Virus record (IMG/VR): IMGVR_UViG_3300033143_003883
Coordinates: 1-53,290 of that record
Length of the DNA stretch: 53,290 nucleotides
Source: a virus
Strand: one strand, 5' to 3'
The notes beneath the pieces were generated by a model. That model saw nothing but the letters and a program-made list of their open reading frames with translations, did not search any database and was not told the DNA's origin. The position numbers and the translations under genes are program-made. Positions 1-53,290 of the stretch are shown piece after piece (the stretch's first letter is position 1; each line of letters opens with the position of its first letter).

Positions 1-693
1 TGCTTTGCTATCTCTTTGTTTTCTTTGAATTTTCTCTATATATTTTTCTAGTTCTTTTCCATACTGATTTCCATCTGAATCTACTATCAACTTTTTGATT
101 CCTATATCTAAACCAAGGAATTTTTGAGATCTGATAGGCTTTATTTCTCTTTCAAAGAAAATATTTATGTAAAGATTTCCATTATATTCAGATAATCTAA
201 CTGATTGTTTTTGTTTCCATTTTTTACAAGTTTTATATTTCAAGAAATGTTTATGAAACTTAACAGGACATAAAATTTTTAATTTGTTTCCTAAAGAACT
301 AAATTTTATAAAAGCATCAAATTCTAAGCTATTTGTTTGAATAAATTGAGCAAATCTTGAATTTGTTAATTCTATAGAAATATTTTTAAATTCTGGCATC
401 GTTTTTTTCTTTCTTTTTCTCTGAGATTTGACTATCTGAAATGCTTGTTTTCCGGCGCATCCTCGAATACTTGCAGAGGTCCAGATCCATTTTTTTGCTT
501 GAATTCTAATATCTTTGGGAATAAAAGCTCCTGTAAATATTTGCTTTTTCCAAAGTTTTTCTATATAAAAATTTATAAGTTTTTTATATTCTTCCATAAA
601 AATTTTAAGATCATACAGCTTTTCAGTATTAGAATCTTTTAAAATTAACTTAGATGTTCTTATAATATTATTATTTTTATTTAGCTTTTTCAT
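1..693 (-). CDS. tnpB: TnpB-like RNA-guided nuclease, N-terminal part (runs off window edge)
   Basis: The minus strand is open from an ATG at 693 to base 1, giving 231 codons without a stop. The N-terminal part has a basic helix ending IVKSQRKRKKKTMPEFKN, typical of IS200/IS605 accessory TnpB proteins. Near the edge is LGLDIGIKKLIVDSDGN, the RuvC-I strand with its catalytic Asp, followed by IEKIQRKQRDSKA, which matches the conserved 'lqRkqrgSk' segment of TnpB. RuvC-II, RuvC-III and the zinc finger would lie outside the window. TnpB cleaves DNA guided by an RNA from the element's end. No TnpA transposase is visible here. It is transcribed divergently from the endolysin gene. The family call is firm; activity cannot be judged from a fragment. 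Confidence 0.85.
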   Translation of the reverse strand, partial: MKKLNKNNNIIRTSKLILKDSNTEKLYDLKIFMEEYKKLINFYIEKLWKKQIFTGAFIPKDIRIQAKKWIWTSASIRGCAGKQAFQIVKSQRKRKKKTMPEFKNISIELTNSRFAQFIQTNSLEFDAFIKFSSLGNKLKILCPVKFHKHFLKYKTCKKWKQKQSVRLSEYNGNLYINIFFEREIKPIRSQKFLGLDIGIKKLIVDSDGNQYGKELEKYIEKIQRKQRDSKA

Positions 694-729
694 TTTTTAA
701 ATTTTAACATAATCTGAAAGTTTTATCTT

Positions 730-769
730 AATAAGAATAAAATATTAATTGAATATTAACATTTTTATA
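730..769 (-). promoter_or_regulatory. Shared AT-rich upstream element, copy 1
   Basis: Read on the minus strand, this block is nearly the same as blocks at 1233-1269 and 53214-53252: AAAATGTTAA, then a core close to ATTCAATTAATATTTTATT. It sits about 37 bases upstream of the TnpB-like start and points toward it. TTAACA-like hexamers are the -35 of other promoters in this window, so a promoter is the simplest reading. A mobile-element end is the alternative. Confidence 0.5.
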
Positions 770-786
770 AAAGGAAGAATATTTTT

Positions 787-1176
787 ATGCCAAAATATAG
801 TAAAGATTCATTGTCTAAATTACAAACATGCAACAAAGATATTCAAAAGATTATGACTGAAGTAATTAAATATTTTGATGTTAAAATTATTTATGGATAT
901 AGAGGAAAAGAAATTCAGAATAAATTATATCCCAAATATAGTAAAGTACAATTTCCTAATTCAAAACATAATAAAAAGCCATCTTTGGCAATAGATGTAG
1001 CTCCTTATCCAATAGACTGGAATGACACAAAAAGATTTATATATCTTGCAGGATTTATTATGGGCGTCGCAAAAATAATGAAAATCAATTTAAGATGGGG
1101 TGGAGATTGGGATAAAGATACTGAATTAAAAAATAATAAATTTAATGATTTAGGTCATTTTGAACTTTTAATATAA
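787..1176 (+). CDS. Endolysin, M15 family L-alanyl-D-glutamate-type peptidase
   Basis: This 129-residue protein carries the zinc peptidase signature of phage M15C endolysins: SKHNKKPSLAIDVAPYP (about residues 59-75, with H61 and D70 as likely metal ligands), LRWGGDWDKD (102-111), and the terminal DLGHFELL with H124. Its length is right for a single catalytic domain with no cell-wall-binding domain. It would cut stem-peptide bonds of host peptidoglycan at lysis. There is no signal peptide, so it would need a holin; a candidate is encoded at 17597. The start has an AAGGAAG ribosome site. It stands alone, divergent from the TnpB-like gene, just ahead of the tail genes. Confidence 0.88.
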   Translation: MPKYSKDSLSKLQTCNKDIQKIMTEVIKYFDVKIIYGYRGKEIQNKLYPKYSKVQFPNSKHNKKPSLAIDVAPYPIDWNDTKRFIYLAGFIMGVAKIMKINLRWGGDWDKDTELKNNKFNDLGHFELLI

Positions 1177-1232
1177 GAGATGAATTATTAAAAATAATGA
1201 GATAATAGAACGAAAAAATAAAATTGATCTAG

Positions 1233-1269
1233 AAAAATGTTAACTATTTAATTAATATTTTATTTAAAT
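1233..1269 (+). promoter_or_regulatory. Shared AT-rich upstream element, copy 2
   Basis: It differs from the block at 53214-53252 by one inserted T and very few substitutions over about 38 bases (AAAAATGTTAAC, then ATTTAATTAATATTTTATTT). It lies 49 bases upstream of the small gene at 1318 and points toward it, as the other copies point toward their downstream genes. Probably a promoter region using TTAAC(A/T) as its -35. Confidence 0.5.
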
Positions 1270-1317
1270 CAAAGATTAAATTAATTGGACAAATTTTAAG
1301 AAAGGAGATTAGCTATT

Positions 1318-1521
1318 ATGGATAAAATCGAAATAAAATTAGAGAATGGCAAGCAATATGTTTTATCAGAAGTTTTAGAAAAATTGGCTAATAAAAAACG
1401 CTGGGATTATCATTCTAAATTAATTGAACAAGTAATGTTATATGCAGTAACTAAAAAAGATGAAGCATTAGGATGTTTGCAAAATATTTTAAATGATTTA
1501 TCTTCACAAAATCTTATCTAG
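1318..1521 (+). CDS. Small hypothetical protein (67 aa)
   Basis: I do not recognise this protein. It is 67 residues, starts MDKIEIKLENGKQYVLSEVL, is mixed-charge and predicted helical, and has no membrane segment. The start is supported by a strong AAAGGAG ribosome site. It ends with TAG, and the next gene starts 18 bases later with its own AAAAGGAG, so the two are probably one transcript driven from the element at 1233. Confidence 0.6.
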   Translation: MDKIEIKLENGKQYVLSEVLEKLANKKRWDYHSKLIEQVMLYAVTKKDEALGCLQNILNDLSSQNLI

Positions 1522-1539
1522 AAAAAGGAGTAAATTTTT

Positions 1540-1965
1540 ATGTCTGCGCAAAATATAATTTTAAATTTTGATCAAGAATCTGTTCAATCTGTACAAAATT
1601 TTTTGCAATTTTTAAAATCATATTATAATATTAATGATGCTGGTGAATTAGCTGATTTTATGCGAGATAACGGAATCAATGGTAAAAGAATAATAAATAA
1701 AATTAAACAAAAATATAATCTATATAATTTTAGCGAATTATGGAAATTTAAAAAAGAATTTAAAGAAAAATATACATCGACATATATAAAAATGGCAGAA
1801 GATATTGGATATAATAAAATTGATGAATTAAAACAGCATCTTCCATATTTTTTTGATAATTTTGTATATGATCTAATATTACCATATATTGATTGTGCTG
1901 ATGCTGGTTGGGCAAATATGAATTACGATCCAATTTATCAAAAAGAAGAATTTGCTTGGAATTAA
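1540..1965 (+). CDS. Hypothetical protein (141 aa)
   Basis: A 141-residue soluble protein that I do not recognise. It starts MSAQNIILNFDQESVQSV after a good AAAAAGGAG site. The C-terminal third is aromatic and acidic (LPYIDCADAGWANMNYDP). It has no signal peptide or transmembrane segment. It is co-directional with the gene at 1318 and followed by a rho-independent terminator at 2008, which closes this two-gene unit before the tail sheath. Confidence 0.6.
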   Translation: MSAQNIILNFDQESVQSVQNFLQFLKSYYNINDAGELADFMRDNGINGKRIINKIKQKYNLYNFSELWKFKKEFKEKYTSTYIKMAEDIGYNKIDELKQHLPYFFDNFVYDLILPYIDCADAGWANMNYDPIYQKEEFAWN

Positions 1966-2007
1966 AAAATATAATTTTTAATTAAATAAATATATATTCA
2001 ACAAGTT

Positions 2008-2046
2008 AAGCCTTTGTGATTAATTTCATAAAGGCTTTTTTATTTT
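2008..2046 (+). terminator. Rho-independent terminator
   Basis: Stem AAGCCTTT (2008-2015) pairs with AAAGGCTT (2030-2037) and is followed by a T-rich run (TTTTATTTTT). It ends the two small genes before the tail sheath. Confidence 0.8.
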
Positions 2047-2166
2047 TAAATAGTTAATTAATTTTTTTTAGGATTAAAGACACATTTATATTCTTGAGGT
2101 TTGTCTATTGACATCACTTCTAAATTAAAAAAACATAATGTTAATAATTAGATAGGAGGTATTAAA

Positions 2167-4917
2167 ATGCCAGGACCTTTCACAAGTTATGCTCAACCAG
2201 GAGTATATACCAGAACTCTTCTTGGTGCCGAAACTGCTTCTTTGCCAGGTGGTGTTCGATTTCCTGTATTTATTGGTGTAGGCTCTGAAACTATACCAGA
2301 AGAAATTGAAATGATAAGAGGATCTTCAGCCACAGTTGATAATAAAAAAGATAAAGAAGATGTTTCTTCTCAATTTACTGGAACTGAACGTTTTTGTATG
2401 GTTTCAACATTTCCTATGGTTACTGGAAATGGAACAGGAACAACTACTAATAATCCTAGAGACGTAATAGTAGAAATTAATAATAAATCTATTGGTGCTG
2501 CTCTTGTACAAGGAGATATTGGAAAAATAACTTTGGATGTTATTCCATTAGCAACTGATGATGTTAAAGTTACTTATTATTATAATAAGACTGATACTTT
2601 AACAACTGATGATGTTTCGGATCAAGCTGATGGAACAAATAAAGAATTTATAATATTTAACAGACCAATAGTTGATGGAACAAATGGTGGAATAATTACC
2701 ACTAATATTGCTAAAGTTACTGCAAAAGTAGATAGTGTAGAAGTTACTATAACTGACGTTAATGGAACAAATGGTGCTGTTACATTAGATTCTGCTCCTG
2801 CTGGTGGAACTACTGTTGAAATTACTTATTATTATAATCAGTATCCTAATACTTCAGATGAACTACCAGTACAAGATGTCGCAACTATTCAAACTTGCGG
2901 TTATGTAGCTGGAAAACCTAATTATATTGAAGGTACAGATTTTGTATTGAAAGATGATTCAATACATTGGGGTGCCACATTTATTACACAAGCTGGTGAC
3001 ATTCATACACCTGGAGTTGAATATTTTGATGATACTCAAATAACTCCATTGCTTGTTGATAATAAAATATATTCTGAAGAAGCTCAAGGTACTATTGATG
3101 GAACAAATGATGAATTTACAGTACAATATAATATGACTGATGGAAGCGGAAGAGATAAAGAAACTGGAGATATTAGTAAAATAAAAGTTTATGTTGGAAC
3201 AAGTCTGACAGCTGCCAGAACTGCTGGAGAAGTAGAAGTTAAAACAGTATACGGAAATGATAAAAAAATAATTCTTAAATCTGCTCCTGCTATTGGAAGA
3301 AAAGTTTATGTTGACTATTATCATAATATGCTTGGTGATGATTTATTTACTTTAAGTGTATTAGTTGCTGGAGTTGCTGGAGTTGGAACTTATGGAGTTG
3401 TAAGTAGAGATAATGGAACATTATCAAATGCTATTGAAGGAACTCACAATGTTGCCGATCCAGATTTTGCCACTGAGGGAATTACATGGCCAAATAGTTT
3501 TTCAGATCTTCAAACTATTCCAGGATATTCAATTAGTGAAACTATTACAATAACTTTTACAAGTGCAACTGAATATACTGTAACATCTGATCAAGTAGCT
3601 GGCAGTAGTGGTTCTGGAGAATTAGACAAAACATACATTGATGCTGTAACTGGAGTTAGATTCACAATAATGACTGGCTCTGCTGTTATTTATGCTATTG
3701 CTGATGAATTAAAATTTGTAGTAACTCAAGGTGCTACATTCACAACTGGAACAAGTCCTGTTATAGATGTTCCTGGATTAAGAGTAACAGTTGCTAATAC
3801 TGCAAGTATAGGCATTGGAGATACTGCTTATATTTATACTTATGATAAAGCTGGACAAGAACCAGATATTGGTGATTTCTATTATGTAAATTTAGAAAGA
3901 AATAAACAAGCTGAAGATTACGAAACTAAACTTTACACTAATATGAAAGAACTTATTGAAAATCATGGTGAACTCAATACAAGTAATAAAGTTGTTTTAG
4001 CTGCACATTTAGCATTTTTAAATGGTGCTGTTTTAGTAGCCATTAAACAATTAGTAAGAGAAGCTGATGAAGTTGATGCTGCTAGTCAAACTTATATGGA
4101 TGCTATTAAAACTTTAGAAAAACCAATTGCAGGAACATTTAAACCAAGTTATTTAGAGCCTGTTACAACTGATGAAACAGTTCTTGAAGTTGCGAAGAAA
4201 CATTGTGAAGTTATGAGTTCTATTAGATATAGAGGCGAAAGACAATGTATTTTTGGATTTCCAATTGGAACTGAACCAGAAGAAATGAAACGTAAAGCAC
4301 AAACATATAATTCTGAAAATATGGTATGCATATATCCTGATAGTGCTATAATTGGTTTGGTAGATGAATATGGTGATGAAGTTGAATATGTAGTAGATGG
4401 TTCAATAGTAGCTGCTGCTTATGTAGGATTAAATGTTAGTTTAGCATATGATGTTGCAACACCTATGACAAGAAAATATATAGTTGGATTTAAGAGACTT
4501 GGAAGATATGAAGATGAAATAACTCTTAATGAAATTACAACTGGTGGTGTTACAATAATTGAAGATTTTGATCCAAATATGAGAATTAGACATGCTGTAA
4601 CAACAAATATGAGTAATGTATTAACAAGAGAAGATAATGTTACTAAAATAAGACATTATGTACAAATAGCAACCAGAGGTGCTTTAGATAGATTTATTGG
4701 AGAAAAATATCTTGATCAATTAAATGGACAAGTTGAAGATGCTCTAGCTGCTTTATTTAATGCATTAAAAGAAGCTGAAATAATTAGTCAAGTTGGTAGT
4801 ATTAGTACTAGCACTGATGAAAGTGATCCTACTATAATGAGAGTTGAAGCTACATATAGACCGGTATTTGGTTTGAATTGGATAGTTGTTACATATACTT
4901 TAAGATCAAAATTATAA
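2167..4917 (+). CDS. Contractile tail sheath protein
   Basis: This 916-residue protein opens with PGPFTSYAQPGVYTRTLLG, the N-terminal sheath motif in which the PGVY strand donates to a neighbouring subunit. It ends in a conserved-looking C-terminal arm (FGLNWIVVTYTLRSKL). It is longer than typical sheaths (about 450-700 aa). The excess, about residues 75-480, is a set of beta-rich repeats with recurring V-x-Y-YYN segments and DGTN loops (near 140-155, 205-215, 220-235, 315-330, 375-390), probably surface domains on the tail. The start follows a strong TAGGAGG site. Polymerised sheath contracts to drive the tube through the envelope. The neighbouring tube gene confirms a myovirus. Confidence 0.9.
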   Translation: MPGPFTSYAQPGVYTRTLLGAETASLPGGVRFPVFIGVGSETIPEEIEMIRGSSATVDNKKDKEDVSSQFTGTERFCMVSTFPMVTGNGTGTTTNNPRDVIVEINNKSIGAALVQGDIGKITLDVIPLATDDVKVTYYYNKTDTLTTDDVSDQADGTNKEFIIFNRPIVDGTNGGIITTNIAKVTAKVDSVEVTITDVNGTNGAVTLDSAPAGGTTVEITYYYNQYPNTSDELPVQDVATIQTCGYVAGKPNYIEGTDFVLKDDSIHWGATFITQAGDIHTPGVEYFDDTQITPLLVDNKIYSEEAQGTIDGTNDEFTVQYNMTDGSGRDKETGDISKIKVYVGTSLTAARTAGEVEVKTVYGNDKKIILKSAPAIGRKVYVDYYHNMLGDDLFTLSVLVAGVAGVGTYGVVSRDNGTLSNAIEGTHNVADPDFATEGITWPNSFSDLQTIPGYSISETITITFTSATEYTVTSDQVAGSSGSGELDKTYIDAVTGVRFTIMTGSAVIYAIADELKFVVTQGATFTTGTSPVIDVPGLRVTVANTASIGIGDTAYIYTYDKAGQEPDIGDFYYVNLERNKQAEDYETKLYTNMKELIENHGELNTSNKVVLAAHLAFLNGAVLVAIKQLVREADEVDAASQTYMDAIKTLEKPIAGTFKPSYLEPVTTDETVLEVAKKHCEVMSSIRYRGERQCIFGFPIGTEPEEMKRKAQTYNSENMVCIYPDSAIIGLVDEYGDEVEYVVDGSIVAAAYVGLNVSLAYDVATPMTRKYIVGFKRLGRYEDEITLNEITTGGVTIIEDFDPNMRIRHAVTTNMSNVLTREDNVTKIRHYVQIATRGALDRFIGEKYLDQLNGQVEDALAALFNALKEAEIISQVGSISTSTDESDPTIMRVEATYRPVFGLNWIVVTYTLRSKL

Positions 4918-4931
4918 AATTTAAAAATTAA

Positions 4932-4963
4932 TCCTGCCTTTCAAATTAGTGTGAAAGGCAGGA
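4932..4963 (+). terminator. Strong hairpin between sheath and tube genes
   Basis: Twelve perfect base pairs, TCCTGCCTTTCA (4932-4943) with TGAAAGGCAGGA (4952-4963), and an 8-base loop. There is no T tract after it, so it may be an attenuating or RNA-stabilising hairpin rather than a full terminator. Confidence 0.6.
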
Positions 4964-5003
4964 TAATGTTATAAAAAATAATTTCTTAAAAGGAGGGAAT
5001 TAA

Positions 5004-5687
5004 ATGCCAGAAAAAAGTTATATATATAGAGAAGGCGTTTCTCCTAACACTCAATCTGTTGTATCAAGTAAAAATAGAATTTTTGCAAGATCATCTGGTA
5101 GTGGAAACACTATGCAACAAGTTGGTGTTATTTCAACGTTTGATCCTTCTCAAAGTAGAGCTGTTGAGGCTGTACGTGGTATAGGTTTTGGCGATCAAAT
5201 CGCAGAACTTGTTCCAGGTGTTATGGATGTTCCTACATTAAGCGTAACACGAACAGCAATGTATTTATCTAATATATTTCAAGCATTCGGATATAATGCT
5301 GGTGTTGACGGTGTTATAAGAAGCTTAAAAGATCATACTTGGCCATTTGATGTCAGACAGGAATTAGTTGTGTCTGGTGTTGTTAAAAATGATGGTCCTG
5401 GATTAAGTGTATCTTTTGGAAAGGCTTTAAATCTTAATGTTGGTGGCGGTAGTGCTGGTGGAAAAGCTATCGTAACTTATTATGAAGCATGTTGGATAAC
5501 AGACTATAGTACAAGTTATGCTGCCGATGCTGCATTAGTAGCAGAAACAGTTACTATTTCTGTAAGTGATATATTAGGCGATCTTAAGAGTGAAGCTGCG
5601 AGTGGTTTTGATTTTAAACTTGGATTGGGCGGTAATATATCTGCATCAGTAAGATTTGGAAACCTTTCTATTAGTGGTTCCGTATAA
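5004..5687 (+). CDS. Tail tube protein
   Basis: A 227-residue protein directly after the sheath, the standard position for the myovirus tube protein. The sequence is beta-rich and glycine/serine-rich, with TFDPSQSRAVEAVRGIGFGD near the N-terminus and a C-terminal stretch of short beta strands (ASVRFGNLSISGSV), as expected for a tube subunit that stacks in hexameric rings. No signal peptide. The start has an excellent AAAAGGAGGG site. A terminator and then a promoter follow, so sheath and tube form their own strongly expressed unit. The call rests on position and fold-like composition more than a diagnostic motif. Confidence 0.75.
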   Translation: MPEKSYIYREGVSPNTQSVVSSKNRIFARSSGSGNTMQQVGVISTFDPSQSRAVEAVRGIGFGDQIAELVPGVMDVPTLSVTRTAMYLSNIFQAFGYNAGVDGVIRSLKDHTWPFDVRQELVVSGVVKNDGPGLSVSFGKALNLNVGGGSAGGKAIVTYYEACWITDYSTSYAADAALVAETVTISVSDILGDLKSEAASGFDFKLGLGGNISASVRFGNLSISGSV

Positions 5688-5753
5688 CATGGAATTTAAT
5701 TCCTAAATTAATTTAAATATTTTGTACAAAGTATTTGCATTCGATATATTAAA

Positions 5754-5787
5754 GGCCCTGTAATATAATTATAGGGTCTTTTTTTTA
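5754..5787 (+). terminator. Rho-independent terminator after tail tube gene
   Basis: GC-anchored stem CCCTGTAAT / ATTATAGGG (one G-T pair, loop ATA) directly followed by eight T residues. Confidence 0.85.
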
Positions 5788-5815
5788 TTACATTTTTAAT
5801 TTTTTCTGATATAAT
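5787..5815 (+). promoter_or_regulatory. Promoter upstream of tail chaperone genes
   Basis: ATTACA (-35-like) is 17 bases from TATAAT at 5810-5815, preceded by TCTGA. The TCTGA-TATAAT form recurs at 36025 and 45743. It lies between the tube terminator and the gene at 5860. Confidence 0.7.
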
Positions 5816-5859
5816 ATATATGTATAAATATTTTTAAATTTTAAAAAGGAGGCATATTA

Positions 5860-6306
5860 ATGTCAGATATTAATATTATCAAAGAATTAGAAAGTTTAAA
5901 GGAATTAGGTATAATAGAAACTAAAGTTTTTAAACTTGGAAAATTAAAAATTAAATTAAAAAGTGTAGACGCAGAAAGTGAAATTATAATTCATCAAAAA
6001 GCAGCAATTAAAGGTACGACTGATTTTGGCTTTGTACAAGAGGCTAAATTTTGGACAATTGCATATTCAATGTGTGAAATAAATAAAAAAAATATTGATC
6101 CAAAACAAGAAATAACCTATGATGATGGAAATAAAAGTGTATTAGCAGAAGAATTATATAGAATGGTTAAAACATGGGATGCAAACATTGTGGATTATTG
6201 TTTTGTTAAATATGGGGATTTGGTCAATAAATCTAAAAAAGAATTAGAAGAAAAAATAAAAGACTATAATGAAGAAATAAATAAAAATTCTAATGATACT
6301 AAATAA
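5860..6306 (+). CDS. Probable tail assembly chaperone, first component
   Basis: A 148-residue, helical, charged protein between the tube and the tape measure genes, where tailed phages keep their tape-measure chaperones. No catalytic motif is visible. Its C-terminus is a lysine/glutamate-rich helix (KSKKELEEKIKDYNEEI). The last 14 bases overlap the next gene in the +1 frame, as is common for chaperone pairs. The +1 frame has a stop at 6278-6280, so any programmed frameshift would have to occur in the last 26 bases; simple translational coupling is the easier reading. The start has an AAAAGGAGG site. Function is inferred from gene order. Confidence 0.6.
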   Translation: MSDINIIKELESLKELGIIETKVFKLGKLKIKLKSVDAESEIIIHQKAAIKGTTDFGFVQEAKFWTIAYSMCEINKKNIDPKQEITYDDGNKSVLAEELYRMVKTWDANIVDYCFVKYGDLVNKSKKELEEKIKDYNEEINKNSNDTK

Positions 6307-7282
6307 AGATCAAATAGTTTTAAAAGAAATTGATATTAATAATATTGAACAACTTTTAACTGTTGGATTTTTAACACTTCCAATTGATATTGATGGTATA
6401 TCTTTTATTTTTAAAACTATTAGTCCGTCAGAATTATTTTTAATAAAAAATAATAGTTTATTACAGGGGAAATTAAATAATATTAAATTTATAATTAATT
6501 ATATAATTTATAGTATTTTTCTCGTAGAAGGATTTAATATTTTATTATATAGAGAGCAGTGTTTTGCTAATACTTTTAATATTATTAAAACATGGAATGG
6601 TAGATCAATTATTTTATTATATGACAAATTAATAAAATTAGGTAATAAAGTTAGTAATCTACAAAAAAAGGTTCCAGAATTTAATAAATCTGATAAATCT
6701 AAATATTATTGGAGTTTTTATAAAAATTCAAATAATTGTTTAAATGATTCAAAAAATACTGGAATAGAAGGTACTGATAAATTAGGATTAAATTATATAC
6801 AAAAATCTTGGATTGTTTTAAATTCCTTTGATGATAAAATTCGATCAAGAAAATTTAAAAATGAAGAATTAGGAGTTATTTGGTCTTATGCTAAATTTAT
6901 AGCAGCTTGCTTTAATCCAAAAGCAGTGCGCAATGTTGAAGCACAAGAAAAAGTACAAAAACAGATTCAAAAACAAGAAGAACAAACAAAATCAGGCAAA
7001 ACTGGATTTATTAATAACAATCCAAATTTTGCTAGACCTCAAAATACTACTGAAAATTTAGTAGATGAACTTAAAGCATTGTCAAAAGGAAACAAAGATA
7101 AACATGATAATTTAATTAATGCATTATATAAAAGAAAACAATATATAAAAAAACATAAAAAACAAGAACTTGAAGAAAAACGCAAAAAATTAAATTTAGA
7201 TTTAGAGCAAGGAATAGATGGAGAAACTTCAATTATTGATTATAATCAAATTCAAAAACGTTTTCTTAAAGGTAAAAAATAA
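6293..7282 (+). CDS. Probable tail assembly chaperone, second component (329 aa)
   Basis: Its ATG lies inside the end of the preceding gene and its stop directly abuts the tape measure ATG, so the three genes are translationally coupled. The N-terminal half is hydrophobic/helical (IKFIINYIIYSIFLVEGFNILL). A middle segment has ELGVIWSYAKFIAACFNP. The C-terminal 100 residues are a Gln/Lys/Glu-rich coiled-coil-like region. Position fits a chaperone or a component that coats the tape measure. I see no enzyme motif. The NPK-type segment before the coiled coil may be an adaptor to baseplate proteins, but that is speculative. Confidence 0.5.
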   Translation: MILNKDQIVLKEIDINNIEQLLTVGFLTLPIDIDGISFIFKTISPSELFLIKNNSLLQGKLNNIKFIINYIIYSIFLVEGFNILLYREQCFANTFNIIKTWNGRSIILLYDKLIKLGNKVSNLQKKVPEFNKSDKSKYYWSFYKNSNNCLNDSKNTGIEGTDKLGLNYIQKSWIVLNSFDDKIRSRKFKNEELGVIWSYAKFIAACFNPKAVRNVEAQEKVQKQIQKQEEQTKSGKTGFINNNPNFARPQNTTENLVDELKALSKGNKDKHDNLINALYKRKQYIKKHKKQELEEKRKKLNLDLEQGIDGETSIIDYNQIQKRFLKGKK

Positions 7283-9646
7283 ATGGCAACAGAAAAATTT
7301 GAACAAGAAATAGGTTATAAAATAACTGGCGCAGAAACTACCAAAAAACAAGCTGGAGAAATTAAACAAGCTGTAGAAGATTTACATAAAATTGCAGGAG
7401 AAAGTGCTGGAGAATTAATCGGCAAAGAACAAGTTGAACATGTTAATGAAATTAAAGAAATATATGAAGATATTATTAAAGAAAAAAATAAATCTTTAAA
7501 AAAAGAATCTAAACAAATTAAAAAAAATGTCAAAGTAAGAATGACTGCTGCAAGAGTAGCAAACAAACAACTTGGCAAACCGATAAGAGGTGGTGCAGCA
7601 GGATTTTTGGAAACAGGAAAAGCAAAAGCTGGTGGTGTAAAAGGTGCATTTAAAGGAATTGGTGGATCGCTTAAAGGAATGGCCAAAATGGGTGGAAAAA
7701 TGACCAAAGTTATGGGATCTTTAAGCGGAGTCATGAGCGCAATAGGCATTTCTTTAGGTGCATTATCAAGCATCGGAGCATTTGTTGCTTTATTAGTTGC
7801 TGCTGATAAACATGTTAAAGAAATGAATACATCTATATTAAATACTGTTGCCAATACTGGTGAATTAAATGCTGTATTTGGTGATGTTCCTGATATTGAA
7901 CCAGAATTTAATATTAAAAATATAAGACATTCAATGAATAATTTATTTGAAGATTATAGAGTTGGTCAGCAAGATGCTCTTGATTCTTTAAAAGCTTTTG
8001 GAGATCAGGGCATTGAAGTTAAATCTATATTAGGAAATACAATAAAAGAAACAAAACGTTTTAAAAGAGAAGGAGAATATACTTTAGAAGGAATACAAAC
8101 TGCCACAGTATTTGCTCATCAATTAGGAAAAGATACTGCCACTACTGCTGGAATGATGGCTGAATGGTCTGCCACATTAGGTATATCAGTCTCAAGTTTA
8201 AAAGGAGATTTTACTAAATTAACTAAAGATGCTAAAACTTCTGGTTTGGGCGTTAATAGATTTTTTGCTGCTGTTCAAAATGCAAGTTCTGGTTTAGAAA
8301 TGTATGGTATTAGAACTACTGAAGTTTCGGATACATTAAATAAATTAGGACAAGTTGGAACTGGAAGTATGGAAGGTACAACTGAAGCTACAAAAAGTTT
8401 AATTGGTGCGATGAGTAAAGTAACAAAAGAAACTGCTGCTTATTTTGCTAGTAGTTCTAGAGGAAGAAAACAAATAACAGGTGCAATACAAAATGAACTT
8501 AAAACATCAGATAAAAGATTAAAAGGTTTAACTGGCAATATTAGCTTGCAAAAAGTTATGACAATGACCGCAGAAGAACAAAATGAAGCTTTTAAAGGTA
8601 ATGCTAAGGAAGTTAGAATGATTGCTTTTAGAATGAAAGAATTACAAAGCAGCATGAAAGGAATCGAAGCTGGAAAAGTTTTAGAGGTTCAAAGAGCAAT
8701 GAAAAGATTAGGGCCTGGTGAATTAATGAAAATATATGTTGAACAATCTGCAAAAGCATTAGGTAAATCACCTGCTACTTTTAAATTTACAGATTTAACC
8801 AGTGAAGAATTATTAATTTTAGAACAAACTTTAGGACTTTCAACTGAAAATTTAGAAGAAATGAAAAGAGTAGCATTTGGAATCGAAAGTGGTAATTCTA
8901 GTACTTTAGAAGGATTAAATAAATTAGATGATACTAATAAAGAAAATTTAAAAAACATGTATGATACAATGGACAAGCAGGCTAAAAAAGCTGCTAAAGC
9001 CAAAACACCTATGACAGCTATTATTGGAGAAATAACAAATTCTATTTTAACTAATTTGTTTGATTTAAGTAGTTGGGCATTTAATAAATTAGTTAGAGGA
9101 TTTGGTCATTTATTAATTGGTATAGGTAAAATTCCAGGAATTTCTAACTCAATATCAGATTTTGGCCAAACATTACTTGATTTCTCAACTCAGCAAGAAA
9201 AAGAAGAATTGGGTGATAAAATGGATAATATTGCTGATGGATTAGATGATTTAGGACCAGAGACAACTGATCAAACTAAAGAATTATCTAATCAATTAAA
9301 ACGTTTGCAAGATAATTTAAAAGCTGGTATTGATGTTGAGCAAACAAAAAAAGAAATAGGAACTGCTTTGCAGCGAACAGGTGGTTTGTCAGAAGATGTA
9401 TTTGAACAGATGCCAGAATTAAAAGCAATGTTTAAAAAGCATAATATAAGTACAAGTGGAATTACTTCACCAGCTGCAAGTGCTACCAGTAATGTAAGCA
9501 ATAATCCACAAAATACTAATAATATTGGTGGTAGTACTACTAATAATTATAATACTACTGTTAAAGTGAATGGTGGAGATCCAAAAAAACTAGAAGAAGT
9601 AGTTGAAAAAGTAATATATAAAAAAGAATTAAGAGATAAGGTATAA
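7283..9646 (+). CDS. Tail tape measure protein
   Basis: A 787-residue protein with the layout of tape measures: a charged N-terminal coiled coil (about residues 20-90), a Gly/Met-rich hydrophobic segment likely to cross membranes (about 143-174, MGSLSGVMSAIGISLGALSS), long helical stretches, a second hydrophobic patch near 590-640, and an Asn/Thr-rich C-terminus. It follows the chaperone genes and precedes the baseplate genes, as expected. By the usual rule of about 0.15 nm per residue it would give a tail near 120 nm, which is inference. It is ejected during infection and may help form the DNA channel. Confidence 0.85.
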   Translation: MATEKFEQEIGYKITGAETTKKQAGEIKQAVEDLHKIAGESAGELIGKEQVEHVNEIKEIYEDIIKEKNKSLKKESKQIKKNVKVRMTAARVANKQLGKPIRGGAAGFLETGKAKAGGVKGAFKGIGGSLKGMAKMGGKMTKVMGSLSGVMSAIGISLGALSSIGAFVALLVAADKHVKEMNTSILNTVANTGELNAVFGDVPDIEPEFNIKNIRHSMNNLFEDYRVGQQDALDSLKAFGDQGIEVKSILGNTIKETKRFKREGEYTLEGIQTATVFAHQLGKDTATTAGMMAEWSATLGISVSSLKGDFTKLTKDAKTSGLGVNRFFAAVQNASSGLEMYGIRTTEVSDTLNKLGQVGTGSMEGTTEATKSLIGAMSKVTKETAAYFASSSRGRKQITGAIQNELKTSDKRLKGLTGNISLQKVMTMTAEEQNEAFKGNAKEVRMIAFRMKELQSSMKGIEAGKVLEVQRAMKRLGPGELMKIYVEQSAKALGKSPATFKFTDLTSEELLILEQTLGLSTENLEEMKRVAFGIESGNSSTLEGLNKLDDTNKENLKNMYDTMDKQAKKAAKAKTPMTAIIGEITNSILTNLFDLSSWAFNKLVRGFGHLLIGIGKIPGISNSISDFGQTLLDFSTQQEKEELGDKMDNIADGLDDLGPETTDQTKELSNQLKRLQDNLKAGIDVEQTKKEIGTALQRTGGLSEDVFEQMPELKAMFKKHNISTSGITSPAASATSNVSNNPQNTNNIGGSTTNNYNTTVKVNGGDPKKLEEVVEKVIYKKELRDKV

Positions 9647-9651
9647 AATAA

Positions 9652-10371
9652 ATGCCAAAAGAATTTAAAAAAGACAATCTTATCATATTTGCTATAGATA
9701 CGACAAATATAAATAGTGCAATAACACTTCCACCACTTAAAGTTAATTGTAATCCAAAAGCTATGGCAACTGCTTTTGCAAAAATAGTTAATGAAACACA
9801 AACTAAAGCTGGCTGGGTTGAAGAACATTGGGGAGAAGAATTAGGATCAATTTCTGCAAGTAATACTACTGGAGGATTTTTTGATACAGATGTTTTTCCT
9901 AGTAAAGGTGAAGAAGCAAAAAAAATGCAAGGTAACAAAGGTTTTTTTGCCGGAGTTAAAACAGGAATACAAAAAGTTAGTGAATTTGCTGAAATTGCTG
10001 CCCAGGCTGCTGAAGGAAATATATCTATTGGTCTAAAATCATTAGGCATTGGAAATTTAGGAACACCAAAAACTAAAGAAAAACCAAGACTTGTATCAAA
10101 TGATATTTTAAGTTTACAAACTTTTGAAACTAGACGATTTTCTCCAGCTTATTTAAGATTTCAACAATATATAGAATTATTCATGAATAATGCATGTTTT
10201 TATGGAGAAGATGGCGTTCCATATGAAATAGGTACTATTTTAGTGTATTATGCAAATATATTATACGAAGGACACTTTGAAAATTTTATAATTAATGAAG
10301 AAGATGAAATGCCATATAATTTTAATTTTGATTGGACTTTTAAAATAGATAAAACTATTATACAATTATAA
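9652..10371 (+). CDS. Baseplate/tube-cap protein, paralogue A
   Basis: This 239-residue protein is paralogous to its downstream neighbour. Both share an N-terminal NPK(A/T)M segment, a GW(V/I) plus W/P-GEE/DE block, a (T)GGFF/CGFY turn, an ILVYY/VEIYY strand and a final (F)xFDW/YSFNF strand. Here these are CNPKAMAT near residue 30 and NFNFDWTFKIDK at the C-terminus. A pair of related proteins between tape measure and hub suggests tube-initiator or tube-baseplate adaptors (T4 gp48/gp54-like in role). The ATG is 6 bases after the tape measure stop, and its stop overlaps the next ATG (TAATG). Confidence 0.6.
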   Translation: MPKEFKKDNLIIFAIDTTNINSAITLPPLKVNCNPKAMATAFAKIVNETQTKAGWVEEHWGEELGSISASNTTGGFFDTDVFPSKGEEAKKMQGNKGFFAGVKTGIQKVSEFAEIAAQAAEGNISIGLKSLGIGNLGTPKTKEKPRLVSNDILSLQTFETRRFSPAYLRFQQYIELFMNNACFYGEDGVPYEIGTILVYYANILYEGHFENFIINEEDEMPYNFNFDWTFKIDKTIIQL

Positions 10372-11033
10372 TGTATTTTACACACACACCAAAAATTGAA
10401 ACATATATAAAGCAACCAGATATACCGAATTTATATGCAGATATAGATATAGAATTTGGTATACATGAAAATCCTGATAAAAATCCAGTTTATATGGCAG
10501 AAAAACATTTTGAACCAATGATCATAGATCTTAAAATAAAAGATCCACCGCCAACATTAGAATTTATTATTAATCCAAAAACTATGACAACTACATTGAA
10601 TAAAATGTTAAGGCCACAATTCACTAGATCTGGATGGATAACACAATATCCAGGAGATGAAATGCCATCAATAGATATGACTGGTACTATATGTGGATTT
10701 TATAATGAACGAGATGGATTATCTGGATCTCCATTTCAATATACTAAATTAAATAATTATGAAGATAAATCTAAAGAAAGAGTTTTAGAAGTTAGTAGAA
10801 TTTCATCTGTTGGATATCAATGGTTAATAAAATTATTAAGTTTTTATAAAAATAATGGATGTAATATTAATGCTGATGATAGAAGAAGAATAGATTCAGT
10901 TGGATCTGTAGAAATTTATTATGAAAACACTACTCTTATAGGAAGTTTTAGAAGTTTTGAATTTTCAGAAGATGAAAATAGACCACATACTATGGATTAT
11001 TCTTTTAATTTTAGAGTGAGGCAAATTGTCTAA
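10371..11033 (+). CDS. Baseplate/tube-cap protein, paralogue B
   Basis: A 220-residue paralogue of the preceding gene product. Matching elements are INPKTMTTTLNKM, SGWITQYPGDEMPS, GTICGFYNE, GSVEIYYEN and MDYSFNFRVRQIV. It lacks the insertion of about 40 residues (KKMQGNKGFFAGVKTGIQKV) found in the first copy. It is joined to both neighbours by TAATG overlaps, implying coordinated stoichiometric synthesis. Likely a ring at the tube-baseplate junction; the exact role is inferred from position. Confidence 0.6.
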   Translation: MYFTHTPKIETYIKQPDIPNLYADIDIEFGIHENPDKNPVYMAEKHFEPMIIDLKIKDPPPTLEFIINPKTMTTTLNKMLRPQFTRSGWITQYPGDEMPSIDMTGTICGFYNERDGLSGSPFQYTKLNNYEDKSKERVLEVSRISSVGYQWLIKLLSFYKNNGCNINADDRRRIDSVGSVEIYYENTTLIGSFRSFEFSEDENRPHTMDYSFNFRVRQIV

Positions 11034-13153
11034 TGTATTTCCCGACTACAATTAATTATGGTTCAGTTTCAGAATATAAACAAAAAAAAGTTCTTGCTTT
11101 AGCTCCTGATGCATTAGTATTTTTAAATGGAAATTCTGACATACCTATTTGTTTAAAATGTAATGCTAAAGAAGATTTAAAAAATGATATTACTAATATT
11201 AGTACCAGCCTTGGAATAGAGGGTGCACCAGGAAGTGCAAGTTTTACAATAGTTGCTCCAACTAAAACTTTTGAAACCAAATATATTAAAGATGGAAAAC
11301 TTGCTATTACTGAAATGATGGAAGTTAAAATTTTTATAAAGGGAAGATTTGCAGATAATGATGGATATTTTAATTATTATCCAGTTTTTTGGGGATTAGT
11401 ATCTAGTGTAACAGATAGTTTTAGTGCTGGAGAATATACTATTAATGTAGAATGTAAAGATATATTGCGCTGGTGGCAAATTATGAAAGTTAATATTCAC
11501 CCATCTGTCATAACAGCAAAATTTAGTGGACAACAACCAAATGCACTTGGAAGTCGTTATGCTAATATGAATCCATTTCAAATTATTTTATCATTGGCAG
11601 AATATGGAGCACAAAATTTAATGTCTCCTGCTAGTTATATACAAACAGCAGGTGCTCAAGATTCAATTAAATATTGGCGCAATGCTAATGAAAAAATGAT
11701 TGAATATTGGGCAAATAGATTTAGACAAGTTGGAAAAAATATAAAAATATATGGATATTTAGGATCAGTGCAAGGAAATCTAACAGTTGAAGAGGCTTAT
11801 ATTAAAGGAACAAGAAAATTAGAGCTTCAAGGTAAAAAAACACCATCTCCAAGAGTTAAAATGATACAGAATAATGATTTTCTTCCTTTTTATGAATTTA
11901 AACAATTTGATTTAACTGAAAGTGAATATATGTCTAAATTAGATATGGCATTAGAAGTTAAAAATTATATTAATTATGAATTTTTTATGGATGTAGATGG
12001 TCATATAGTATTTAAACCACCATTTTATAATTTAGATGTTCGCCCAAATAATCCATATTCTATTATTGAAGATATTGATCTTGTTTCGTGGGATTTTACT
12101 GGTTCAGAAGAAGAAGTAATAACTAGATTAGATGTCAGCGGATATATTTCTCCACAATTTAAAACAGAAGTTAGAGGTTCTATATATGGATATTATTGCG
12201 ATTATAATTTAGCAAAAAAATTTGGATTAAGACAGCAATCTATTACTGTTAGACAATTAAAAACTAAAAAATCATGTACATTATATGCTATTAATGAATT
12301 AGCTAAAATTAATTCAAAAAGATTTTCAGGTAGTTTAACTATTATGGGAAGACCAGAATTAAAATTAGGATTTCCAATTTATATACCATCAAGAGATTGT
12401 TTTTATTATGTAACTTCTATAACTCATTCATTTACGTTTGGATCAACATTCACAACAACATTAGGATTAGAAGCAAGACGTGTAAAAAGAGTTGATCATG
12501 AAGTTTCTACAGAAGAAGATGGTGTTGTAAAAAATGGAGCTATGGTTTTTGTTAAAGAAGAATTACCAGAAAATGAAACTAATTTTCAACCATCACCACA
12601 ACAAGAAGTAGAAGAACAATTAGAACAGCAACAAAAACAAGCTGAACCAATACAACATATAGGTTTATATAAATTAGTAGCAAATAAAAAAGTAGATATT
12701 GTTAATTTAGAAAAAAATGAAATACCAGTGTCAGATAAAGATGGATATGAATTAATTGGTGGGTTTACTTATGGAAAAAATTTACAAATTGATTCAGAAG
12801 GAAATATAGTTGCTGGAGATAATAAAACAAATGTCGCTAAATATTTAGTCATGGCAAATCCGGTAAAAGAAAAAGATATTGGAAAAGATAAAAATAAATC
12901 ACATCTTAATGACAATAAAGAACCAGAAGGACAAGTTAGCATTGCAAACAAGGGTCAAGCATTGTCAGAAGTTGTCCCAAGTGGATCAAAATCACGATGT
13001 TCTTGTATAACAAATAATATTAAAATAAAATTAGGTATTATGACAAAAGCAGAAAATGAAGCAGAACAGGTTAAAAATCAAAAAGAACAAGATCAAGTTA
13101 ATTCACAAACAAATAATATCAATCAAAAGAGAAGAATTAATCAAACAGAATAG
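11033..13153 (+). CDS. Baseplate hub protein (gp27/gpD-like)
   Basis: A 706-residue protein directly before the spike gene. It has the beta-rich sequence pattern of phage hub proteins: GIEGAPGSASFTIVAP near residue 65, a GYFNYYPVFWGLVSSV strand, FFMDVDGHIVFKPP in the middle, and GRPELKLGFPIYIPSRDCFYYV with THSFTFGSTFTTTLGLEARR near residue 480, the last resembling the 'xxGHxxxxG...T.L.L' end of XkdQ/gpD-like hubs. The last 200 residues are a low-complexity Gln/Glu/Lys tail containing a CSC motif. The hub forms a trimer that links tube and spike. The start overlaps the upstream stop (TAATG). Confidence 0.7.
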   Translation: MYFPTTINYGSVSEYKQKKVLALAPDALVFLNGNSDIPICLKCNAKEDLKNDITNISTSLGIEGAPGSASFTIVAPTKTFETKYIKDGKLAITEMMEVKIFIKGRFADNDGYFNYYPVFWGLVSSVTDSFSAGEYTINVECKDILRWWQIMKVNIHPSVITAKFSGQQPNALGSRYANMNPFQIILSLAEYGAQNLMSPASYIQTAGAQDSIKYWRNANEKMIEYWANRFRQVGKNIKIYGYLGSVQGNLTVEEAYIKGTRKLELQGKKTPSPRVKMIQNNDFLPFYEFKQFDLTESEYMSKLDMALEVKNYINYEFFMDVDGHIVFKPPFYNLDVRPNNPYSIIEDIDLVSWDFTGSEEEVITRLDVSGYISPQFKTEVRGSIYGYYCDYNLAKKFGLRQQSITVRQLKTKKSCTLYAINELAKINSKRFSGSLTIMGRPELKLGFPIYIPSRDCFYYVTSITHSFTFGSTFTTTLGLEARRVKRVDHEVSTEEDGVVKNGAMVFVKEELPENETNFQPSPQQEVEEQLEQQQKQAEPIQHIGLYKLVANKKVDIVNLEKNEIPVSDKDGYELIGGFTYGKNLQIDSEGNIVAGDNKTNVAKYLVMANPVKEKDIGKDKNKSHLNDNKEPEGQVSIANKGQALSEVVPSGSKSRCSCITNNIKIKLGIMTKAENEAEQVKNQKEQDQVNSQTNNINQKRRINQTE

Positions 13154-13162
13154 GAGAATTAA

Positions 13163-14854
13163 ATGCGTTCAATAAGGTCAGGAGAAAAACCTTATCAACA
13201 AGCAACAGATAAAAAATTTCAATATATGTTTTTAAAAATAGGTGAAATTGTACGTGTTGATGAAGAAACTTTAATGTGTGATGTTCAATGGTTAGATTCT
13301 CCAGGTGGTAGAACTAATATTCCAATTAGTTTTGCATTTGCTAATCCAAGATCATATATAGGAGGTATGCCAACTGAAGGTAGCATAGCATTATTTGGAT
13401 TTATACAGCATAGTGGTTTTATTGGTGATCCAATGATTGTAGCATATTTACCTCGTGTTCCATTACTTGGACTTCGTGGGCATGAAATAGAAGATAAAGC
13501 ATTTGAAACTTCTACACGTTATAAATATAGAAAATTAAGAAAAGGAGAAACAATACAATCCTCTGATCAAGGTTCTGAAGTATTTTTAAATGAAGATATT
13601 CAAATAATAAATTCTAGACTTTGTGAAATTCTTTTAAGATCTGATGATCAAAATATAATATTTTCAAGTTTAAATAATACAGTAATTACCGAAGCTGGTA
13701 GAATATATACTGGCAATATTATACGAAATGATCGTAAAAGTTCTATAGCTTCTTATGATGCTAATGGAAATCCCTTATTGGTAAATGGATTTTTAAAACC
13801 AATAGTTACTCCAAGTGGAGAAAGATTATTTATAGTAACAAAAGAATTAAGTGCTAATACTATTGATGAGGGTGGAATTCCTTGGAATGAAAATAGAATT
13901 GAAGTTGTAGAAACTGGTGAAAAAAGACAAAGAGTATTAGATGAAAATATTAAAGAGGATATAGATACTATTGTTCCAATAGTTTCAAGAGTATTGGGTA
14001 CTACTGTGGGTAATGATTTAAGCAATAGCAACTACGGGAAAGTATATCGTCCTCAGATATTTACTGGATTTGACAGTGCTTCTGCTTCTGTTGCAGATAT
14101 TCCATGTGCAAGTGCTAATGAAGAAAATAAATTAGCTGGTTGTTATGAATTGAAGTTTAGTAATGGTACACAAATTCATATTGATAAGGAAGGAAAATTT
14201 TTTGCTCATTTTGCAAAAAGTAGTAATTCAGATCCATTAGGAGCAGATCGTTCAATAGAATTTGATGCTTCCGGTGGCATTAAAATTACCATAGGACGAA
14301 ATAAAGATCAAGAAGAAAGTATAAGAGAAAATCGTACTGGTAAAACAGTAGAAATATTTGGACGTGATGATTCATTTGATCAGGTTAGTTTAGATCAAAA
14401 TTTTAGCGGGAAAGTTAAAAAAGTTATAGGCTATAATGATACAGATAAAGTTTCATATGATATATCGGCAGCCGGACAAATTAAATGTTCGGTTGGCGCA
14501 GATTCAGTTAATCAGCGTTCTATAGATTTAGATACAAGTAATGGTATCAAAATAAATATCAATAATCCTGACATAGATGGAAATGCTATAAATATAACTG
14601 CTAATGGAAAATCAGTTGCCACTATAACAGGTGATGTTATAGAAAATTATCAAGATAATCAAACCAGTAATATTGCAAACACAAAAACTGTCAATGCAAA
14701 AGAAATAGTGCTAGATGGGGAAAGCGGAGCAAGTTCTTCAATCGGGGGCGTGATTCAATCTAAATGCATTTGCCCTCTTTCTGGAATTTCAAGAGAGTCA
14801 ATGGGAACTCCAGGTAGTGGATTTTCAGCAACCGTAAAAAGTTCAAAGGATTAA
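13163..14854 (+). CDS. Baseplate central spike (gp5/VgrG-like OB-fold protein)
   Basis: A 563-residue protein whose N-terminus has an OB-fold-type segment (IGEIVRVDEETLMCDVQWLD, then GGMPTEGSIALFGF and IGDPMIVAYLP), the arrangement of phage baseplate spikes. The second half is rich in short beta repeats (IEFDASGGIKITIGRN, IDLDTSNGIKINI, GNAINITANGKSVATI), as expected for a trimeric beta-helix needle. It ends in a Cys/Gly/Ser-rich tip (QSKCICPLSGIS) that could bind a metal or receive a PAAR-like cap. I see no lysozyme domain. AGGAG precedes the ATG. A homing endonuclease gene starts 1 base after the stop. Confidence 0.75.
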   Translation: MRSIRSGEKPYQQATDKKFQYMFLKIGEIVRVDEETLMCDVQWLDSPGGRTNIPISFAFANPRSYIGGMPTEGSIALFGFIQHSGFIGDPMIVAYLPRVPLLGLRGHEIEDKAFETSTRYKYRKLRKGETIQSSDQGSEVFLNEDIQIINSRLCEILLRSDDQNIIFSSLNNTVITEAGRIYTGNIIRNDRKSSIASYDANGNPLLVNGFLKPIVTPSGERLFIVTKELSANTIDEGGIPWNENRIEVVETGEKRQRVLDENIKEDIDTIVPIVSRVLGTTVGNDLSNSNYGKVYRPQIFTGFDSASASVADIPCASANEENKLAGCYELKFSNGTQIHIDKEGKFFAHFAKSSNSDPLGADRSIEFDASGGIKITIGRNKDQEESIRENRTGKTVEIFGRDDSFDQVSLDQNFSGKVKKVIGYNDTDKVSYDISAAGQIKCSVGADSVNQRSIDLDTSNGIKININNPDIDGNAINITANGKSVATITGDVIENYQDNQTSNIANTKTVNAKEIVLDGESGASSSIGGVIQSKCICPLSGISRESMGTPGSGFSATVKSSKD

Positions 14855-14855
14855 A

Positions 14856-16601
14856 ATGAATAAAAAATGGTTAGATTATGAAATTCAATTACTTAAAAAA
14901 CCTGAATTGACTATAAAAAAATTAATTACCATTTTAAAAAGAACAGAATCCAGTATTAGCAATAAATGTTGTAAATTAAAAATAAAAAAAGATAATAGAA
15001 TATTTTTTTCATCAAAAGAAATTAAAATTTTAAAAAATTCAAAATTAAGTTTTCAAAAATTAAATTGTATTCTAAAAAAAGATATAGAAAGCATTAAAAG
15101 AAAATGCTGGCAATTAAAAATAAAAAGAGAAAAAGAAAGTACTTGGACAAATGATGAAATAAAATTAATTAAAAATGAATTACAGAAAAATAATATATTA
15201 GATTATGACAAGCTTATGATGTTAACTGGAAGAAGCAAATCAAGCCTTAAACATAAATTATCAAGATTAAATTTAACTAATAAATATCCCAATAAAGATG
15301 CATGGAAATCTGAAGAAATTAAACTACTTAAAAATACCAATCTAAGTTTTAAAGATATATCTAAAATAACTGGGAGAACTGTCAAAGCTATTGGAACACG
15401 TTGTGAAAAATTAAGTATTATTAGAAATCCTCGCTGGACTAAAGAAGAAGAAAAAATATTATATAATTTAAATCTTAGTTGCAAAAATTTATCAAAAATA
15501 TTAGGAAAACGGCATGAAACAATTCAAGCTAAAAGACAGCAATTAAACATCAAAAGAGGGCAATATGTTAAATATCCATATAATGATTTTTTTAAATCAG
15601 CCACAAAAACTTCAATGTACGCATTAGGCTTGTGGTGGGCAGATGGGTATATAGATAAACATAGATTTGCTATATCATCATCAAACTATGAACATCTATT
15701 TCAAGTTAAAAATATTATAGGCGTAAAAAGTCCTATTCCAAAAACTTCTTCTAATGGATTTCAATATATAATAGGTCAAAAAGAAATTGTCAAAGATATA
15801 CAAGAAATTTGGGGAGGTAAACCAAATAAAAGTTTAACAGCAACACCACCTAAAAATTTTTCAGAAATATTTTTTTATGATTTTCTTACAGGATTTATAG
15901 ATGGAGATGGCTGGCTTATGATTAGTGGAGCAAGACATTATCCAGATATTGGATGGATTGGCACTAAAGAAATGATGAATTGGATTATAACATTTTTAGG
16001 AAAGCCTACTTATATCAGACAGCATAAAAATGGTCATAATACTTGGTATGTTCATTATCGTGGAGAAAAAGCACAAGAAATAGCAAAAAAATTATATCTT
16101 GATAATCCTCAGCCATATCATATGCAAAGAAAATATAAAATGGCTAAAAAATTAATGCAATGGAAAAGAAAAAGACTACCAAGAAAAAATTACACTTCTA
16201 AAGAAATTTCTTTATTGTATGACACATCATTATCATACAAAATTTTATCTAAAAAATTGAATAGATCTATAAAATCAATAGGCTATAAATGTCAACAATT
16301 AAATATAAAAAGAGATAATCATTGGTCTTTTGAAGAGATTCAATTTATTTCTGACGTTACATTATCCTACAAACAATTATCTCAAAAACTTAATAGATCT
16401 ATTAATTCATTAAGAACAAAATGTTATGCTTTAGATATAAAAAGAAACTTAAGACGTCGTTGGTCTTCTGAAGAGATTCAATTATTATACGATATATCGA
16501 TTTCATATTATCAATTATCTCAAAAACTTAATAGATCTATTAATTCATTAAAAACAAAATGTAGCAAACTTAAAATTAAACGATTAATTCTTAATCAATA
16601 A
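14856..16601 (+). CDS. LAGLIDADG homing endonuclease flanked by eight Myb/SANT-like repeats
   Basis: This 581-residue protein has a LAGLIDADG core at about 245-430, with motif 1 YALGLWWADGYID (255-267, D263) and motif 2 FLTGFIDGDGWL (343-354, D351). Around the core are repeats of about 45 residues with consensus W(S/T)xEEIxLL...L(S)...LSxxLNRS..S...KC..L.IKR: five before (about 4-46, 49-93, 97-145, 149-191, 193-236) and three after (444-487, 489-532, 535-577). Each looks like a Myb/SANT-type helix-turn-helix. The core would cut DNA and the arrays would add sequence reading. It is a free-standing gene wedged between spike and baseplate genes; removing it leaves AAAGGATTAAGGAGAATTAA, a normal stop/ribosome-site junction. 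Confidence 0.85.
   Translation: MNKKWLDYEIQLLKKPELTIKKLITILKRTESSISNKCCKLKIKKDNRIFFSSKEIKILKNSKLSFQKLNCILKKDIESIKRKCWQLKIKREKESTWTNDEIKLIKNELQKNNILDYDKLMMLTGRSKSSLKHKLSRLNLTNKYPNKDAWKSEEIKLLKNTNLSFKDISKITGRTVKAIGTRCEKLSIIRNPRWTKEEEKILYNLNLSCKNLSKILGKRHETIQAKRQQLNIKRGQYVKYPYNDFFKSATKTSMYALGLWWADGYIDKHRFAISSSNYEHLFQVKNIIGVKSPIPKTSSNGFQYIIGQKEIVKDIQEIWGGKPNKSLTATPPKNFSEIFFYDFLTGFIDGDGWLMISGARHYPDIGWIGTKEMMNWIITFLGKPTYIRQHKNGHNTWYVHYRGEKAQEIAKKLYLDNPQPYHMQRKYKMAKKLMQWKRKRLPRKNYTSKEISLLYDTSLSYKILSKKLNRSIKSIGYKCQQLNIKRDNHWSFEEIQFISDVTLSYKQLSQKLNRSINSLRTKCYALDIKRNLRRRWSSEEIQLLYDISISYYQLSQKLNRSINSLKTKCSKLKIKRLILNQ
16374..16550 (+). repeat. Direct repeat inside the homing endonuclease array
   Basis: A 39-base segment at 16374-16412 recurs exactly at 16512-16550, offset 138 bases (46 codons, one protein repeat). 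The GAAGAGATTCAATT segment just upstream is also repeated. This shows that the last two Myb-like repeats arose by recent tandem duplication. Confidence 0.9.
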
Positions 16602-16611
16602 GGAGAATTAA

Positions 16612-16827
16612 ATGTCAATTGATCCATTAGATACAATAGTAACAAATGTTCAAACACATTTAGCAGATCCAACATTAGACGCAAGTCCTCCTTGGGCATC
16701 TACTGATCATAATAGACGCTTAATTAAAGCTCTTGCTAAAGAATTTTTAAAAGTTCAAATTGAAACCAAAGCGCAGATAGCAGCTGATACAAATGGCGAT
16801 ACAAATCCTCCAGGATCAATCTCATAA
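16612..16827 (+). CDS. Small baseplate-region protein (71 aa)
   Basis: I do not recognise a family. It is 71 residues, starts MSIDPLDTIVTNVQTHLADP, is helical in the middle (RRLIKALAKEFLKVQIETK) and has a Gly/Pro-rich end (TNGDTNPPGSIS). It has a clean AAGGAG site that appears to have belonged to the spike-distal operon before the homing endonuclease inserted. Its stop overlaps the next ATG (TAATG). Likely a minor baseplate component by position. Confidence 0.6.
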   Translation: MSIDPLDTIVTNVQTHLADPTLDASPPWASTDHNRRLIKALAKEFLKVQIETKAQIAADTNGDTNPPGSIS

Positions 16828-17540
16828 TGAAAATTACAAAAAATAATTTATCATTTAATGTAATAGATAATTATGCTAATTGTTTCTGGCAGACTTTACA
16901 AGATAATAAATGGGAACCGAATACATTTAAAATATTTGATCAATTTGTTAAATCAGATAAAAATATAATAGATCTTGGTAGTTGGATCGGTCCTACTATT
17001 TTATATAATTCACAATTAGCAAAACATTGTTATGCTATTGAACCAGATCCCATAGCTTTTGAAGTTTTAAGAAATAATGTTAATTTAAATCCATCTTTTA
17101 GAAATAAAATTACTTTATTTAATGGTTGCATAAGTAATCAATGTGGTGTTGTAAATCTTTTTAATAACATATTTGGTAATAGCATGTCTAGCATGATTGA
17201 TAATTGTAAAAAATCTTGCATAGAAGTTCCAAGTTTAACATTGCAAAAATTCATAGAAGTTAATAACATTACTGATTGTAATTTTATAAAAATGGACATA
17301 GAGGGTGGAGAAGTTGTAGTTTTACCAACTATTAAAGATTATTTAACTATTGAAAAAATTACATTGCATTTATCTCTACATTCTCAACTTTTTAATAAAC
17401 AAGATATAGATATTATTATCGAATCATTAATTAACTATGATAATATTTATGATAATAATGGTAGTTCATTGAAGCTAAAAGATTTATCTAATAGATTATA
17501 TAGAGGTGAGCAACCAGATATAGTTTGTGTAATGAATTGA
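16827..17540 (+). CDS. FkbM-family SAM-dependent methyltransferase
   Basis: A 237-residue protein with the class I methyltransferase signature: IIDLGSWIGPTILY (motif I, about 47-60), a CYAIEPDPIAFEVLRNNV acidic loop (motif II) and NFIKMDIEGGE (FkbM motif, about 152-162). FkbM enzymes methylate hydroxyls or amines of sugars or small molecules. In a tail module it could modify a fibre-bound glycan or a host surface or defence molecule; the substrate is not evident. It begins by overlapping the preceding stop and ends in TGA. Virion genes do not need such an enzyme, so it is a cargo gene. Confidence 0.75.
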   Translation: MKITKNNLSFNVIDNYANCFWQTLQDNKWEPNTFKIFDQFVKSDKNIIDLGSWIGPTILYNSQLAKHCYAIEPDPIAFEVLRNNVNLNPSFRNKITLFNGCISNQCGVVNLFNNIFGNSMSSMIDNCKKSCIEVPSLTLQKFIEVNNITDCNFIKMDIEGGEVVVLPTIKDYLTIEKITLHLSLHSQLFNKQDIDIIIESLINYDNIYDNNGSSLKLKDLSNRLYRGEQPDIVCVMN

Positions 17541-17596
17541 ATATTTAATTAATTTTTCTTAATGTTAAGGGAAGGTTTGCTTTCAAGGATAATTTT

Positions 17597-17992
17597 ATGA
17601 ATATTGAATTGTTAACATTAATTATAAAAATATTATCTCCTATTATAATTGCTTTTACTGGATATATTGGAGCAAAAATAATACAATTATCAAGAAAAAA
17701 AGTAGAAAGACAAGATATTGAAAATACTATATTTATTTTATTTGATATAGCACATAAAACTGTTAAACAAGTATATCAAATAGTCGGAGAAAAAACAAAA
17801 CATGATCATCATGGTCTAAATGAAAATGATATCTTATCACTTAAGCATACCGCAATGGTGAGAATAAAAGAATCTCTACCTAAAAATGTTGTAAAACACA
17901 TACCTAAAATTACAAAAGATTTAGATATATATCTTGATAATTTAATAGAATCAATTATTTACGATTTAAAAAGAATAAAAAATAACGCATAG
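17597..17992 (+). CDS. Holin-like membrane protein
   Basis: This 131-residue protein has one N-terminal transmembrane segment (about residues 5-30, LLTLIIKILSPIIIAFTGYI) followed by a soluble charged helical domain. The combination resembles the LLH-type phage holins (Phage_holin_6 architecture, one TM plus helical tail with VKQVYQ.VGEKTK), but the match is by eye. A holin would permeabilise the membrane for the endolysin encoded at 787. The start has AAGGATAATTTT upstream, a modest ribosome site. Confidence 0.5.
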   Translation: MNIELLTLIIKILSPIIIAFTGYIGAKIIQLSRKKVERQDIENTIFILFDIAHKTVKQVYQIVGEKTKHDHHGLNENDILSLKHTAMVRIKESLPKNVVKHIPKITKDLDIYLDNLIESIIYDLKRIKNNA

Positions 17993-18060
17993 AATGTTGC
18001 ATGGAAAATAATTCTATGCTTAAAAAATAAAAATATTAGAATAATAAAGGAGAATAAATT

Positions 18061-18314
18061 ATGTTATCAAATGATTTAGAAAAAATAGCTGAAAAAATAT
18101 TAAATAAAATAAGTGCAACCAAATTAAAATTTATTGATGTATCTTATGCCGACATGAAAGAAATAGAAAAAATTTTACTTGATAAAAAAACAAATTTTAT
18201 CAATCTAAAATTAATAAAGAAAAATATACGGTGACTATGATAAATGAGTTTGAGGCCAAAAAATTAAAAAATATTTTAAAATCTAAATTTCCTTGGATGA
18301 AAATAAAAAAATAG
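18061..18314 (+). pseudogene. Leader-cassette gene 1, frameshifted
   Basis: Opens with the shared leader (MLSNDLEKIAEKI) after AAAGGAG. The reading frame stops at TGA 18232-18234 after 57 residues. In the -1 frame the sequence continues without a break (KYTVTMINEFEAKKLKNILK...) to TAG at 18312-18314, with the change near an A5 run (GAAAAAT) at about 18219. This is either a mutational frameshift or a programmed -1 slip. The body is unlike the other cassette genes. It is the first member of the family running to 29237. Confidence 0.6.
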
Positions 18315-18325
18315 GATAAATTATT

Positions 18326-18916
18326 ATGTTTGATTTTAACGGAACTTTTTCACGAGAAGAATTTAATAAGTTTATTGAGTATTTAGATAAACTCAATGAG
18401 GATACAATGTTAAGAATTATTCATTTAACAGCTGAAATATCTAGAGTAGATATTCTTATATTTAAAATATCTGAAGCAGAAAAGAATTTTAATCTAGATA
18501 CAAAAATATCTGAACCATATAATTATTATATGCTTGATTCAAAAGGGAATTGGACAGAAACATTAAATGATTTTGATAGTGGAACTAATAAAATAAATAA
18601 TGATTTATTTCAAATACACAGAAGTGTACAAGACGATGCTGATGTTCAAGTGTTAATGGATGAAATAAAAATTCCATTTAAGAAAAATATTAAAAGACTT
18701 GAACGTGTAGAATATAAATTAAAGAAAGCATTAGATTTAAAAGATCAATTAGAAAAAGAAAAAGAATCTCTAGAAAATTTACAGTCAGGATATAGTGAAA
18801 AGAAAAATGAATTAATACAAGCAGTTAATAATCCAAATCACGAATATCATATAACTAATGATTTAGATTATTTAAGAAATTTAACCCGCTTACCAGCACA
18901 TATGGAGTATGAATAA
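18326..18916 (+). CDS. Hypothetical coiled-coil protein (196 aa)
   Basis: I do not recognise this protein. It starts MFDFNGTFSREEFNKFIEYL and has a long heptad-like helical stretch at about 115-165 (KNIKRLERVEYKLKKALDLK and onward), suggesting a coiled coil. The ribosome site is weak (AGGATAAATTATT). It lies between two leader-cassette genes without the leader itself. Possibly a structural or accessory tail protein. Confidence 0.6.
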   Translation: MFDFNGTFSREEFNKFIEYLDKLNEDTMLRIIHLTAEISRVDILIFKISEAEKNFNLDTKISEPYNYYMLDSKGNWTETLNDFDSGTNKINNDLFQIHRSVQDDADVQVLMDEIKIPFKKNIKRLERVEYKLKKALDLKDQLEKEKESLENLQSGYSEKKNELIQAVNNPNHEYHITNDLDYLRNLTRLPAHMEYE

Positions 18917-18920
18917 AATT

Positions 18921-19277
18921 ATGTTATCAAAAGAATTAGAAAAAATAGCTAAAAAAATTAATGCTAAAGAAGTAGATAAAGAATGGTTAAAAATGATTAA
19001 TAGTTATATAAAGGGTTTATCAAAAATAAGTGATCATTTGTATAAAAAGGATAATGAAATAAGAAAAATATGGAAAGAACTTGAAGAATATGGTAGTAAA
19101 TTAAATAAAGCAGAAAAAATTCCTTCTCCGGCAGCAACTTATATGCATGAATCAATAGAAAAAATTATTGACATTGCTTGGGAATTAAAAGTAGCAAATG
19201 GCGATATAAATGTTCAAGCTGTTACCTTAAGAAATTCAATAAAAGAATTTGAAAAGGTAATTAAAAAAAATAATTAA
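18921..19277 (+). CDS. Leader-cassette gene 2 (MLSKELEKIAKKI)
   Basis: I place the start at the ATG at 18921, because this gives the family leader MLSKELEKIAKKIN exactly; the ATG at 18909 would add MNKI and has its GGAG only one base away. The 118-residue body is helical and charged (about residues 20-115, with a SKISDHLYKKDNEIRKIW helix and an IDIAWELKVANGDINVQ segment) and matches no family I know. No membrane segment or signal peptide. It follows the gene at 18326 closely. Confidence 0.7.
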   Translation: MLSKELEKIAKKINAKEVDKEWLKMINSYIKGLSKISDHLYKKDNEIRKIWKELEEYGSKLNKAEKIPSPAATYMHESIEKIIDIAWELKVANGDINVQAVTLRNSIKEFEKVIKKNN

Positions 19278-19361
19278 TATTACTTCGTCTGCCATGTGTA
19301 GAATGAAATCTTTCATCGTTTTCTCTGAAGATGATGATTGCAATTTTTATTAAGGATTTAA

Positions 19362-20117
19362 ATGTCATACGACTTTCGTTTAAAAGGTAAATGTGATCAT
19401 CATATAGTAAAAGAATATCATACAGTAAATGATGATAGAAAAACTGTACGTTTGGATAGATCTATAACAAATGCTGTAGGCATTAAGTTATATAAAAATG
19501 GATATGAAATTGATAGAAATTCTCAATATTTTCCATGGATATTAGAAAAAGATGAATTATCTGTAGATCCAAATAAAAGAAAAATAGTATTTGTTGATGA
19601 ATTACCATCTGATAATGATTGGGTAGAGGTATCATATTATACATCTCCACAAAATTGTAGAAAATGTCACGGATTAAAAATATTATATGATTTATATTTT
19701 AGCAATACTGGAAAACTTTTAACTGTTAAAAATGAAGAAAAACTTTTACAAGATGTTGAAAAAGCAGTATTTACTATTTTAAATAGTAATCAATATCATT
19801 CATGGTATGGCACTGAAATATATAAATTAATTGGACAAATCAGAAATGATGGATATTTAAAGGCAAGAATAGCAAAAGAAATTAATACTACACTTGAACA
19901 TATTAGAAAATTACAAATTGATCAAAAAATAAAAATTGGTCAAAAGGTTACAAATCGTGAGGCAATAGATAGAATTAGTTCTGTTAATGTAAAGCGAAGT
20001 GATATTGATCCAACTGTATTAAATATAGCAATTGAATTAATTTCAAAAGCTGGTGAATTTGTAGGAATTAGTAATATCGTAAAAACAAGTGATTTTAATC
20101 TATATAAGGGAGTTTAA
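19362..20117 (+). CDS. Possible baseplate wedge protein (gp25-like position)
   Basis: A 251-residue protein with an N-terminal beta-rich part (residues 1-100; KLYKNGYEIDRNSQYFPWIL, DWVEVSYYTSP), a CRKCHG motif near 104 that could bind a metal, and a helical second half (LLTVKNEEKLLQDVEKAVFT, YGTEIYKLIGQI) that resembles the gpW/gp25 wedge fold in pattern ('GTxL' after a helix). It is encoded ahead of the large baseplate J-like protein, as gp25-like wedge proteins often are. The 84-base gap upstream has no clear promoter. The function call is tentative; the gene is clear. Confidence 0.5.
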   Translation: MSYDFRLKGKCDHHIVKEYHTVNDDRKTVRLDRSITNAVGIKLYKNGYEIDRNSQYFPWILEKDELSVDPNKRKIVFVDELPSDNDWVEVSYYTSPQNCRKCHGLKILYDLYFSNTGKLLTVKNEEKLLQDVEKAVFTILNSNQYHSWYGTEIYKLIGQIRNDGYLKARIAKEINTTLEHIRKLQIDQKIKIGQKVTNREAIDRISSVNVKRSDIDPTVLNIAIELISKAGEFVGISNIVKTSDFNLYKGV

Positions 20118-20120
20118 ATA

Positions 20121-20666
20121 ATGTTATCAGATGAAATTATTAAGATAGCAAATAAAATTCAAATATCAAAATTTCCTAATTTTAAACCTGGTGATAAAGT
20201 TAAGATTGATATAAAAATTATTAAAAAAATGAGATTCGCCACAAATAAACCATATTTTATCATGCTTAATCATATTATTAAAGGTTCTGGTGGAACACCT
20301 ACTATTATAAATGTTAACAATATAAAAGGTGAAGCAACTATTACAGAGCATAAACAATCGACAAATAAAATTAACGTACCTTTTGAATCAATTAAAATAG
20401 CTAAAAAAATAATTAAAAGTCGAAATCCAATAAATCTTATTGATAATAATAAAATATATATTGACAAAAAAGATTATGATAAAATTATGAAACACGATTT
20501 TAAAAATGGTAAAAATCCAATGGAATTTGGGCCACTTATGATTGTTTTAAAAAAGAAAAATCCTAAAGGAACTATGATAACAATAATACCTACAAAATAT
20601 TGGAAAGATAATCCATTAAGTCCTAAAAGAGAAGATTTAATTTTAACAATTGGTGATGGAAAATAA
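20121..20666 (+). CDS. Leader-cassette gene 3
   Basis: Begins with the canonical leader MLSDEIIKIANKI after AGGGAG. Residues 20-90 (KPGDKVKIDIKIIKKM, then LNHIIKGSGGTPTIINVNN and INVPFESI) form a small beta-rich domain clearly related to the body of the cassette gene at 28971. The remaining 90 residues form a second, unrelated-looking domain (KIYIDKKDYDKIMKHDFKNG). Two genes 8 kb apart therefore share both leader and first domain, while this one gained or kept a second domain. No enzymatic motif seen. Confidence 0.75.
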   Translation: MLSDEIIKIANKIQISKFPNFKPGDKVKIDIKIIKKMRFATNKPYFIMLNHIIKGSGGTPTIINVNNIKGEATITEHKQSTNKINVPFESIKIAKKIIKSRNPINLIDNNKIYIDKKDYDKIMKHDFKNGKNPMEFGPLMIVLKKKNPKGTMITIIPTKYWKDNPLSPKREDLILTIGDGK

Positions 20667-20679
20667 GGAGAAAAATTTT

Positions 20680-21075
20680 ATGTTATCAGATGAAATTATT
20701 AAAATAGCAAATAAATTATCAAGCAATTCATATATAGATTATTTTAAGAAAGAACAAAAAGAATTTTTTAAAGATTTCAAACAATTTCCTTCAATGGAAA
20801 GCCAATTTAAAATAATAATAAAGATATATGATGAAATTATATATATAGTTGCTAATCCTCTTAAAATAGATAAAAATGATATCAAAAAAATTAAATCAAA
20901 AATAGATAATATACAAGAAAGATTATCAAGTCTTTATTCTGAATATAAAGAATCAATTGGTCCAGTAGATAAAAAAATACTTACTTATCTATATTCTTGG
21001 ATTAAAAGAAATAAAAAACAGCATAAATTCATAGATTTAATAATGAAAAAAGAATTAAATATAAAGGAGAAGTAA
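20680..21075 (+). CDS. Leader-cassette gene 4
   Basis: Start placed at ATG 20680, where AAGGAG is nine bases upstream and the product begins MLSDEIIKIANKL; an in-frame ATG at 20650 lies in the previous gene and has no ribosome site. The 131-residue body is helical and lysine-rich (EQKEFFKDFKQFPSMESQFK, then KIKSKIDNIQERLSSLYSEY). The KDFKQ-P segment recurs in the cassette gene at 24743, suggesting distant kinship of the bodies. Unknown function. Confidence 0.75.
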   Translation: MLSDEIIKIANKLSSNSYIDYFKKEQKEFFKDFKQFPSMESQFKIIIKIYDEIIYIVANPLKIDKNDIKKIKSKIDNIQERLSSLYSEYKESIGPVDKKILTYLYSWIKRNKKQHKFIDLIMKKELNIKEK

Positions 21076-21081
21076 TAAATT

Positions 21082-21375
21082 ATGTTATCAGATGAAATAA
21101 AAAAAATAGCTAAAAAAATAAAACAAAGTGCTGTCATTGCTGATTTAACAGATGTAATCCATAATTATGGTGATGCTACTATACATGTTAAAATCGATAA
21201 TGAACAAATGAAAAAAATGAAAAATAAAACATATAATAGAGATGACGCATTTAAAGCTTATGTAAATTTTATTAAATCAGAAAATTTTGGTGATGCTACT
21301 GAAGAAGCAATTGCTAAATCTGCTTTAGATTTAATAGATCTAATAGAACAAAAATTTTTAGAAAATAATCAATAA
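21082..21375 (+). CDS. Leader-cassette gene 5
   Basis: Leader MLSDEIKKIAKKI after AAAGGAG, then an 80-residue body containing two copies of a short NYGDATI / NFGDATE-type segment and an acidic helical end (SALDLIDLIEQKFLENNQ). It lies between cassette gene 4 (7-base gap) and the large baseplate gene (14-base gap), so it is probably co-expressed with the baseplate genes. I do not recognise the body. Confidence 0.75.
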   Translation: MLSDEIKKIAKKIKQSAVIADLTDVIHNYGDATIHVKIDNEQMKKMKNKTYNRDDAFKAYVNFIKSENFGDATEEAIAKSALDLIDLIEQKFLENNQ

Positions 21376-21388
21376 GGAGAAATAATCC

Positions 21389-24241
21389 ATGGCTGCACCT
21401 TCACAACCAATAATTACTACGAATGGAGGAAATAATTATTCAACTAATATTGCAGATTTATTTTTAGAAGGAACTTGCGATATAACTACACATGAAATAT
21501 TAGTTAATAATTCTACAACTGGAGTAACATACACACCAGGCAATACTTCTTGGAACTTTTCTGGTACATTATCCAGAGGAGATAATAATTTTCAAGTAGT
21601 AGCAAAAAATATTTTTGGCGATCCTAGCACTGCTACACTTATTATAATTAAATATGTAGATAAAGCTGATTTAGAAGCTGAAGTATCTGCACCAACTGGA
21701 CTTAGAATGAGAACATTCTCAGATAAAGTCAGATTAAGTTGGGCAGAAAATCCAGAGACAGATATTAAAGGTTATAATGTTTATGGCTCAACATATGCTG
21801 CTGGTGGATTAGAAGGATATAAAAAATTAAATACAAGTCTCATTTCAACTATTGCATTTTTTGAAGAAAAAACTACATTGTTATCTGAAAATATTAATAC
21901 AATAGGTGATATACGAACAACAACTACAGAGGAAAGTATTGAAACTATAAATTATTATAATTATGATCATACAGAATATGAAGGAGAGCCAATTACTGCT
22001 GGAACAAGATATTACTATACTATAACAGCAGTAATTTTTGATTCTATTAGAAATGAAGAAGTAGAATCAGTATATTCAAATGAACTTTTCGCTTATCCTT
22101 TGGCATTATCTACAAATATAGTTGACTTACCTAAAAGAACAATGTTTGAGATTCAAGTTGATATAATTAATAAAATATTAGAATCTAAACCAGATATTGA
22201 TTTGAAACCTGGTGAATCAATGAGAGATATAATGATTGATCCAGTTTCAGATGAATTAGAAAATGCATATTTTATAATAGATTTTTTAAGTAAATCACAA
22301 TCATTTGCGACATTATTACAAATTGATGACGAAAATAATGATGGCGAAACAGATCTAGTTGAAGATTCTGCATATAAGCAATCATTAAAAGAAGCAACAC
22401 ACTTAGAAGAGGATTCAGATGTACAACAATTAGTAGATGATGCATTTGACAAACAATCTCAAAATTATAATACTGTTAGACAAGAAGCAGAAAAATCATA
22501 TGGAGAAATAACTTTTTATTCTATTCAAAGTTCTATTAATCAAAATATTGAATTTGGACCTGCTCAAAACACAAGAATTTCTACATTAGGAGATTCAAGT
22601 GTTGGTGAAAGAGCAATACAATTTGATGTTGTATCGTCTTTAGTTATAACTCCAGCTAATTATCAATCATATTATAACACATTAACTAGCAGATATGAAG
22701 TTACATTACCAATAAGAGCAGCAGAAGCAGGAATAGATGGAAATGTTGAGGCTGGCAAAATAACTCAAAGTATTTCTGGTGTTCCAGCAAATTTTGGTGT
22801 AACAAATCTTGAAAGTACACAATTTGGAACAGATAAAGAAAGTAATCGATCATTAGCAGAAAGAGCACTACTGGTATTAACTTCTCTTGATATAGGAACA
22901 AAAGGTGGATATAGAGGCACAGCATTAAGGATTGTTGGAGTTAATAAAGTAAAAATAGTTGGTGCTCAAGAAGAATTAATGATGAGAGATTATGATCCTA
23001 TTAGACAAAAACATATAGGTGGAAAAGTTGATGTTTATATGCAAGGACAAAGATTAGTAGAAAAAACAGAAACATTTAGTTTTGAATTTAAAGGTGAAAC
23101 AGATGCACAATTTGATGTTTTATCTGCAATCAACATGACAGTACAAACTAGAAATACAGAAGTTATATCAGATTATCCCATATATGAAGTTACACAAATT
23201 AGAAATGTAACAAAAGGATCAGATTATGATTTAACCAATTTAATAATAACTATTGATACATTAGATATTGATGAAACAATTCCTGCTAATTTAGCAATTG
23301 GAATGGCAAGTGGAGATAGAATAGAAGTAGATTATAAATATAGAAAATCAGAAAATTTTATATTTGCGCATCAGCCAGTTATAACATTAAATGATGTACA
23401 AGGTTCTGTAACTGGCAATTTAAATAATAACATTGAATTTTTTCAAACAGAAGATCCATTATTAAATGGAAAAAGTACTGCTGCACAAGATTATTTTATA
23501 ATAAAATATACAGGTGGTATTCCTTCAGGAAATGCAGAAACTTTAACAGTAAAATATACAATCAATGAATTACTTGATGAAGTGCAAGAAGAAGTAAATG
23601 AAAAAAGACATATTACTGCTGATGTTTTAGTAAAAGAAGCAACTGAAATAGGCATAGATGTAGACATGACTGTTTATTTAAAAGAAGCAACAAATAGAAG
23701 TCTTGCAGATTCAAAAATAAGAACGGCAGTTTCTAATCTATTAAATCAAAAAGCAATTGGTCAATCAGTTTATCAATCTGATGTTATAAGAGTGGTTGAA
23801 GAAGTTGAAGAAGTAGATCATGTAGATATACCTTTTACAAAAATGGTTAGAGCTGATGGTGCTATTAGAATAAGAGAAGAAATATCTGCTTCTTGGTCTG
23901 TTTATGACATTGGAATCAAAACATCATTTACTACTGGAGCCGGAGCATTAGAATTTGCTACAATTCTTGGTGGTGGAACAAAATATGAACATAAAGGTGT
24001 ATTCCTTGATGAAATAGAAACCACATTAGTCGATGATCCTAATCTGGTAAAATATTTACCTGGAAGATCATATATAGGTACAAATGGAGAAGTTATAATT
24101 TCAACACCGGATAATACAATGGACAATCATACAGTTATGGTTAGTTATGTTGTATATGGCGAAAGTGGCAGTAAAGATATAGAACTTCAAGGAATGGAAT
24201 TTTTATCATTAAATAATTTAAACATAACTTATGGAATTTAA
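21389..24241 (+). CDS. Baseplate J-like wedge protein with fibronectin-type domain
   Basis: A 950-residue baseplate protein. Residues about 1-95 form an Ig/beta domain. About 98-240 carry a fibronectin-III pattern (APTGLRMRTFSDKVRLSWAE, DIKGYNVYGS, ITAGTRYYYTITAV). From about 250 is a baseplate J-like (gp6/gp47-type) core with VDIINKILESKPDID, the GEITFYSIQSSI segment, RAAEAGIDGNVEAGKIT near 445 and SNRSLAERALLVL near 485, followed by KREEVNEKRHITADV-like helical and beta strands. J-like proteins make the wedge ring that joins hub to fibres. The start has an AAGGAG site. Confidence 0.75.
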   Translation: MAAPSQPIITTNGGNNYSTNIADLFLEGTCDITTHEILVNNSTTGVTYTPGNTSWNFSGTLSRGDNNFQVVAKNIFGDPSTATLIIIKYVDKADLEAEVSAPTGLRMRTFSDKVRLSWAENPETDIKGYNVYGSTYAAGGLEGYKKLNTSLISTIAFFEEKTTLLSENINTIGDIRTTTTEESIETINYYNYDHTEYEGEPITAGTRYYYTITAVIFDSIRNEEVESVYSNELFAYPLALSTNIVDLPKRTMFEIQVDIINKILESKPDIDLKPGESMRDIMIDPVSDELENAYFIIDFLSKSQSFATLLQIDDENNDGETDLVEDSAYKQSLKEATHLEEDSDVQQLVDDAFDKQSQNYNTVRQEAEKSYGEITFYSIQSSINQNIEFGPAQNTRISTLGDSSVGERAIQFDVVSSLVITPANYQSYYNTLTSRYEVTLPIRAAEAGIDGNVEAGKITQSISGVPANFGVTNLESTQFGTDKESNRSLAERALLVLTSLDIGTKGGYRGTALRIVGVNKVKIVGAQEELMMRDYDPIRQKHIGGKVDVYMQGQRLVEKTETFSFEFKGETDAQFDVLSAINMTVQTRNTEVISDYPIYEVTQIRNVTKGSDYDLTNLIITIDTLDIDETIPANLAIGMASGDRIEVDYKYRKSENFIFAHQPVITLNDVQGSVTGNLNNNIEFFQTEDPLLNGKSTAAQDYFIIKYTGGIPSGNAETLTVKYTINELLDEVQEEVNEKRHITADVLVKEATEIGIDVDMTVYLKEATNRSLADSKIRTAVSNLLNQKAIGQSVYQSDVIRVVEEVEEVDHVDIPFTKMVRADGAIRIREEISASWSVYDIGIKTSFTTGAGALEFATILGGGTKYEHKGVFLDEIETTLVDDPNLVKYLPGRSYIGTNGEVIISTPDNTMDNHTVMVSYVVYGESGSKDIELQGMEFLSLNNLNITYGI

Positions 24242-24250
24242 GGAGATAAC

Positions 24251-24433
24251 ATGTTATCAGATCAAATTGTTAAAATAGCAGAAGAAATAAAAAATTCAGA
24301 TTTAGAAGATTTTTTATGGGAAGCATACGAGGCAACAGTGGGTTTGAAAATTGCAATTAATAATTCTATAAAATTAAATAAAGATAAAAAAATACAAAAA
24401 ATTTTGAAAAATAATTTGGAATTATTAAAATAG
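24251..24433 (+). CDS. Leader-cassette gene 6 (short, 60 aa)
   Basis: Leader MLSDQIVKIAEEI after AAGGAG, then a short body (DLEDFLWEAYEATVGLKIAI...). It stops at TAG exactly where a second leader-like sequence in another frame begins (24418), so its natural 3' end has probably been replaced by recombination. Likely a truncated cassette or a newly formed short one. Confidence 0.6.
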   Translation: MLSDQIVKIAEEIKNSDLEDFLWEAYEATVGLKIAINNSIKLNKDKKIQKILKNNLELLK

Positions 24434-24705
24434 CTGAAGAAATAAAAACAAGTAAAAATAAAACTAGATTAAATTTTTTATATAATACAAAAAATAATAA
24501 ATATTATTTTGATGTTATAGATGGATTTTATGGTCAATTATCACGAGATGCTAAAACTTATGGACCTTATGATACAAAAGAAAAAGCGGAAAAAGCTTTG
24601 ATTCGCATTGTAGGTAAGGATTATAATAAGAATAATGTTGATGATTCAGGCACAATATCGGTTCCAAAAAAAAGTCCTAATGGTACGCCTATTGGAAAGC
24701 CATAA
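24418..24705 (+). pseudogene. Leader-cassette gene 7, beheaded by fusion to cassette 6
   Basis: The frame encodes GIIKIAEEIKTSKNKTRLNF and continues for 95 codons to TAA at 24703-24705, but has no start: a stop lies at 24412-24414 in this frame. The first ten residues are the tail of the family leader, so the initiating half (MLSDE) was lost where cassette 6 was joined. The body has a DVIDGFYGQLSRDAKTYGPY segment then a Lys/Pro/Gly end (ISVPKKSPNGTPIGKP). It overlaps the end of cassette 6 by 16 bases; a -1 ribosomal slip could in principle rescue it. Confidence 0.6.
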
Positions 24706-24742
24706 AAATCAATAATAAAATTATAACATAAAAGGAGATATT

Positions 24743-25240
24743 ATGCAATTATCAGATGAAATTATTAAAATAGCTGAAATAATTAAATCTAAAAAATTTC
24801 CAAAAGAATTAAATCAATTTATAGAAATAATACAAAAATCAAAATCATTCGATGATGCTTTTAAAAAAATACATCAAATTAAAAATGTGCCATTTGTAAC
24901 AAGTCAATTATTTTTTACACTATATAATAAATCTGGAAATTTAACAATAAAACAAGCTTTTAAATTATTTTATGATGATGTTAAAACACAAAAAATAGCT
25001 GAAGAAATTAAAAGTTATAAAGAACCTACTAAAAAAGAAATAGATAAGGTTGTTAAAAAAGTAGAAGATACATTAAAAGATTTTCAAAAAGACTTTAAAC
25101 AAATCCCTAAACTTCCTAAAAATTCTACTAAAGATGAAATAGAAGGATTTAAAATGGTTAAAAAATTTTATAATGATAAAATAAAATTATTAACAAATGA
25201 TTTAGACTATTGGAAATCTTTACAAAAAAATTATAAATAA
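24743..25240 (+). CDS. Leader-cassette gene 8, with an internal second leader
   Basis: A 165-residue protein starting MQLSDEIIKIAEIIKSKKF after AAAGGAG. Near residue 85 a second leader-like segment, QKIAEEIKSYKEP, occurs inside the protein, followed by a helical body (VVKKVEDTLKDFQKDFKQIP), part of which resembles the body of cassette gene 4. This looks like two cassettes fused in frame. No known domain. Confidence 0.75.
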   Translation: MQLSDEIIKIAEIIKSKKFPKELNQFIEIIQKSKSFDDAFKKIHQIKNVPFVTSQLFFTLYNKSGNLTIKQAFKLFYDDVKTQKIAEEIKSYKEPTKKEIDKVVKKVEDTLKDFQKDFKQIPKLPKNSTKDEIEGFKMVKKFYNDKIKLLTNDLDYWKSLQKNYK

Positions 25241-25279
25241 AAACAAAATATCAACTAAATAAATAATTGAATAATAATT

Positions 25280-26797
25280 ATGACAACTAATAATTCAAAT
25301 CTATTAAATTTTCAGAAATTTTTAGATTCTAAAGAAATTAAACAAAAAATACAAGAATATAAAAATAAATACTATGAAGTATTATTTAATACTTTGCCAT
25401 CTCCATATAGTATTAATCATCCAAGCTCTAATTATGCTATTTATTTGTCTGAAATAGCAGAAGAATTGGCAAGACTAAGATGTTTAACTGATAGAATTCA
25501 ATTAGATAATTATTTTCAAACAGTTCAACCAATTCTTTTAAGACAAAATCTTGCAACTGTTTTAAATTATGATCAAAAAATACCTTTTGATTGGTCTCAT
25601 GAAAAATATAGAAATTTTTTATTAGCTGTTTTAGAAGTTTTATTAAATGGCTCAACTAAAGAAAATATTAGACGTGCCATACAAATTTTTACATCTTTAG
25701 ATGCTAAAATATCAGAATTTTTAGATTTCATACCATCATTTTTACAAACTAATCTTGGTAGTTATTTTAATAATTTAACATCTCCATTAAATGGTGATGG
25801 TAGAGTTGGTTTTAAAGAATTCACATTTAATGACTCATCTTATCAGAGATTTGTATATAGCGCAGTTGATATATTTGGATTTAGAATAGATTTAAATTTT
25901 GGCACTGGAGATGCAGAAGAATATTTTAGAAGTTGGGCAGATCATTTTCGAGATATTTATTGGCTGCTTGAAATAATTAAACCAGCTCATACATATTATT
26001 TGATTAGAAATATTTTTCAAGAAGATATTAAAATATTAAATAGATTAACTGATAAATTTTTAGTTGGAGTTCGTTGGCATGATGAATTTAGTCAAGGAAT
26101 ATTTAAATTTAATGATCCAGAATCACTTTTTAATAGCACGTTAAAATTATTAAATAAAGCTATATTGTTTGATAAATTAGTAAATGTTAATATACAAATT
26201 AACAACAGTGAAGCTTATAGTAATTCTAATGATCCAAATTCTGGAACTGAAATATTTGCAAATAGCTTTCAATATAATTCTGTTTTAAATAAAGCAATAT
26301 TAAATTATCCTTTAATAAGCAATGAAATAGCAGAAAATGGAGCTGGAACTTGGAATTTAGGTATTTTAACAGATGGGACAGCTAATTGGAAAATAAATTC
26401 ATTGACCGGACTTTGGTTAATAGATAAGGCAAATATAGCAAAATATCACATAACTTCTAATACAAATAATACAATAACTACAACAGGTGGTCCAAATTCT
26501 GGAAGTATTAATTATATAATTTCTCCTAAAGCATTAAATTTAGGTCTTTGGAGTGGTGGAACGATAACAGTTGATAATAATCCCTGGACAAATTATACAA
26601 ATGCATTAAAAGGAGCTATGTTAACTGATATAACTAATACAAATAATTATAGTATAACATCAAACACAAATAATACAATTACTGTAAGTGGTGGACCTGC
26701 AACTGGCCAATCATTTTTTTATATAACTAGAGGATTTATTTTTAATCAAAAAGAAAATACTTCATCTCAATTATGTAAATATTTGATTTTAAAGTAA
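25280..26797 (+). CDS. Tail/baseplate protein with C-terminal beta repeats (gpI-like position)
   Basis: A 505-residue protein. The N-terminal 290 residues are helical (YLSEIAEELARLRCLTDRIQ, FLLAVLEVLLNGSTKENIRR), as in tail proteins that connect the J-like wedge to fibres. Residues about 350-500 hold two repeats of about 60 residues ending ITSNTNNTIT(T/V)xGGP, the second with the DNA almost duplicated (near 26452 and 26655). These are probably beta-structured fibre-attachment modules. Its position after the J-like gene and before fibre genes fits a P2 gpI-like role. The start has only a weak ribosome site. Confidence 0.55.
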   Translation: MTTNNSNLLNFQKFLDSKEIKQKIQEYKNKYYEVLFNTLPSPYSINHPSSNYAIYLSEIAEELARLRCLTDRIQLDNYFQTVQPILLRQNLATVLNYDQKIPFDWSHEKYRNFLLAVLEVLLNGSTKENIRRAIQIFTSLDAKISEFLDFIPSFLQTNLGSYFNNLTSPLNGDGRVGFKEFTFNDSSYQRFVYSAVDIFGFRIDLNFGTGDAEEYFRSWADHFRDIYWLLEIIKPAHTYYLIRNIFQEDIKILNRLTDKFLVGVRWHDEFSQGIFKFNDPESLFNSTLKLLNKAILFDKLVNVNIQINNSEAYSNSNDPNSGTEIFANSFQYNSVLNKAILNYPLISNEIAENGAGTWNLGILTDGTANWKINSLTGLWLIDKANIAKYHITSNTNNTITTTGGPNSGSINYIISPKALNLGLWSGGTITVDNNPWTNYTNALKGAMLTDITNTNNYSITSNTNNTITVSGGPATGQSFFYITRGFIFNQKENTSSQLCKYLILK

Positions 26798-26841
26798 TTA
26801 ATTTAAAAATTGAACAATGAATAATTAATTAATAAAATTTT

Positions 26842-26871
26842 ATAGATAAGACTAGATATATTCTTATCTAT
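26842..26871 (+). promoter_or_regulatory. Hairpin in the leader of the tail fibre gene
   Basis: Perfect 10-bp stem ATAGATAAGA / TCTTATCTAT with a 10-base loop, ending immediately before the AAGGAG ribosome site (26872-26877). It could terminate upstream transcripts weakly, protect a processed 5' end, or tune initiation of the gene at 26884. Confidence 0.5.
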
Positions 26872-26883
26872 AAGGAGAAAAAA

Positions 26884-27399
26884 ATGCTTATCGAAGATAG
26901 AATTAAACAACCATCTTTTCACTTTTTTGCTACAATAACTGATAATAAAACTGGAAAAAAAGAAATTAAAGATTTGGGTCATAATATTATAGTTGATCAA
27001 GTAAGTTTATTAATTGCTCAATTATTAAAAAATGAATCTCCTAATGGCATAACGCATATGGCTATTGGCTCTGGTGATGGTGCTTGGGATATAACTGCTC
27101 CTCCTGCTCCTATAGCTACAGCAACTACATTAGAAAATGAAATTAACAGAAAAGCAATTGCAACTTATGAATATATTGATAGTTCTGGAAATCCAACACC
27201 TACAAGAACAAATATTGTTGATTATACAGCTACTTGGGCAAGCGGTGAAGGAAATGGAACATGGTTAGAAGTAGGATTATTTGGTGGCACTGGTGCTTCT
27301 GCTCCTGATGGTGGAGATATGATCAATTGGCATACATTTCCTGCATTGATTAAAGCTGGAGATATTACTATAAGCTTAACTTGGAGAATAACAACTTAA
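26884..27399 (+). CDS. Tail fibre / fibre-associated protein
   Basis: A 171-residue protein with the pattern of short phage fibre proteins: ITDNKTGKKEIKDLGHNIIV at the start, GITHMAIGSGDGAWD in the middle (a common 'hmaiGtG' fibre strand), TWLEVGLFGGTGAS and a terminal ISLTWRITT strand. It probably forms a trimeric beta domain at the baseplate. The start has a TAAGGAG site directly after a hairpin. A TnpB gene follows 10 bases downstream. Confidence 0.65.
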   Translation: MLIEDRIKQPSFHFFATITDNKTGKKEIKDLGHNIIVDQVSLLIAQLLKNESPNGITHMAIGSGDGAWDITAPPAPIATATTLENEINRKAIATYEYIDSSGNPTPTRTNIVDYTATWASGEGNGTWLEVGLFGGTGASAPDGGDMINWHTFPALIKAGDITISLTWRITT

Positions 27400-27409
27400 A
27401 TTTTTAAAT

Positions 27410-28912
27410 ATGAAACAATTAATTAAAACATATAATATAAAATTATATAATAATTTACCATTTAAACAAACAATGGAATTGATTAAAAAAGAAGAAAATC
27501 AATTACTTAAATTTTGTTTTAATGATGAAACATTAAAATTATTTAATGATATGGGAATAAAACAATCAAGTAGAATTTTAGCCAATCATATTGTAAGAAA
27601 TACTTTTTTTCCTTCTAGAATATGGAGAGGAATATTAGATACAATTGGCGAAGTTCTTATTTCATTAAATAATAAAAATAATTTATATAAATTTTTAATA
27701 AATCTTAATGATAATCCAGAAAATTGGAATTACAAATTATGTAAAGATAATGGGAAACAATTTATTAAATTAAATTATATTATTATGTTAAAAGAACAAG
27801 CAATGAATTATTTAAAAAATAATAATTCACTTCCTGAATCTTATTTAAAAATGATTAAAATTCCACAATTTAAAAATGCAAAATTATCTTATGCGCCTGA
27901 TGATAATAATGCTATTCGATATGAAATAGCAGAAAATAAGTTAACTGGAGGAATTAAATTATATGATGGAAAAAAATGGAAGTGGTATAATTTAAATTTA
28001 AAATTACCTGTAAAATTAATTAATAAAAAATTTAGAAAACCTAATTTAAGACAAACAAATAATTCTTTTTATTTAGATATTAAATTTGAAGAAATTATAC
28101 AAGAATATAAAGAAACTAACAATATAATTTCTATAGATTGGGGCATCAGAAAGCTATTAACTATTGGAATCTTTGATAGAAATTTAAATCTTTTAACAGT
28201 TCCTAAATTTGTTAAATTTCAAGACATTCATAATAAACTTTATAGAATAAGACTTGACATAGATCACATAAAATCTAAAATAGATAGATTAAAAAATAAG
28301 AAAATAATAAATCATAAAAAAATATATTTTTTAAAAGTTTTAAATAAACAAAGATGGAACAAATTTAATAATCTGCAAAAAGAATTGTCTCATCTTGCCT
28401 CTAATATTATAATAAATTTGTCTAAGATATATGGAGTTTCAGATATTTATATAGAAGATTTATCTAATTTAAAATCACAAACTTATAATAAAAAATGTAA
28501 CTGGAAAATTAATTCAACTGTTAGATCTCAAATTTTTGATAAATTAAAATATAAATGTAAGGAATTTGGTTTTAAATTACATAAAATTAAACCCTATTTT
28601 ACCTCTCAAACATGTCCTAAATCTGGAGCTAAAGGATTAAGATATAAGGATTCAACATGTAAAAAACAAATTAAAGGAGGAGGATTTTTTAAATCTTCTC
28701 ATTATAAAGGAGATAGCGATTTTATTGCTATCCAGAATATAGCAAGAAGAAGTTTAGATTCTTTTAATTTGAATTCTTCAAAACCAACCAAGTATATCTT
28801 GAACGGTATTCCTACTAAACTATTAGAGCAGGGAAGAATTCATTTCAATAGAATTCAGAAACATCTTTTTTCATGGAACTTTCAAGTGAAAGTTAATCCA
28901 TTAAAGTGTTAA
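27410..28912 (+). CDS. tnpB: TnpB-like RNA-guided nuclease
   Basis: A 500-residue TnpB homologue with the split RuvC: IISIDWGIRKLLTIGIFD (D243), VSDIYIEDLSNLK (E349) and GDSDFIAIQNIARR (D437), so all three catalytic acids are present. The zinc-finger region between motifs II and III is altered: TSQTCPKSGAKG keeps one Cys but has Ser where the second is usual, with a lone STCKKQ later. It sits as a free-standing gene between two tail fibre genes, with no TnpA nearby. It has no clear ribosome site. TnpB elements use an RNA from their 3' end as a guide; a 3' hairpin lies at 28877-28894. Confidence 0.85.
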   Translation: MKQLIKTYNIKLYNNLPFKQTMELIKKEENQLLKFCFNDETLKLFNDMGIKQSSRILANHIVRNTFFPSRIWRGILDTIGEVLISLNNKNNLYKFLINLNDNPENWNYKLCKDNGKQFIKLNYIIMLKEQAMNYLKNNNSLPESYLKMIKIPQFKNAKLSYAPDDNNAIRYEIAENKLTGGIKLYDGKKWKWYNLNLKLPVKLINKKFRKPNLRQTNNSFYLDIKFEEIIQEYKETNNIISIDWGIRKLLTIGIFDRNLNLLTVPKFVKFQDIHNKLYRIRLDIDHIKSKIDRLKNKKIINHKKIYFLKVLNKQRWNKFNNLQKELSHLASNIIINLSKIYGVSDIYIEDLSNLKSQTYNKKCNWKINSTVRSQIFDKLKYKCKEFGFKLHKIKPYFTSQTCPKSGAKGLRYKDSTCKKQIKGGGFFKSSHYKGDSDFIAIQNIARRSLDSFNLNSSKPTKYILNGIPTKLLEQGRIHFNRIQKHLFSWNFQVKVNPLKC

Positions 28913-28926
28913 CTGAATTTTTAAAC
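28780..28926 (+). ncRNA. Candidate TnpB omega RNA at the gene's 3' end
   Basis: TnpB guide RNAs normally overlap the 3' end of the gene and extend into flanking DNA. Here the last 130 coding bases are less AT-rich than the surroundings, and the final segment forms a hairpin AACTTTC-AAGT-GAAAGTT (28877-28894). The 5' limit is a guess and no RNA evidence exists. Confidence 0.3.
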
Positions 28927-28970
28927 TAATGGTAATTACTACCTAAAAAATTTTAAAGGAATAAATTATG

Positions 28971-29237
28971 ATGTTATCAGATAAAATTATTAAAATAGCT
29001 GGAAAGATATCTGCAATTATTAATAAAGGTGACGAAGTTAAAATTGATATGAATATTGTTAAAAAACATGATAATTCTCCAGCATATCTAAAATTATTAA
29101 ATAAGGTAATCAAAAAATCCAAGGGAAAACCTGTTGTTATAAATATAGATAATAAATTTGCCGAAATAGCAGCTGATAAATATGATGCTTTATTGGGAAC
29201 TGTTAGAGTACCAATTAAGGCTTTGAATAAAATATAA
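28971..29237 (+). CDS. Leader-cassette gene 9
   Basis: The leader MLSDKIIKIAGKI starts at ATG 28971; an ATG directly before it at 28968 is equally placed for the AAAGGA site. The 75-residue body (INKGDEVKIDMNIVKKHDN, LNKVIKKSKGKPVVINIDN, GTVRVPIKALNKI) is a clear relative of the first domain of cassette gene 3 at 20121, with GD-VKID, LN-IK-S-GkP and VP strands aligned. It lies between TnpB and the second fibre gene and is the last member of the family in the window. Confidence 0.75.
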   Translation: MLSDKIIKIAGKISAIINKGDEVKIDMNIVKKHDNSPAYLKLLNKVIKKSKGKPVVINIDNKFAEIAADKYDALLGTVRVPIKALNKI

Positions 29238-29276
29238 AAAATTATATATAAAAAATTTTAATAGGGAGAATACATA

Positions 29277-30557
29277 ATGGGTGATTTTAGTAGAGATACT
29301 TTTGATCCAACTAAAAATTATAATAAAGTTCTTGCGCAGCAAAATCATGCTTTATTAGATGCTGAATATAATGAATTGCAAGATATAATTAAGCATAGAA
29401 ATAAAAATATTACAAAATCTATATTCGGAACTGGCGCAATCGGTGATGGATATCTTGTTAAATCAACTGGAGTTAATAATACTATAAGAATTAAATCTGG
29501 TATGTTTATTAATCAAGGTGACTATGTACATTTATTAGAAGATTATACTTTATCTGGTTTAACCACTCCAGCAATAGGCGGAGTTAGAATAGATGTTGTT
29601 TATGCAGATTATTATAATGAAGAAATTGATAGTTCAGCAGATACTAATTTAAAAGATCCAGTATTAAATGTTGAAACTTGTATAAGATATAAAACTAAAA
29701 TAGAAATAAAAATTCAAGAAGGCACAGTAGTAGGCGTTACTCCAGCATTGCCAGCAGTTTTAACTGGGCATAATGTATTTATAATTGCTTATCTTGCTAG
29801 ATTAGACGCAGATCCAACAATTACCGATATAATGATACAAGATATGAGAAATGCTCAAGCTGCATGTTTTGTTGAATATGGATTAGAAGTTACTAAGGAT
29901 ACAGGATTTGTATATGATTGGACAGCTGGTGCTGCATATGTGGGCGGTTCTCGATATATAATAACTTCTGGTTCGGGAAATGTTCCGTCATCTAATACAT
30001 CTTATGTTTATATTGATCAAGTAGGTGTCGTACAAGATGCTTTAGCTTTACCTCCAGAATTTCATGTTCCCTTGGCCAAAATAGTTGCTGATGCTACTGA
30101 GATTATTTCAATTGAAGATTTAAGAACTTTTATGCCTGCTATGATGGCTCCTCCAATTGGTTCTTTAGTGCCAGTTATAGCAACTGCATTGCAAGAAATT
30201 AAACCAGTTGCATCAGGAGTAAATAAATTTGATGTAGTTTATGTAAGTGGAGATAATGTATTTGATCAAGCAAATGCTACAATCATATCAACCGCCCTTG
30301 CTAAAGCAATTTTAGTAACAGATCGTGATGTTCATGGCAATGCAACTTTATTATTTAAAGGAACTGTTTTTAATGCTGCCTGGGCTGGTTCATGGAATGC
30401 TAACGATACTTTATATCTAGACACGGCAAATGGTGATATTACTGATGATATTAGTGCTTTTGTAAATAATAATGTTGTACAAAGAATAGGAACTGTGTTA
30501 GATGGCACAGTTGGTGTGATAATTTTCAACCCAAGTGAAGAATTAATCGTTTTATAG
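29277..30557 (+). CDS. Tail fibre / baseplate protein (DUF4815/DUF6519-like)
   Basis: A 426-residue protein beginning GDFSRDTFDPTKNYNKVLAQ then LLDAEYNEL, the N-terminal signature of phage and contractile-injection-system proteins of the DUF4815/DUF6519 type that bind the baseplate. The rest is beta-rich with domain-like repeats (AYVGGSRYIITSGSGNVPSS, VSGDNVFDQANATI, FKGTVFNAAWAGSWNANDTL), probably the exposed fibre. AGGGAG precedes the ATG. It closes the tail module; the next gene has its own promoter. Confidence 0.75.
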   Translation: MGDFSRDTFDPTKNYNKVLAQQNHALLDAEYNELQDIIKHRNKNITKSIFGTGAIGDGYLVKSTGVNNTIRIKSGMFINQGDYVHLLEDYTLSGLTTPAIGGVRIDVVYADYYNEEIDSSADTNLKDPVLNVETCIRYKTKIEIKIQEGTVVGVTPALPAVLTGHNVFIIAYLARLDADPTITDIMIQDMRNAQAACFVEYGLEVTKDTGFVYDWTAGAAYVGGSRYIITSGSGNVPSSNTSYVYIDQVGVVQDALALPPEFHVPLAKIVADATEIISIEDLRTFMPAMMAPPIGSLVPVIATALQEIKPVASGVNKFDVVYVSGDNVFDQANATIISTALAKAILVTDRDVHGNATLLFKGTVFNAAWAGSWNANDTLYLDTANGDITDDISAFVNNNVVQRIGTVLDGTVGVIIFNPSEELIVL

Positions 30558-30638
30558 TATCTAACTTATTGAAAAATAAGATATTTTATATATTCTTTCC
30601 TCTATATATGCTATTTCTGCATATTTTTTCAAATTCTA

Positions 30639-30667
30639 TTAACATTTTACTATTTTTATCGTATAAT
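30639..30667 (+). promoter_or_regulatory. Promoter (TTAACA-17-TATAAT)
   Basis: TTAACA at 30639-30644 and TATAAT at 30662-30667, spacer 17, with ATCG just before the -10. It is nearly the same as the promoter at 39005. It drives the gene at 30690 and probably starts the replication region. Confidence 0.85.
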
Positions 30668-30689
30668 ATAATAGAAGAAAGGAAAAATT

Positions 30690-31064
30690 ATGCTAAATAT
30701 CTATCTAACTTATTGTAAAATAAGAAATTACATTAAATACCTTATAAATCAAATATATACATTCTTATATTGTTATATCTTTATATTTGTCTTTTATCCG
30801 TGGTTTCGTGCTTATTTTATTTCTATATGGAACAAATATTTAGATCATCCTGTATATAAATATAGACAAAAAGAACTTGGAAGACAATTAGCAAAAGAGT
30901 GGTTTTATAATGATCCTGCCGATTTATATAATGATTATAAATCTAGAGTGTGGAAAGATAAAAAATTATTAATCAAAATACTTACAATTCCATATTCTAT
31001 TCAACCAACCGAAAATTTAGATGATAATAATATTATAACAGCAAAAAATTTGTGGCGAAATTAA
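30690..31064 (+). CDS. Small single-pass membrane protein (124 aa)
   Basis: Residues about 20-45 form a strongly hydrophobic aromatic segment (TFLYCYIFIFVFYPWFRAYF), followed by a charged cytosolic-type region (HPVYKYRQKELGRQLAKEWF). I do not recognise a family. It is the first gene behind a strong promoter, so it may be expressed early, as are many small membrane-active phage proteins that affect the host. AAAGGA precedes the start. Confidence 0.55.
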   Translation: MLNIYLTYCKIRNYIKYLINQIYTFLYCYIFIFVFYPWFRAYFISIWNKYLDHPVYKYRQKELGRQLAKEWFYNDPADLYNDYKSRVWKDKKLLIKILTIPYSIQPTENLDDNNIITAKNLWRN

Positions 31065-31071
31065 AAAATAA

Positions 31072-31100
31072 TTTTATATTTATAATTTTTTTGATATAAT
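31072..31100 (+). promoter_or_regulatory. Promoter directly in front of the helicase gene
   Basis: TATAAT at 31095-31100 preceded by TTGA; the -35 (TTTTAT, 31072-31077) is weak. Only nine bases separate the -10 from the ATG at 31110 and there is no ribosome site, so the message would be nearly leaderless. Confidence 0.6.
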
Positions 31101-31109
31101 ATATACGTA

Positions 31110-33374
31110 ATGATACATAAAATTATTGTAGATCATATATATTCACGAATTGAAGGTGAACTTGACGCAAGTTTATCTCGAAAATTATATAAACTATGTG
31201 CCTTTCATCCTAAAGGATATCAATTTATGCCTTCATATAGACAGATGATATATGAACATGATAAAGAAGGTAACATTATTAGAGAATATAGAGCCTGGGA
31301 CGGATATATATCATTTTTTAGAAAAGATTCACAAGTTTTTCACACCGGATTTTTAAAACATGCCTTAACATTATTCAAAGACGAAAAAATCAAATATAAG
31401 GTTATAGACAATAGAAAATTCCCCTCTGTAAGCTCCAAAATTAGCCTTAGATTGAACGATAATGAAAAAGGGCACATACAACTACGTGATTATCAAATAA
31501 AGGCTTTAAAACGAGCTTTAAAGCAACATAGGGGTATTATAAAAGCAGCGACTGGATGTTTAGCAGGAGATACTGAAATACGATATAATAGAAATAAAGT
31601 AGGAAGAGCAGTAACTATAAAAAGATTTTATGAAGCATTTAATCAAATAAAACGAGGATATGATTTAAGTAAACCAACTTATGTACGTTCATATAATGGA
31701 AAAACTGTTAATTTATATGAAATGCAGAATGTAATTTATAGCGGAATACAAGATGTTTATCAACTTATATTAGAAGATAATCATTCTATTAAAACAACAA
31801 AAAATCATCAATTTTTAACAAATCAAGGCTGGAAAGAATTACAAGATTTAACACAAGATGATTATATATTATGTGATACACTAAAACCACAAAAAAAAGT
31901 TAATAAATATAAAAAAAGAAAAAAGAAACAAGTATGGAATTTATGGTATCATCCTTATGCGATTAAAATAAAAATGAGCCATAAAAAATCAAAACCATAT
32001 ACAAAACGAATAGAATTACATAGAGCCATATATGAAGCGCATATTAATAATATAACACTTGATCAATATAAATATATATTAAGAACTGATGAACAAAAAA
32101 GTAAAACATTAAAATTTATTAATCCTAAATTATATGATATACATCATAAAGATGGCAACCATAATAATAATTTGATTCAAAATTTAATTGCTTTAGATAA
32201 AATTAAACATCAAAGAATTCATTCAAAAACAAATAAATTTAATTTTCATCAAGGTGTAATTAAAAAAGTAAAAATTAGATCAATTCAATATATTGGAAAA
32301 GAAGACACTTATGATATTCAATGTAAATATTTTCCTAATTTTATAGCTAATAATATGATAGTTCATAATTCTGGAAAAACGGAGATAGCTGCAAGTATTA
32401 TAAAAAATCTTGATCAACCAACATTATACTTTGTTCATCAACAAACTTTAGCCTTACAAACAAAAGAAAGATTTGAAGAAAGATTAGGATGTAAAATTGG
32501 ATTAATAGGTATTGGCAAATTTCAGCCAGAAAAAATAAGCATAGCAATGATTGAAACATTTTGGGCGCAAAAACATACTGCTAGAATAAAAAAATTAATG
32601 AAAGAAGCTAAAATATTAATGGTCGACGAATGTCATCATCTCAGAGCACAAACTTGGAGTAAATTAGCTAATAAAATAAAAGCACCTTATAGATATGGAT
32701 TAAGTGCAACACCAAATATAAAAGGAGAGGGTAAAAAATTAATTGCTGTTACTGGAGATTTATTAATAGATATTAGTAGTAATAAATTAATTAAAAAAGG
32801 CTATTTAGCAAAACCATTGATTAAAATATATAAATTTAAATGTGATGAAATTGATGGGGATTATCAAACAGTGCGTCAAGAAGGAATAGTTTATAATTAT
32901 ACAAGAAATGAAGGATTAATAAATGCTCTTGATAGATATATTAAGAAAAAAAAGAGTATATTAATATTAATTACCGAAATAGAACATGGACAAATCTTAT
33001 CCGATATGATTATAGAAAAATATGAAGATATTAAAATTGAATACTTGTATGGTAAAGATTCTGCTAATAAAAGAAAAAAAATTATAGAAAAATTTAAAAA
33101 AAAGGAAATAGATATATTAATAGGCTCAGTAATTTTTGATGAAGGAGTGGATATACCATCATTAGAAATTTTAGAATTAGCAAATGGATATAAATCTCGA
33201 AGAATGAATACACAAAGAGTTGGGAGAAGTTTAAGACGCACAAAAGATAAAGACAAAGTTATCATAATTGATGTTTATGACGATCATAATAAATATTTAT
33301 TAAAACATTCTAAAGAAAGAATTAAAAATTATAAGAAAAATAAATTTAAAATAAAAATGATTAAAAGGAAATAA
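31110..33374 (+). CDS. UvsW-like SF2 DNA helicase interrupted by an intein in its P-loop
   Basis: The 754-residue precursor yields a helicase of about 483 residues after removal of residues 150-420. Host motifs: Q-motif region HIQLRDYQIKALKRAL (122-137), Walker A split as AATG (146-149) and SGKTE (421-425), DECH box MVDECHH (504-510), SATP (532-535) and motif VI QRVGRSLRR (702-710). The N-terminal 100 residues resemble the small UvsW domain. UvsW-type enzymes unwind and rewind branched DNA and R-loops, switching T4-like replication to recombination-dependent mode. The start is nearly leaderless behind the promoter at 31072. Confidence 0.85.
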   Translation: MIHKIIVDHIYSRIEGELDASLSRKLYKLCAFHPKGYQFMPSYRQMIYEHDKEGNIIREYRAWDGYISFFRKDSQVFHTGFLKHALTLFKDEKIKYKVIDNRKFPSVSSKISLRLNDNEKGHIQLRDYQIKALKRALKQHRGIIKAATGCLAGDTEIRYNRNKVGRAVTIKRFYEAFNQIKRGYDLSKPTYVRSYNGKTVNLYEMQNVIYSGIQDVYQLILEDNHSIKTTKNHQFLTNQGWKELQDLTQDDYILCDTLKPQKKVNKYKKRKKKQVWNLWYHPYAIKIKMSHKKSKPYTKRIELHRAIYEAHINNITLDQYKYILRTDEQKSKTLKFINPKLYDIHHKDGNHNNNLIQNLIALDKIKHQRIHSKTNKFNFHQGVIKKVKIRSIQYIGKEDTYDIQCKYFPNFIANNMIVHNSGKTEIAASIIKNLDQPTLYFVHQQTLALQTKERFEERLGCKIGLIGIGKFQPEKISIAMIETFWAQKHTARIKKLMKEAKILMVDECHHLRAQTWSKLANKIKAPYRYGLSATPNIKGEGKKLIAVTGDLLIDISSNKLIKKGYLAKPLIKIYKFKCDEIDGDYQTVRQEGIVYNYTRNEGLINALDRYIKKKKSILILITEIEHGQILSDMIIEKYEDIKIEYLYGKDSANKRKKIIEKFKKKEIDILIGSVIFDEGVDIPSLEILELANGYKSRRMNTQRVGRSLRRTKDKDKVIIIDVYDDHNKYLLKHSKERIKNYKKNKFKIKMIKRK
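31557..32369 (+). other. HNH-containing intein within the helicase Walker A motif
   Basis: 271 residues from C150 to N420. Block A CLAGDTEIRYN, block B TTKNHQFLT (T230-x-x-H233), block F EDTYDIQCKYFPNFIANNM, and the terminal VHN followed by Ser as first extein residue: all residues for self-splicing are present. Between them lies an HNH-type homing motif, YDIHHKDGNHNNN...NLIALDKIKHQRIH (342-371). It interrupts the ATP-binding loop between TG and SGKT, so the helicase can be active only after splicing. Confidence 0.9.
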
Positions 33375-33378
33375 TATT

Positions 33379-33801
33379 ATGTCAATATCATTATTAAAAG
33401 ATTTTATAAATGAAAAATATAATATTGAATCAGATCTATTATCACAAGAAGAATTAAATAATATTTTAAAACAAGAATGTAAATCATTAAAAAATCCTTT
33501 TGGTACAATAGAGGGAGAATATATAAAAGTTGTATCAAAAGTATCACAAGATGATGCTAATGGAATTAAAGCTTATGATAAATTAAAAAGAAAATTATTA
33601 GAAGATATACCAATAGAATTATTTGAAAGTTTTCATATATATACACCAGAAGAAATAGTTGATTCATTTATTAAACAATTTATTGAAAAAAAACAATATG
33701 GTAATTATGCTCAATGTCTTAATAAATATTGTTATGTCTTAATCTCCATTATTGGATCATGGCAAGTTTCAAAAACAAATGATATATTTAAAAAAGCATA
33801 A
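33379..33801 (+). CDS. Hypothetical protein (140 aa)
   Basis: I do not recognise this protein. It is 140 residues, helical, with LLKDFINEKYNIESDLLSQE at the start and a C-terminal helical segment (YAQCLNKYCYVLISIIGSWQ). No membrane helix is convincing. AAAAGGA precedes the ATG, 4 bases after the helicase stop, so it shares that transcript. It directly precedes the candidate replication initiator. Confidence 0.6.
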   Translation: MSISLLKDFINEKYNIESDLLSQEELNNILKQECKSLKNPFGTIEGEYIKVVSKVSQDDANGIKAYDKLKRKLLEDIPIELFESFHIYTPEEIVDSFIKQFIEKKQYGNYAQCLNKYCYVLISIIGSWQVSKTNDIFKKA

Positions 33802-33804
33802 ATT

Positions 33805-35070
33805 ATGAAACGAAAAAACAAAAGAATTAAAAAAATTAAAGTAAAACAAACATCAGATGAATATATAAAATATCCACATTGTTTAAATAGTCATCCTTTG
33901 GATAAAGATTGTTCATGTGATTTTAATGGTGCTTGTAGAGGCAACACTATACAAGAAGAAATTGAATTTGGAAATAAAAAAATTCAAAAAAAAGATGATA
34001 ATTGTTTTGGAAATTATATAAAATCAGAACTACAATATCAAAAAATTAATTGTAAAAAATGCAAAGAAAAAGAAAGCTGTATATCACAATCTGTATTAAA
34101 TGAAAACTTTAAAAGTCAAGAACGTAAAAAAAATTTTTTTTGTGGAAAAAATGTATTTATCGAAAATAATATTGCCAGAATTCCATGGGTGGATAGTAAT
34201 ATAATTAGATTTAGTCAAAACAAAGTATTAAATAAATTACTTTATACATGTATTCATATAGAAGATCAAATAAAAATAAAAGTATATGAACTTATTGAAA
34301 ATACTTTATATATACAAAAAATACCAAATTGTAGATTACCATTGACAAAAGATATTTTATTGCTTTCTTATATATTTGAAGAAATGTATAAAAATAATAA
34401 TAATACTTTTTCAATTAATGAATTAGCTTCTATTTATCAAAATAAAAAAAAATTAGCAGGTAAATCTTATAAAACAATTAAAAAAACATTAAAATGGGCA
34501 TGTAAAACAAAATTTATTGCTAAAAAATCTTTTTTTATAAATAATAAACCAAGCAATAATACAAATAATAAACCAAGCAATAATACAAATAATAAACAAT
34601 TAATATGTTTCAGCTTATTAAATAAATTCAAAATATATAAATATTTATCTAAAACAATTATTAAAATATATCCAAATAAAGACTGGATAAATAGCATAAT
34701 ATTAGAAAATATTAAAAATACAGCTAATGGAAATTATATACCAGTATCATATTTTAAAAATAATATAAAAAGTAATTTTGCTTATACTGTAAAATTTATT
34801 AATTCTTATTATTGGGGGCTTGAAAATTTAAAAAAAAGAATATTTCCATTAAAATATGTAGAATTAAAAAAATTAAATAAAATAAAAAATGATATTACTT
34901 TATCAATATCAGCAAAAAATAAAATCGTAAAAAAAATTTATAAACGGCAAGATCAAATGAACAAAAAAATTTTATATTTAATTAATCAATATGAAAATAT
35001 TTATTACGAATTAGATAAAGAATCATTAATTAAAAATAATTTTCATATGACAAAATTATTAATTAAATGA
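33805..35070 (+). CDS. Candidate replication initiator (Rep-like) upstream of iterons
   Basis: A 421-residue protein encoded just before an iteron array. The N-terminal 110 residues are Cys-rich (CLNSHPLDKDCSCDFNGAC, CKKCKEKESC), suggesting a metal-binding domain. About 170-250 resemble a winged helix (LTKDILLLSYIFEEMYKNNN, FSINELASIYQNKKKLAGKS, YKTIKKTLKWACK), as in plasmid Rep proteins. A short internal repeat NNKPSNNT (DNA near 34540-34600) makes a flexible linker to a second lysine-rich helical part. Gene-plus-iteron order is the main argument for Rep; I see no catalytic motif. It has no clear ribosome site and begins 3 bases after the previous stop. Confidence 0.5.
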   Translation: MKRKNKRIKKIKVKQTSDEYIKYPHCLNSHPLDKDCSCDFNGACRGNTIQEEIEFGNKKIQKKDDNCFGNYIKSELQYQKINCKKCKEKESCISQSVLNENFKSQERKKNFFCGKNVFIENNIARIPWVDSNIIRFSQNKVLNKLLYTCIHIEDQIKIKVYELIENTLYIQKIPNCRLPLTKDILLLSYIFEEMYKNNNNTFSINELASIYQNKKKLAGKSYKTIKKTLKWACKTKFIAKKSFFINNKPSNNTNNKPSNNTNNKQLICFSLLNKFKIYKYLSKTIIKIYPNKDWINSIILENIKNTANGNYIPVSYFKNNIKSNFAYTVKFINSYYWGLENLKKRIFPLKYVELKKLNKIKNDITLSISAKNKIVKKIYKRQDQMNKKILYLINQYENIYYELDKESLIKNNFHMTKLLIK

Positions 35071-35110
35071 AAATTTATAACTTTTATTATAAAATATATT
35101 AATAATTTTT

Positions 35111-35218
35111 GCGTACCACTAGGCGTGATTTGGCGTACCACAAGGAGTAGTTGCGTACCACTAGGCGTGATTTGGCGTACCGCTAGGAGTGATTTGGCGT
35201 ACCGCTAGGAGTGATCTG
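35111..35218 (+). repeat. Iteron array: five tandem 20-22 bp repeats (probable replication origin)
   Basis: Five head-to-tail copies without spacers: 35111-35132, 35133-35152, 35153-35174, 35175-35196 and 35197-35218. Consensus GCGTACC(A/G)CTAGG(A/C)GTGATTTG; copies 1 and 3 are identical, the second is 20 bp and most divergent. They are about half G+C in a region that is about four-fifths A+T. This is the form of plasmid iterons bound by Rep proteins, with AT-rich DNA on the 3' side that could melt. Confidence 0.85.
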
Positions 35219-35432
35219 TCTTGTAGCTTCTTGAATATAAAAGACTTATTTTTCTAAAGGATTTAAAGGATTTAAATACATTAAATAGAAATAATTTCTA
35301 TATTTAATATCTCAACTCTCTCAGCAAAAAAAATTTTGCTTCGAGAGTTTCTTCCTCAAAAAAAACTTGAGGAAGAAAATTAAGTTTGAATTTTAACATT
35401 TGTAAGATTTTCATTAAAGTAAAAATAAATTT
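35219..35432. other. AT-rich intergenic part of the putative origin
   Basis: 214 bases without a gene, following the iterons. It contains a tandem AAAGGATTTAAAGGATTTAAA, a palindrome ATAGAAATAATTTCTAT, two hairpins (annotated separately) and no clear promoter. It is a plausible DNA-unwinding region beside the iterons. Confidence 0.5.
35314..35377 (+). terminator. Two adjacent hairpins (possible bidirectional terminators)
   Basis: Hairpin 1 pairs AACTCTC (35314-35320) with GAGAGTT (35343-35349) and also GCAAAA with TTTTGC inside. Hairpin 2 pairs TTCTTCCTCAA (35349-35359) with TTGAGGAAGAA (35367-35377), 11 bp. Both are A/T flanked and could terminate transcripts leaving the Rep gene or entering the origin. 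Confidence 0.55.
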
Positions 35433-35978
35433 ATGAAATCAGAAAACATGAAACCAAAACCAGAATTTAGAAAAATAGAAAAGAAATATAGACAACAAAG
35501 ACTTTTTTTTACTTCTACTGAAAATCAAGCTTTTCTTTTAGGTTTAAGATATAATAGATATAGAATTACTTCTTCTCATCATCGAGATTATACAGTTTTT
35601 AAACATGAAATTTTAAAAGATGATCCTAATTTTAAAAGTTTAGTTTCTGTTGTCAAAAAATTAAATCAGAATCATATTTATATTACCTATAAACATTGTT
35701 TTTGGGAAAGTTATTTACAATTTTGTTTTCAATATGCTCAAAAATATTTTTCAGGTAAAACTAAATATCCACCAATATTAATACTTAAATCTGATAAATT
35801 ATTAAAAGCATTTGAGAAATATCGTGCTAAATTTGCAGTCGACGACCTTGAAGAAGTTGATTTAAAAAATGATAAAGAATTTGAAGAATTTAATAAAAAA
35901 TATTATGATAATTTAAGAAAGAATTTATCTAGTGCTGGTTTTTCTAAAGAAGAAATAAAACAAATGTTAAATGACTAA
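35433..35978 (+). CDS. Hypothetical protein next to origin (181 aa)
   Basis: I do not recognise a family. The basic N-terminal half (RKIEKKYRQQRLFFTSTENQ, RYNRYRITSSHHRDYTVFKH) is rich in Arg, Tyr and His and could bind nucleic acid. The C-terminal 50 residues are acidic and helical (ENDL-type, DDLEEVDLKNDKEFEEF). The weak ribosome site and position next to the origin suggest a replication accessory role, which is inference only. Confidence 0.5.
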   Translation: MKSENMKPKPEFRKIEKKYRQQRLFFTSTENQAFLLGLRYNRYRITSSHHRDYTVFKHEILKDDPNFKSLVSVVKKLNQNHIYITYKHCFWESYLQFCFQYAQKYFSGKTKYPPILILKSDKLLKAFEKYRAKFAVDDLEEVDLKNDKEFEEFNKKYYDNLRKNLSSAGFSKEEIKQMLND

Positions 35979-36000
35979 AAAGGCAAAAAATAAAAAATAA

Positions 36001-36030
36001 TTGACAAATAAATTATTTTTCTGATATAAT
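36001..36030 (+). promoter_or_regulatory. Promoter (TTGACA-18-TATAAT) for the replicative helicase
   Basis: A consensus -35 TTGACA (36001-36006) and perfect -10 TATAAT (36025-36030) preceded by TCTGA. A ribosome site AGAGG and the ATG at 36050 follow, so this promoter gives a normal leader of about 13 bases. Confidence 0.9.
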
Positions 36031-36049
36031 ACTTATCAAGAGGATTTAA

Positions 36050-37348
36050 ATGGATAAATTAAAATGTGATTTTAATCGTGATTTTCAAGAAGGAATTCTG
36101 CATTTTTTTCTAATAGATAAAAAGTTTGCTGATTTTTTTGTTTATAAATTAACTCCAGATTATTTTAGCGCAGACCTTGCATCATTATCTTTTAGATTTA
36201 TTAAAAAATTTTATGATATTTATCATAAAATAGAATATAAAAATATTCTAAATGAAGTTGGTATTGATAAAAGATTATCTAATGATAAAAAGAAAGAATT
36301 AAAAAAATATTTAAAAAAGACGTATAAAAAAAGTACTAATTATAAATATATATTAGATAATACTACTCAATTTATTAAATCTCGTGTCTATTTTGAAACT
36401 TTAGATGAATGTTATGAATCAGTAGAAGATGGAAATTTTGTTAATGTAATAAATAAAATTAATAATTTAAGTCGAATGGAATTTCAAATAGATGAAGGCT
36501 TGGAAACTTCTGCTAAAACATATAAGAATACTTTATTAGAAATTAATGATAGAGAAAGAAATAATGTTAATTATTTATCAACTGGTATTACTCCTTTAGA
36601 TCATTATATAAAAGGTTTACGTAATGGTGAACTTGGAGTAATAGCAGCACCACCGTCAGGTGGTAAATCATTTTTCTTACTTCATATTGCTAAATATGCT
36701 TTATATTTTAATTTAAATGTTTTATATTACACATTAGAGCAAAATCAAGATTTGATAACTAGAAGAATAATGATGAGTATAAGCAATATGACTTCTAAAG
36801 ATACTATTGAAAAAGAAAAATTAGCATTAAAAAACTTAAAGAGATTAAAAAAAAATGGAGGAAGATTTATAGTAAAACATTTTCCAAAGAAAAAAACTGT
36901 AGCTGATTTAAGACTTTATACAAATTATTTAATAAATAAAGGTTTCGTGCCAGATGTTGTATTAGTAGATTATGCTGATTATTTAAAAAGTGTTGAACGT
37001 ATTAAAGAGAAGAGACATGAACTGACAGATATATTTTATGATTTATATTCTTATGCTGAAGATTATGATGTTCCTTTATGGACTGCATCAGGAACTACCA
37101 AAGAAGCTTCAAAAAAACAAGTAGTAGCAATGGAAGATATGAAAGAAACATATGAAAAAGCTTATATCGCTGATATAGTTTTAGGTATATGTCAGACAGT
37201 AGATGAATGTAAAGAAGATAATGATGGCTATACTAGGGCAAGAATATATATTGCAAAAAATAGGAATAGAGGTAATAAAGGAAAAATAATAGAGATAGTA
37301 CAAGATGAAAAAAGAATGCAATTTTATAAGCCAAATGTGAAATATTAA
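36050..37348 (+). CDS. DnaB-like replicative DNA helicase
   Basis: A 432-residue RecA-fold helicase. Walker A VIAAPPSGGKSFFL (about 198-210), the preceding STGITPLDHYIKGLRNGELG (the usual DnaB 'GipsGfxxLDxxxxGlxxGel' segment) and Walker B VVLVDYADYL near 305 identify it. The N-terminal 150 residues are a divergent helical domain. It would encircle and unwind the lagging strand template in partnership with the primase encoded at 38052. The conserved arginine-finger region seems to be TRARIYIAKNRNRGNKGKII. It is the first gene behind a strong promoter and is followed by Thg1-like and primase genes with short gaps. Confidence 0.85.
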   Translation: MDKLKCDFNRDFQEGILHFFLIDKKFADFFVYKLTPDYFSADLASLSFRFIKKFYDIYHKIEYKNILNEVGIDKRLSNDKKKELKKYLKKTYKKSTNYKYILDNTTQFIKSRVYFETLDECYESVEDGNFVNVINKINNLSRMEFQIDEGLETSAKTYKNTLLEINDRERNNVNYLSTGITPLDHYIKGLRNGELGVIAAPPSGGKSFFLLHIAKYALYFNLNVLYYTLEQNQDLITRRIMMSISNMTSKDTIEKEKLALKNLKRLKKNGGRFIVKHFPKKKTVADLRLYTNYLINKGFVPDVVLVDYADYLKSVERIKEKRHELTDIFYDLYSYAEDYDVPLWTASGTTKEASKKQVVAMEDMKETYEKAYIADIVLGICQTVDECKEDNDGYTRARIYIAKNRNRGNKGKIIEIVQDEKRMQFYKPNVKY

Positions 37349-37366
37349 GAAAAGGAACAATAAATT

Positions 37367-38050
37367 ATGTCAGAACATTTAAATATCGGCAAAAGAATGA
37401 AAACATATGAAAGATGTGCAGAATTTATCTTGCCAAAAAGAATACCTGTTATCGTTAGAATTGATGGTCGAGCATTTCACACAATAACAAGAAAAAGATT
37501 TGGAAAAAATTGGAATATTGAATTTGTAGAACAAATGATAGAAGTAGCAAAAACAGTAGCTAAAGATATGTCTTGTAAATTTTGTTATTCACAATCTGAT
37601 GAAATTAGTTTTCTTTTAACAGATTATCGAACCATACATTCTCAAGGATTTTTTAATTATGATATTAGAAAGATAATATCAATATCTGCTTCTCTTGCTT
37701 CTTCAGTGTTTACCAGATTACATGGACGTAATGTTTGCTTTGATAGTAGATGTTTTTCGCTTCCTCAAGATGAAGTCTGTAATTATTTTCTTTGGAGACA
37801 ATTAGATGCAACTAGAAATGCAATTCAAATGGCAGGAAGAGAATATTTTTCTCATAAGCAATTGCATAAGAAAACTTGTAATGATATACAAGAAATATTA
37901 TTTCAAGAATATGGAATTAATTTTAATGATTATCCTGTTATTCGTAAAAGAGGATTTTGTATAGTTAATGGAGAATTAGATAAAGAAATACCTTTATTTA
38001 ATAAAGATAGAGAATATATTAAAAAGCATGTTTATATAAGAGAAGATTAA
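37367..38050 (+). CDS. Thg1-like tRNA 3'-5' nucleotidyltransferase
   Basis: A 227-residue protein with the hallmarks of tRNAHis guanylyltransferase: VIVRIDGRAFHTIT (metal-binding D33), CYSQSDEISFLLTDY (D78/E79), and CFDSRCFSLPQDEVCNYFLW with RQLDATRNAIQ, the canonical C-terminal part of the catalytic core. Thg1-like proteins add nucleotides in the 3'-5' direction to tRNA 5' ends, either as G-1 of tRNAHis or as repair of damaged tRNAs. A phage copy may counter host tRNA cleavage. Its location between helicase and primase instead of a tRNA cluster is unusual. No tRNA gene is seen nearby. Confidence 0.9.
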   Translation: MSEHLNIGKRMKTYERCAEFILPKRIPVIVRIDGRAFHTITRKRFGKNWNIEFVEQMIEVAKTVAKDMSCKFCYSQSDEISFLLTDYRTIHSQGFFNYDIRKIISISASLASSVFTRLHGRNVCFDSRCFSLPQDEVCNYFLWRQLDATRNAIQMAGREYFSHKQLHKKTCNDIQEILFQEYGINFNDYPVIRKRGFCIVNGELDKEIPLFNKDREYIKKHVYIRED

Positions 38051-38051
38051 T

Positions 38052-39008
38052 ATGAAAAATAAATTAAAAAAGATTATAGATAAATTTGATATTATTAATT
38101 ATTTAAGTTCTAAATTTGATACTAAGCCTGGCAAACATGATCAAATAAGAGTATTATGCCCGCTATGTGCTGAAATTATTGGAGAACCTGATACAAATTA
38201 TCATCTTGAATTTAATATTAGTACAAAAGTATGGCATTGCTTTAGATGTAATTCTTCTGGAACTCTTTTTGATTTTATAAAATTATCAGAAAAAGTTTCT
38301 TTTGTAGAAGCTGTTAATATAGTTAAATATAGTGAAAATTATCACTTATCAAAAGAAGATGCTAAAAATAAAGTTATAGAAAAACTTGAGAAAAAAATTA
38401 AATTTATAGGATTACCAAAAGTATATATGCCGATAAATTATGATAAAAATCTTCCCAATATGGTAAAAAAATATTTACAAAAAAGAAAATTAGATATTGA
38501 TACATGCATAGAATATAAAATAGGTTATTGCCAATATGGTGATTATATGCATAGATTAATAGTGCCAATTATATTTAATAATAAAATTGCAACTTTTATA
38601 GCAAGAGCAATGATAAAGTCAAAGAAAAAGAAGTTATATCCTGTAGGTTCAACTACTGGTAAAATTTTATTTAATTGGGATGTTGCAAAACAAAAAAAAG
38701 ATTTAGTTATTTGTGAAGGAGTTTTTGACGCTATTAGAATTGGAGAAAGTGCTGTGGCATTGCTTGGATCTTCGATGTCTGAAGATCAATTAAAATTAAT
38801 AAGAAATGAACAATTTAATAATGTTTATGTTTGTTTAGATAAAGATGCTATTAAAAAAACAAAATCAATATTTTCTAAATTAGCAAGTTATTTTGATACT
38901 TATATAGTACGTATGCCTACTATTAAAAAAGATCCTGCTGATTACACAAGACAACAAATTTGGGATATAATTTATACAAGATCAAAAAATTTTTTTAGTA
39001 ATCATTAA
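38052..39008 (+). CDS. DnaG-type primase
   Basis: A 318-residue primase. An N-terminal zinc ribbon is formed by C36/C39 (VLCPLC) and C63/C66 (WHCFRC), followed by the usual GTLFDFIKL segment. The TOPRIM catalytic core has LVICEGVFDAIRI (E222), a LLGSSMS turn and YVCLDKDA (D263/D265). It would lay down RNA primers for Okazaki fragments in association with the helicase encoded at 36050. It is smaller than bacterial DnaG because it lacks the C-terminal helicase-binding domain, as in many phage primases. Starts 1 base after the Thg1-like stop. Confidence 0.9.
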   Translation: MKNKLKKIIDKFDIINYLSSKFDTKPGKHDQIRVLCPLCAEIIGEPDTNYHLEFNISTKVWHCFRCNSSGTLFDFIKLSEKVSFVEAVNIVKYSENYHLSKEDAKNKVIEKLEKKIKFIGLPKVYMPINYDKNLPNMVKKYLQKRKLDIDTCIEYKIGYCQYGDYMHRLIVPIIFNNKIATFIARAMIKSKKKKLYPVGSTTGKILFNWDVAKQKKDLVICEGVFDAIRIGESAVALLGSSMSEDQLKLIRNEQFNNVYVCLDKDAIKKTKSIFSKLASYFDTYIVRMPTIKKDPADYTRQQIWDIIYTRSKNFFSNH

Positions 39009-39033
39009 CATTTCTTAAATTTTATCGTATAAT
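39005..39033 (+). promoter_or_regulatory. Promoter (TTAACA-17-TATAAT)
   Basis: TTAACA 39005-39010, TATAAT 39028-39033, spacer 17 with ATCG before the -10; overlaps the end of the primase gene. It almost duplicates the promoter at 30639 and drives the gene at 39057. Confidence 0.85.
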
Positions 39034-39056
39034 ATAATAAGGAGAAATAATTTTAA

Positions 39057-39953
39057 ATGTTAAAAAAGAAGAAAGCAATGCTTGAAGAAAAAGTTGATGT
39101 GAAAAAGAAGAGAAAGAAGAAAAAAAATAAGAAAGAAAAGATTGAGCCATTAGTTTCTAAGACTAAGAAAAAACGAAAAAAGAGAAAAAAGAAATCATTA
39201 ACATCTAAACAAATATCTAAATTAAAGAGAAAAGAACTTAGAGAAAAAACAAAAAAACTTAAGATATTAAAAAAATATTTTGAACAGCATAGAAAAGTAT
39301 TAAATAAATTAGATTATACAATTTGGTGCAATAAATGTTCATTTCGTCTTATAATGGGCGTTTGTTTATATAGAAAATTAAATATATCAGATATTATTAA
39401 TTATAGATATTGTAATAAATGTACCGTATATATTAGTAATTATATAAAAGTTTTAGACTTTATAGATAAAAATGAAAAATCATTTATGGATTTATGTATT
39501 AATAATAAAGTTGAATTAACAGATATTAATATATATGTCGAAAGATGGCATAATAGTTATGAAGGAATTCAATCTTTATCATCTTATTTGGGCATGACTT
39601 GGAAAGAATATGATGTGTGGATTAAGAAACCAAAATTATTAGAATTCATTATTAATTTAAGAAAAGAAGGTAAATCAGATCAAATATTAAGTATATTGAG
39701 AAAAGAGAAAGAACAACGAAAGCAAAAGAGATTGATGAAAAAGAAAAAAAAGAAGAAAACTAAGAAAAAAGTTATATTAGAAGAAAAAGTTGATGTGAAG
39801 AAAAAAAAGAAGAAAACTAAGAAAAAGAAAAAAAAGAAGAAAACTAAGAAAAAAGTTATATTAGAAGAAAAAGTTGATGTGAAGAAAAAAAAGAAGAAAA
39901 CTAAGAAAAAGAAAAAAAGAAGAAGAAAAAATGATAAAAGTTGTTCATTGTAA
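39057..39953 (+). CDS. Lysine-rich protein with poly-Lys arms and a Cys4 zinc ribbon-like centre
   Basis: A 298-residue protein. Residues about 1-75 and 225-298 are made almost only of Lys/Arg with scattered Thr and Glu (runs such as KKKKKKTKKKKKKKKTKKK). The middle (about 85-200) has two C-x-x-C pairs, WCNKCSF and YCNKCTV, a likely zinc ribbon, and a tryptophan/tyrosine-rich helical segment with GMTWKEYDVW. I do not recognise a family. The arms must bind nucleic acid or acidic partners; the 76-Asp tail of the SSB encoded at 46266 is an obvious candidate. The last 23 bases overlap the next gene. Confidence 0.6.
   Translation: MLKKKKAMLEEKVDVKKKRKKKKNKKEKIEPLVSKTKKKRKKRKKKSLTSKQISKLKRKELREKTKKLKILKKYFEQHRKVLNKLDYTIWCNKCSFRLIMGVCLYRKLNISDIINYRYCNKCTVYISNYIKVLDFIDKNEKSFMDLCINNKVELTDINIYVERWHNSYEGIQSLSSYLGMTWKEYDVWIKKPKLLEFIINLRKEGKSDQILSILRKEKEQRKQKRLMKKKKKKKTKKKVILEEKVDVKKKKKKTKKKKKKKKTKKKVILEEKVDVKKKKKKTKKKKKRRRKNDKSCSL
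39741..39917 (+). repeat. Tandem 84-bp repeat coding the C-terminal poly-Lys arm
   Basis: An 84-base unit (28 codons, containing VILEEKVDVKKKK) is repeated almost exactly, for example GTTATATTAG at 39771 and 39855. The EEKVDVKKK block also occurs once near the N-terminus at about 39088, so the protein ends grew by duplication. Confidence 0.85.
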
Positions 39954-41097
39954 AAAATCTAAATATGATGTTTACATTGGTCGTCCTTCTAAGTGGGCAA
40001 ATCCATTTTTCATTGGAAAAGATGGCACGAGAAAAGAAGTAATAGAAAAATATAAAAAATGGATATTATCTCAACCAAAATTAATTAAACAAGCTAAGAA
40101 AGAACTTAAAAATAAAATTCTCGGTTGCTGGTGTTCTCCAAAACCGTGTCATGGAGATATTTTAATGAAAATTGCTAATGAAAAAAATAAAATGAAAAGA
40201 CTTGTATTAATAGATGGAAATAATTTAGCATATCGTTCTTTTTTTACTCATATTAAATTTTTTAATTCAAAAGGAAAGCATACTGGTGTAATATTTGGTA
40301 TTATGCAATCACTATTATTTTTACGAAACAAGATTAATATTTTTTCTGAACAAATGGTAATAGTTTGGGATCATGGCAAATGTACTTATAGAAAGAATCC
40401 ATATGCCAAATATAAAGGTGGCAGAACTAATTATGCTGAAACTGTAGAAGAATTTAAGTATTTTTATCCTGAAATTGAAGAAACACAATCTATTATAAAT
40501 AAAATGGGCATACAACAAATTAAAGTTAAAGGTGTTGAAGCTGATGATTTGATAGGAATTATATCTTCTAAGTTTAGAAAAATATTTGATGAAATAATTA
40601 TTATTACTTGTGATAAAGATTTTTGGCAATTAATAAGAGATAATGTAAAAGTTTATGATCCAATGAAAAAAGTTTTTATAGATGATAAATATATTAAGAA
40701 AGTTTTAGGTATTTCAAGAAAATTTTATAAAGATTATAAAGCATTAGTCGGTGATAAATCTGATAATATTAGTGGAATTAATGGAATAGGTCCCAAACGA
40801 GCAATGGCATTGATTAATGAACATGGAAACATTAAAGCTATGATTAAAGCAGGTAAGATTCAAAAAGATGATATTAAAAAGCTTAAACTTTTTAAAAAAT
40901 TAGTTACTATCATTAAAAAATTTGACAATAGTTTATTTGACGATGCTCAAAAAATAAAAACAAAGAAAAGAATAAAAAAAATAAAACATAAGATTCAAAA
41001 TCAATTATTAACAAATATTAAGGAGACAAGAAAGAAATTTATTGAACTTGAATTTAAAAGTTTAATGAATTCACTTAATAAATTTTATGGATATTAA
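39931..41097 (+). CDS. Fusion of DUF4326 domain and 5'-3' exonuclease (FEN/RNase H-like)
   Basis: Residues 1-86 are a DUF4326 domain: VYIGRPSKWANPFFIGKDG, a Lys-rich helix, then ILGCWCSPKPCHGDILM. From residue 88 comes a PIN-type flap endonuclease: RLVLIDGNNLAYRSFF (D95), GVEADDLIGI (203-206), ITCDKDFWQL (227-230), and GDKSDNISGINGIGPKRA (274-290), the helix-hairpin-helix. All metal ligands of the 5' nuclease are visible, so it is likely active in Okazaki RNA removal. The joining of DUF4326 (function unknown, proposed nucleotide-related) to this enzyme is unusual. Internal M88 might give a separate exonuclease, but there is no ribosome site there. Confidence 0.85.
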   Translation: MIKVVHCKKSKYDVYIGRPSKWANPFFIGKDGTRKEVIEKYKKWILSQPKLIKQAKKELKNKILGCWCSPKPCHGDILMKIANEKNKMKRLVLIDGNNLAYRSFFTHIKFFNSKGKHTGVIFGIMQSLLFLRNKINIFSEQMVIVWDHGKCTYRKNPYAKYKGGRTNYAETVEEFKYFYPEIEETQSIINKMGIQQIKVKGVEADDLIGIISSKFRKIFDEIIIITCDKDFWQLIRDNVKVYDPMKKVFIDDKYIKKVLGISRKFYKDYKALVGDKSDNISGINGIGPKRAMALINEHGNIKAMIKAGKIQKDDIKKLKLFKKLVTIIKKFDNSLFDDAQKIKTKKRIKKIKHKIQNQLLTNIKETRKKFIELEFKSLMNSLNKFYGY

Positions 41098-41878
41098 AAT
41101 TACAAAACATACTTTGAAGAATATTGGCATTGATTGTAAATTTATGAGTGCAATTGATATTAATAATAATCAAGTTATGAATATGGTTTATAAAAAATTA
41201 AGCAATCAGCATAAATCTTTTTTAACACAATTATCAATTATAAAATTTAAAAGAAAAAAGAAAAAATATATATACAAACCAAAATTTAACAATATTGTTT
41301 TAGATATAATTAAATTTTTTGCTGAAGCTGTCGATCAAATTATTGAAAAAAATAATAATAAATATAAAAAATTTATAAATTGTCATGCTATTAGAGCATC
41401 TATATCTATACCAAATCACATATATGCAGTCGACGATTTAATTAATTATGGATATGAAGAATTATTTCGTGCAAAAAAGATTTATAGAAGAAAATCACTT
41501 GCTTCTTTTGATACTTTTTTTACATCATGTTTAATTCAACGTTATAAAAATTTATCACGAAATTTATATTTATATAAATATGGTAATGTTGCCAAGACTT
41601 TATCTATAGAAGAATTGGAACAAAGAGGCCGTGAATCTGGTTCTAATTTTACTCCAGCAATTTTTAATGATGATAGATTTATTGAGAAAATAGATAGAGC
41701 TGTATTATTTAATAAGATTTACAAACGTTTACCAAAGAGATGTAATCAAAAAAAGATATTTGCCATGTTAATATCTGGTCATACTTTATTTGAAATTAGA
41801 AAAACATTTTCTAGAGATCATGTTAGAAAATTTATTATAAAAATTAATACAATATCAAAAAGAATGAAAATTTCATAG
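41087..41878 (+). CDS. Sigma-70-family-like transcription factor (late sigma candidate)
   Basis: A 263-residue protein with a sigma region 2-like stretch (114-160: AVDDLINYGYEELFRAKKIY, SFDTFFTSCLIQRYKNLSRN), which matches the 'DDLiQeGxxGLxrAxxxyd...FxTyaxxxIrxxixr' pattern. The C-terminal 60 residues (LFNKIYKRLPKRCNQKKIF, GHTLFEIRKTFSRDHVRKFI) read as a region 4-like helix-turn-helix. Order of flap nuclease, this factor, polymerase and SbcCD is reminiscent of gp55 in T4. It would direct host RNA polymerase to phage late promoters. Twelve bases overlap the previous gene. The identification is by pattern, not a full match. Confidence 0.6.
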   Translation: MDIKITKHTLKNIGIDCKFMSAIDINNNQVMNMVYKKLSNQHKSFLTQLSIIKFKRKKKKYIYKPKFNNIVLDIIKFFAEAVDQIIEKNNNKYKKFINCHAIRASISIPNHIYAVDDLINYGYEELFRAKKIYRRKSLASFDTFFTSCLIQRYKNLSRNLYLYKYGNVAKTLSIEELEQRGRESGSNFTPAIFNDDRFIEKIDRAVLFNKIYKRLPKRCNQKKIFAMLISGHTLFEIRKTFSRDHVRKFIIKINTISKRMKIS

Positions 41879-41892
41879 AAAGGAAAATTTAA

Positions 41893-43110
41893 ATGATTCA
41901 TTTACATAATCATTCTGTATTTAGTTTTTTAGATAGTATTGTTAAAATTGATGATTATATTGAAAAGACCAAGGAGTTAGGAGTAAAATATTTATCATTA
42001 ACAGATCATGGTAATTTATGTGGAATATTTGAATTATATAAAAAGTGTAAAAAAAATAACATTACTCCTATAATTGGATGTGAGTTTTATTACAGTGAAG
42101 GTGAAAAGGTTAGAGCTAAAGATCATCTTGTTGTAATTGCAAAAAATAATGAAGGTCTTAGAAATTTATTTGAATTATCTTCTAAATCATATTTAACAGG
42201 ATTTTATTATAGACCTACAATTCATTTTAAAGATTTATTAACATATAGAAAAGGATTAATAATATCAACAGCATGTATTGGAGGAACTATTCCAAAATTT
42301 TTATTAAATAATCAATTTGATGATGCTTATAATCATGCTAAAAAATTTATGGAAAATTTTGAAGATTTTTATTTAGAGATGCAGTTGCATAATGTTCAAA
42401 AACAAGTTATCGTTAATAATGGCATTGCTAGAATTAGTCACAAATTAGGAATTCCATTAGTTATGACTAATGATGTACATTATATTGATAAACGTGATAA
42501 TGCTATACAAGATTTTGTTTCTATGATAAGAATGAACAGAACTATAAAAAATCATGTTTATAATGATTTTCGTGATTTATATTTTAAAACTGATGATGAT
42601 TTATATAATAATTTTAAAAATATGAAAAAAGCAATGAATGGTGTTGGCAAAATTGATTTTTCACAATCTATGGAGAATACATATAAAATAGCAGAAATGA
42701 TTAAAAAAGGAAATATTAAAATTGATCAATCTTTGAAATTACCTAAAATAGATATTAAAAATAGCAAAAAAGAATTAAAATCTATAGTTGAAACTAATTT
42801 TAAAAATAAAATTGACAATAATATTATTGGTAAAGATCAGATTATACAATATCGTGAGCGAATTGAAACAGAATATGATGTAATATTTTCAAAAAGTTTT
42901 CAAGATTATTTTTTAGTCATAGAAGATATAATTAAATATTGTAACAATAATGATATTTATGTTGGAATTGGTAGAGGTAGTGCTGGTGGAAGTTTAGTGG
43001 CATATTTGCTTGGAATAACACAGCTTGACCCTATTAAATATGGTTTAAAATTTGAAAGATTCATAACTAAGAAAAGAAGTAAATTACAAATGATTTTAGA
43101 TATGGAGTAG
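41893..43110 (+). CDS. dnaE: DNA polymerase III alpha subunit (DnaE), N-terminal half
   Basis: A 405-residue protein with a PHP domain: MIHLHNHSVF (H3/H5), LSLTDHGNLCG (36-44), GCEFYYSEG and TNDVHYI (191-198), then the start of the palm: EDIIKYCNNNDIYVGIGRGS (GRGS 360-363), AGGSLVAYLLGITQLDPIKY and GLKFERF. It ends about where the catalytic PDID motif would follow, at a TAG. The second half is the next gene, in the same frame two codons later. The two proteins must associate to make an active family C polymerase. The start has AAAGGA. Confidence 0.88.
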   Translation: MIHLHNHSVFSFLDSIVKIDDYIEKTKELGVKYLSLTDHGNLCGIFELYKKCKKNNITPIIGCEFYYSEGEKVRAKDHLVVIAKNNEGLRNLFELSSKSYLTGFYYRPTIHFKDLLTYRKGLIISTACIGGTIPKFLLNNQFDDAYNHAKKFMENFEDFYLEMQLHNVQKQVIVNNGIARISHKLGIPLVMTNDVHYIDKRDNAIQDFVSMIRMNRTIKNHVYNDFRDLYFKTDDDLYNNFKNMKKAMNGVGKIDFSQSMENTYKIAEMIKKGNIKIDQSLKLPKIDIKNSKKELKSIVETNFKNKIDNNIIGKDQIIQYRERIETEYDVIFSKSFQDYFLVIEDIIKYCNNNDIYVGIGRGSAGGSLVAYLLGITQLDPIKYGLKFERFITKKRSKLQMILDME

Positions 43111-43113
43111 TTT

Positions 43114-45723
43114 ATGTTAACTAAAAAATCATTAAAAAATATTTGTATTAAAAGATTGAAAAAAAGAAACTTATATAATAAAGTTTACATTAATATTTTA
43201 AAAAAAGAGCTAAAAGCTATTCATAAGCAAGATTATTATAAATATTTTAATAAATTAATAAAAAATAAAATAAAATTTGATCAAAATAAAAATGGTTTAT
43301 TGATAGCATATTTATTAAATTTAACTAAAGTTAATCCTATTGAAGATAAAATTAAACATAAATTTTTATTGCATGGTGATTATCCAGATATCGATCAAGA
43401 TATAGAAGATATTAGACGTGATGATGTTAAACAATATCTTGCTAATAAATATGGAAAAAATAATATTAGCAATATTATATCTTTTACTAGATTGAGAGTT
43501 AAATCATTATTGCATGATTTGGCAAGAATTTATGGAATATCTAATGAAGTAATTCCAATATCTAAAATTATTAAAACTAATGAAACATATGAACAAGCGT
43601 GTGAAAAATATAAAGAATTACAAGATTTTAAAAATAAAATGCAGAATGGGAGTAAACAAGATAAATTATTTTTTAGAGCATTGGAAAAATTAGATGGAGC
43701 ATATAGACACTATGCAACACATGCTTCTGGTTTTGTAATATCACCTATAAGATTGTCCAGCGTTTTGCCGTTAATGAAACGTGCTGGTCAAGATATTATA
43801 TTAACAGGATGGTGTGAAGGTCAAGATGCTGAAGAAAAACGTGAATTAACAGATATAGGATTAATTAAATTTGATTTATTAGGTTTATCATCATTAACTA
43901 TTGTACATCAAGCTGTTAGATTTATTAAAGAAATAAATCATGATTTTAAATTAGTTTTTGAACAATTAGATTTAACAGATAAAAAAGTTTTAGATGCATT
44001 TAAAAAGGCAAGATCTATAGCAACATTTCAATTTGAATCTCCAGGAATTAGAAAATTTCTTAAAAAAATGCAGCCAGATCGTTTTGAAGATTTAATAGCA
44101 GCAAATGCTTTATATCGTCCAGGTCCTATTGAGTCTGGAATGTTAGATATATTTATAGAAAATAAAAAAAATCCTGATAAAATACAATATATAGATAATA
44201 GACTTGAGCCAATTTTACATGAGACTTATGGGTGTCTAGTTTATCAAGAACAAATAATGGAAATTTGTGCAGTTTTAGGAAATTATAGCCCAGAAGAAAC
44301 TAATGATATACGTAAATTATTAACTAAATTTATACAAAAAGGATCAGATCTACCAAAAAATATTATAAAAAAATTAGCAATACAGAAGAAAAAATTGATA
44401 AAACGTTTTATTGACAATGGTATTGAATCATCTAAGGCTGAGATTATACTTAAACAATTAATGGAATTTAATAAATATTCATTTAATAAATCTCATAGTG
44501 CTGTATATGCATCATTAGCATTCATATGTCAATATTTAAAAGTTTATTATCCACTTGAATATATGACTGCTTCTTTAATTTATGTGTCTAATGATTCTTA
44601 TTTAGAATCATATATTAAAGAATCTGTGCGATTAAAATTAAAATTTGCCGGTATAGATATTAATAAATCTAAATTTAATTTTTATACTGATCATGAGAAA
44701 ATATATATGGGATTTAATAAGATTTTTGGATGTGCAATAAAATCTGCAACAGTTTTACAAGATAATCAACCATATGATAATATTGATGATTTTATGCGAA
44801 AGATTAAGGGAAAACGTATTAATAAAACTATATTAAAAAGTTTATTTCAAGTTGGTGCTTTTAATCGTTTTTTTAATGATAGAATAAATAATGCCAAAGA
44901 TAAAAATGAAGAACAGATTATCAAACAGCAAATTAAGATTGAAATTATTAAAAAATTAAAAATTGAAGAAGAAAATATTTATGTATATGGTTTAGATAAT
45001 TATATAGATTTAAATATTTTACAAGATATTTTAAGAACTGATGAAAATTGTTTAAGACATATATATGGTGATAGTTATAAAAAATTTAATGATTTAGTTA
45101 GATTAAATGTTCATAAAGCTCAGTGTCAAAAATGTGATTTAAGTCAATTAAAGGAAAATATTAATAAAATTTCTATAGGAGATCGTCTTGAAAAGAAAAA
45201 ATCTATTGATATTATGATTATCAATGATACTCCTTATTGTAGGCGTATGGGAAATCGAGCTTCTTATGATTTACAGATATCTAAAATGATTAAAAAATTA
45301 GCGACCAAACATAATAAAAACGTATATTTCGTTAATGCGATTAGTTGTTCTGACAGATATTCTAAAAATTTTGAACCGCAAACGATGAATGGCTGTAAAG
45401 AATGGTTATTTAATGAGATTCTTATATTAAAACCTAAATTAATTATTACTATAGGAAAATTAACACGAGAATTATTTGGTGGAAATTATAATGATTTTCA
45501 TAAGTTGTTTTTGGGCAATAAAAATTGGAAAGTATATTGCACATATAATCCATATTATATATTACTTGATAATAAAAGAAAGCTGAAAGAAGATGAAGAA
45601 TATATTAAATCACTAAAAACAGAAGATAAGAAAGAGATTGATGCTTTAGTTTCAGAAGAAGCGGAGAAAAGAAAAAATACTTTTTTTAGAAAAAAAATAT
45701 TAAAATTATTAAAAAAAATTTAA
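43114..45723 (+). CDS. dnaE: DnaE C-terminal half fused to a family-4-like uracil-DNA glycosylase domain
   Basis: This 869-residue protein holds the rest of the polymerase. Catalytic PDIDQD at 91-96, YATHASGFVIS (200-210), IKFDLLGL (251-258, third Asp D254), NALYRPGP (331-338), VYQEQIMEI (376-384) and NKSHSAVYA (458-466). Residues 24-88 are a worn copy of the palm segment already present in the first half, lacking GRGS. From about 660, a UDG-like domain with cysteines C671, C674, C745 and C761 (4Fe-4S pattern) follows, but the catalytic GEAPG site reads NDTPYCRRMGN, so glycosylase activity is doubtful. It has its own GGAG site and ATG. Confidence 0.88.
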   Translation: MLTKKSLKNICIKRLKKRNLYNKVYINILKKELKAIHKQDYYKYFNKLIKNKIKFDQNKNGLLIAYLLNLTKVNPIEDKIKHKFLLHGDYPDIDQDIEDIRRDDVKQYLANKYGKNNISNIISFTRLRVKSLLHDLARIYGISNEVIPISKIIKTNETYEQACEKYKELQDFKNKMQNGSKQDKLFFRALEKLDGAYRHYATHASGFVISPIRLSSVLPLMKRAGQDIILTGWCEGQDAEEKRELTDIGLIKFDLLGLSSLTIVHQAVRFIKEINHDFKLVFEQLDLTDKKVLDAFKKARSIATFQFESPGIRKFLKKMQPDRFEDLIAANALYRPGPIESGMLDIFIENKKNPDKIQYIDNRLEPILHETYGCLVYQEQIMEICAVLGNYSPEETNDIRKLLTKFIQKGSDLPKNIIKKLAIQKKKLIKRFIDNGIESSKAEIILKQLMEFNKYSFNKSHSAVYASLAFICQYLKVYYPLEYMTASLIYVSNDSYLESYIKESVRLKLKFAGIDINKSKFNFYTDHEKIYMGFNKIFGCAIKSATVLQDNQPYDNIDDFMRKIKGKRINKTILKSLFQVGAFNRFFNDRINNAKDKNEEQIIKQQIKIEIIKKLKIEEENIYVYGLDNYIDLNILQDILRTDENCLRHIYGDSYKKFNDLVRLNVHKAQCQKCDLSQLKENINKISIGDRLEKKKSIDIMIINDTPYCRRMGNRASYDLQISKMIKKLATKHNKNVYFVNAISCSDRYSKNFEPQTMNGCKEWLFNEILILKPKLIITIGKLTRELFGGNYNDFHKLFLGNKNWKVYCTYNPYYILLDNKRKLKEDEEYIKSLKTEDKKEIDALVSEEAEKRKNTFFRKKILKLLKKI

Positions 45724-45748
45724 CATTTTAAAATATTTCTGATATAAT
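45720..45748 (+). promoter_or_regulatory. Promoter (TTAACA-17-TATAAT), leaderless geometry
   Basis: TTAACA 45720-45725, TATAAT 45743-45748, spacer 17 with TCTGA. Only six bases separate the -10 from the ATG at 45755, so transcription should begin at or near the start codon. Confidence 0.85.
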
Positions 45749-45754
45749 GTAATT

Positions 45755-46198
45755 ATGAAAAAAGAAAAAAAGAAAAATAAATATGAAAAAGATTTAGAAA
45801 TAGATAGACGATTTTTAGATGAAGAGCTTGCCAAACAACCTATATTATATCATAAATATGGAAAGTTAGCAGAAAGAGCACTTGAAAAATTTAAATCAGA
45901 AGAAATTGAGCTAGATAGAATACAGAGTAAGCTTCATTTAAGATTTAAGAAATTAAAAATATCAGAAACTAAATATAAAATGACCGATAAGACAATTGAT
46001 GCCATGATTAAAAAACATAAAAAATATAGAAAACAAGCAAAAATTATGCTTCATGCTCAACGTATATATGGCTATTTTAAATCTGCTGTTAAATCATTTG
46101 AACAAAGAAATCAAATGTTGATACAGATAAGTTCTAATAAGAGAAAAGAAAAAGAAATGATTAATAGTCTTAAAAAAAGAAAAAATGAAGACGAATAG
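45755..46198 (+). CDS. UvsY-like recombination mediator candidate
   Basis: A 147-residue highly charged helical protein next to the SSB and RecA/UvsX genes. Its layout parallels UvsY-type mediators: DRRFLDEELAKQPILYHKYG near the start, a middle helix ending with SETKYKMTDKTIDAMIKKHK and a C-terminal SFEQRNQMLIQI segment; phage UvsY-type proteins have similar length and this pattern. Such proteins load UvsX on SSB-coated DNA. The match is by eye. No ribosome site precedes the ATG, which would be at the very 5' end of the transcript. It ends at TAG; a GGAGGTGATG follows and may be the start of the SSB leader. Confidence 0.5.
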   Translation: MKKEKKKNKYEKDLEIDRRFLDEELAKQPILYHKYGKLAERALEKFKSEEIELDRIQSKLHLRFKKLKISETKYKMTDKTIDAMIKKHKKYRKQAKIMLHAQRIYGYFKSAVKSFEQRNQMLIQISSNKRKEKEMINSLKKRKNEDE

Positions 46199-46265
46199 GA
46201 GGTGATGTTTAAAAAATAAAATAATTAAATATGTAAATAATTAAATTAAACCAAGGAGGTTTAAA

Positions 46266-47306
<1,041 letters not shown>

Positions 47307-47325
47307 TAAGATATTGATGATAATC

Positions 47326-47353
47326 AGCCGAGGGTAGCAAATTGCCCTCGGCT
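47326..47353 (+). promoter_or_regulatory. GC-rich hairpin in the leader of the RecA gene
   Basis: Perfect 9-bp stem AGCCGAGGG / CCCTCGGCT with a 10-base loop, far richer in GC than its surroundings. No T tract follows; the ribosome site (GAGG, 47360-47363) lies 7 bases after it. It could act as a terminator read-through point or as an RNA element that sets RecA versus SSB expression. Confidence 0.6.
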
Positions 47354-47371
47354 ATCAATGAGGTACTTAGA

Positions 47372-48547
47372 ATGCCAAAGAAAAGCAAGGATAATTTTGA
47401 CAATATGTTTAATGATATTGTAAAATCATTAGGAAAAAAAATGGGAAAAAAATCAGTTGCTTATGTAAAGTCTATTACTGACTGGATTCCTACAAATATA
47501 AAAGCAATTGATAAATCATTAGGATTTGGTTTTCCTTGCGGTGCATTAGCTGAAGTTTATGGAGAATTTAAAACTGGTAAGACTTTATTAGCTACATATA
47601 TACTTGCAGAAACTATAAGGCAAGGTGGTATTGCTGTTTTAATCGATACAGAATATAAATATAATCCTAAACTTGCAAAGATTGCAGGTCTTGATCCTAG
47701 CAAAATTATTTCTATAAAGGCAAAGTATACCGAAGATGTGATAATAAAAATTGGACAAGTAATAGATACTATTAGAGAAAAACAAAAAGATAAAAGTAAA
47801 AAACAAAAATTAACAATAGTTTGGGATTCTGTTGCTGCTACTCCTTCAAAAAAAGAATATAAATTAGGTGTTGAAAAAGCAGAAATGGCAGAGAGAGCAC
47901 GTATTAATTCAAAAGGATTAAGAATTTTAACTGAAAAAATAGCTGAAAATAATACTTGCGTTATTTTTGTAAATCAAATACGATCTAAAATTGGAGTTAT
48001 GTTTGGTCAAAATTGGGATACTGTAGGTGGTAAAGCAATTAAATATCATGCTTCTTTGCGAGTTCATATGAAGGGTGCTAAAAAAATTAGAAATAAAAAG
48101 AAAAAAGTTATTGGTATTATTGGTGGTTTAGAAGTTACAAAAAATGATACTGGAGCAATTCCTTGGCAACAAGTTTCTTTTGAATTATATTTTAATAAAG
48201 GAATCAAACCTTATTCTGGATATATTGAATGGTTAGAATTTAATGATTTAGTAGTTAAAGTCAAAGCTAAATTAACAGATGAAGAAAAAGAATTAAGAAA
48301 AAGAATGTCTAAAGAAGAGAAGAAAAAACTTAAAGAAGAAGAAAAGAAGAAGGGAAAAAGCAGAGCACGTTATTATTTTGTTGATGATCCAAATAAAGAA
48401 CAATTTTCTATCAAAGAATTAGACAAGATGTTAGAAAAATTTCCTATATTAGATAAAATAAATTTAATTGATGATGAATATGAGAAATATTTTATATACA
48501 GCGAAGATGATGATGAAAATAATAATTTAGAAGAAAAATTAAATTAA
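47372..48547 (+). CDS. RecA/UvsX-like recombinase
   Basis: Start placed at ATG 47372, eight bases after GAGG; a TTG at 47342 lies within the hairpin and lacks a ribosome site. The 391-residue protein has Walker A GEFKTGKT (64-71, in place of the usual GPESSGKT), the preceding AIDKSLGFGFPCGALAEVYG, Walker B KLTIVWDSVAAT (about 147-158), FVNQIRSKIG in loop L1 and a loop L2 region NWDTVGGKAIKYHASLRV. The C-terminus is acidic. It polymerises on ssDNA for strand exchange and works with the SSB and the UvsY-like protein encoded upstream. Confidence 0.9.
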   Translation: MPKKSKDNFDNMFNDIVKSLGKKMGKKSVAYVKSITDWIPTNIKAIDKSLGFGFPCGALAEVYGEFKTGKTLLATYILAETIRQGGIAVLIDTEYKYNPKLAKIAGLDPSKIISIKAKYTEDVIIKIGQVIDTIREKQKDKSKKQKLTIVWDSVAATPSKKEYKLGVEKAEMAERARINSKGLRILTEKIAENNTCVIFVNQIRSKIGVMFGQNWDTVGGKAIKYHASLRVHMKGAKKIRNKKKKVIGIIGGLEVTKNDTGAIPWQQVSFELYFNKGIKPYSGYIEWLEFNDLVVKVKAKLTDEEKELRKRMSKEEKKKLKEEEKKKGKSRARYYFVDDPNKEQFSIKELDKMLEKFPILDKINLIDDEYEKYFIYSEDDDENNNLEEKLN

Positions 48548-48552
48548 TAAAA

Positions 48553-49374
48553 ATGAAAATTTTATTTTCTACTGACTTACATGGTAATTCTTTTAAATAT
48601 CAAAAATTAATTCAGCTAAGTAATGATTATGATATTCTCATAATTGGTGCTGATATATTGCCTAAAAATTCTTTAGATGTACATCAAGCACAATATTATT
48701 TTGTACAAAATTTTCTTCCAATATTTTTTTCTAAAATTAAAATTCCTATAATAATTGATTTTGGCAATGATGATCATAAATATTTTTATAAAGATTTTCA
48801 AAAAATGATTAAACGATTTAATCATGTATTTATTTCACATTTAAATGAAGTTATTATTAATGATATTAGTTTTATAGGAATGCATTATGTGCCTGATTAT
48901 CCATTTGGTTTAAAAGATTGGTGTCGTAAAGATAATGAAGATTATGTAGTTGATCCTATTCAATATGGTACTCCTTGTATATCGTCTAATAATGGTTATC
49001 AAACCATATTTAATTTATATACTTATTTCAATGAGAGATTTAGCATAGAGGAAAATTTAAAAAGACTATCTGAATCTAGTAAACAAAAAGTCATATATTT
49101 ATTTCATAGTCCTCCAAGAACTTTGGGCTTAGATATATGTGCAGATGGTAGAGCAGTTGGTTCAAGAGCAACAACTAAATTTATTGAAAAAGAACAACCA
49201 TATGCATGTTTATCTGGTCATATTCATGAATCTTTTGATATGACAGATATATTTTATAATACGATAAATAAAACTATTTGTGTTCAGCCAGGACAGTCTC
49301 AAGATAACGATTTAGTTTATTGTTCATTTAATACAGACAATATTGAAGAAACTATAGAAAGGAAAGTTATATGA
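48553..49374 (+). CDS. Calcineurin-like metallophosphoesterase
   Basis: A 273-residue phosphoesterase with MKILFSTDLHGNSFK (D8, H10), LIIGADILPKN, IDFGNDDHKYF (GNDD in place of GNHD), YLFHSPP and LSGHIHESFD (C-terminal GHxH), all metal-site motifs of the calcineurin-like family. It is not SbcD, which follows next and overlaps it by four bases. Substrate unknown: possibly a nucleotide or a phosphorylated RNA or DNA end. It lies in a recombination operon, which suggests nucleic acid metabolism. Confidence 0.75.
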   Translation: MKILFSTDLHGNSFKYQKLIQLSNDYDILIIGADILPKNSLDVHQAQYYFVQNFLPIFFSKIKIPIIIDFGNDDHKYFYKDFQKMIKRFNHVFISHLNEVIINDISFIGMHYVPDYPFGLKDWCRKDNEDYVVDPIQYGTPCISSNNGYQTIFNLYTYFNERFSIEENLKRLSESSKQKVIYLFHSPPRTLGLDICADGRAVGSRATTKFIEKEQPYACLSGHIHESFDMTDIFYNTINKTICVQPGQSQDNDLVYCSFNTDNIEETIERKVI

Positions 49375-50408
49375 AATTTTTAATTTTTTCTGATATGCAT
49401 TTTAATAATTGGCCACAATTTTCTAAGATTTTAGATAGTGGTATTAATAGTAGATTGGCTAATCAAATAAATGTTACAAAACAAATTATTAAATATTGTA
49501 TTAAACATAATATTAAAACTGTATTTCATTTAGGAGATATGGTTGATTCTAAAAGATCTATTCATACAGATACACTTCATTTTATATTTAAAGTTTTACC
49601 ATTATTTAAGAAGAATGGCATAAAATTATATCATATAAATGGTAATCATGATTATTATGAAGAGTCTGGACGTATCTATTCTTCTAAAATTTTATCACGT
49701 ATAGCCAAAGTTATTGCAAAATATAAGAAAATAGTTATCGGAGATATTGCTTTTCATTGTTTACCCTACATTTCTTCAATAGATAAAATTCGTAGTGTAA
49801 TGTCTAATATTGAAATTGATAAACATAAAATTAATATTTTATTATCTCATATGGGTTTGCAAGAAGCAAAAGTTGGTCCAGAAGAATTAGTTATACATGA
49901 AGGATTATCAGTAAATGATATTGAAAATCGTTTCGATTATATATTCTTGGGACATTATCATAAACATCAGATAATAAATAATAATGTTTATTATGTTGGA
50001 TCTCCACTTATGCATAATTTTGGAGAACGAAATGATACAAAAGGTTTTATAGTTGTTGATCAGGATAGTAAAAAATTTAAGATAGATTTTATTGAAACAA
50101 AAGCACCTAAATTTATAGAAAAGCATATTGATAAAATTGATGAAATAGCAGATATAAAAGCAAAGCATTCTAATGATTTTGTTAAAATTATTGCTGATAA
50201 TAAAATTAATTTAAATACTATTGATATAGATGATAATATTGTTATTGAAAATAATTATACTAATGAAGATGATATTGAAAATCGTTTAGATATTGATTCT
50301 GGAACAAGTATTAATGAGATAATAAATAAATTTATTGATAAGATTGATATAGAATTTTTAAATAAAGATAAATTAAAAAAAATAGGAAAGGAGATTATAA
50401 ATGGCTAA
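49371..50408 (+). CDS. SbcD/Mre11-like nuclease (gp47)
   Basis: A 345-residue Mre11-type phosphoesterase. Motifs FLIFSDMHFNNWP (D8, H10), FHLGDMVDSKRS (D56), LYHINGNHDYYEE (NHD), ILLSHMGLQ and FLGHYHKHQ match the SbcD family. It forms the nuclease part of SbcCD with the product of the gene at 50596. The C-terminal 100 residues are low-similarity, acidic and helical. It resects and opens DNA ends for recombination-dependent replication, as T4 gp47/gp46 do. It overlaps both neighbours by a few bases. Confidence 0.9.
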   Translation: MKFLIFSDMHFNNWPQFSKILDSGINSRLANQINVTKQIIKYCIKHNIKTVFHLGDMVDSKRSIHTDTLHFIFKVLPLFKKNGIKLYHINGNHDYYEESGRIYSSKILSRIAKVIAKYKKIVIGDIAFHCLPYISSIDKIRSVMSNIEIDKHKINILLSHMGLQEAKVGPEELVIHEGLSVNDIENRFDYIFLGHYHKHQIINNNVYYVGSPLMHNFGERNDTKGFIVVDQDSKKFKIDFIETKAPKFIEKHIDKIDEIADIKAKHSNDFVKIIADNKINLNTIDIDDNIVIENNYTNEDDIENRLDIDSGTSINEIINKFIDKIDIEFLNKDKLKKIGKEIING

Positions 50409-50592
50409 AGAAAACTTAAGACAATATAAAAATAATTTGCATATAGTTAAAAAGGCTTTAAGATTAGTTAACAGATATCGTAATCCCAATATTGCAATAT
50501 CAAAAGAAGATGATGAATTTTTAGACAAAGCATTTCAAATAGTAGATGGTGAAATTGAAAATGTTATAACTTTATTAGAGGTGACGGAATAA
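50401..50592 (+). CDS. Small protein between sbcD and sbcC (63 aa)
   Basis: A 63-residue helical protein (MAKENLRQYKNNLHIVKKAL, EDDEFLDKAFQIVDGEIENV) whose ATG lies 8 bases before the SbcD stop and whose stop lies 3 bases before the SbcC start. Its position inside the nuclease pair, with AAAGGAG ahead, suggests a partner or regulator; T4 also has small genes here (46.1, 46.2). I do not recognise it. Confidence 0.6.
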   Translation: MAKENLRQYKNNLHIVKKALRLVNRYRNPNIAISKEDDEFLDKAFQIVDGEIENVITLLEVTE

Positions 50593-50595
50593 TTT

Positions 50596-52560
50596 ATGAA
50601 ATTTCAAAAATTAATTTTACATAATTTTGAATCTTACAAAGATTTAATTTTTCTATTTGATCAAAAAGGATTGGTGCTGATTGAAGGAAAGAATGGATCA
50701 GGCAAATCTACGATTCTTGAAGGAATTCTTTGGTGCTTGTGGGGTGTAACTTTAAAATATGGTGAAAAGGGTTATGCAGATAAAGTTGTTAATAGAAAAG
50801 CTAAAAATAATTGTTATACCAAATTATATTTTAAAGATGATAAGAATCAATATATTGTTGAGAGATATAGAAAGCATAAAGAATATAAAAATTGTGTAAT
50901 TTTAAAAATAAATGATAATGTTTATAAAGGAGTAAATACTCAAGATCAAATCAATCATATTTTAGGAATAGATTTTAACACATTTGTAAGTTCAATTCTT
51001 TTTGGTCAAGAAATTGCTAAAAATTTTGCTTCTGCAACTGATCTAGAACGTAAAAAAATATTAGAAAAAATATTGAATTTAGAAGATTTCGTTAAATATT
51101 TTAATAATGCTAAAGAGAAATTAAATATTTTAAATTCTAAGTTATCTAAAATAGATTTACAATTATCTTCATACGAAGATAAAATTGATGACATTGATGA
51201 TGAAGTAATTGAATTAAAAAAACAAGATAATAATTTTGTAGCAGATAGAGAAAATACTATAGTTAAAATTAAATTAGATATAAAAAACATAAAATCTAAA
51301 TCATATGATTTATCTAAGCAAAAATTTAATATATTAATTGAATCGTGCAATGATACTATTAAACAAATGCAAGATAATATTGAAGAGTATGAAGTTGATA
51401 TGTCTGAATATGATAATTTAGTTAATAAGAATGCAGATACAAAATCTAAAATCGCACAGTTAAAAGATAAATTAGATGAATCAAAAGAAAGTATTGATCA
51501 TATAAAGCAAGGCAAAGATTTTTTAGCTGGTAAATTATGTCCTGTATGTGAACGCATCGTTAAGAATTCTAATGAATTAACACAATTAGCTAAGAAAAGA
51601 TTAACCAAACAATTAGATATCAAAGATGATACTAAAGAAAAAGAAAAAATAATTAAAGAATTATCTAATAACATTAAAGAACTCTCTAATAAATTAAATA
51701 AATTATCTGTTAAAAAATCAGAAATTAAGAAAGAAATTAATACTATAAAATCTAATAGAGATAAAGTTAGTAATCTTAACAAATCAATCAATAAATATAA
51801 GCTTCAGATTAATGATGCTGAGAATGGATTGAAAAATTTAAATAAAGAGAAAGAATATGATCAAAAGAAAATCAAAGAATTAAAATTAAAAATTAAAGAA
51901 TTAAATGATCAAAAATCTCCGTATAATAAAATGGTAAAAGATAAACTTAATAAATTAAAATTATTAAATGATAAATCTAATCAATTACAATCAGACAAGA
52001 AAAAAATAAGTAAAAAAATATTATATTATGAATTTTGGAAAATAGCATTTTCTGATAAGGGACATAAATTACAAAATCAATATATAATTCCATTAAAGGG
52101 TTATATATTAGATTCTATAATTCCAACATTGAATAAAAAGGTAAATCAATATTCTAATATTATTACTAATGGTAAAATTGATATACGTTTTTCAACAACT
52201 AAGACTTTAAAATCTGGAGAAACAAGAGATGAATTTTGTTTTGATGTAGATAATATAGATGGTTCTGATAATTATAAAGGTAATTCAAGCGGTGAGAAAA
52301 GAACAATTGATATACCCATACAATTTGCTTTAGGTTATTTAGTTTCTATGAGAGCCAAAAATCCATTTAATATATTATTTTTAGATGAACCATTTGAGAA
52401 TTTAGATGCAAAAAATTCTAGTAATGTTGTTAATTTGTTAAAATATATATCTAAACAATATAAGACTGTATATGTTATAAGCCATCAGGATGAATTTAAA
52501 GAAAATTTTAATAAAATTATTAAAGTTAAGAAGAAAAAAGGATTTAGTAAGGTGATATAA
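50596..52560 (+). CDS. SbcC/Rad50-like ATPase (gp46)
   Basis: A 654-residue SMC-like protein. Walker A GKNGSGKST (31-39), Q-loop region SSILFGQEIAKNF (132-144), long coiled coils (about 150-310 and 330-500), a zinc hook CPVC (C315, C318) at the apex, signature NSSGEKRTI near 565 and Walker B ILFLDEPFENLD (about 593-604). It is short for a bacterial SbcC but right for phage gp46. It binds the SbcD-like nuclease to process double-strand ends. Ribosome site GAGGTGACGG is moderate. Its stop overlaps the ATG of the next, broken gene (TAATG). Confidence 0.9.
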   Translation: MKFQKLILHNFESYKDLIFLFDQKGLVLIEGKNGSGKSTILEGILWCLWGVTLKYGEKGYADKVVNRKAKNNCYTKLYFKDDKNQYIVERYRKHKEYKNCVILKINDNVYKGVNTQDQINHILGIDFNTFVSSILFGQEIAKNFASATDLERKKILEKILNLEDFVKYFNNAKEKLNILNSKLSKIDLQLSSYEDKIDDIDDEVIELKKQDNNFVADRENTIVKIKLDIKNIKSKSYDLSKQKFNILIESCNDTIKQMQDNIEEYEVDMSEYDNLVNKNADTKSKIAQLKDKLDESKESIDHIKQGKDFLAGKLCPVCERIVKNSNELTQLAKKRLTKQLDIKDDTKEKEKIIKELSNNIKELSNKLNKLSVKKSEIKKEINTIKSNRDKVSNLNKSINKYKLQINDAENGLKNLNKEKEYDQKKIKELKLKIKELNDQKSPYNKMVKDKLNKLKLLNDKSNQLQSDKKKISKKILYYEFWKIAFSDKGHKLQNQYIIPLKGYILDSIIPTLNKKVNQYSNIITNGKIDIRFSTTKTLKSGETRDEFCFDVDNIDGSDNYKGNSSGEKRTIDIPIQFALGYLVSMRAKNPFNILFLDEPFENLDAKNSSNVVNLLKYISKQYKTVYVISHQDEFKENFNKIIKVKKKKGFSKVI

Positions 52561-52737
52561 TGAATAACAAAATAATTAATATTGCAAAAGATTTTACATT
52601 AGAACCATCAGGCTTTGAACACGGAAAATATTTTAAAAGAAGCAATATTGATTCCATTACTTAAAAATAATTATATTGATGTTGAATTGGATCAATCATC
52701 CATATTTAAAAATATGGATCTAAATCGTGAGATTTAG
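52560..52737 (+). pseudogene. Broken STAS-like (DUF4325-type) gene, frameshifted and cut by an IscB element
   Basis: The ATG overlaps the SbcC stop. The first frame gives MNNKIINIAKDFTLEPSGFE and stops at 52662-52664. In the +1 frame the sequence continues ALNTENILKEAILIPLLKNN, then YIDVELDQSS. Joined, this reads like the N-terminal half of a DUF4325 STAS-like domain (I-AKDF--P-G, then a (R)EE-L-P-L helix and a V-(V/I)-(D/E)LD strand). The frame change is near 52611. The rest is missing: the structured RNA of the IscB element starts at about 52699. It appears as a remnant both shifted and interrupted. Confidence 0.5.
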
Positions 52738-52947
52738 AGGCAACTGGTTGACTAGGGAGCTTTTATGAAAAAGCAGAAGTTACAAGCAAAGTTAAAGAAC
52801 ACACCAAGGAATACTTCTCTAGTTCCTTGCTCTGTAAATTCTGGATTAAACAGAGATCAAAGTCTCAGTGTTCAGAATAAAGTACGGACTTGTAACAATC
52901 CCGAAGAGAATCAATTTCAGCATACAGAGAGGCCATTAAAGCCATTG
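52699..52947 (+). ncRNA. HEARO / IscB omega RNA candidate
   Basis: About 250 bases of markedly higher GC, packed with hairpins, directly upstream of an IscB reading frame, where HEARO (omega) RNAs lie. Stems: TCCATAT/ATATGGA (52699-52718), TCTAAATC-GTGA-GATTTAGA (52719-52738), GCTTTT/AAAAGC (52759-52774), CAAGGAA/TTCCTTG (52805-52829) and CTCTGT/ACAGAG (52830-52855). An ATG at 52765 lies in a hairpin loop, so it is probably not a start. Omega RNA guides IscB with a segment at its 5' end; that guide would be the bases just before 52699. Confidence 0.65.
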
Positions 52948-53184
52948 GTGTATGTACTATCAAAAAGAGGAAAACCATTAATGCCTTGTTCTTGTGCCAA
53001 GGCAAATAGAATGCTGAAAAAAGGAGCAGCAAAAGTAATTAAAAGATTTCCATTTACTATTCAATTAAATTTTACTTGCAAAAATAGGATTCAAAAGATC
53101 ACACTAGGAATAGATCCAGGATATGAAAATGTAGGTATCAGTTGTATTACTAAAACAAAAGAATTATTTAGTGCTAGTATATAA
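52948..53184 (+). pseudogene. iscB: Truncated IscB (PLMP and RuvC-I only)
   Basis: From GTG 52948 the frame encodes VYVLSKRGKPLMPCSCAKAN (PLMP domain), a bridge-like basic segment with the 'LLKKGxAxVxxRxPFTIxL' form (MLKKGAAKVIKRFPFTIQLN) and RuvC-I TLGIDPGYENVGISC. It stops at TAA after 79 residues. Full IscB is about 400-500 residues with RuvC-II, HNH and RuvC-III, none of which follow. The frame is open upstream to 52765 but that part falls inside the structured RNA. This is a degraded element with no nuclease activity of its own. Confidence 0.8.
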
Positions 53185-53213
53185 TACATTCACTGAAAAC
53201 TATTAACAAATCT

Positions 53214-53252
53214 ATAAAAATGTTAACATTTAATTAATATTTTATTTAAATT
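53214..53252 (+). promoter_or_regulatory. Shared AT-rich upstream element, copy 3
   Basis: Matches the block at 1233-1269 and the reverse complement of 730-769 over about 36-38 bases. TTAACA at 53222-53227 followed 17 bases later by TTAAAT could be a promoter for the gene starting at 53258. Confidence 0.5.
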
Positions 53253-53257
53253 AAAAA

Positions 53258-53290
53258 ATGAAAAAACAAAACATGAAAAATAAAACTATT
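53258..53290 (+). CDS. Start of an unidentified gene (possible TnpB-like), cut by window end
   Basis: ATG at 53258 opens MKKQNMKNKTI to the last base. Only 11 residues are visible. The Lys/Asn-rich start and the same upstream element resemble the TnpB-like gene at the other edge (MKKLNKNNNII), which suggests but does not prove a second copy. Confidence 0.3.
   Translation, partial: MKKQNMKNKTI

What the first reader, a model, noticed from the sequence alone, without database searches (positions are those of the whole stretch)
33805..35432. Plasmid-type iteron origin with a Rep-like gene in a myovirus genome
Five tandem 20-22 bp repeats, much richer in GC than the genome around them, lie just downstream of a gene with a winged-helix-like region and a Cys-rich N-terminus. 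They are followed by AT-rich DNA with repeats and hairpins. Together these look like a self-contained theta-type origin. T4-like phages do not use such iterons; this one may have acquired a plasmid replicon or live in a plasmid state.
Basis: partly seen in the sequence, partly recalled or inferred. Interest (0 to 1): 0.78.

Follow-up and report, generated by a model that had tools for sequence, protein, structure and literature searches.

The report
Probable repeat-based phage replication origin
In a large, AT-rich tailed phage, a short row of near-identical GC-rich repeats sits beside the most easily melted DNA in the sequenced piece, between an unknown gene and the gene for the phage's DNA-unwinding enzyme; this looks like a place where the virus starts copying its DNA, as phages such as lambda do, and there is no sign that it lives as a plasmid.

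Summary
Five GC-rich tandem units (core GCGTACCRCWAGGMGT, start-to-start 22/20/22/22 bp) lie at 35109-35218, in the largest intergenic gap of the window, after a 421-codon gene with a Cys-rich N-terminus. An otherwise identical sibling contig (no mismatch outside the array over 39 kb) has ten units. The unit occurs nowhere else searched beyond chance.

The most easily melted 100 bp of the window (35010-35109) abuts the array upstream; the DNA downstream is ordinary apart from hairpins. And the phage is not T4-like: its tail resembles jumbo phages, while its replication module has Herelleviridae gene order, UvsW - X - DnaB. In Herelleviridae X is a winged-helix, replication-initiator-like protein; here the slot holds the 421-aa gene and the array. 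No homology of the 421-aa protein to those proteins, or to anything else, could be shown, and its winged helix is unproven.

Best reading: a lambda-like origin for the phage's own replication, with an orphan initiator (confidence about 0.5). A plasmid replicon or plasmid state is not supported: no partition, repressor, integrase or plasmid Rep match in the genes scanned. Rivals are an operator array or a neutral, unstable satellite. Related phages examined lack such an array in this slot.

The parts
33805..35070 (+). 421-aa ORFan, candidate initiator: 9 Cys in the first 113 aa, possible helical DNA-binding middle region (aa 182-234)
   Evidence: only relative is the sibling contig; no family; low-confidence models
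35010..35109 (.). least stable 100-bp duplex in the window (candidate unwinding element); 35071-35108 contains one G/C in 38 bp
   Evidence: nearest-neighbour scan of all 100-bp windows, rank 1
35109..35218 (+). five tandem units, core GCGTACCRCWAGGMGT, starting at 35111, 35133, 35153, 35175, 35197
   Evidence: ten units in the sibling L005
35255..35276 (.). short AT-rich direct repeat TAAAGGATT x2.4
35314..35349 (.). imperfect hairpin AACTCTC...GAGAGTT with inner GCAAAA/TTTTGC
   Evidence: fold; read from the sequence
35348..35378 (.). 12-bp perfect-stem hairpin (possible terminator or origin structure)
35433..35978 (+). 181-aa ORF of unknown function between array and dnaB
   Evidence: weak PHROG hits of unknown function; no phage relative
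36001..36030 (+). consensus sigma-70 promoter TTGACA-18-TATAAT before dnaB, the only 12/12 match on the + strand of the window
36050..37348 (+). DnaB-type replicative helicase
   Evidence: PF03796 4.2e-24, phrog_19 4.8e-65
31110..33374 (+). UvsW-type helicase with intein, upstream edge of the replication slot
33379..33801 (+). 140-aa ORF of unknown function in the same slot

Best explanation
The array and its upstream AT tract are an origin for the phage's own replication, working like the lambda origin. The 421-aa protein, encoded just upstream, binds the direct repeats, which lie about two helical turns apart, wraps or bends them, and melts the adjacent AT-rich 35010-35109 segment. DnaB, encoded 0.8 kb downstream, is loaded there and works with the phage primase and PolIII-alpha. 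Shown: array, melting-prone flank, gene order, different unit number in two contigs. Inferred: binding by the 421-aa protein, melting, helicase loading and origin activity.
For: Array far beyond chance, with a near-constant core and 20-22 bp phasing. It sits in the largest intergenic gap next to the least stable DNA of the window. Gene order UvsW - [slot] - DnaB matches SPO1, SBSphiC, LysYB1, Twillingate and Carl, whose slot proteins match initiator-type wHTH families (phrog_1098, 8102, 428, 270, 678; RepL for Twillingate); a UvsW - X - DnaB slot also exists in jumbo-phage relatives. Lambda has 4 and Stx phages 6 iterons flanked by an AT-rich region, so iteron number varies in nature (PMC7466680).
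Against: The 421-aa protein has no detectable homology to any initiator, including the slot proteins (hhalign E about 0.5). Counterpart slots in Herelleviridae and jumbo relatives carry no comparable tandem array. GC skew shows no inflection at 35 kb. No DnaA-box match lies near the array; the closest is at 34141. No half-unit marks a promoter of the 421-aa gene.
Confidence: 0.5

Rival explanations
1. Operator array: a phage regulator (the 421-aa protein or another) binds the repeats to control transcription of the 181-aa and dnaB genes; the hairpins downstream act as a terminator or attenuator.
For: Array and hairpins lie in a co-directional intergenic gap 0.2 kb before the 181-aa gene; one distant core-like site exists at 24673(-), score 21.0 against a control 95% point of 17.4.
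Against: No consensus promoter at or just after the array; the strong promoter is 0.8 kb away, directly before dnaB. The distant site lies in an apparent reading frame, and the best of 1000 permuted controls reaches 23.9.
Confidence: 0.17
2. Neutral or selfish minisatellite: an unstable tandem repeat without function, expanded by slippage.
For: Unit number (5 or 10) is the only difference between two contigs identical over 39 kb; absent from all relatives examined and, beyond chance hits, from all databases searched.
Against: Core positions are nearly invariant while length changes fall only in the 4-7 bp tail; GC 0.54 in a 0.256 genome; position in the initiator slot next to the least stable DNA.
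Confidence: 0.18
3. Plasmid replicon: the phage acquired a theta plasmid origin and can persist as an episome.
For: Resemblance of anatomy to iteron plasmids; phage-plasmids with a RepA-like protein exist (PMC7157519).
Against: No plasmid Rep homology, no plasmid with the array, no partition, repressor or integrase family in the scanned genes, no DnaA-box match near the array. The window is only a fragment, so such genes could lie elsewhere.
Confidence: 0.07
4. Another DNA site made of tandem repeats, such as a partition centromere or a packaging or recombination site.
For: Tandem arrays are common in such sites (established knowledge).
Against: No partition gene next to it and no terminase among the genes identified in the window; the neighbours are replication genes.
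Confidence: 0.08

Closest known systems
Lambda origin and O protein (and Stx phage origins with 6 iterons)
   Same: direct repeats bound by a phage initiator, flanked by an AT-rich tract, near helicase functions; natural variation in repeat number (PMC7466680)
   Different: lambda iterons lie inside the O gene; here they lie in the gap after the 421-aa gene, and that protein has no detectable O homology
Herelleviridae UvsW - wHTH initiator-like - DnaB slot (SPO1 gp20.1; Twillingate_123; phrog_1098/14232)
   Same: gene order and position just before dnaB; related UvsW, DnaB and primase
   Different: no comparable tandem array there; no detectable homology of the 421-aa protein
Iteron theta plasmids (RepA/RepE type) and phage-plasmid P1
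   Same: tandem direct repeats of about 20 bp beside AT-rich DNA and an adjacent gene
   Different: no Rep homology, no DnaA-box match near the array, no partition or copy-control features found
PLE satellite RepA_N origin in the ICP1 system
   Same: repeats in a noncoding region needed for replication, in a phage context (PMC7145576)
   Different: PLE iterons are semi-palindromic units of about 30 bp on a satellite, with a RepA_N initiator (PMC8263062); neither was found here

Membership tests
Iteron-type theta origin | tandem direct repeats of about 17-22 bp | tested here: met
Iteron-type theta origin | adjacent AT-rich, easily melted DNA | tested here: met
   least stable 100 bp of the window abuts the array
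Iteron-type theta origin | adjacent gene for a winged-helix Rep/initiator | tested here: inconclusive
   gene present, no family match, structure models unreliable
Iteron-type theta origin | DnaA box at the origin (many, not all, plasmids) | tested here: not met
   no TTWTNCACA match within 900 bp of the array
Iteron-type theta origin | initiator binds repeats; DNA replicates autonomously | not testable with these tools
   needs experiment
Lambda O-type phage origin | iterons inside an O-family initiator gene | tested here: not met
   array lies downstream of the gene; no O-like PHROG match
Herelleviridae wHTH slot protein (phrog_1098/14232) | sequence homology of the slot protein | tested here: not met
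   hhalign E 0.66 and no PHROG match; the position is met
Phage-plasmid | partition, repressor or plasmid Rep genes | tested here: inconclusive
   none in the window genes scanned, but the window is a fragment

The most novel reading that the evidence does not exclude
A previously undescribed initiator family (421 aa, Cys-rich N-terminus) with its own GC-rich iterons has replaced the usual initiator in a Herelleviridae-like replication slot, and the number of iterons changes quickly between otherwise identical phages, tuning replication or evading attackers of the origin.
Probability: 0.12. Interest if true: 0.65.

Novelty: new variant of a known kind. Interest (0 to 1): 0.38.

Why it matters
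To my knowledge, origins of large myoviruses outside the model phages are mostly unmapped. A compact candidate with a gene, repeats and a melting site close together makes the question testable, and would show that an iteron mechanism can sit in the replication slot used by Herelleviridae and jumbo-phage relatives. Variable unit number, if real, offers a natural experiment on what iteron number does.

Tried and rejected
Searched for the 421-aa protein in phage records, IMG/VR and GTDB genomes: only the sibling contig, and none in 49 records of phages with related tail sheaths (DnaB also failed to ring there, so that search is weak). Profile comparison of the 421-aa protein with Herelleviridae slot proteins, with a jumbo-phage family (L013, L014, L036, L092-L102) and with the Cys-rich slot proteins of megaphages: not significant, so positional analogy only. 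By eye parts of the C-terminal region looked alike; the statistics do not support it. Searched for the unit elsewhere: IMG/VR finds only the sibling, GTDB gives three isolated hits, about the chance number; the listed plasmid and phage matches are short and nearly all outside the array. RNA function of the array itself: it folds worse than its shuffles (z = +2.07), so not favoured. AlphaFold2 without relatives failed twice, so no fold search was run. A Cys motif CFG-x-C-x2-C-x5-C looked shared with other phage proteins, but a pattern search of the loci held then found only this protein and its copies. The second core-like site at 24673(-) is marginal. Tail-related contigs G002-G004, G012, G013 and G033 carry no intergenic arrays by the filter used, but none shows the UvsW/DnaB module, so they are no test.

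Full report
1. What is there. The window is one IMG/VR record of 53,290 bp. In a simple ORF map all genes but one partial ORF at the left end are on the + strand. It carries a contractile-tail module (sheath whose best phage match is Tunturi_5 and then a 485-kb metagenomic phage; sheath initiator and baseplate J), then a replication module: UvsW with an intein, a 140-aa ORF, the 421-aa ORF, the array, a 181-aa ORF, DnaB, a tRNAHis guanylyltransferase, primase, a 5'-3' exonuclease, PolIII-alpha in two ORFs, a gp32-like SSB, RecA and SbcCD. It is therefore not T4-like in replication, although SSB is gp32-like.

2. The array. Five units lie at 35109-35218: GCGTACCACTAGGCGT+GATTTG, GCGTACCACAAGGAGT+AGTT, GCGTACCACTAGGCGT+GATTTG, GCGTACCGCTAGGAGT+GATTTG, GCGTACCGCTAGGAGT+GATCTG. 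The core varies at three positions; only the tail changes in length. Eight matches to the core pattern with up to three mismatches were found in the window, against 0.05 expected; five are the array. The array GC is 0.54 in a 0.256 background.

3. The sibling. IMGVR_UViG_3300033155_001954 (39,227 bp) matches window 1-39120 without a mismatch on either side of the array (0 in 1-35100 and 0 in 35221-39120), but holds ten units. Both contigs begin at the same base. They may be the same population or even overlapping data, and short-read assembly can collapse such arrays, so the length difference is an observation, not yet a biological fact.

4. The melting site. A nearest-neighbour stability scan puts the least stable 100 bp of the window at 35010-35109, directly against the first unit; 35071-35108 has one G/C in 38 bp. 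Downstream DNA is of average stability. Ends of genes and gaps are AT-rich in general here, so this coincidence is supportive, not decisive. The downstream part has real hairpins, which could be a terminator or an origin structure; this is undecided.

5. The slot. In Bacillus phage SBSphiC, SPO1 and Enterococcus phage Carl one gene lies between UvsW and DnaB; in Twillingate it is that gene plus a transposase, and in Lysinibacillus LysYB1 there are also three short ORFs. The slot product matches wHTH and replication-initiation families in the four that were scanned. Jumbo-phage-like loci L036, L014 and L013 have a different but mutually related protein just before DnaB (L013 has one more small ORF between), and seven large records have a Cys-rich 247-319 aa protein between their UvsW and DnaB positions. 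The 421-aa gene lies in this slot here. I could not show homology to any of these, so the initiator role is inferred from position and from the adjacent array.

6. Mechanism. Most likely: the 421-aa protein binds the phased repeats, the adjacent AT tract opens, and DnaB is loaded. This is how lambda O works, where four iterons (six in Stx phages) flank an AT-rich region (PMC7466680). Only the anatomy is shown here.

7. Plasmid state. Nothing found supports it: no Rep family, no partition, repressor or integrase family in the scanned genes, no plasmid with the array, no DnaA-box match near it. A number of small ORFs were not scanned and the genome is incomplete, so it is unlikely rather than excluded.

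8. Against the origin reading: no homology for the protein, no comparable array in the counterpart slots examined, no GC-skew switch at 35 kb. A phage with recombination-dependent replication or several origins would also show no switch, so this last point is weak. Overall confidence 0.5.

Noticed in passing
window 52691-53290 (+): HEARO/OMEGA RNA (RF02033, 107.9 bits) preceding and overlapping an ORF with the RRXRR domain of IscB-like proteins (PF14239), near the window end: an IscB-like system in a large phage.
   Followed up: no
window 27410-28912 (+) and 1-693 (-): Two TnpB-like ORFs (PF07282 and OrfB_IS605 for the first; weak OrfB_IS605 for the second). The second is cut at base 1, where the sibling contig also begins, so a repeated element may explain the shared contig end.
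   Followed up: partly
window 18924, 20124, 20683, 24749, 28974 (+): Five small proteins share an N-terminal stretch like M-LSDEIIKIA; it may be a common targeting or capsid-packaging signal, as T4 internal proteins have (untested).
   Followed up: partly
window 46266-47306 (+): gp32-like SSB with a very long poly-Asp tail encoded by (GATGAC)n repeats.
   Followed up: no
window 41893-45723 (+): PolIII-alpha split into two adjacent ORFs, the second with a uracil-DNA-glycosylase-like domain towards its C-terminus.
   Followed up: no
window 24673-24700 (-): Marginal core-like matches to the array unit in an apparent reading frame, also present in the sibling.
   Followed up: partly
window 14856-16601 (+): Protein with weak LAGLIDADG match and repeated HTH-like segments.
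   Followed up: no
L227-L233 (large phage records), gene between UvsW and DnaB: Family of 247-319 aa proteins with a Cys-rich N-terminus and no convincing Pfam match in the four scanned; could be helicase loaders (my reading, untested).
   Followed up: partly
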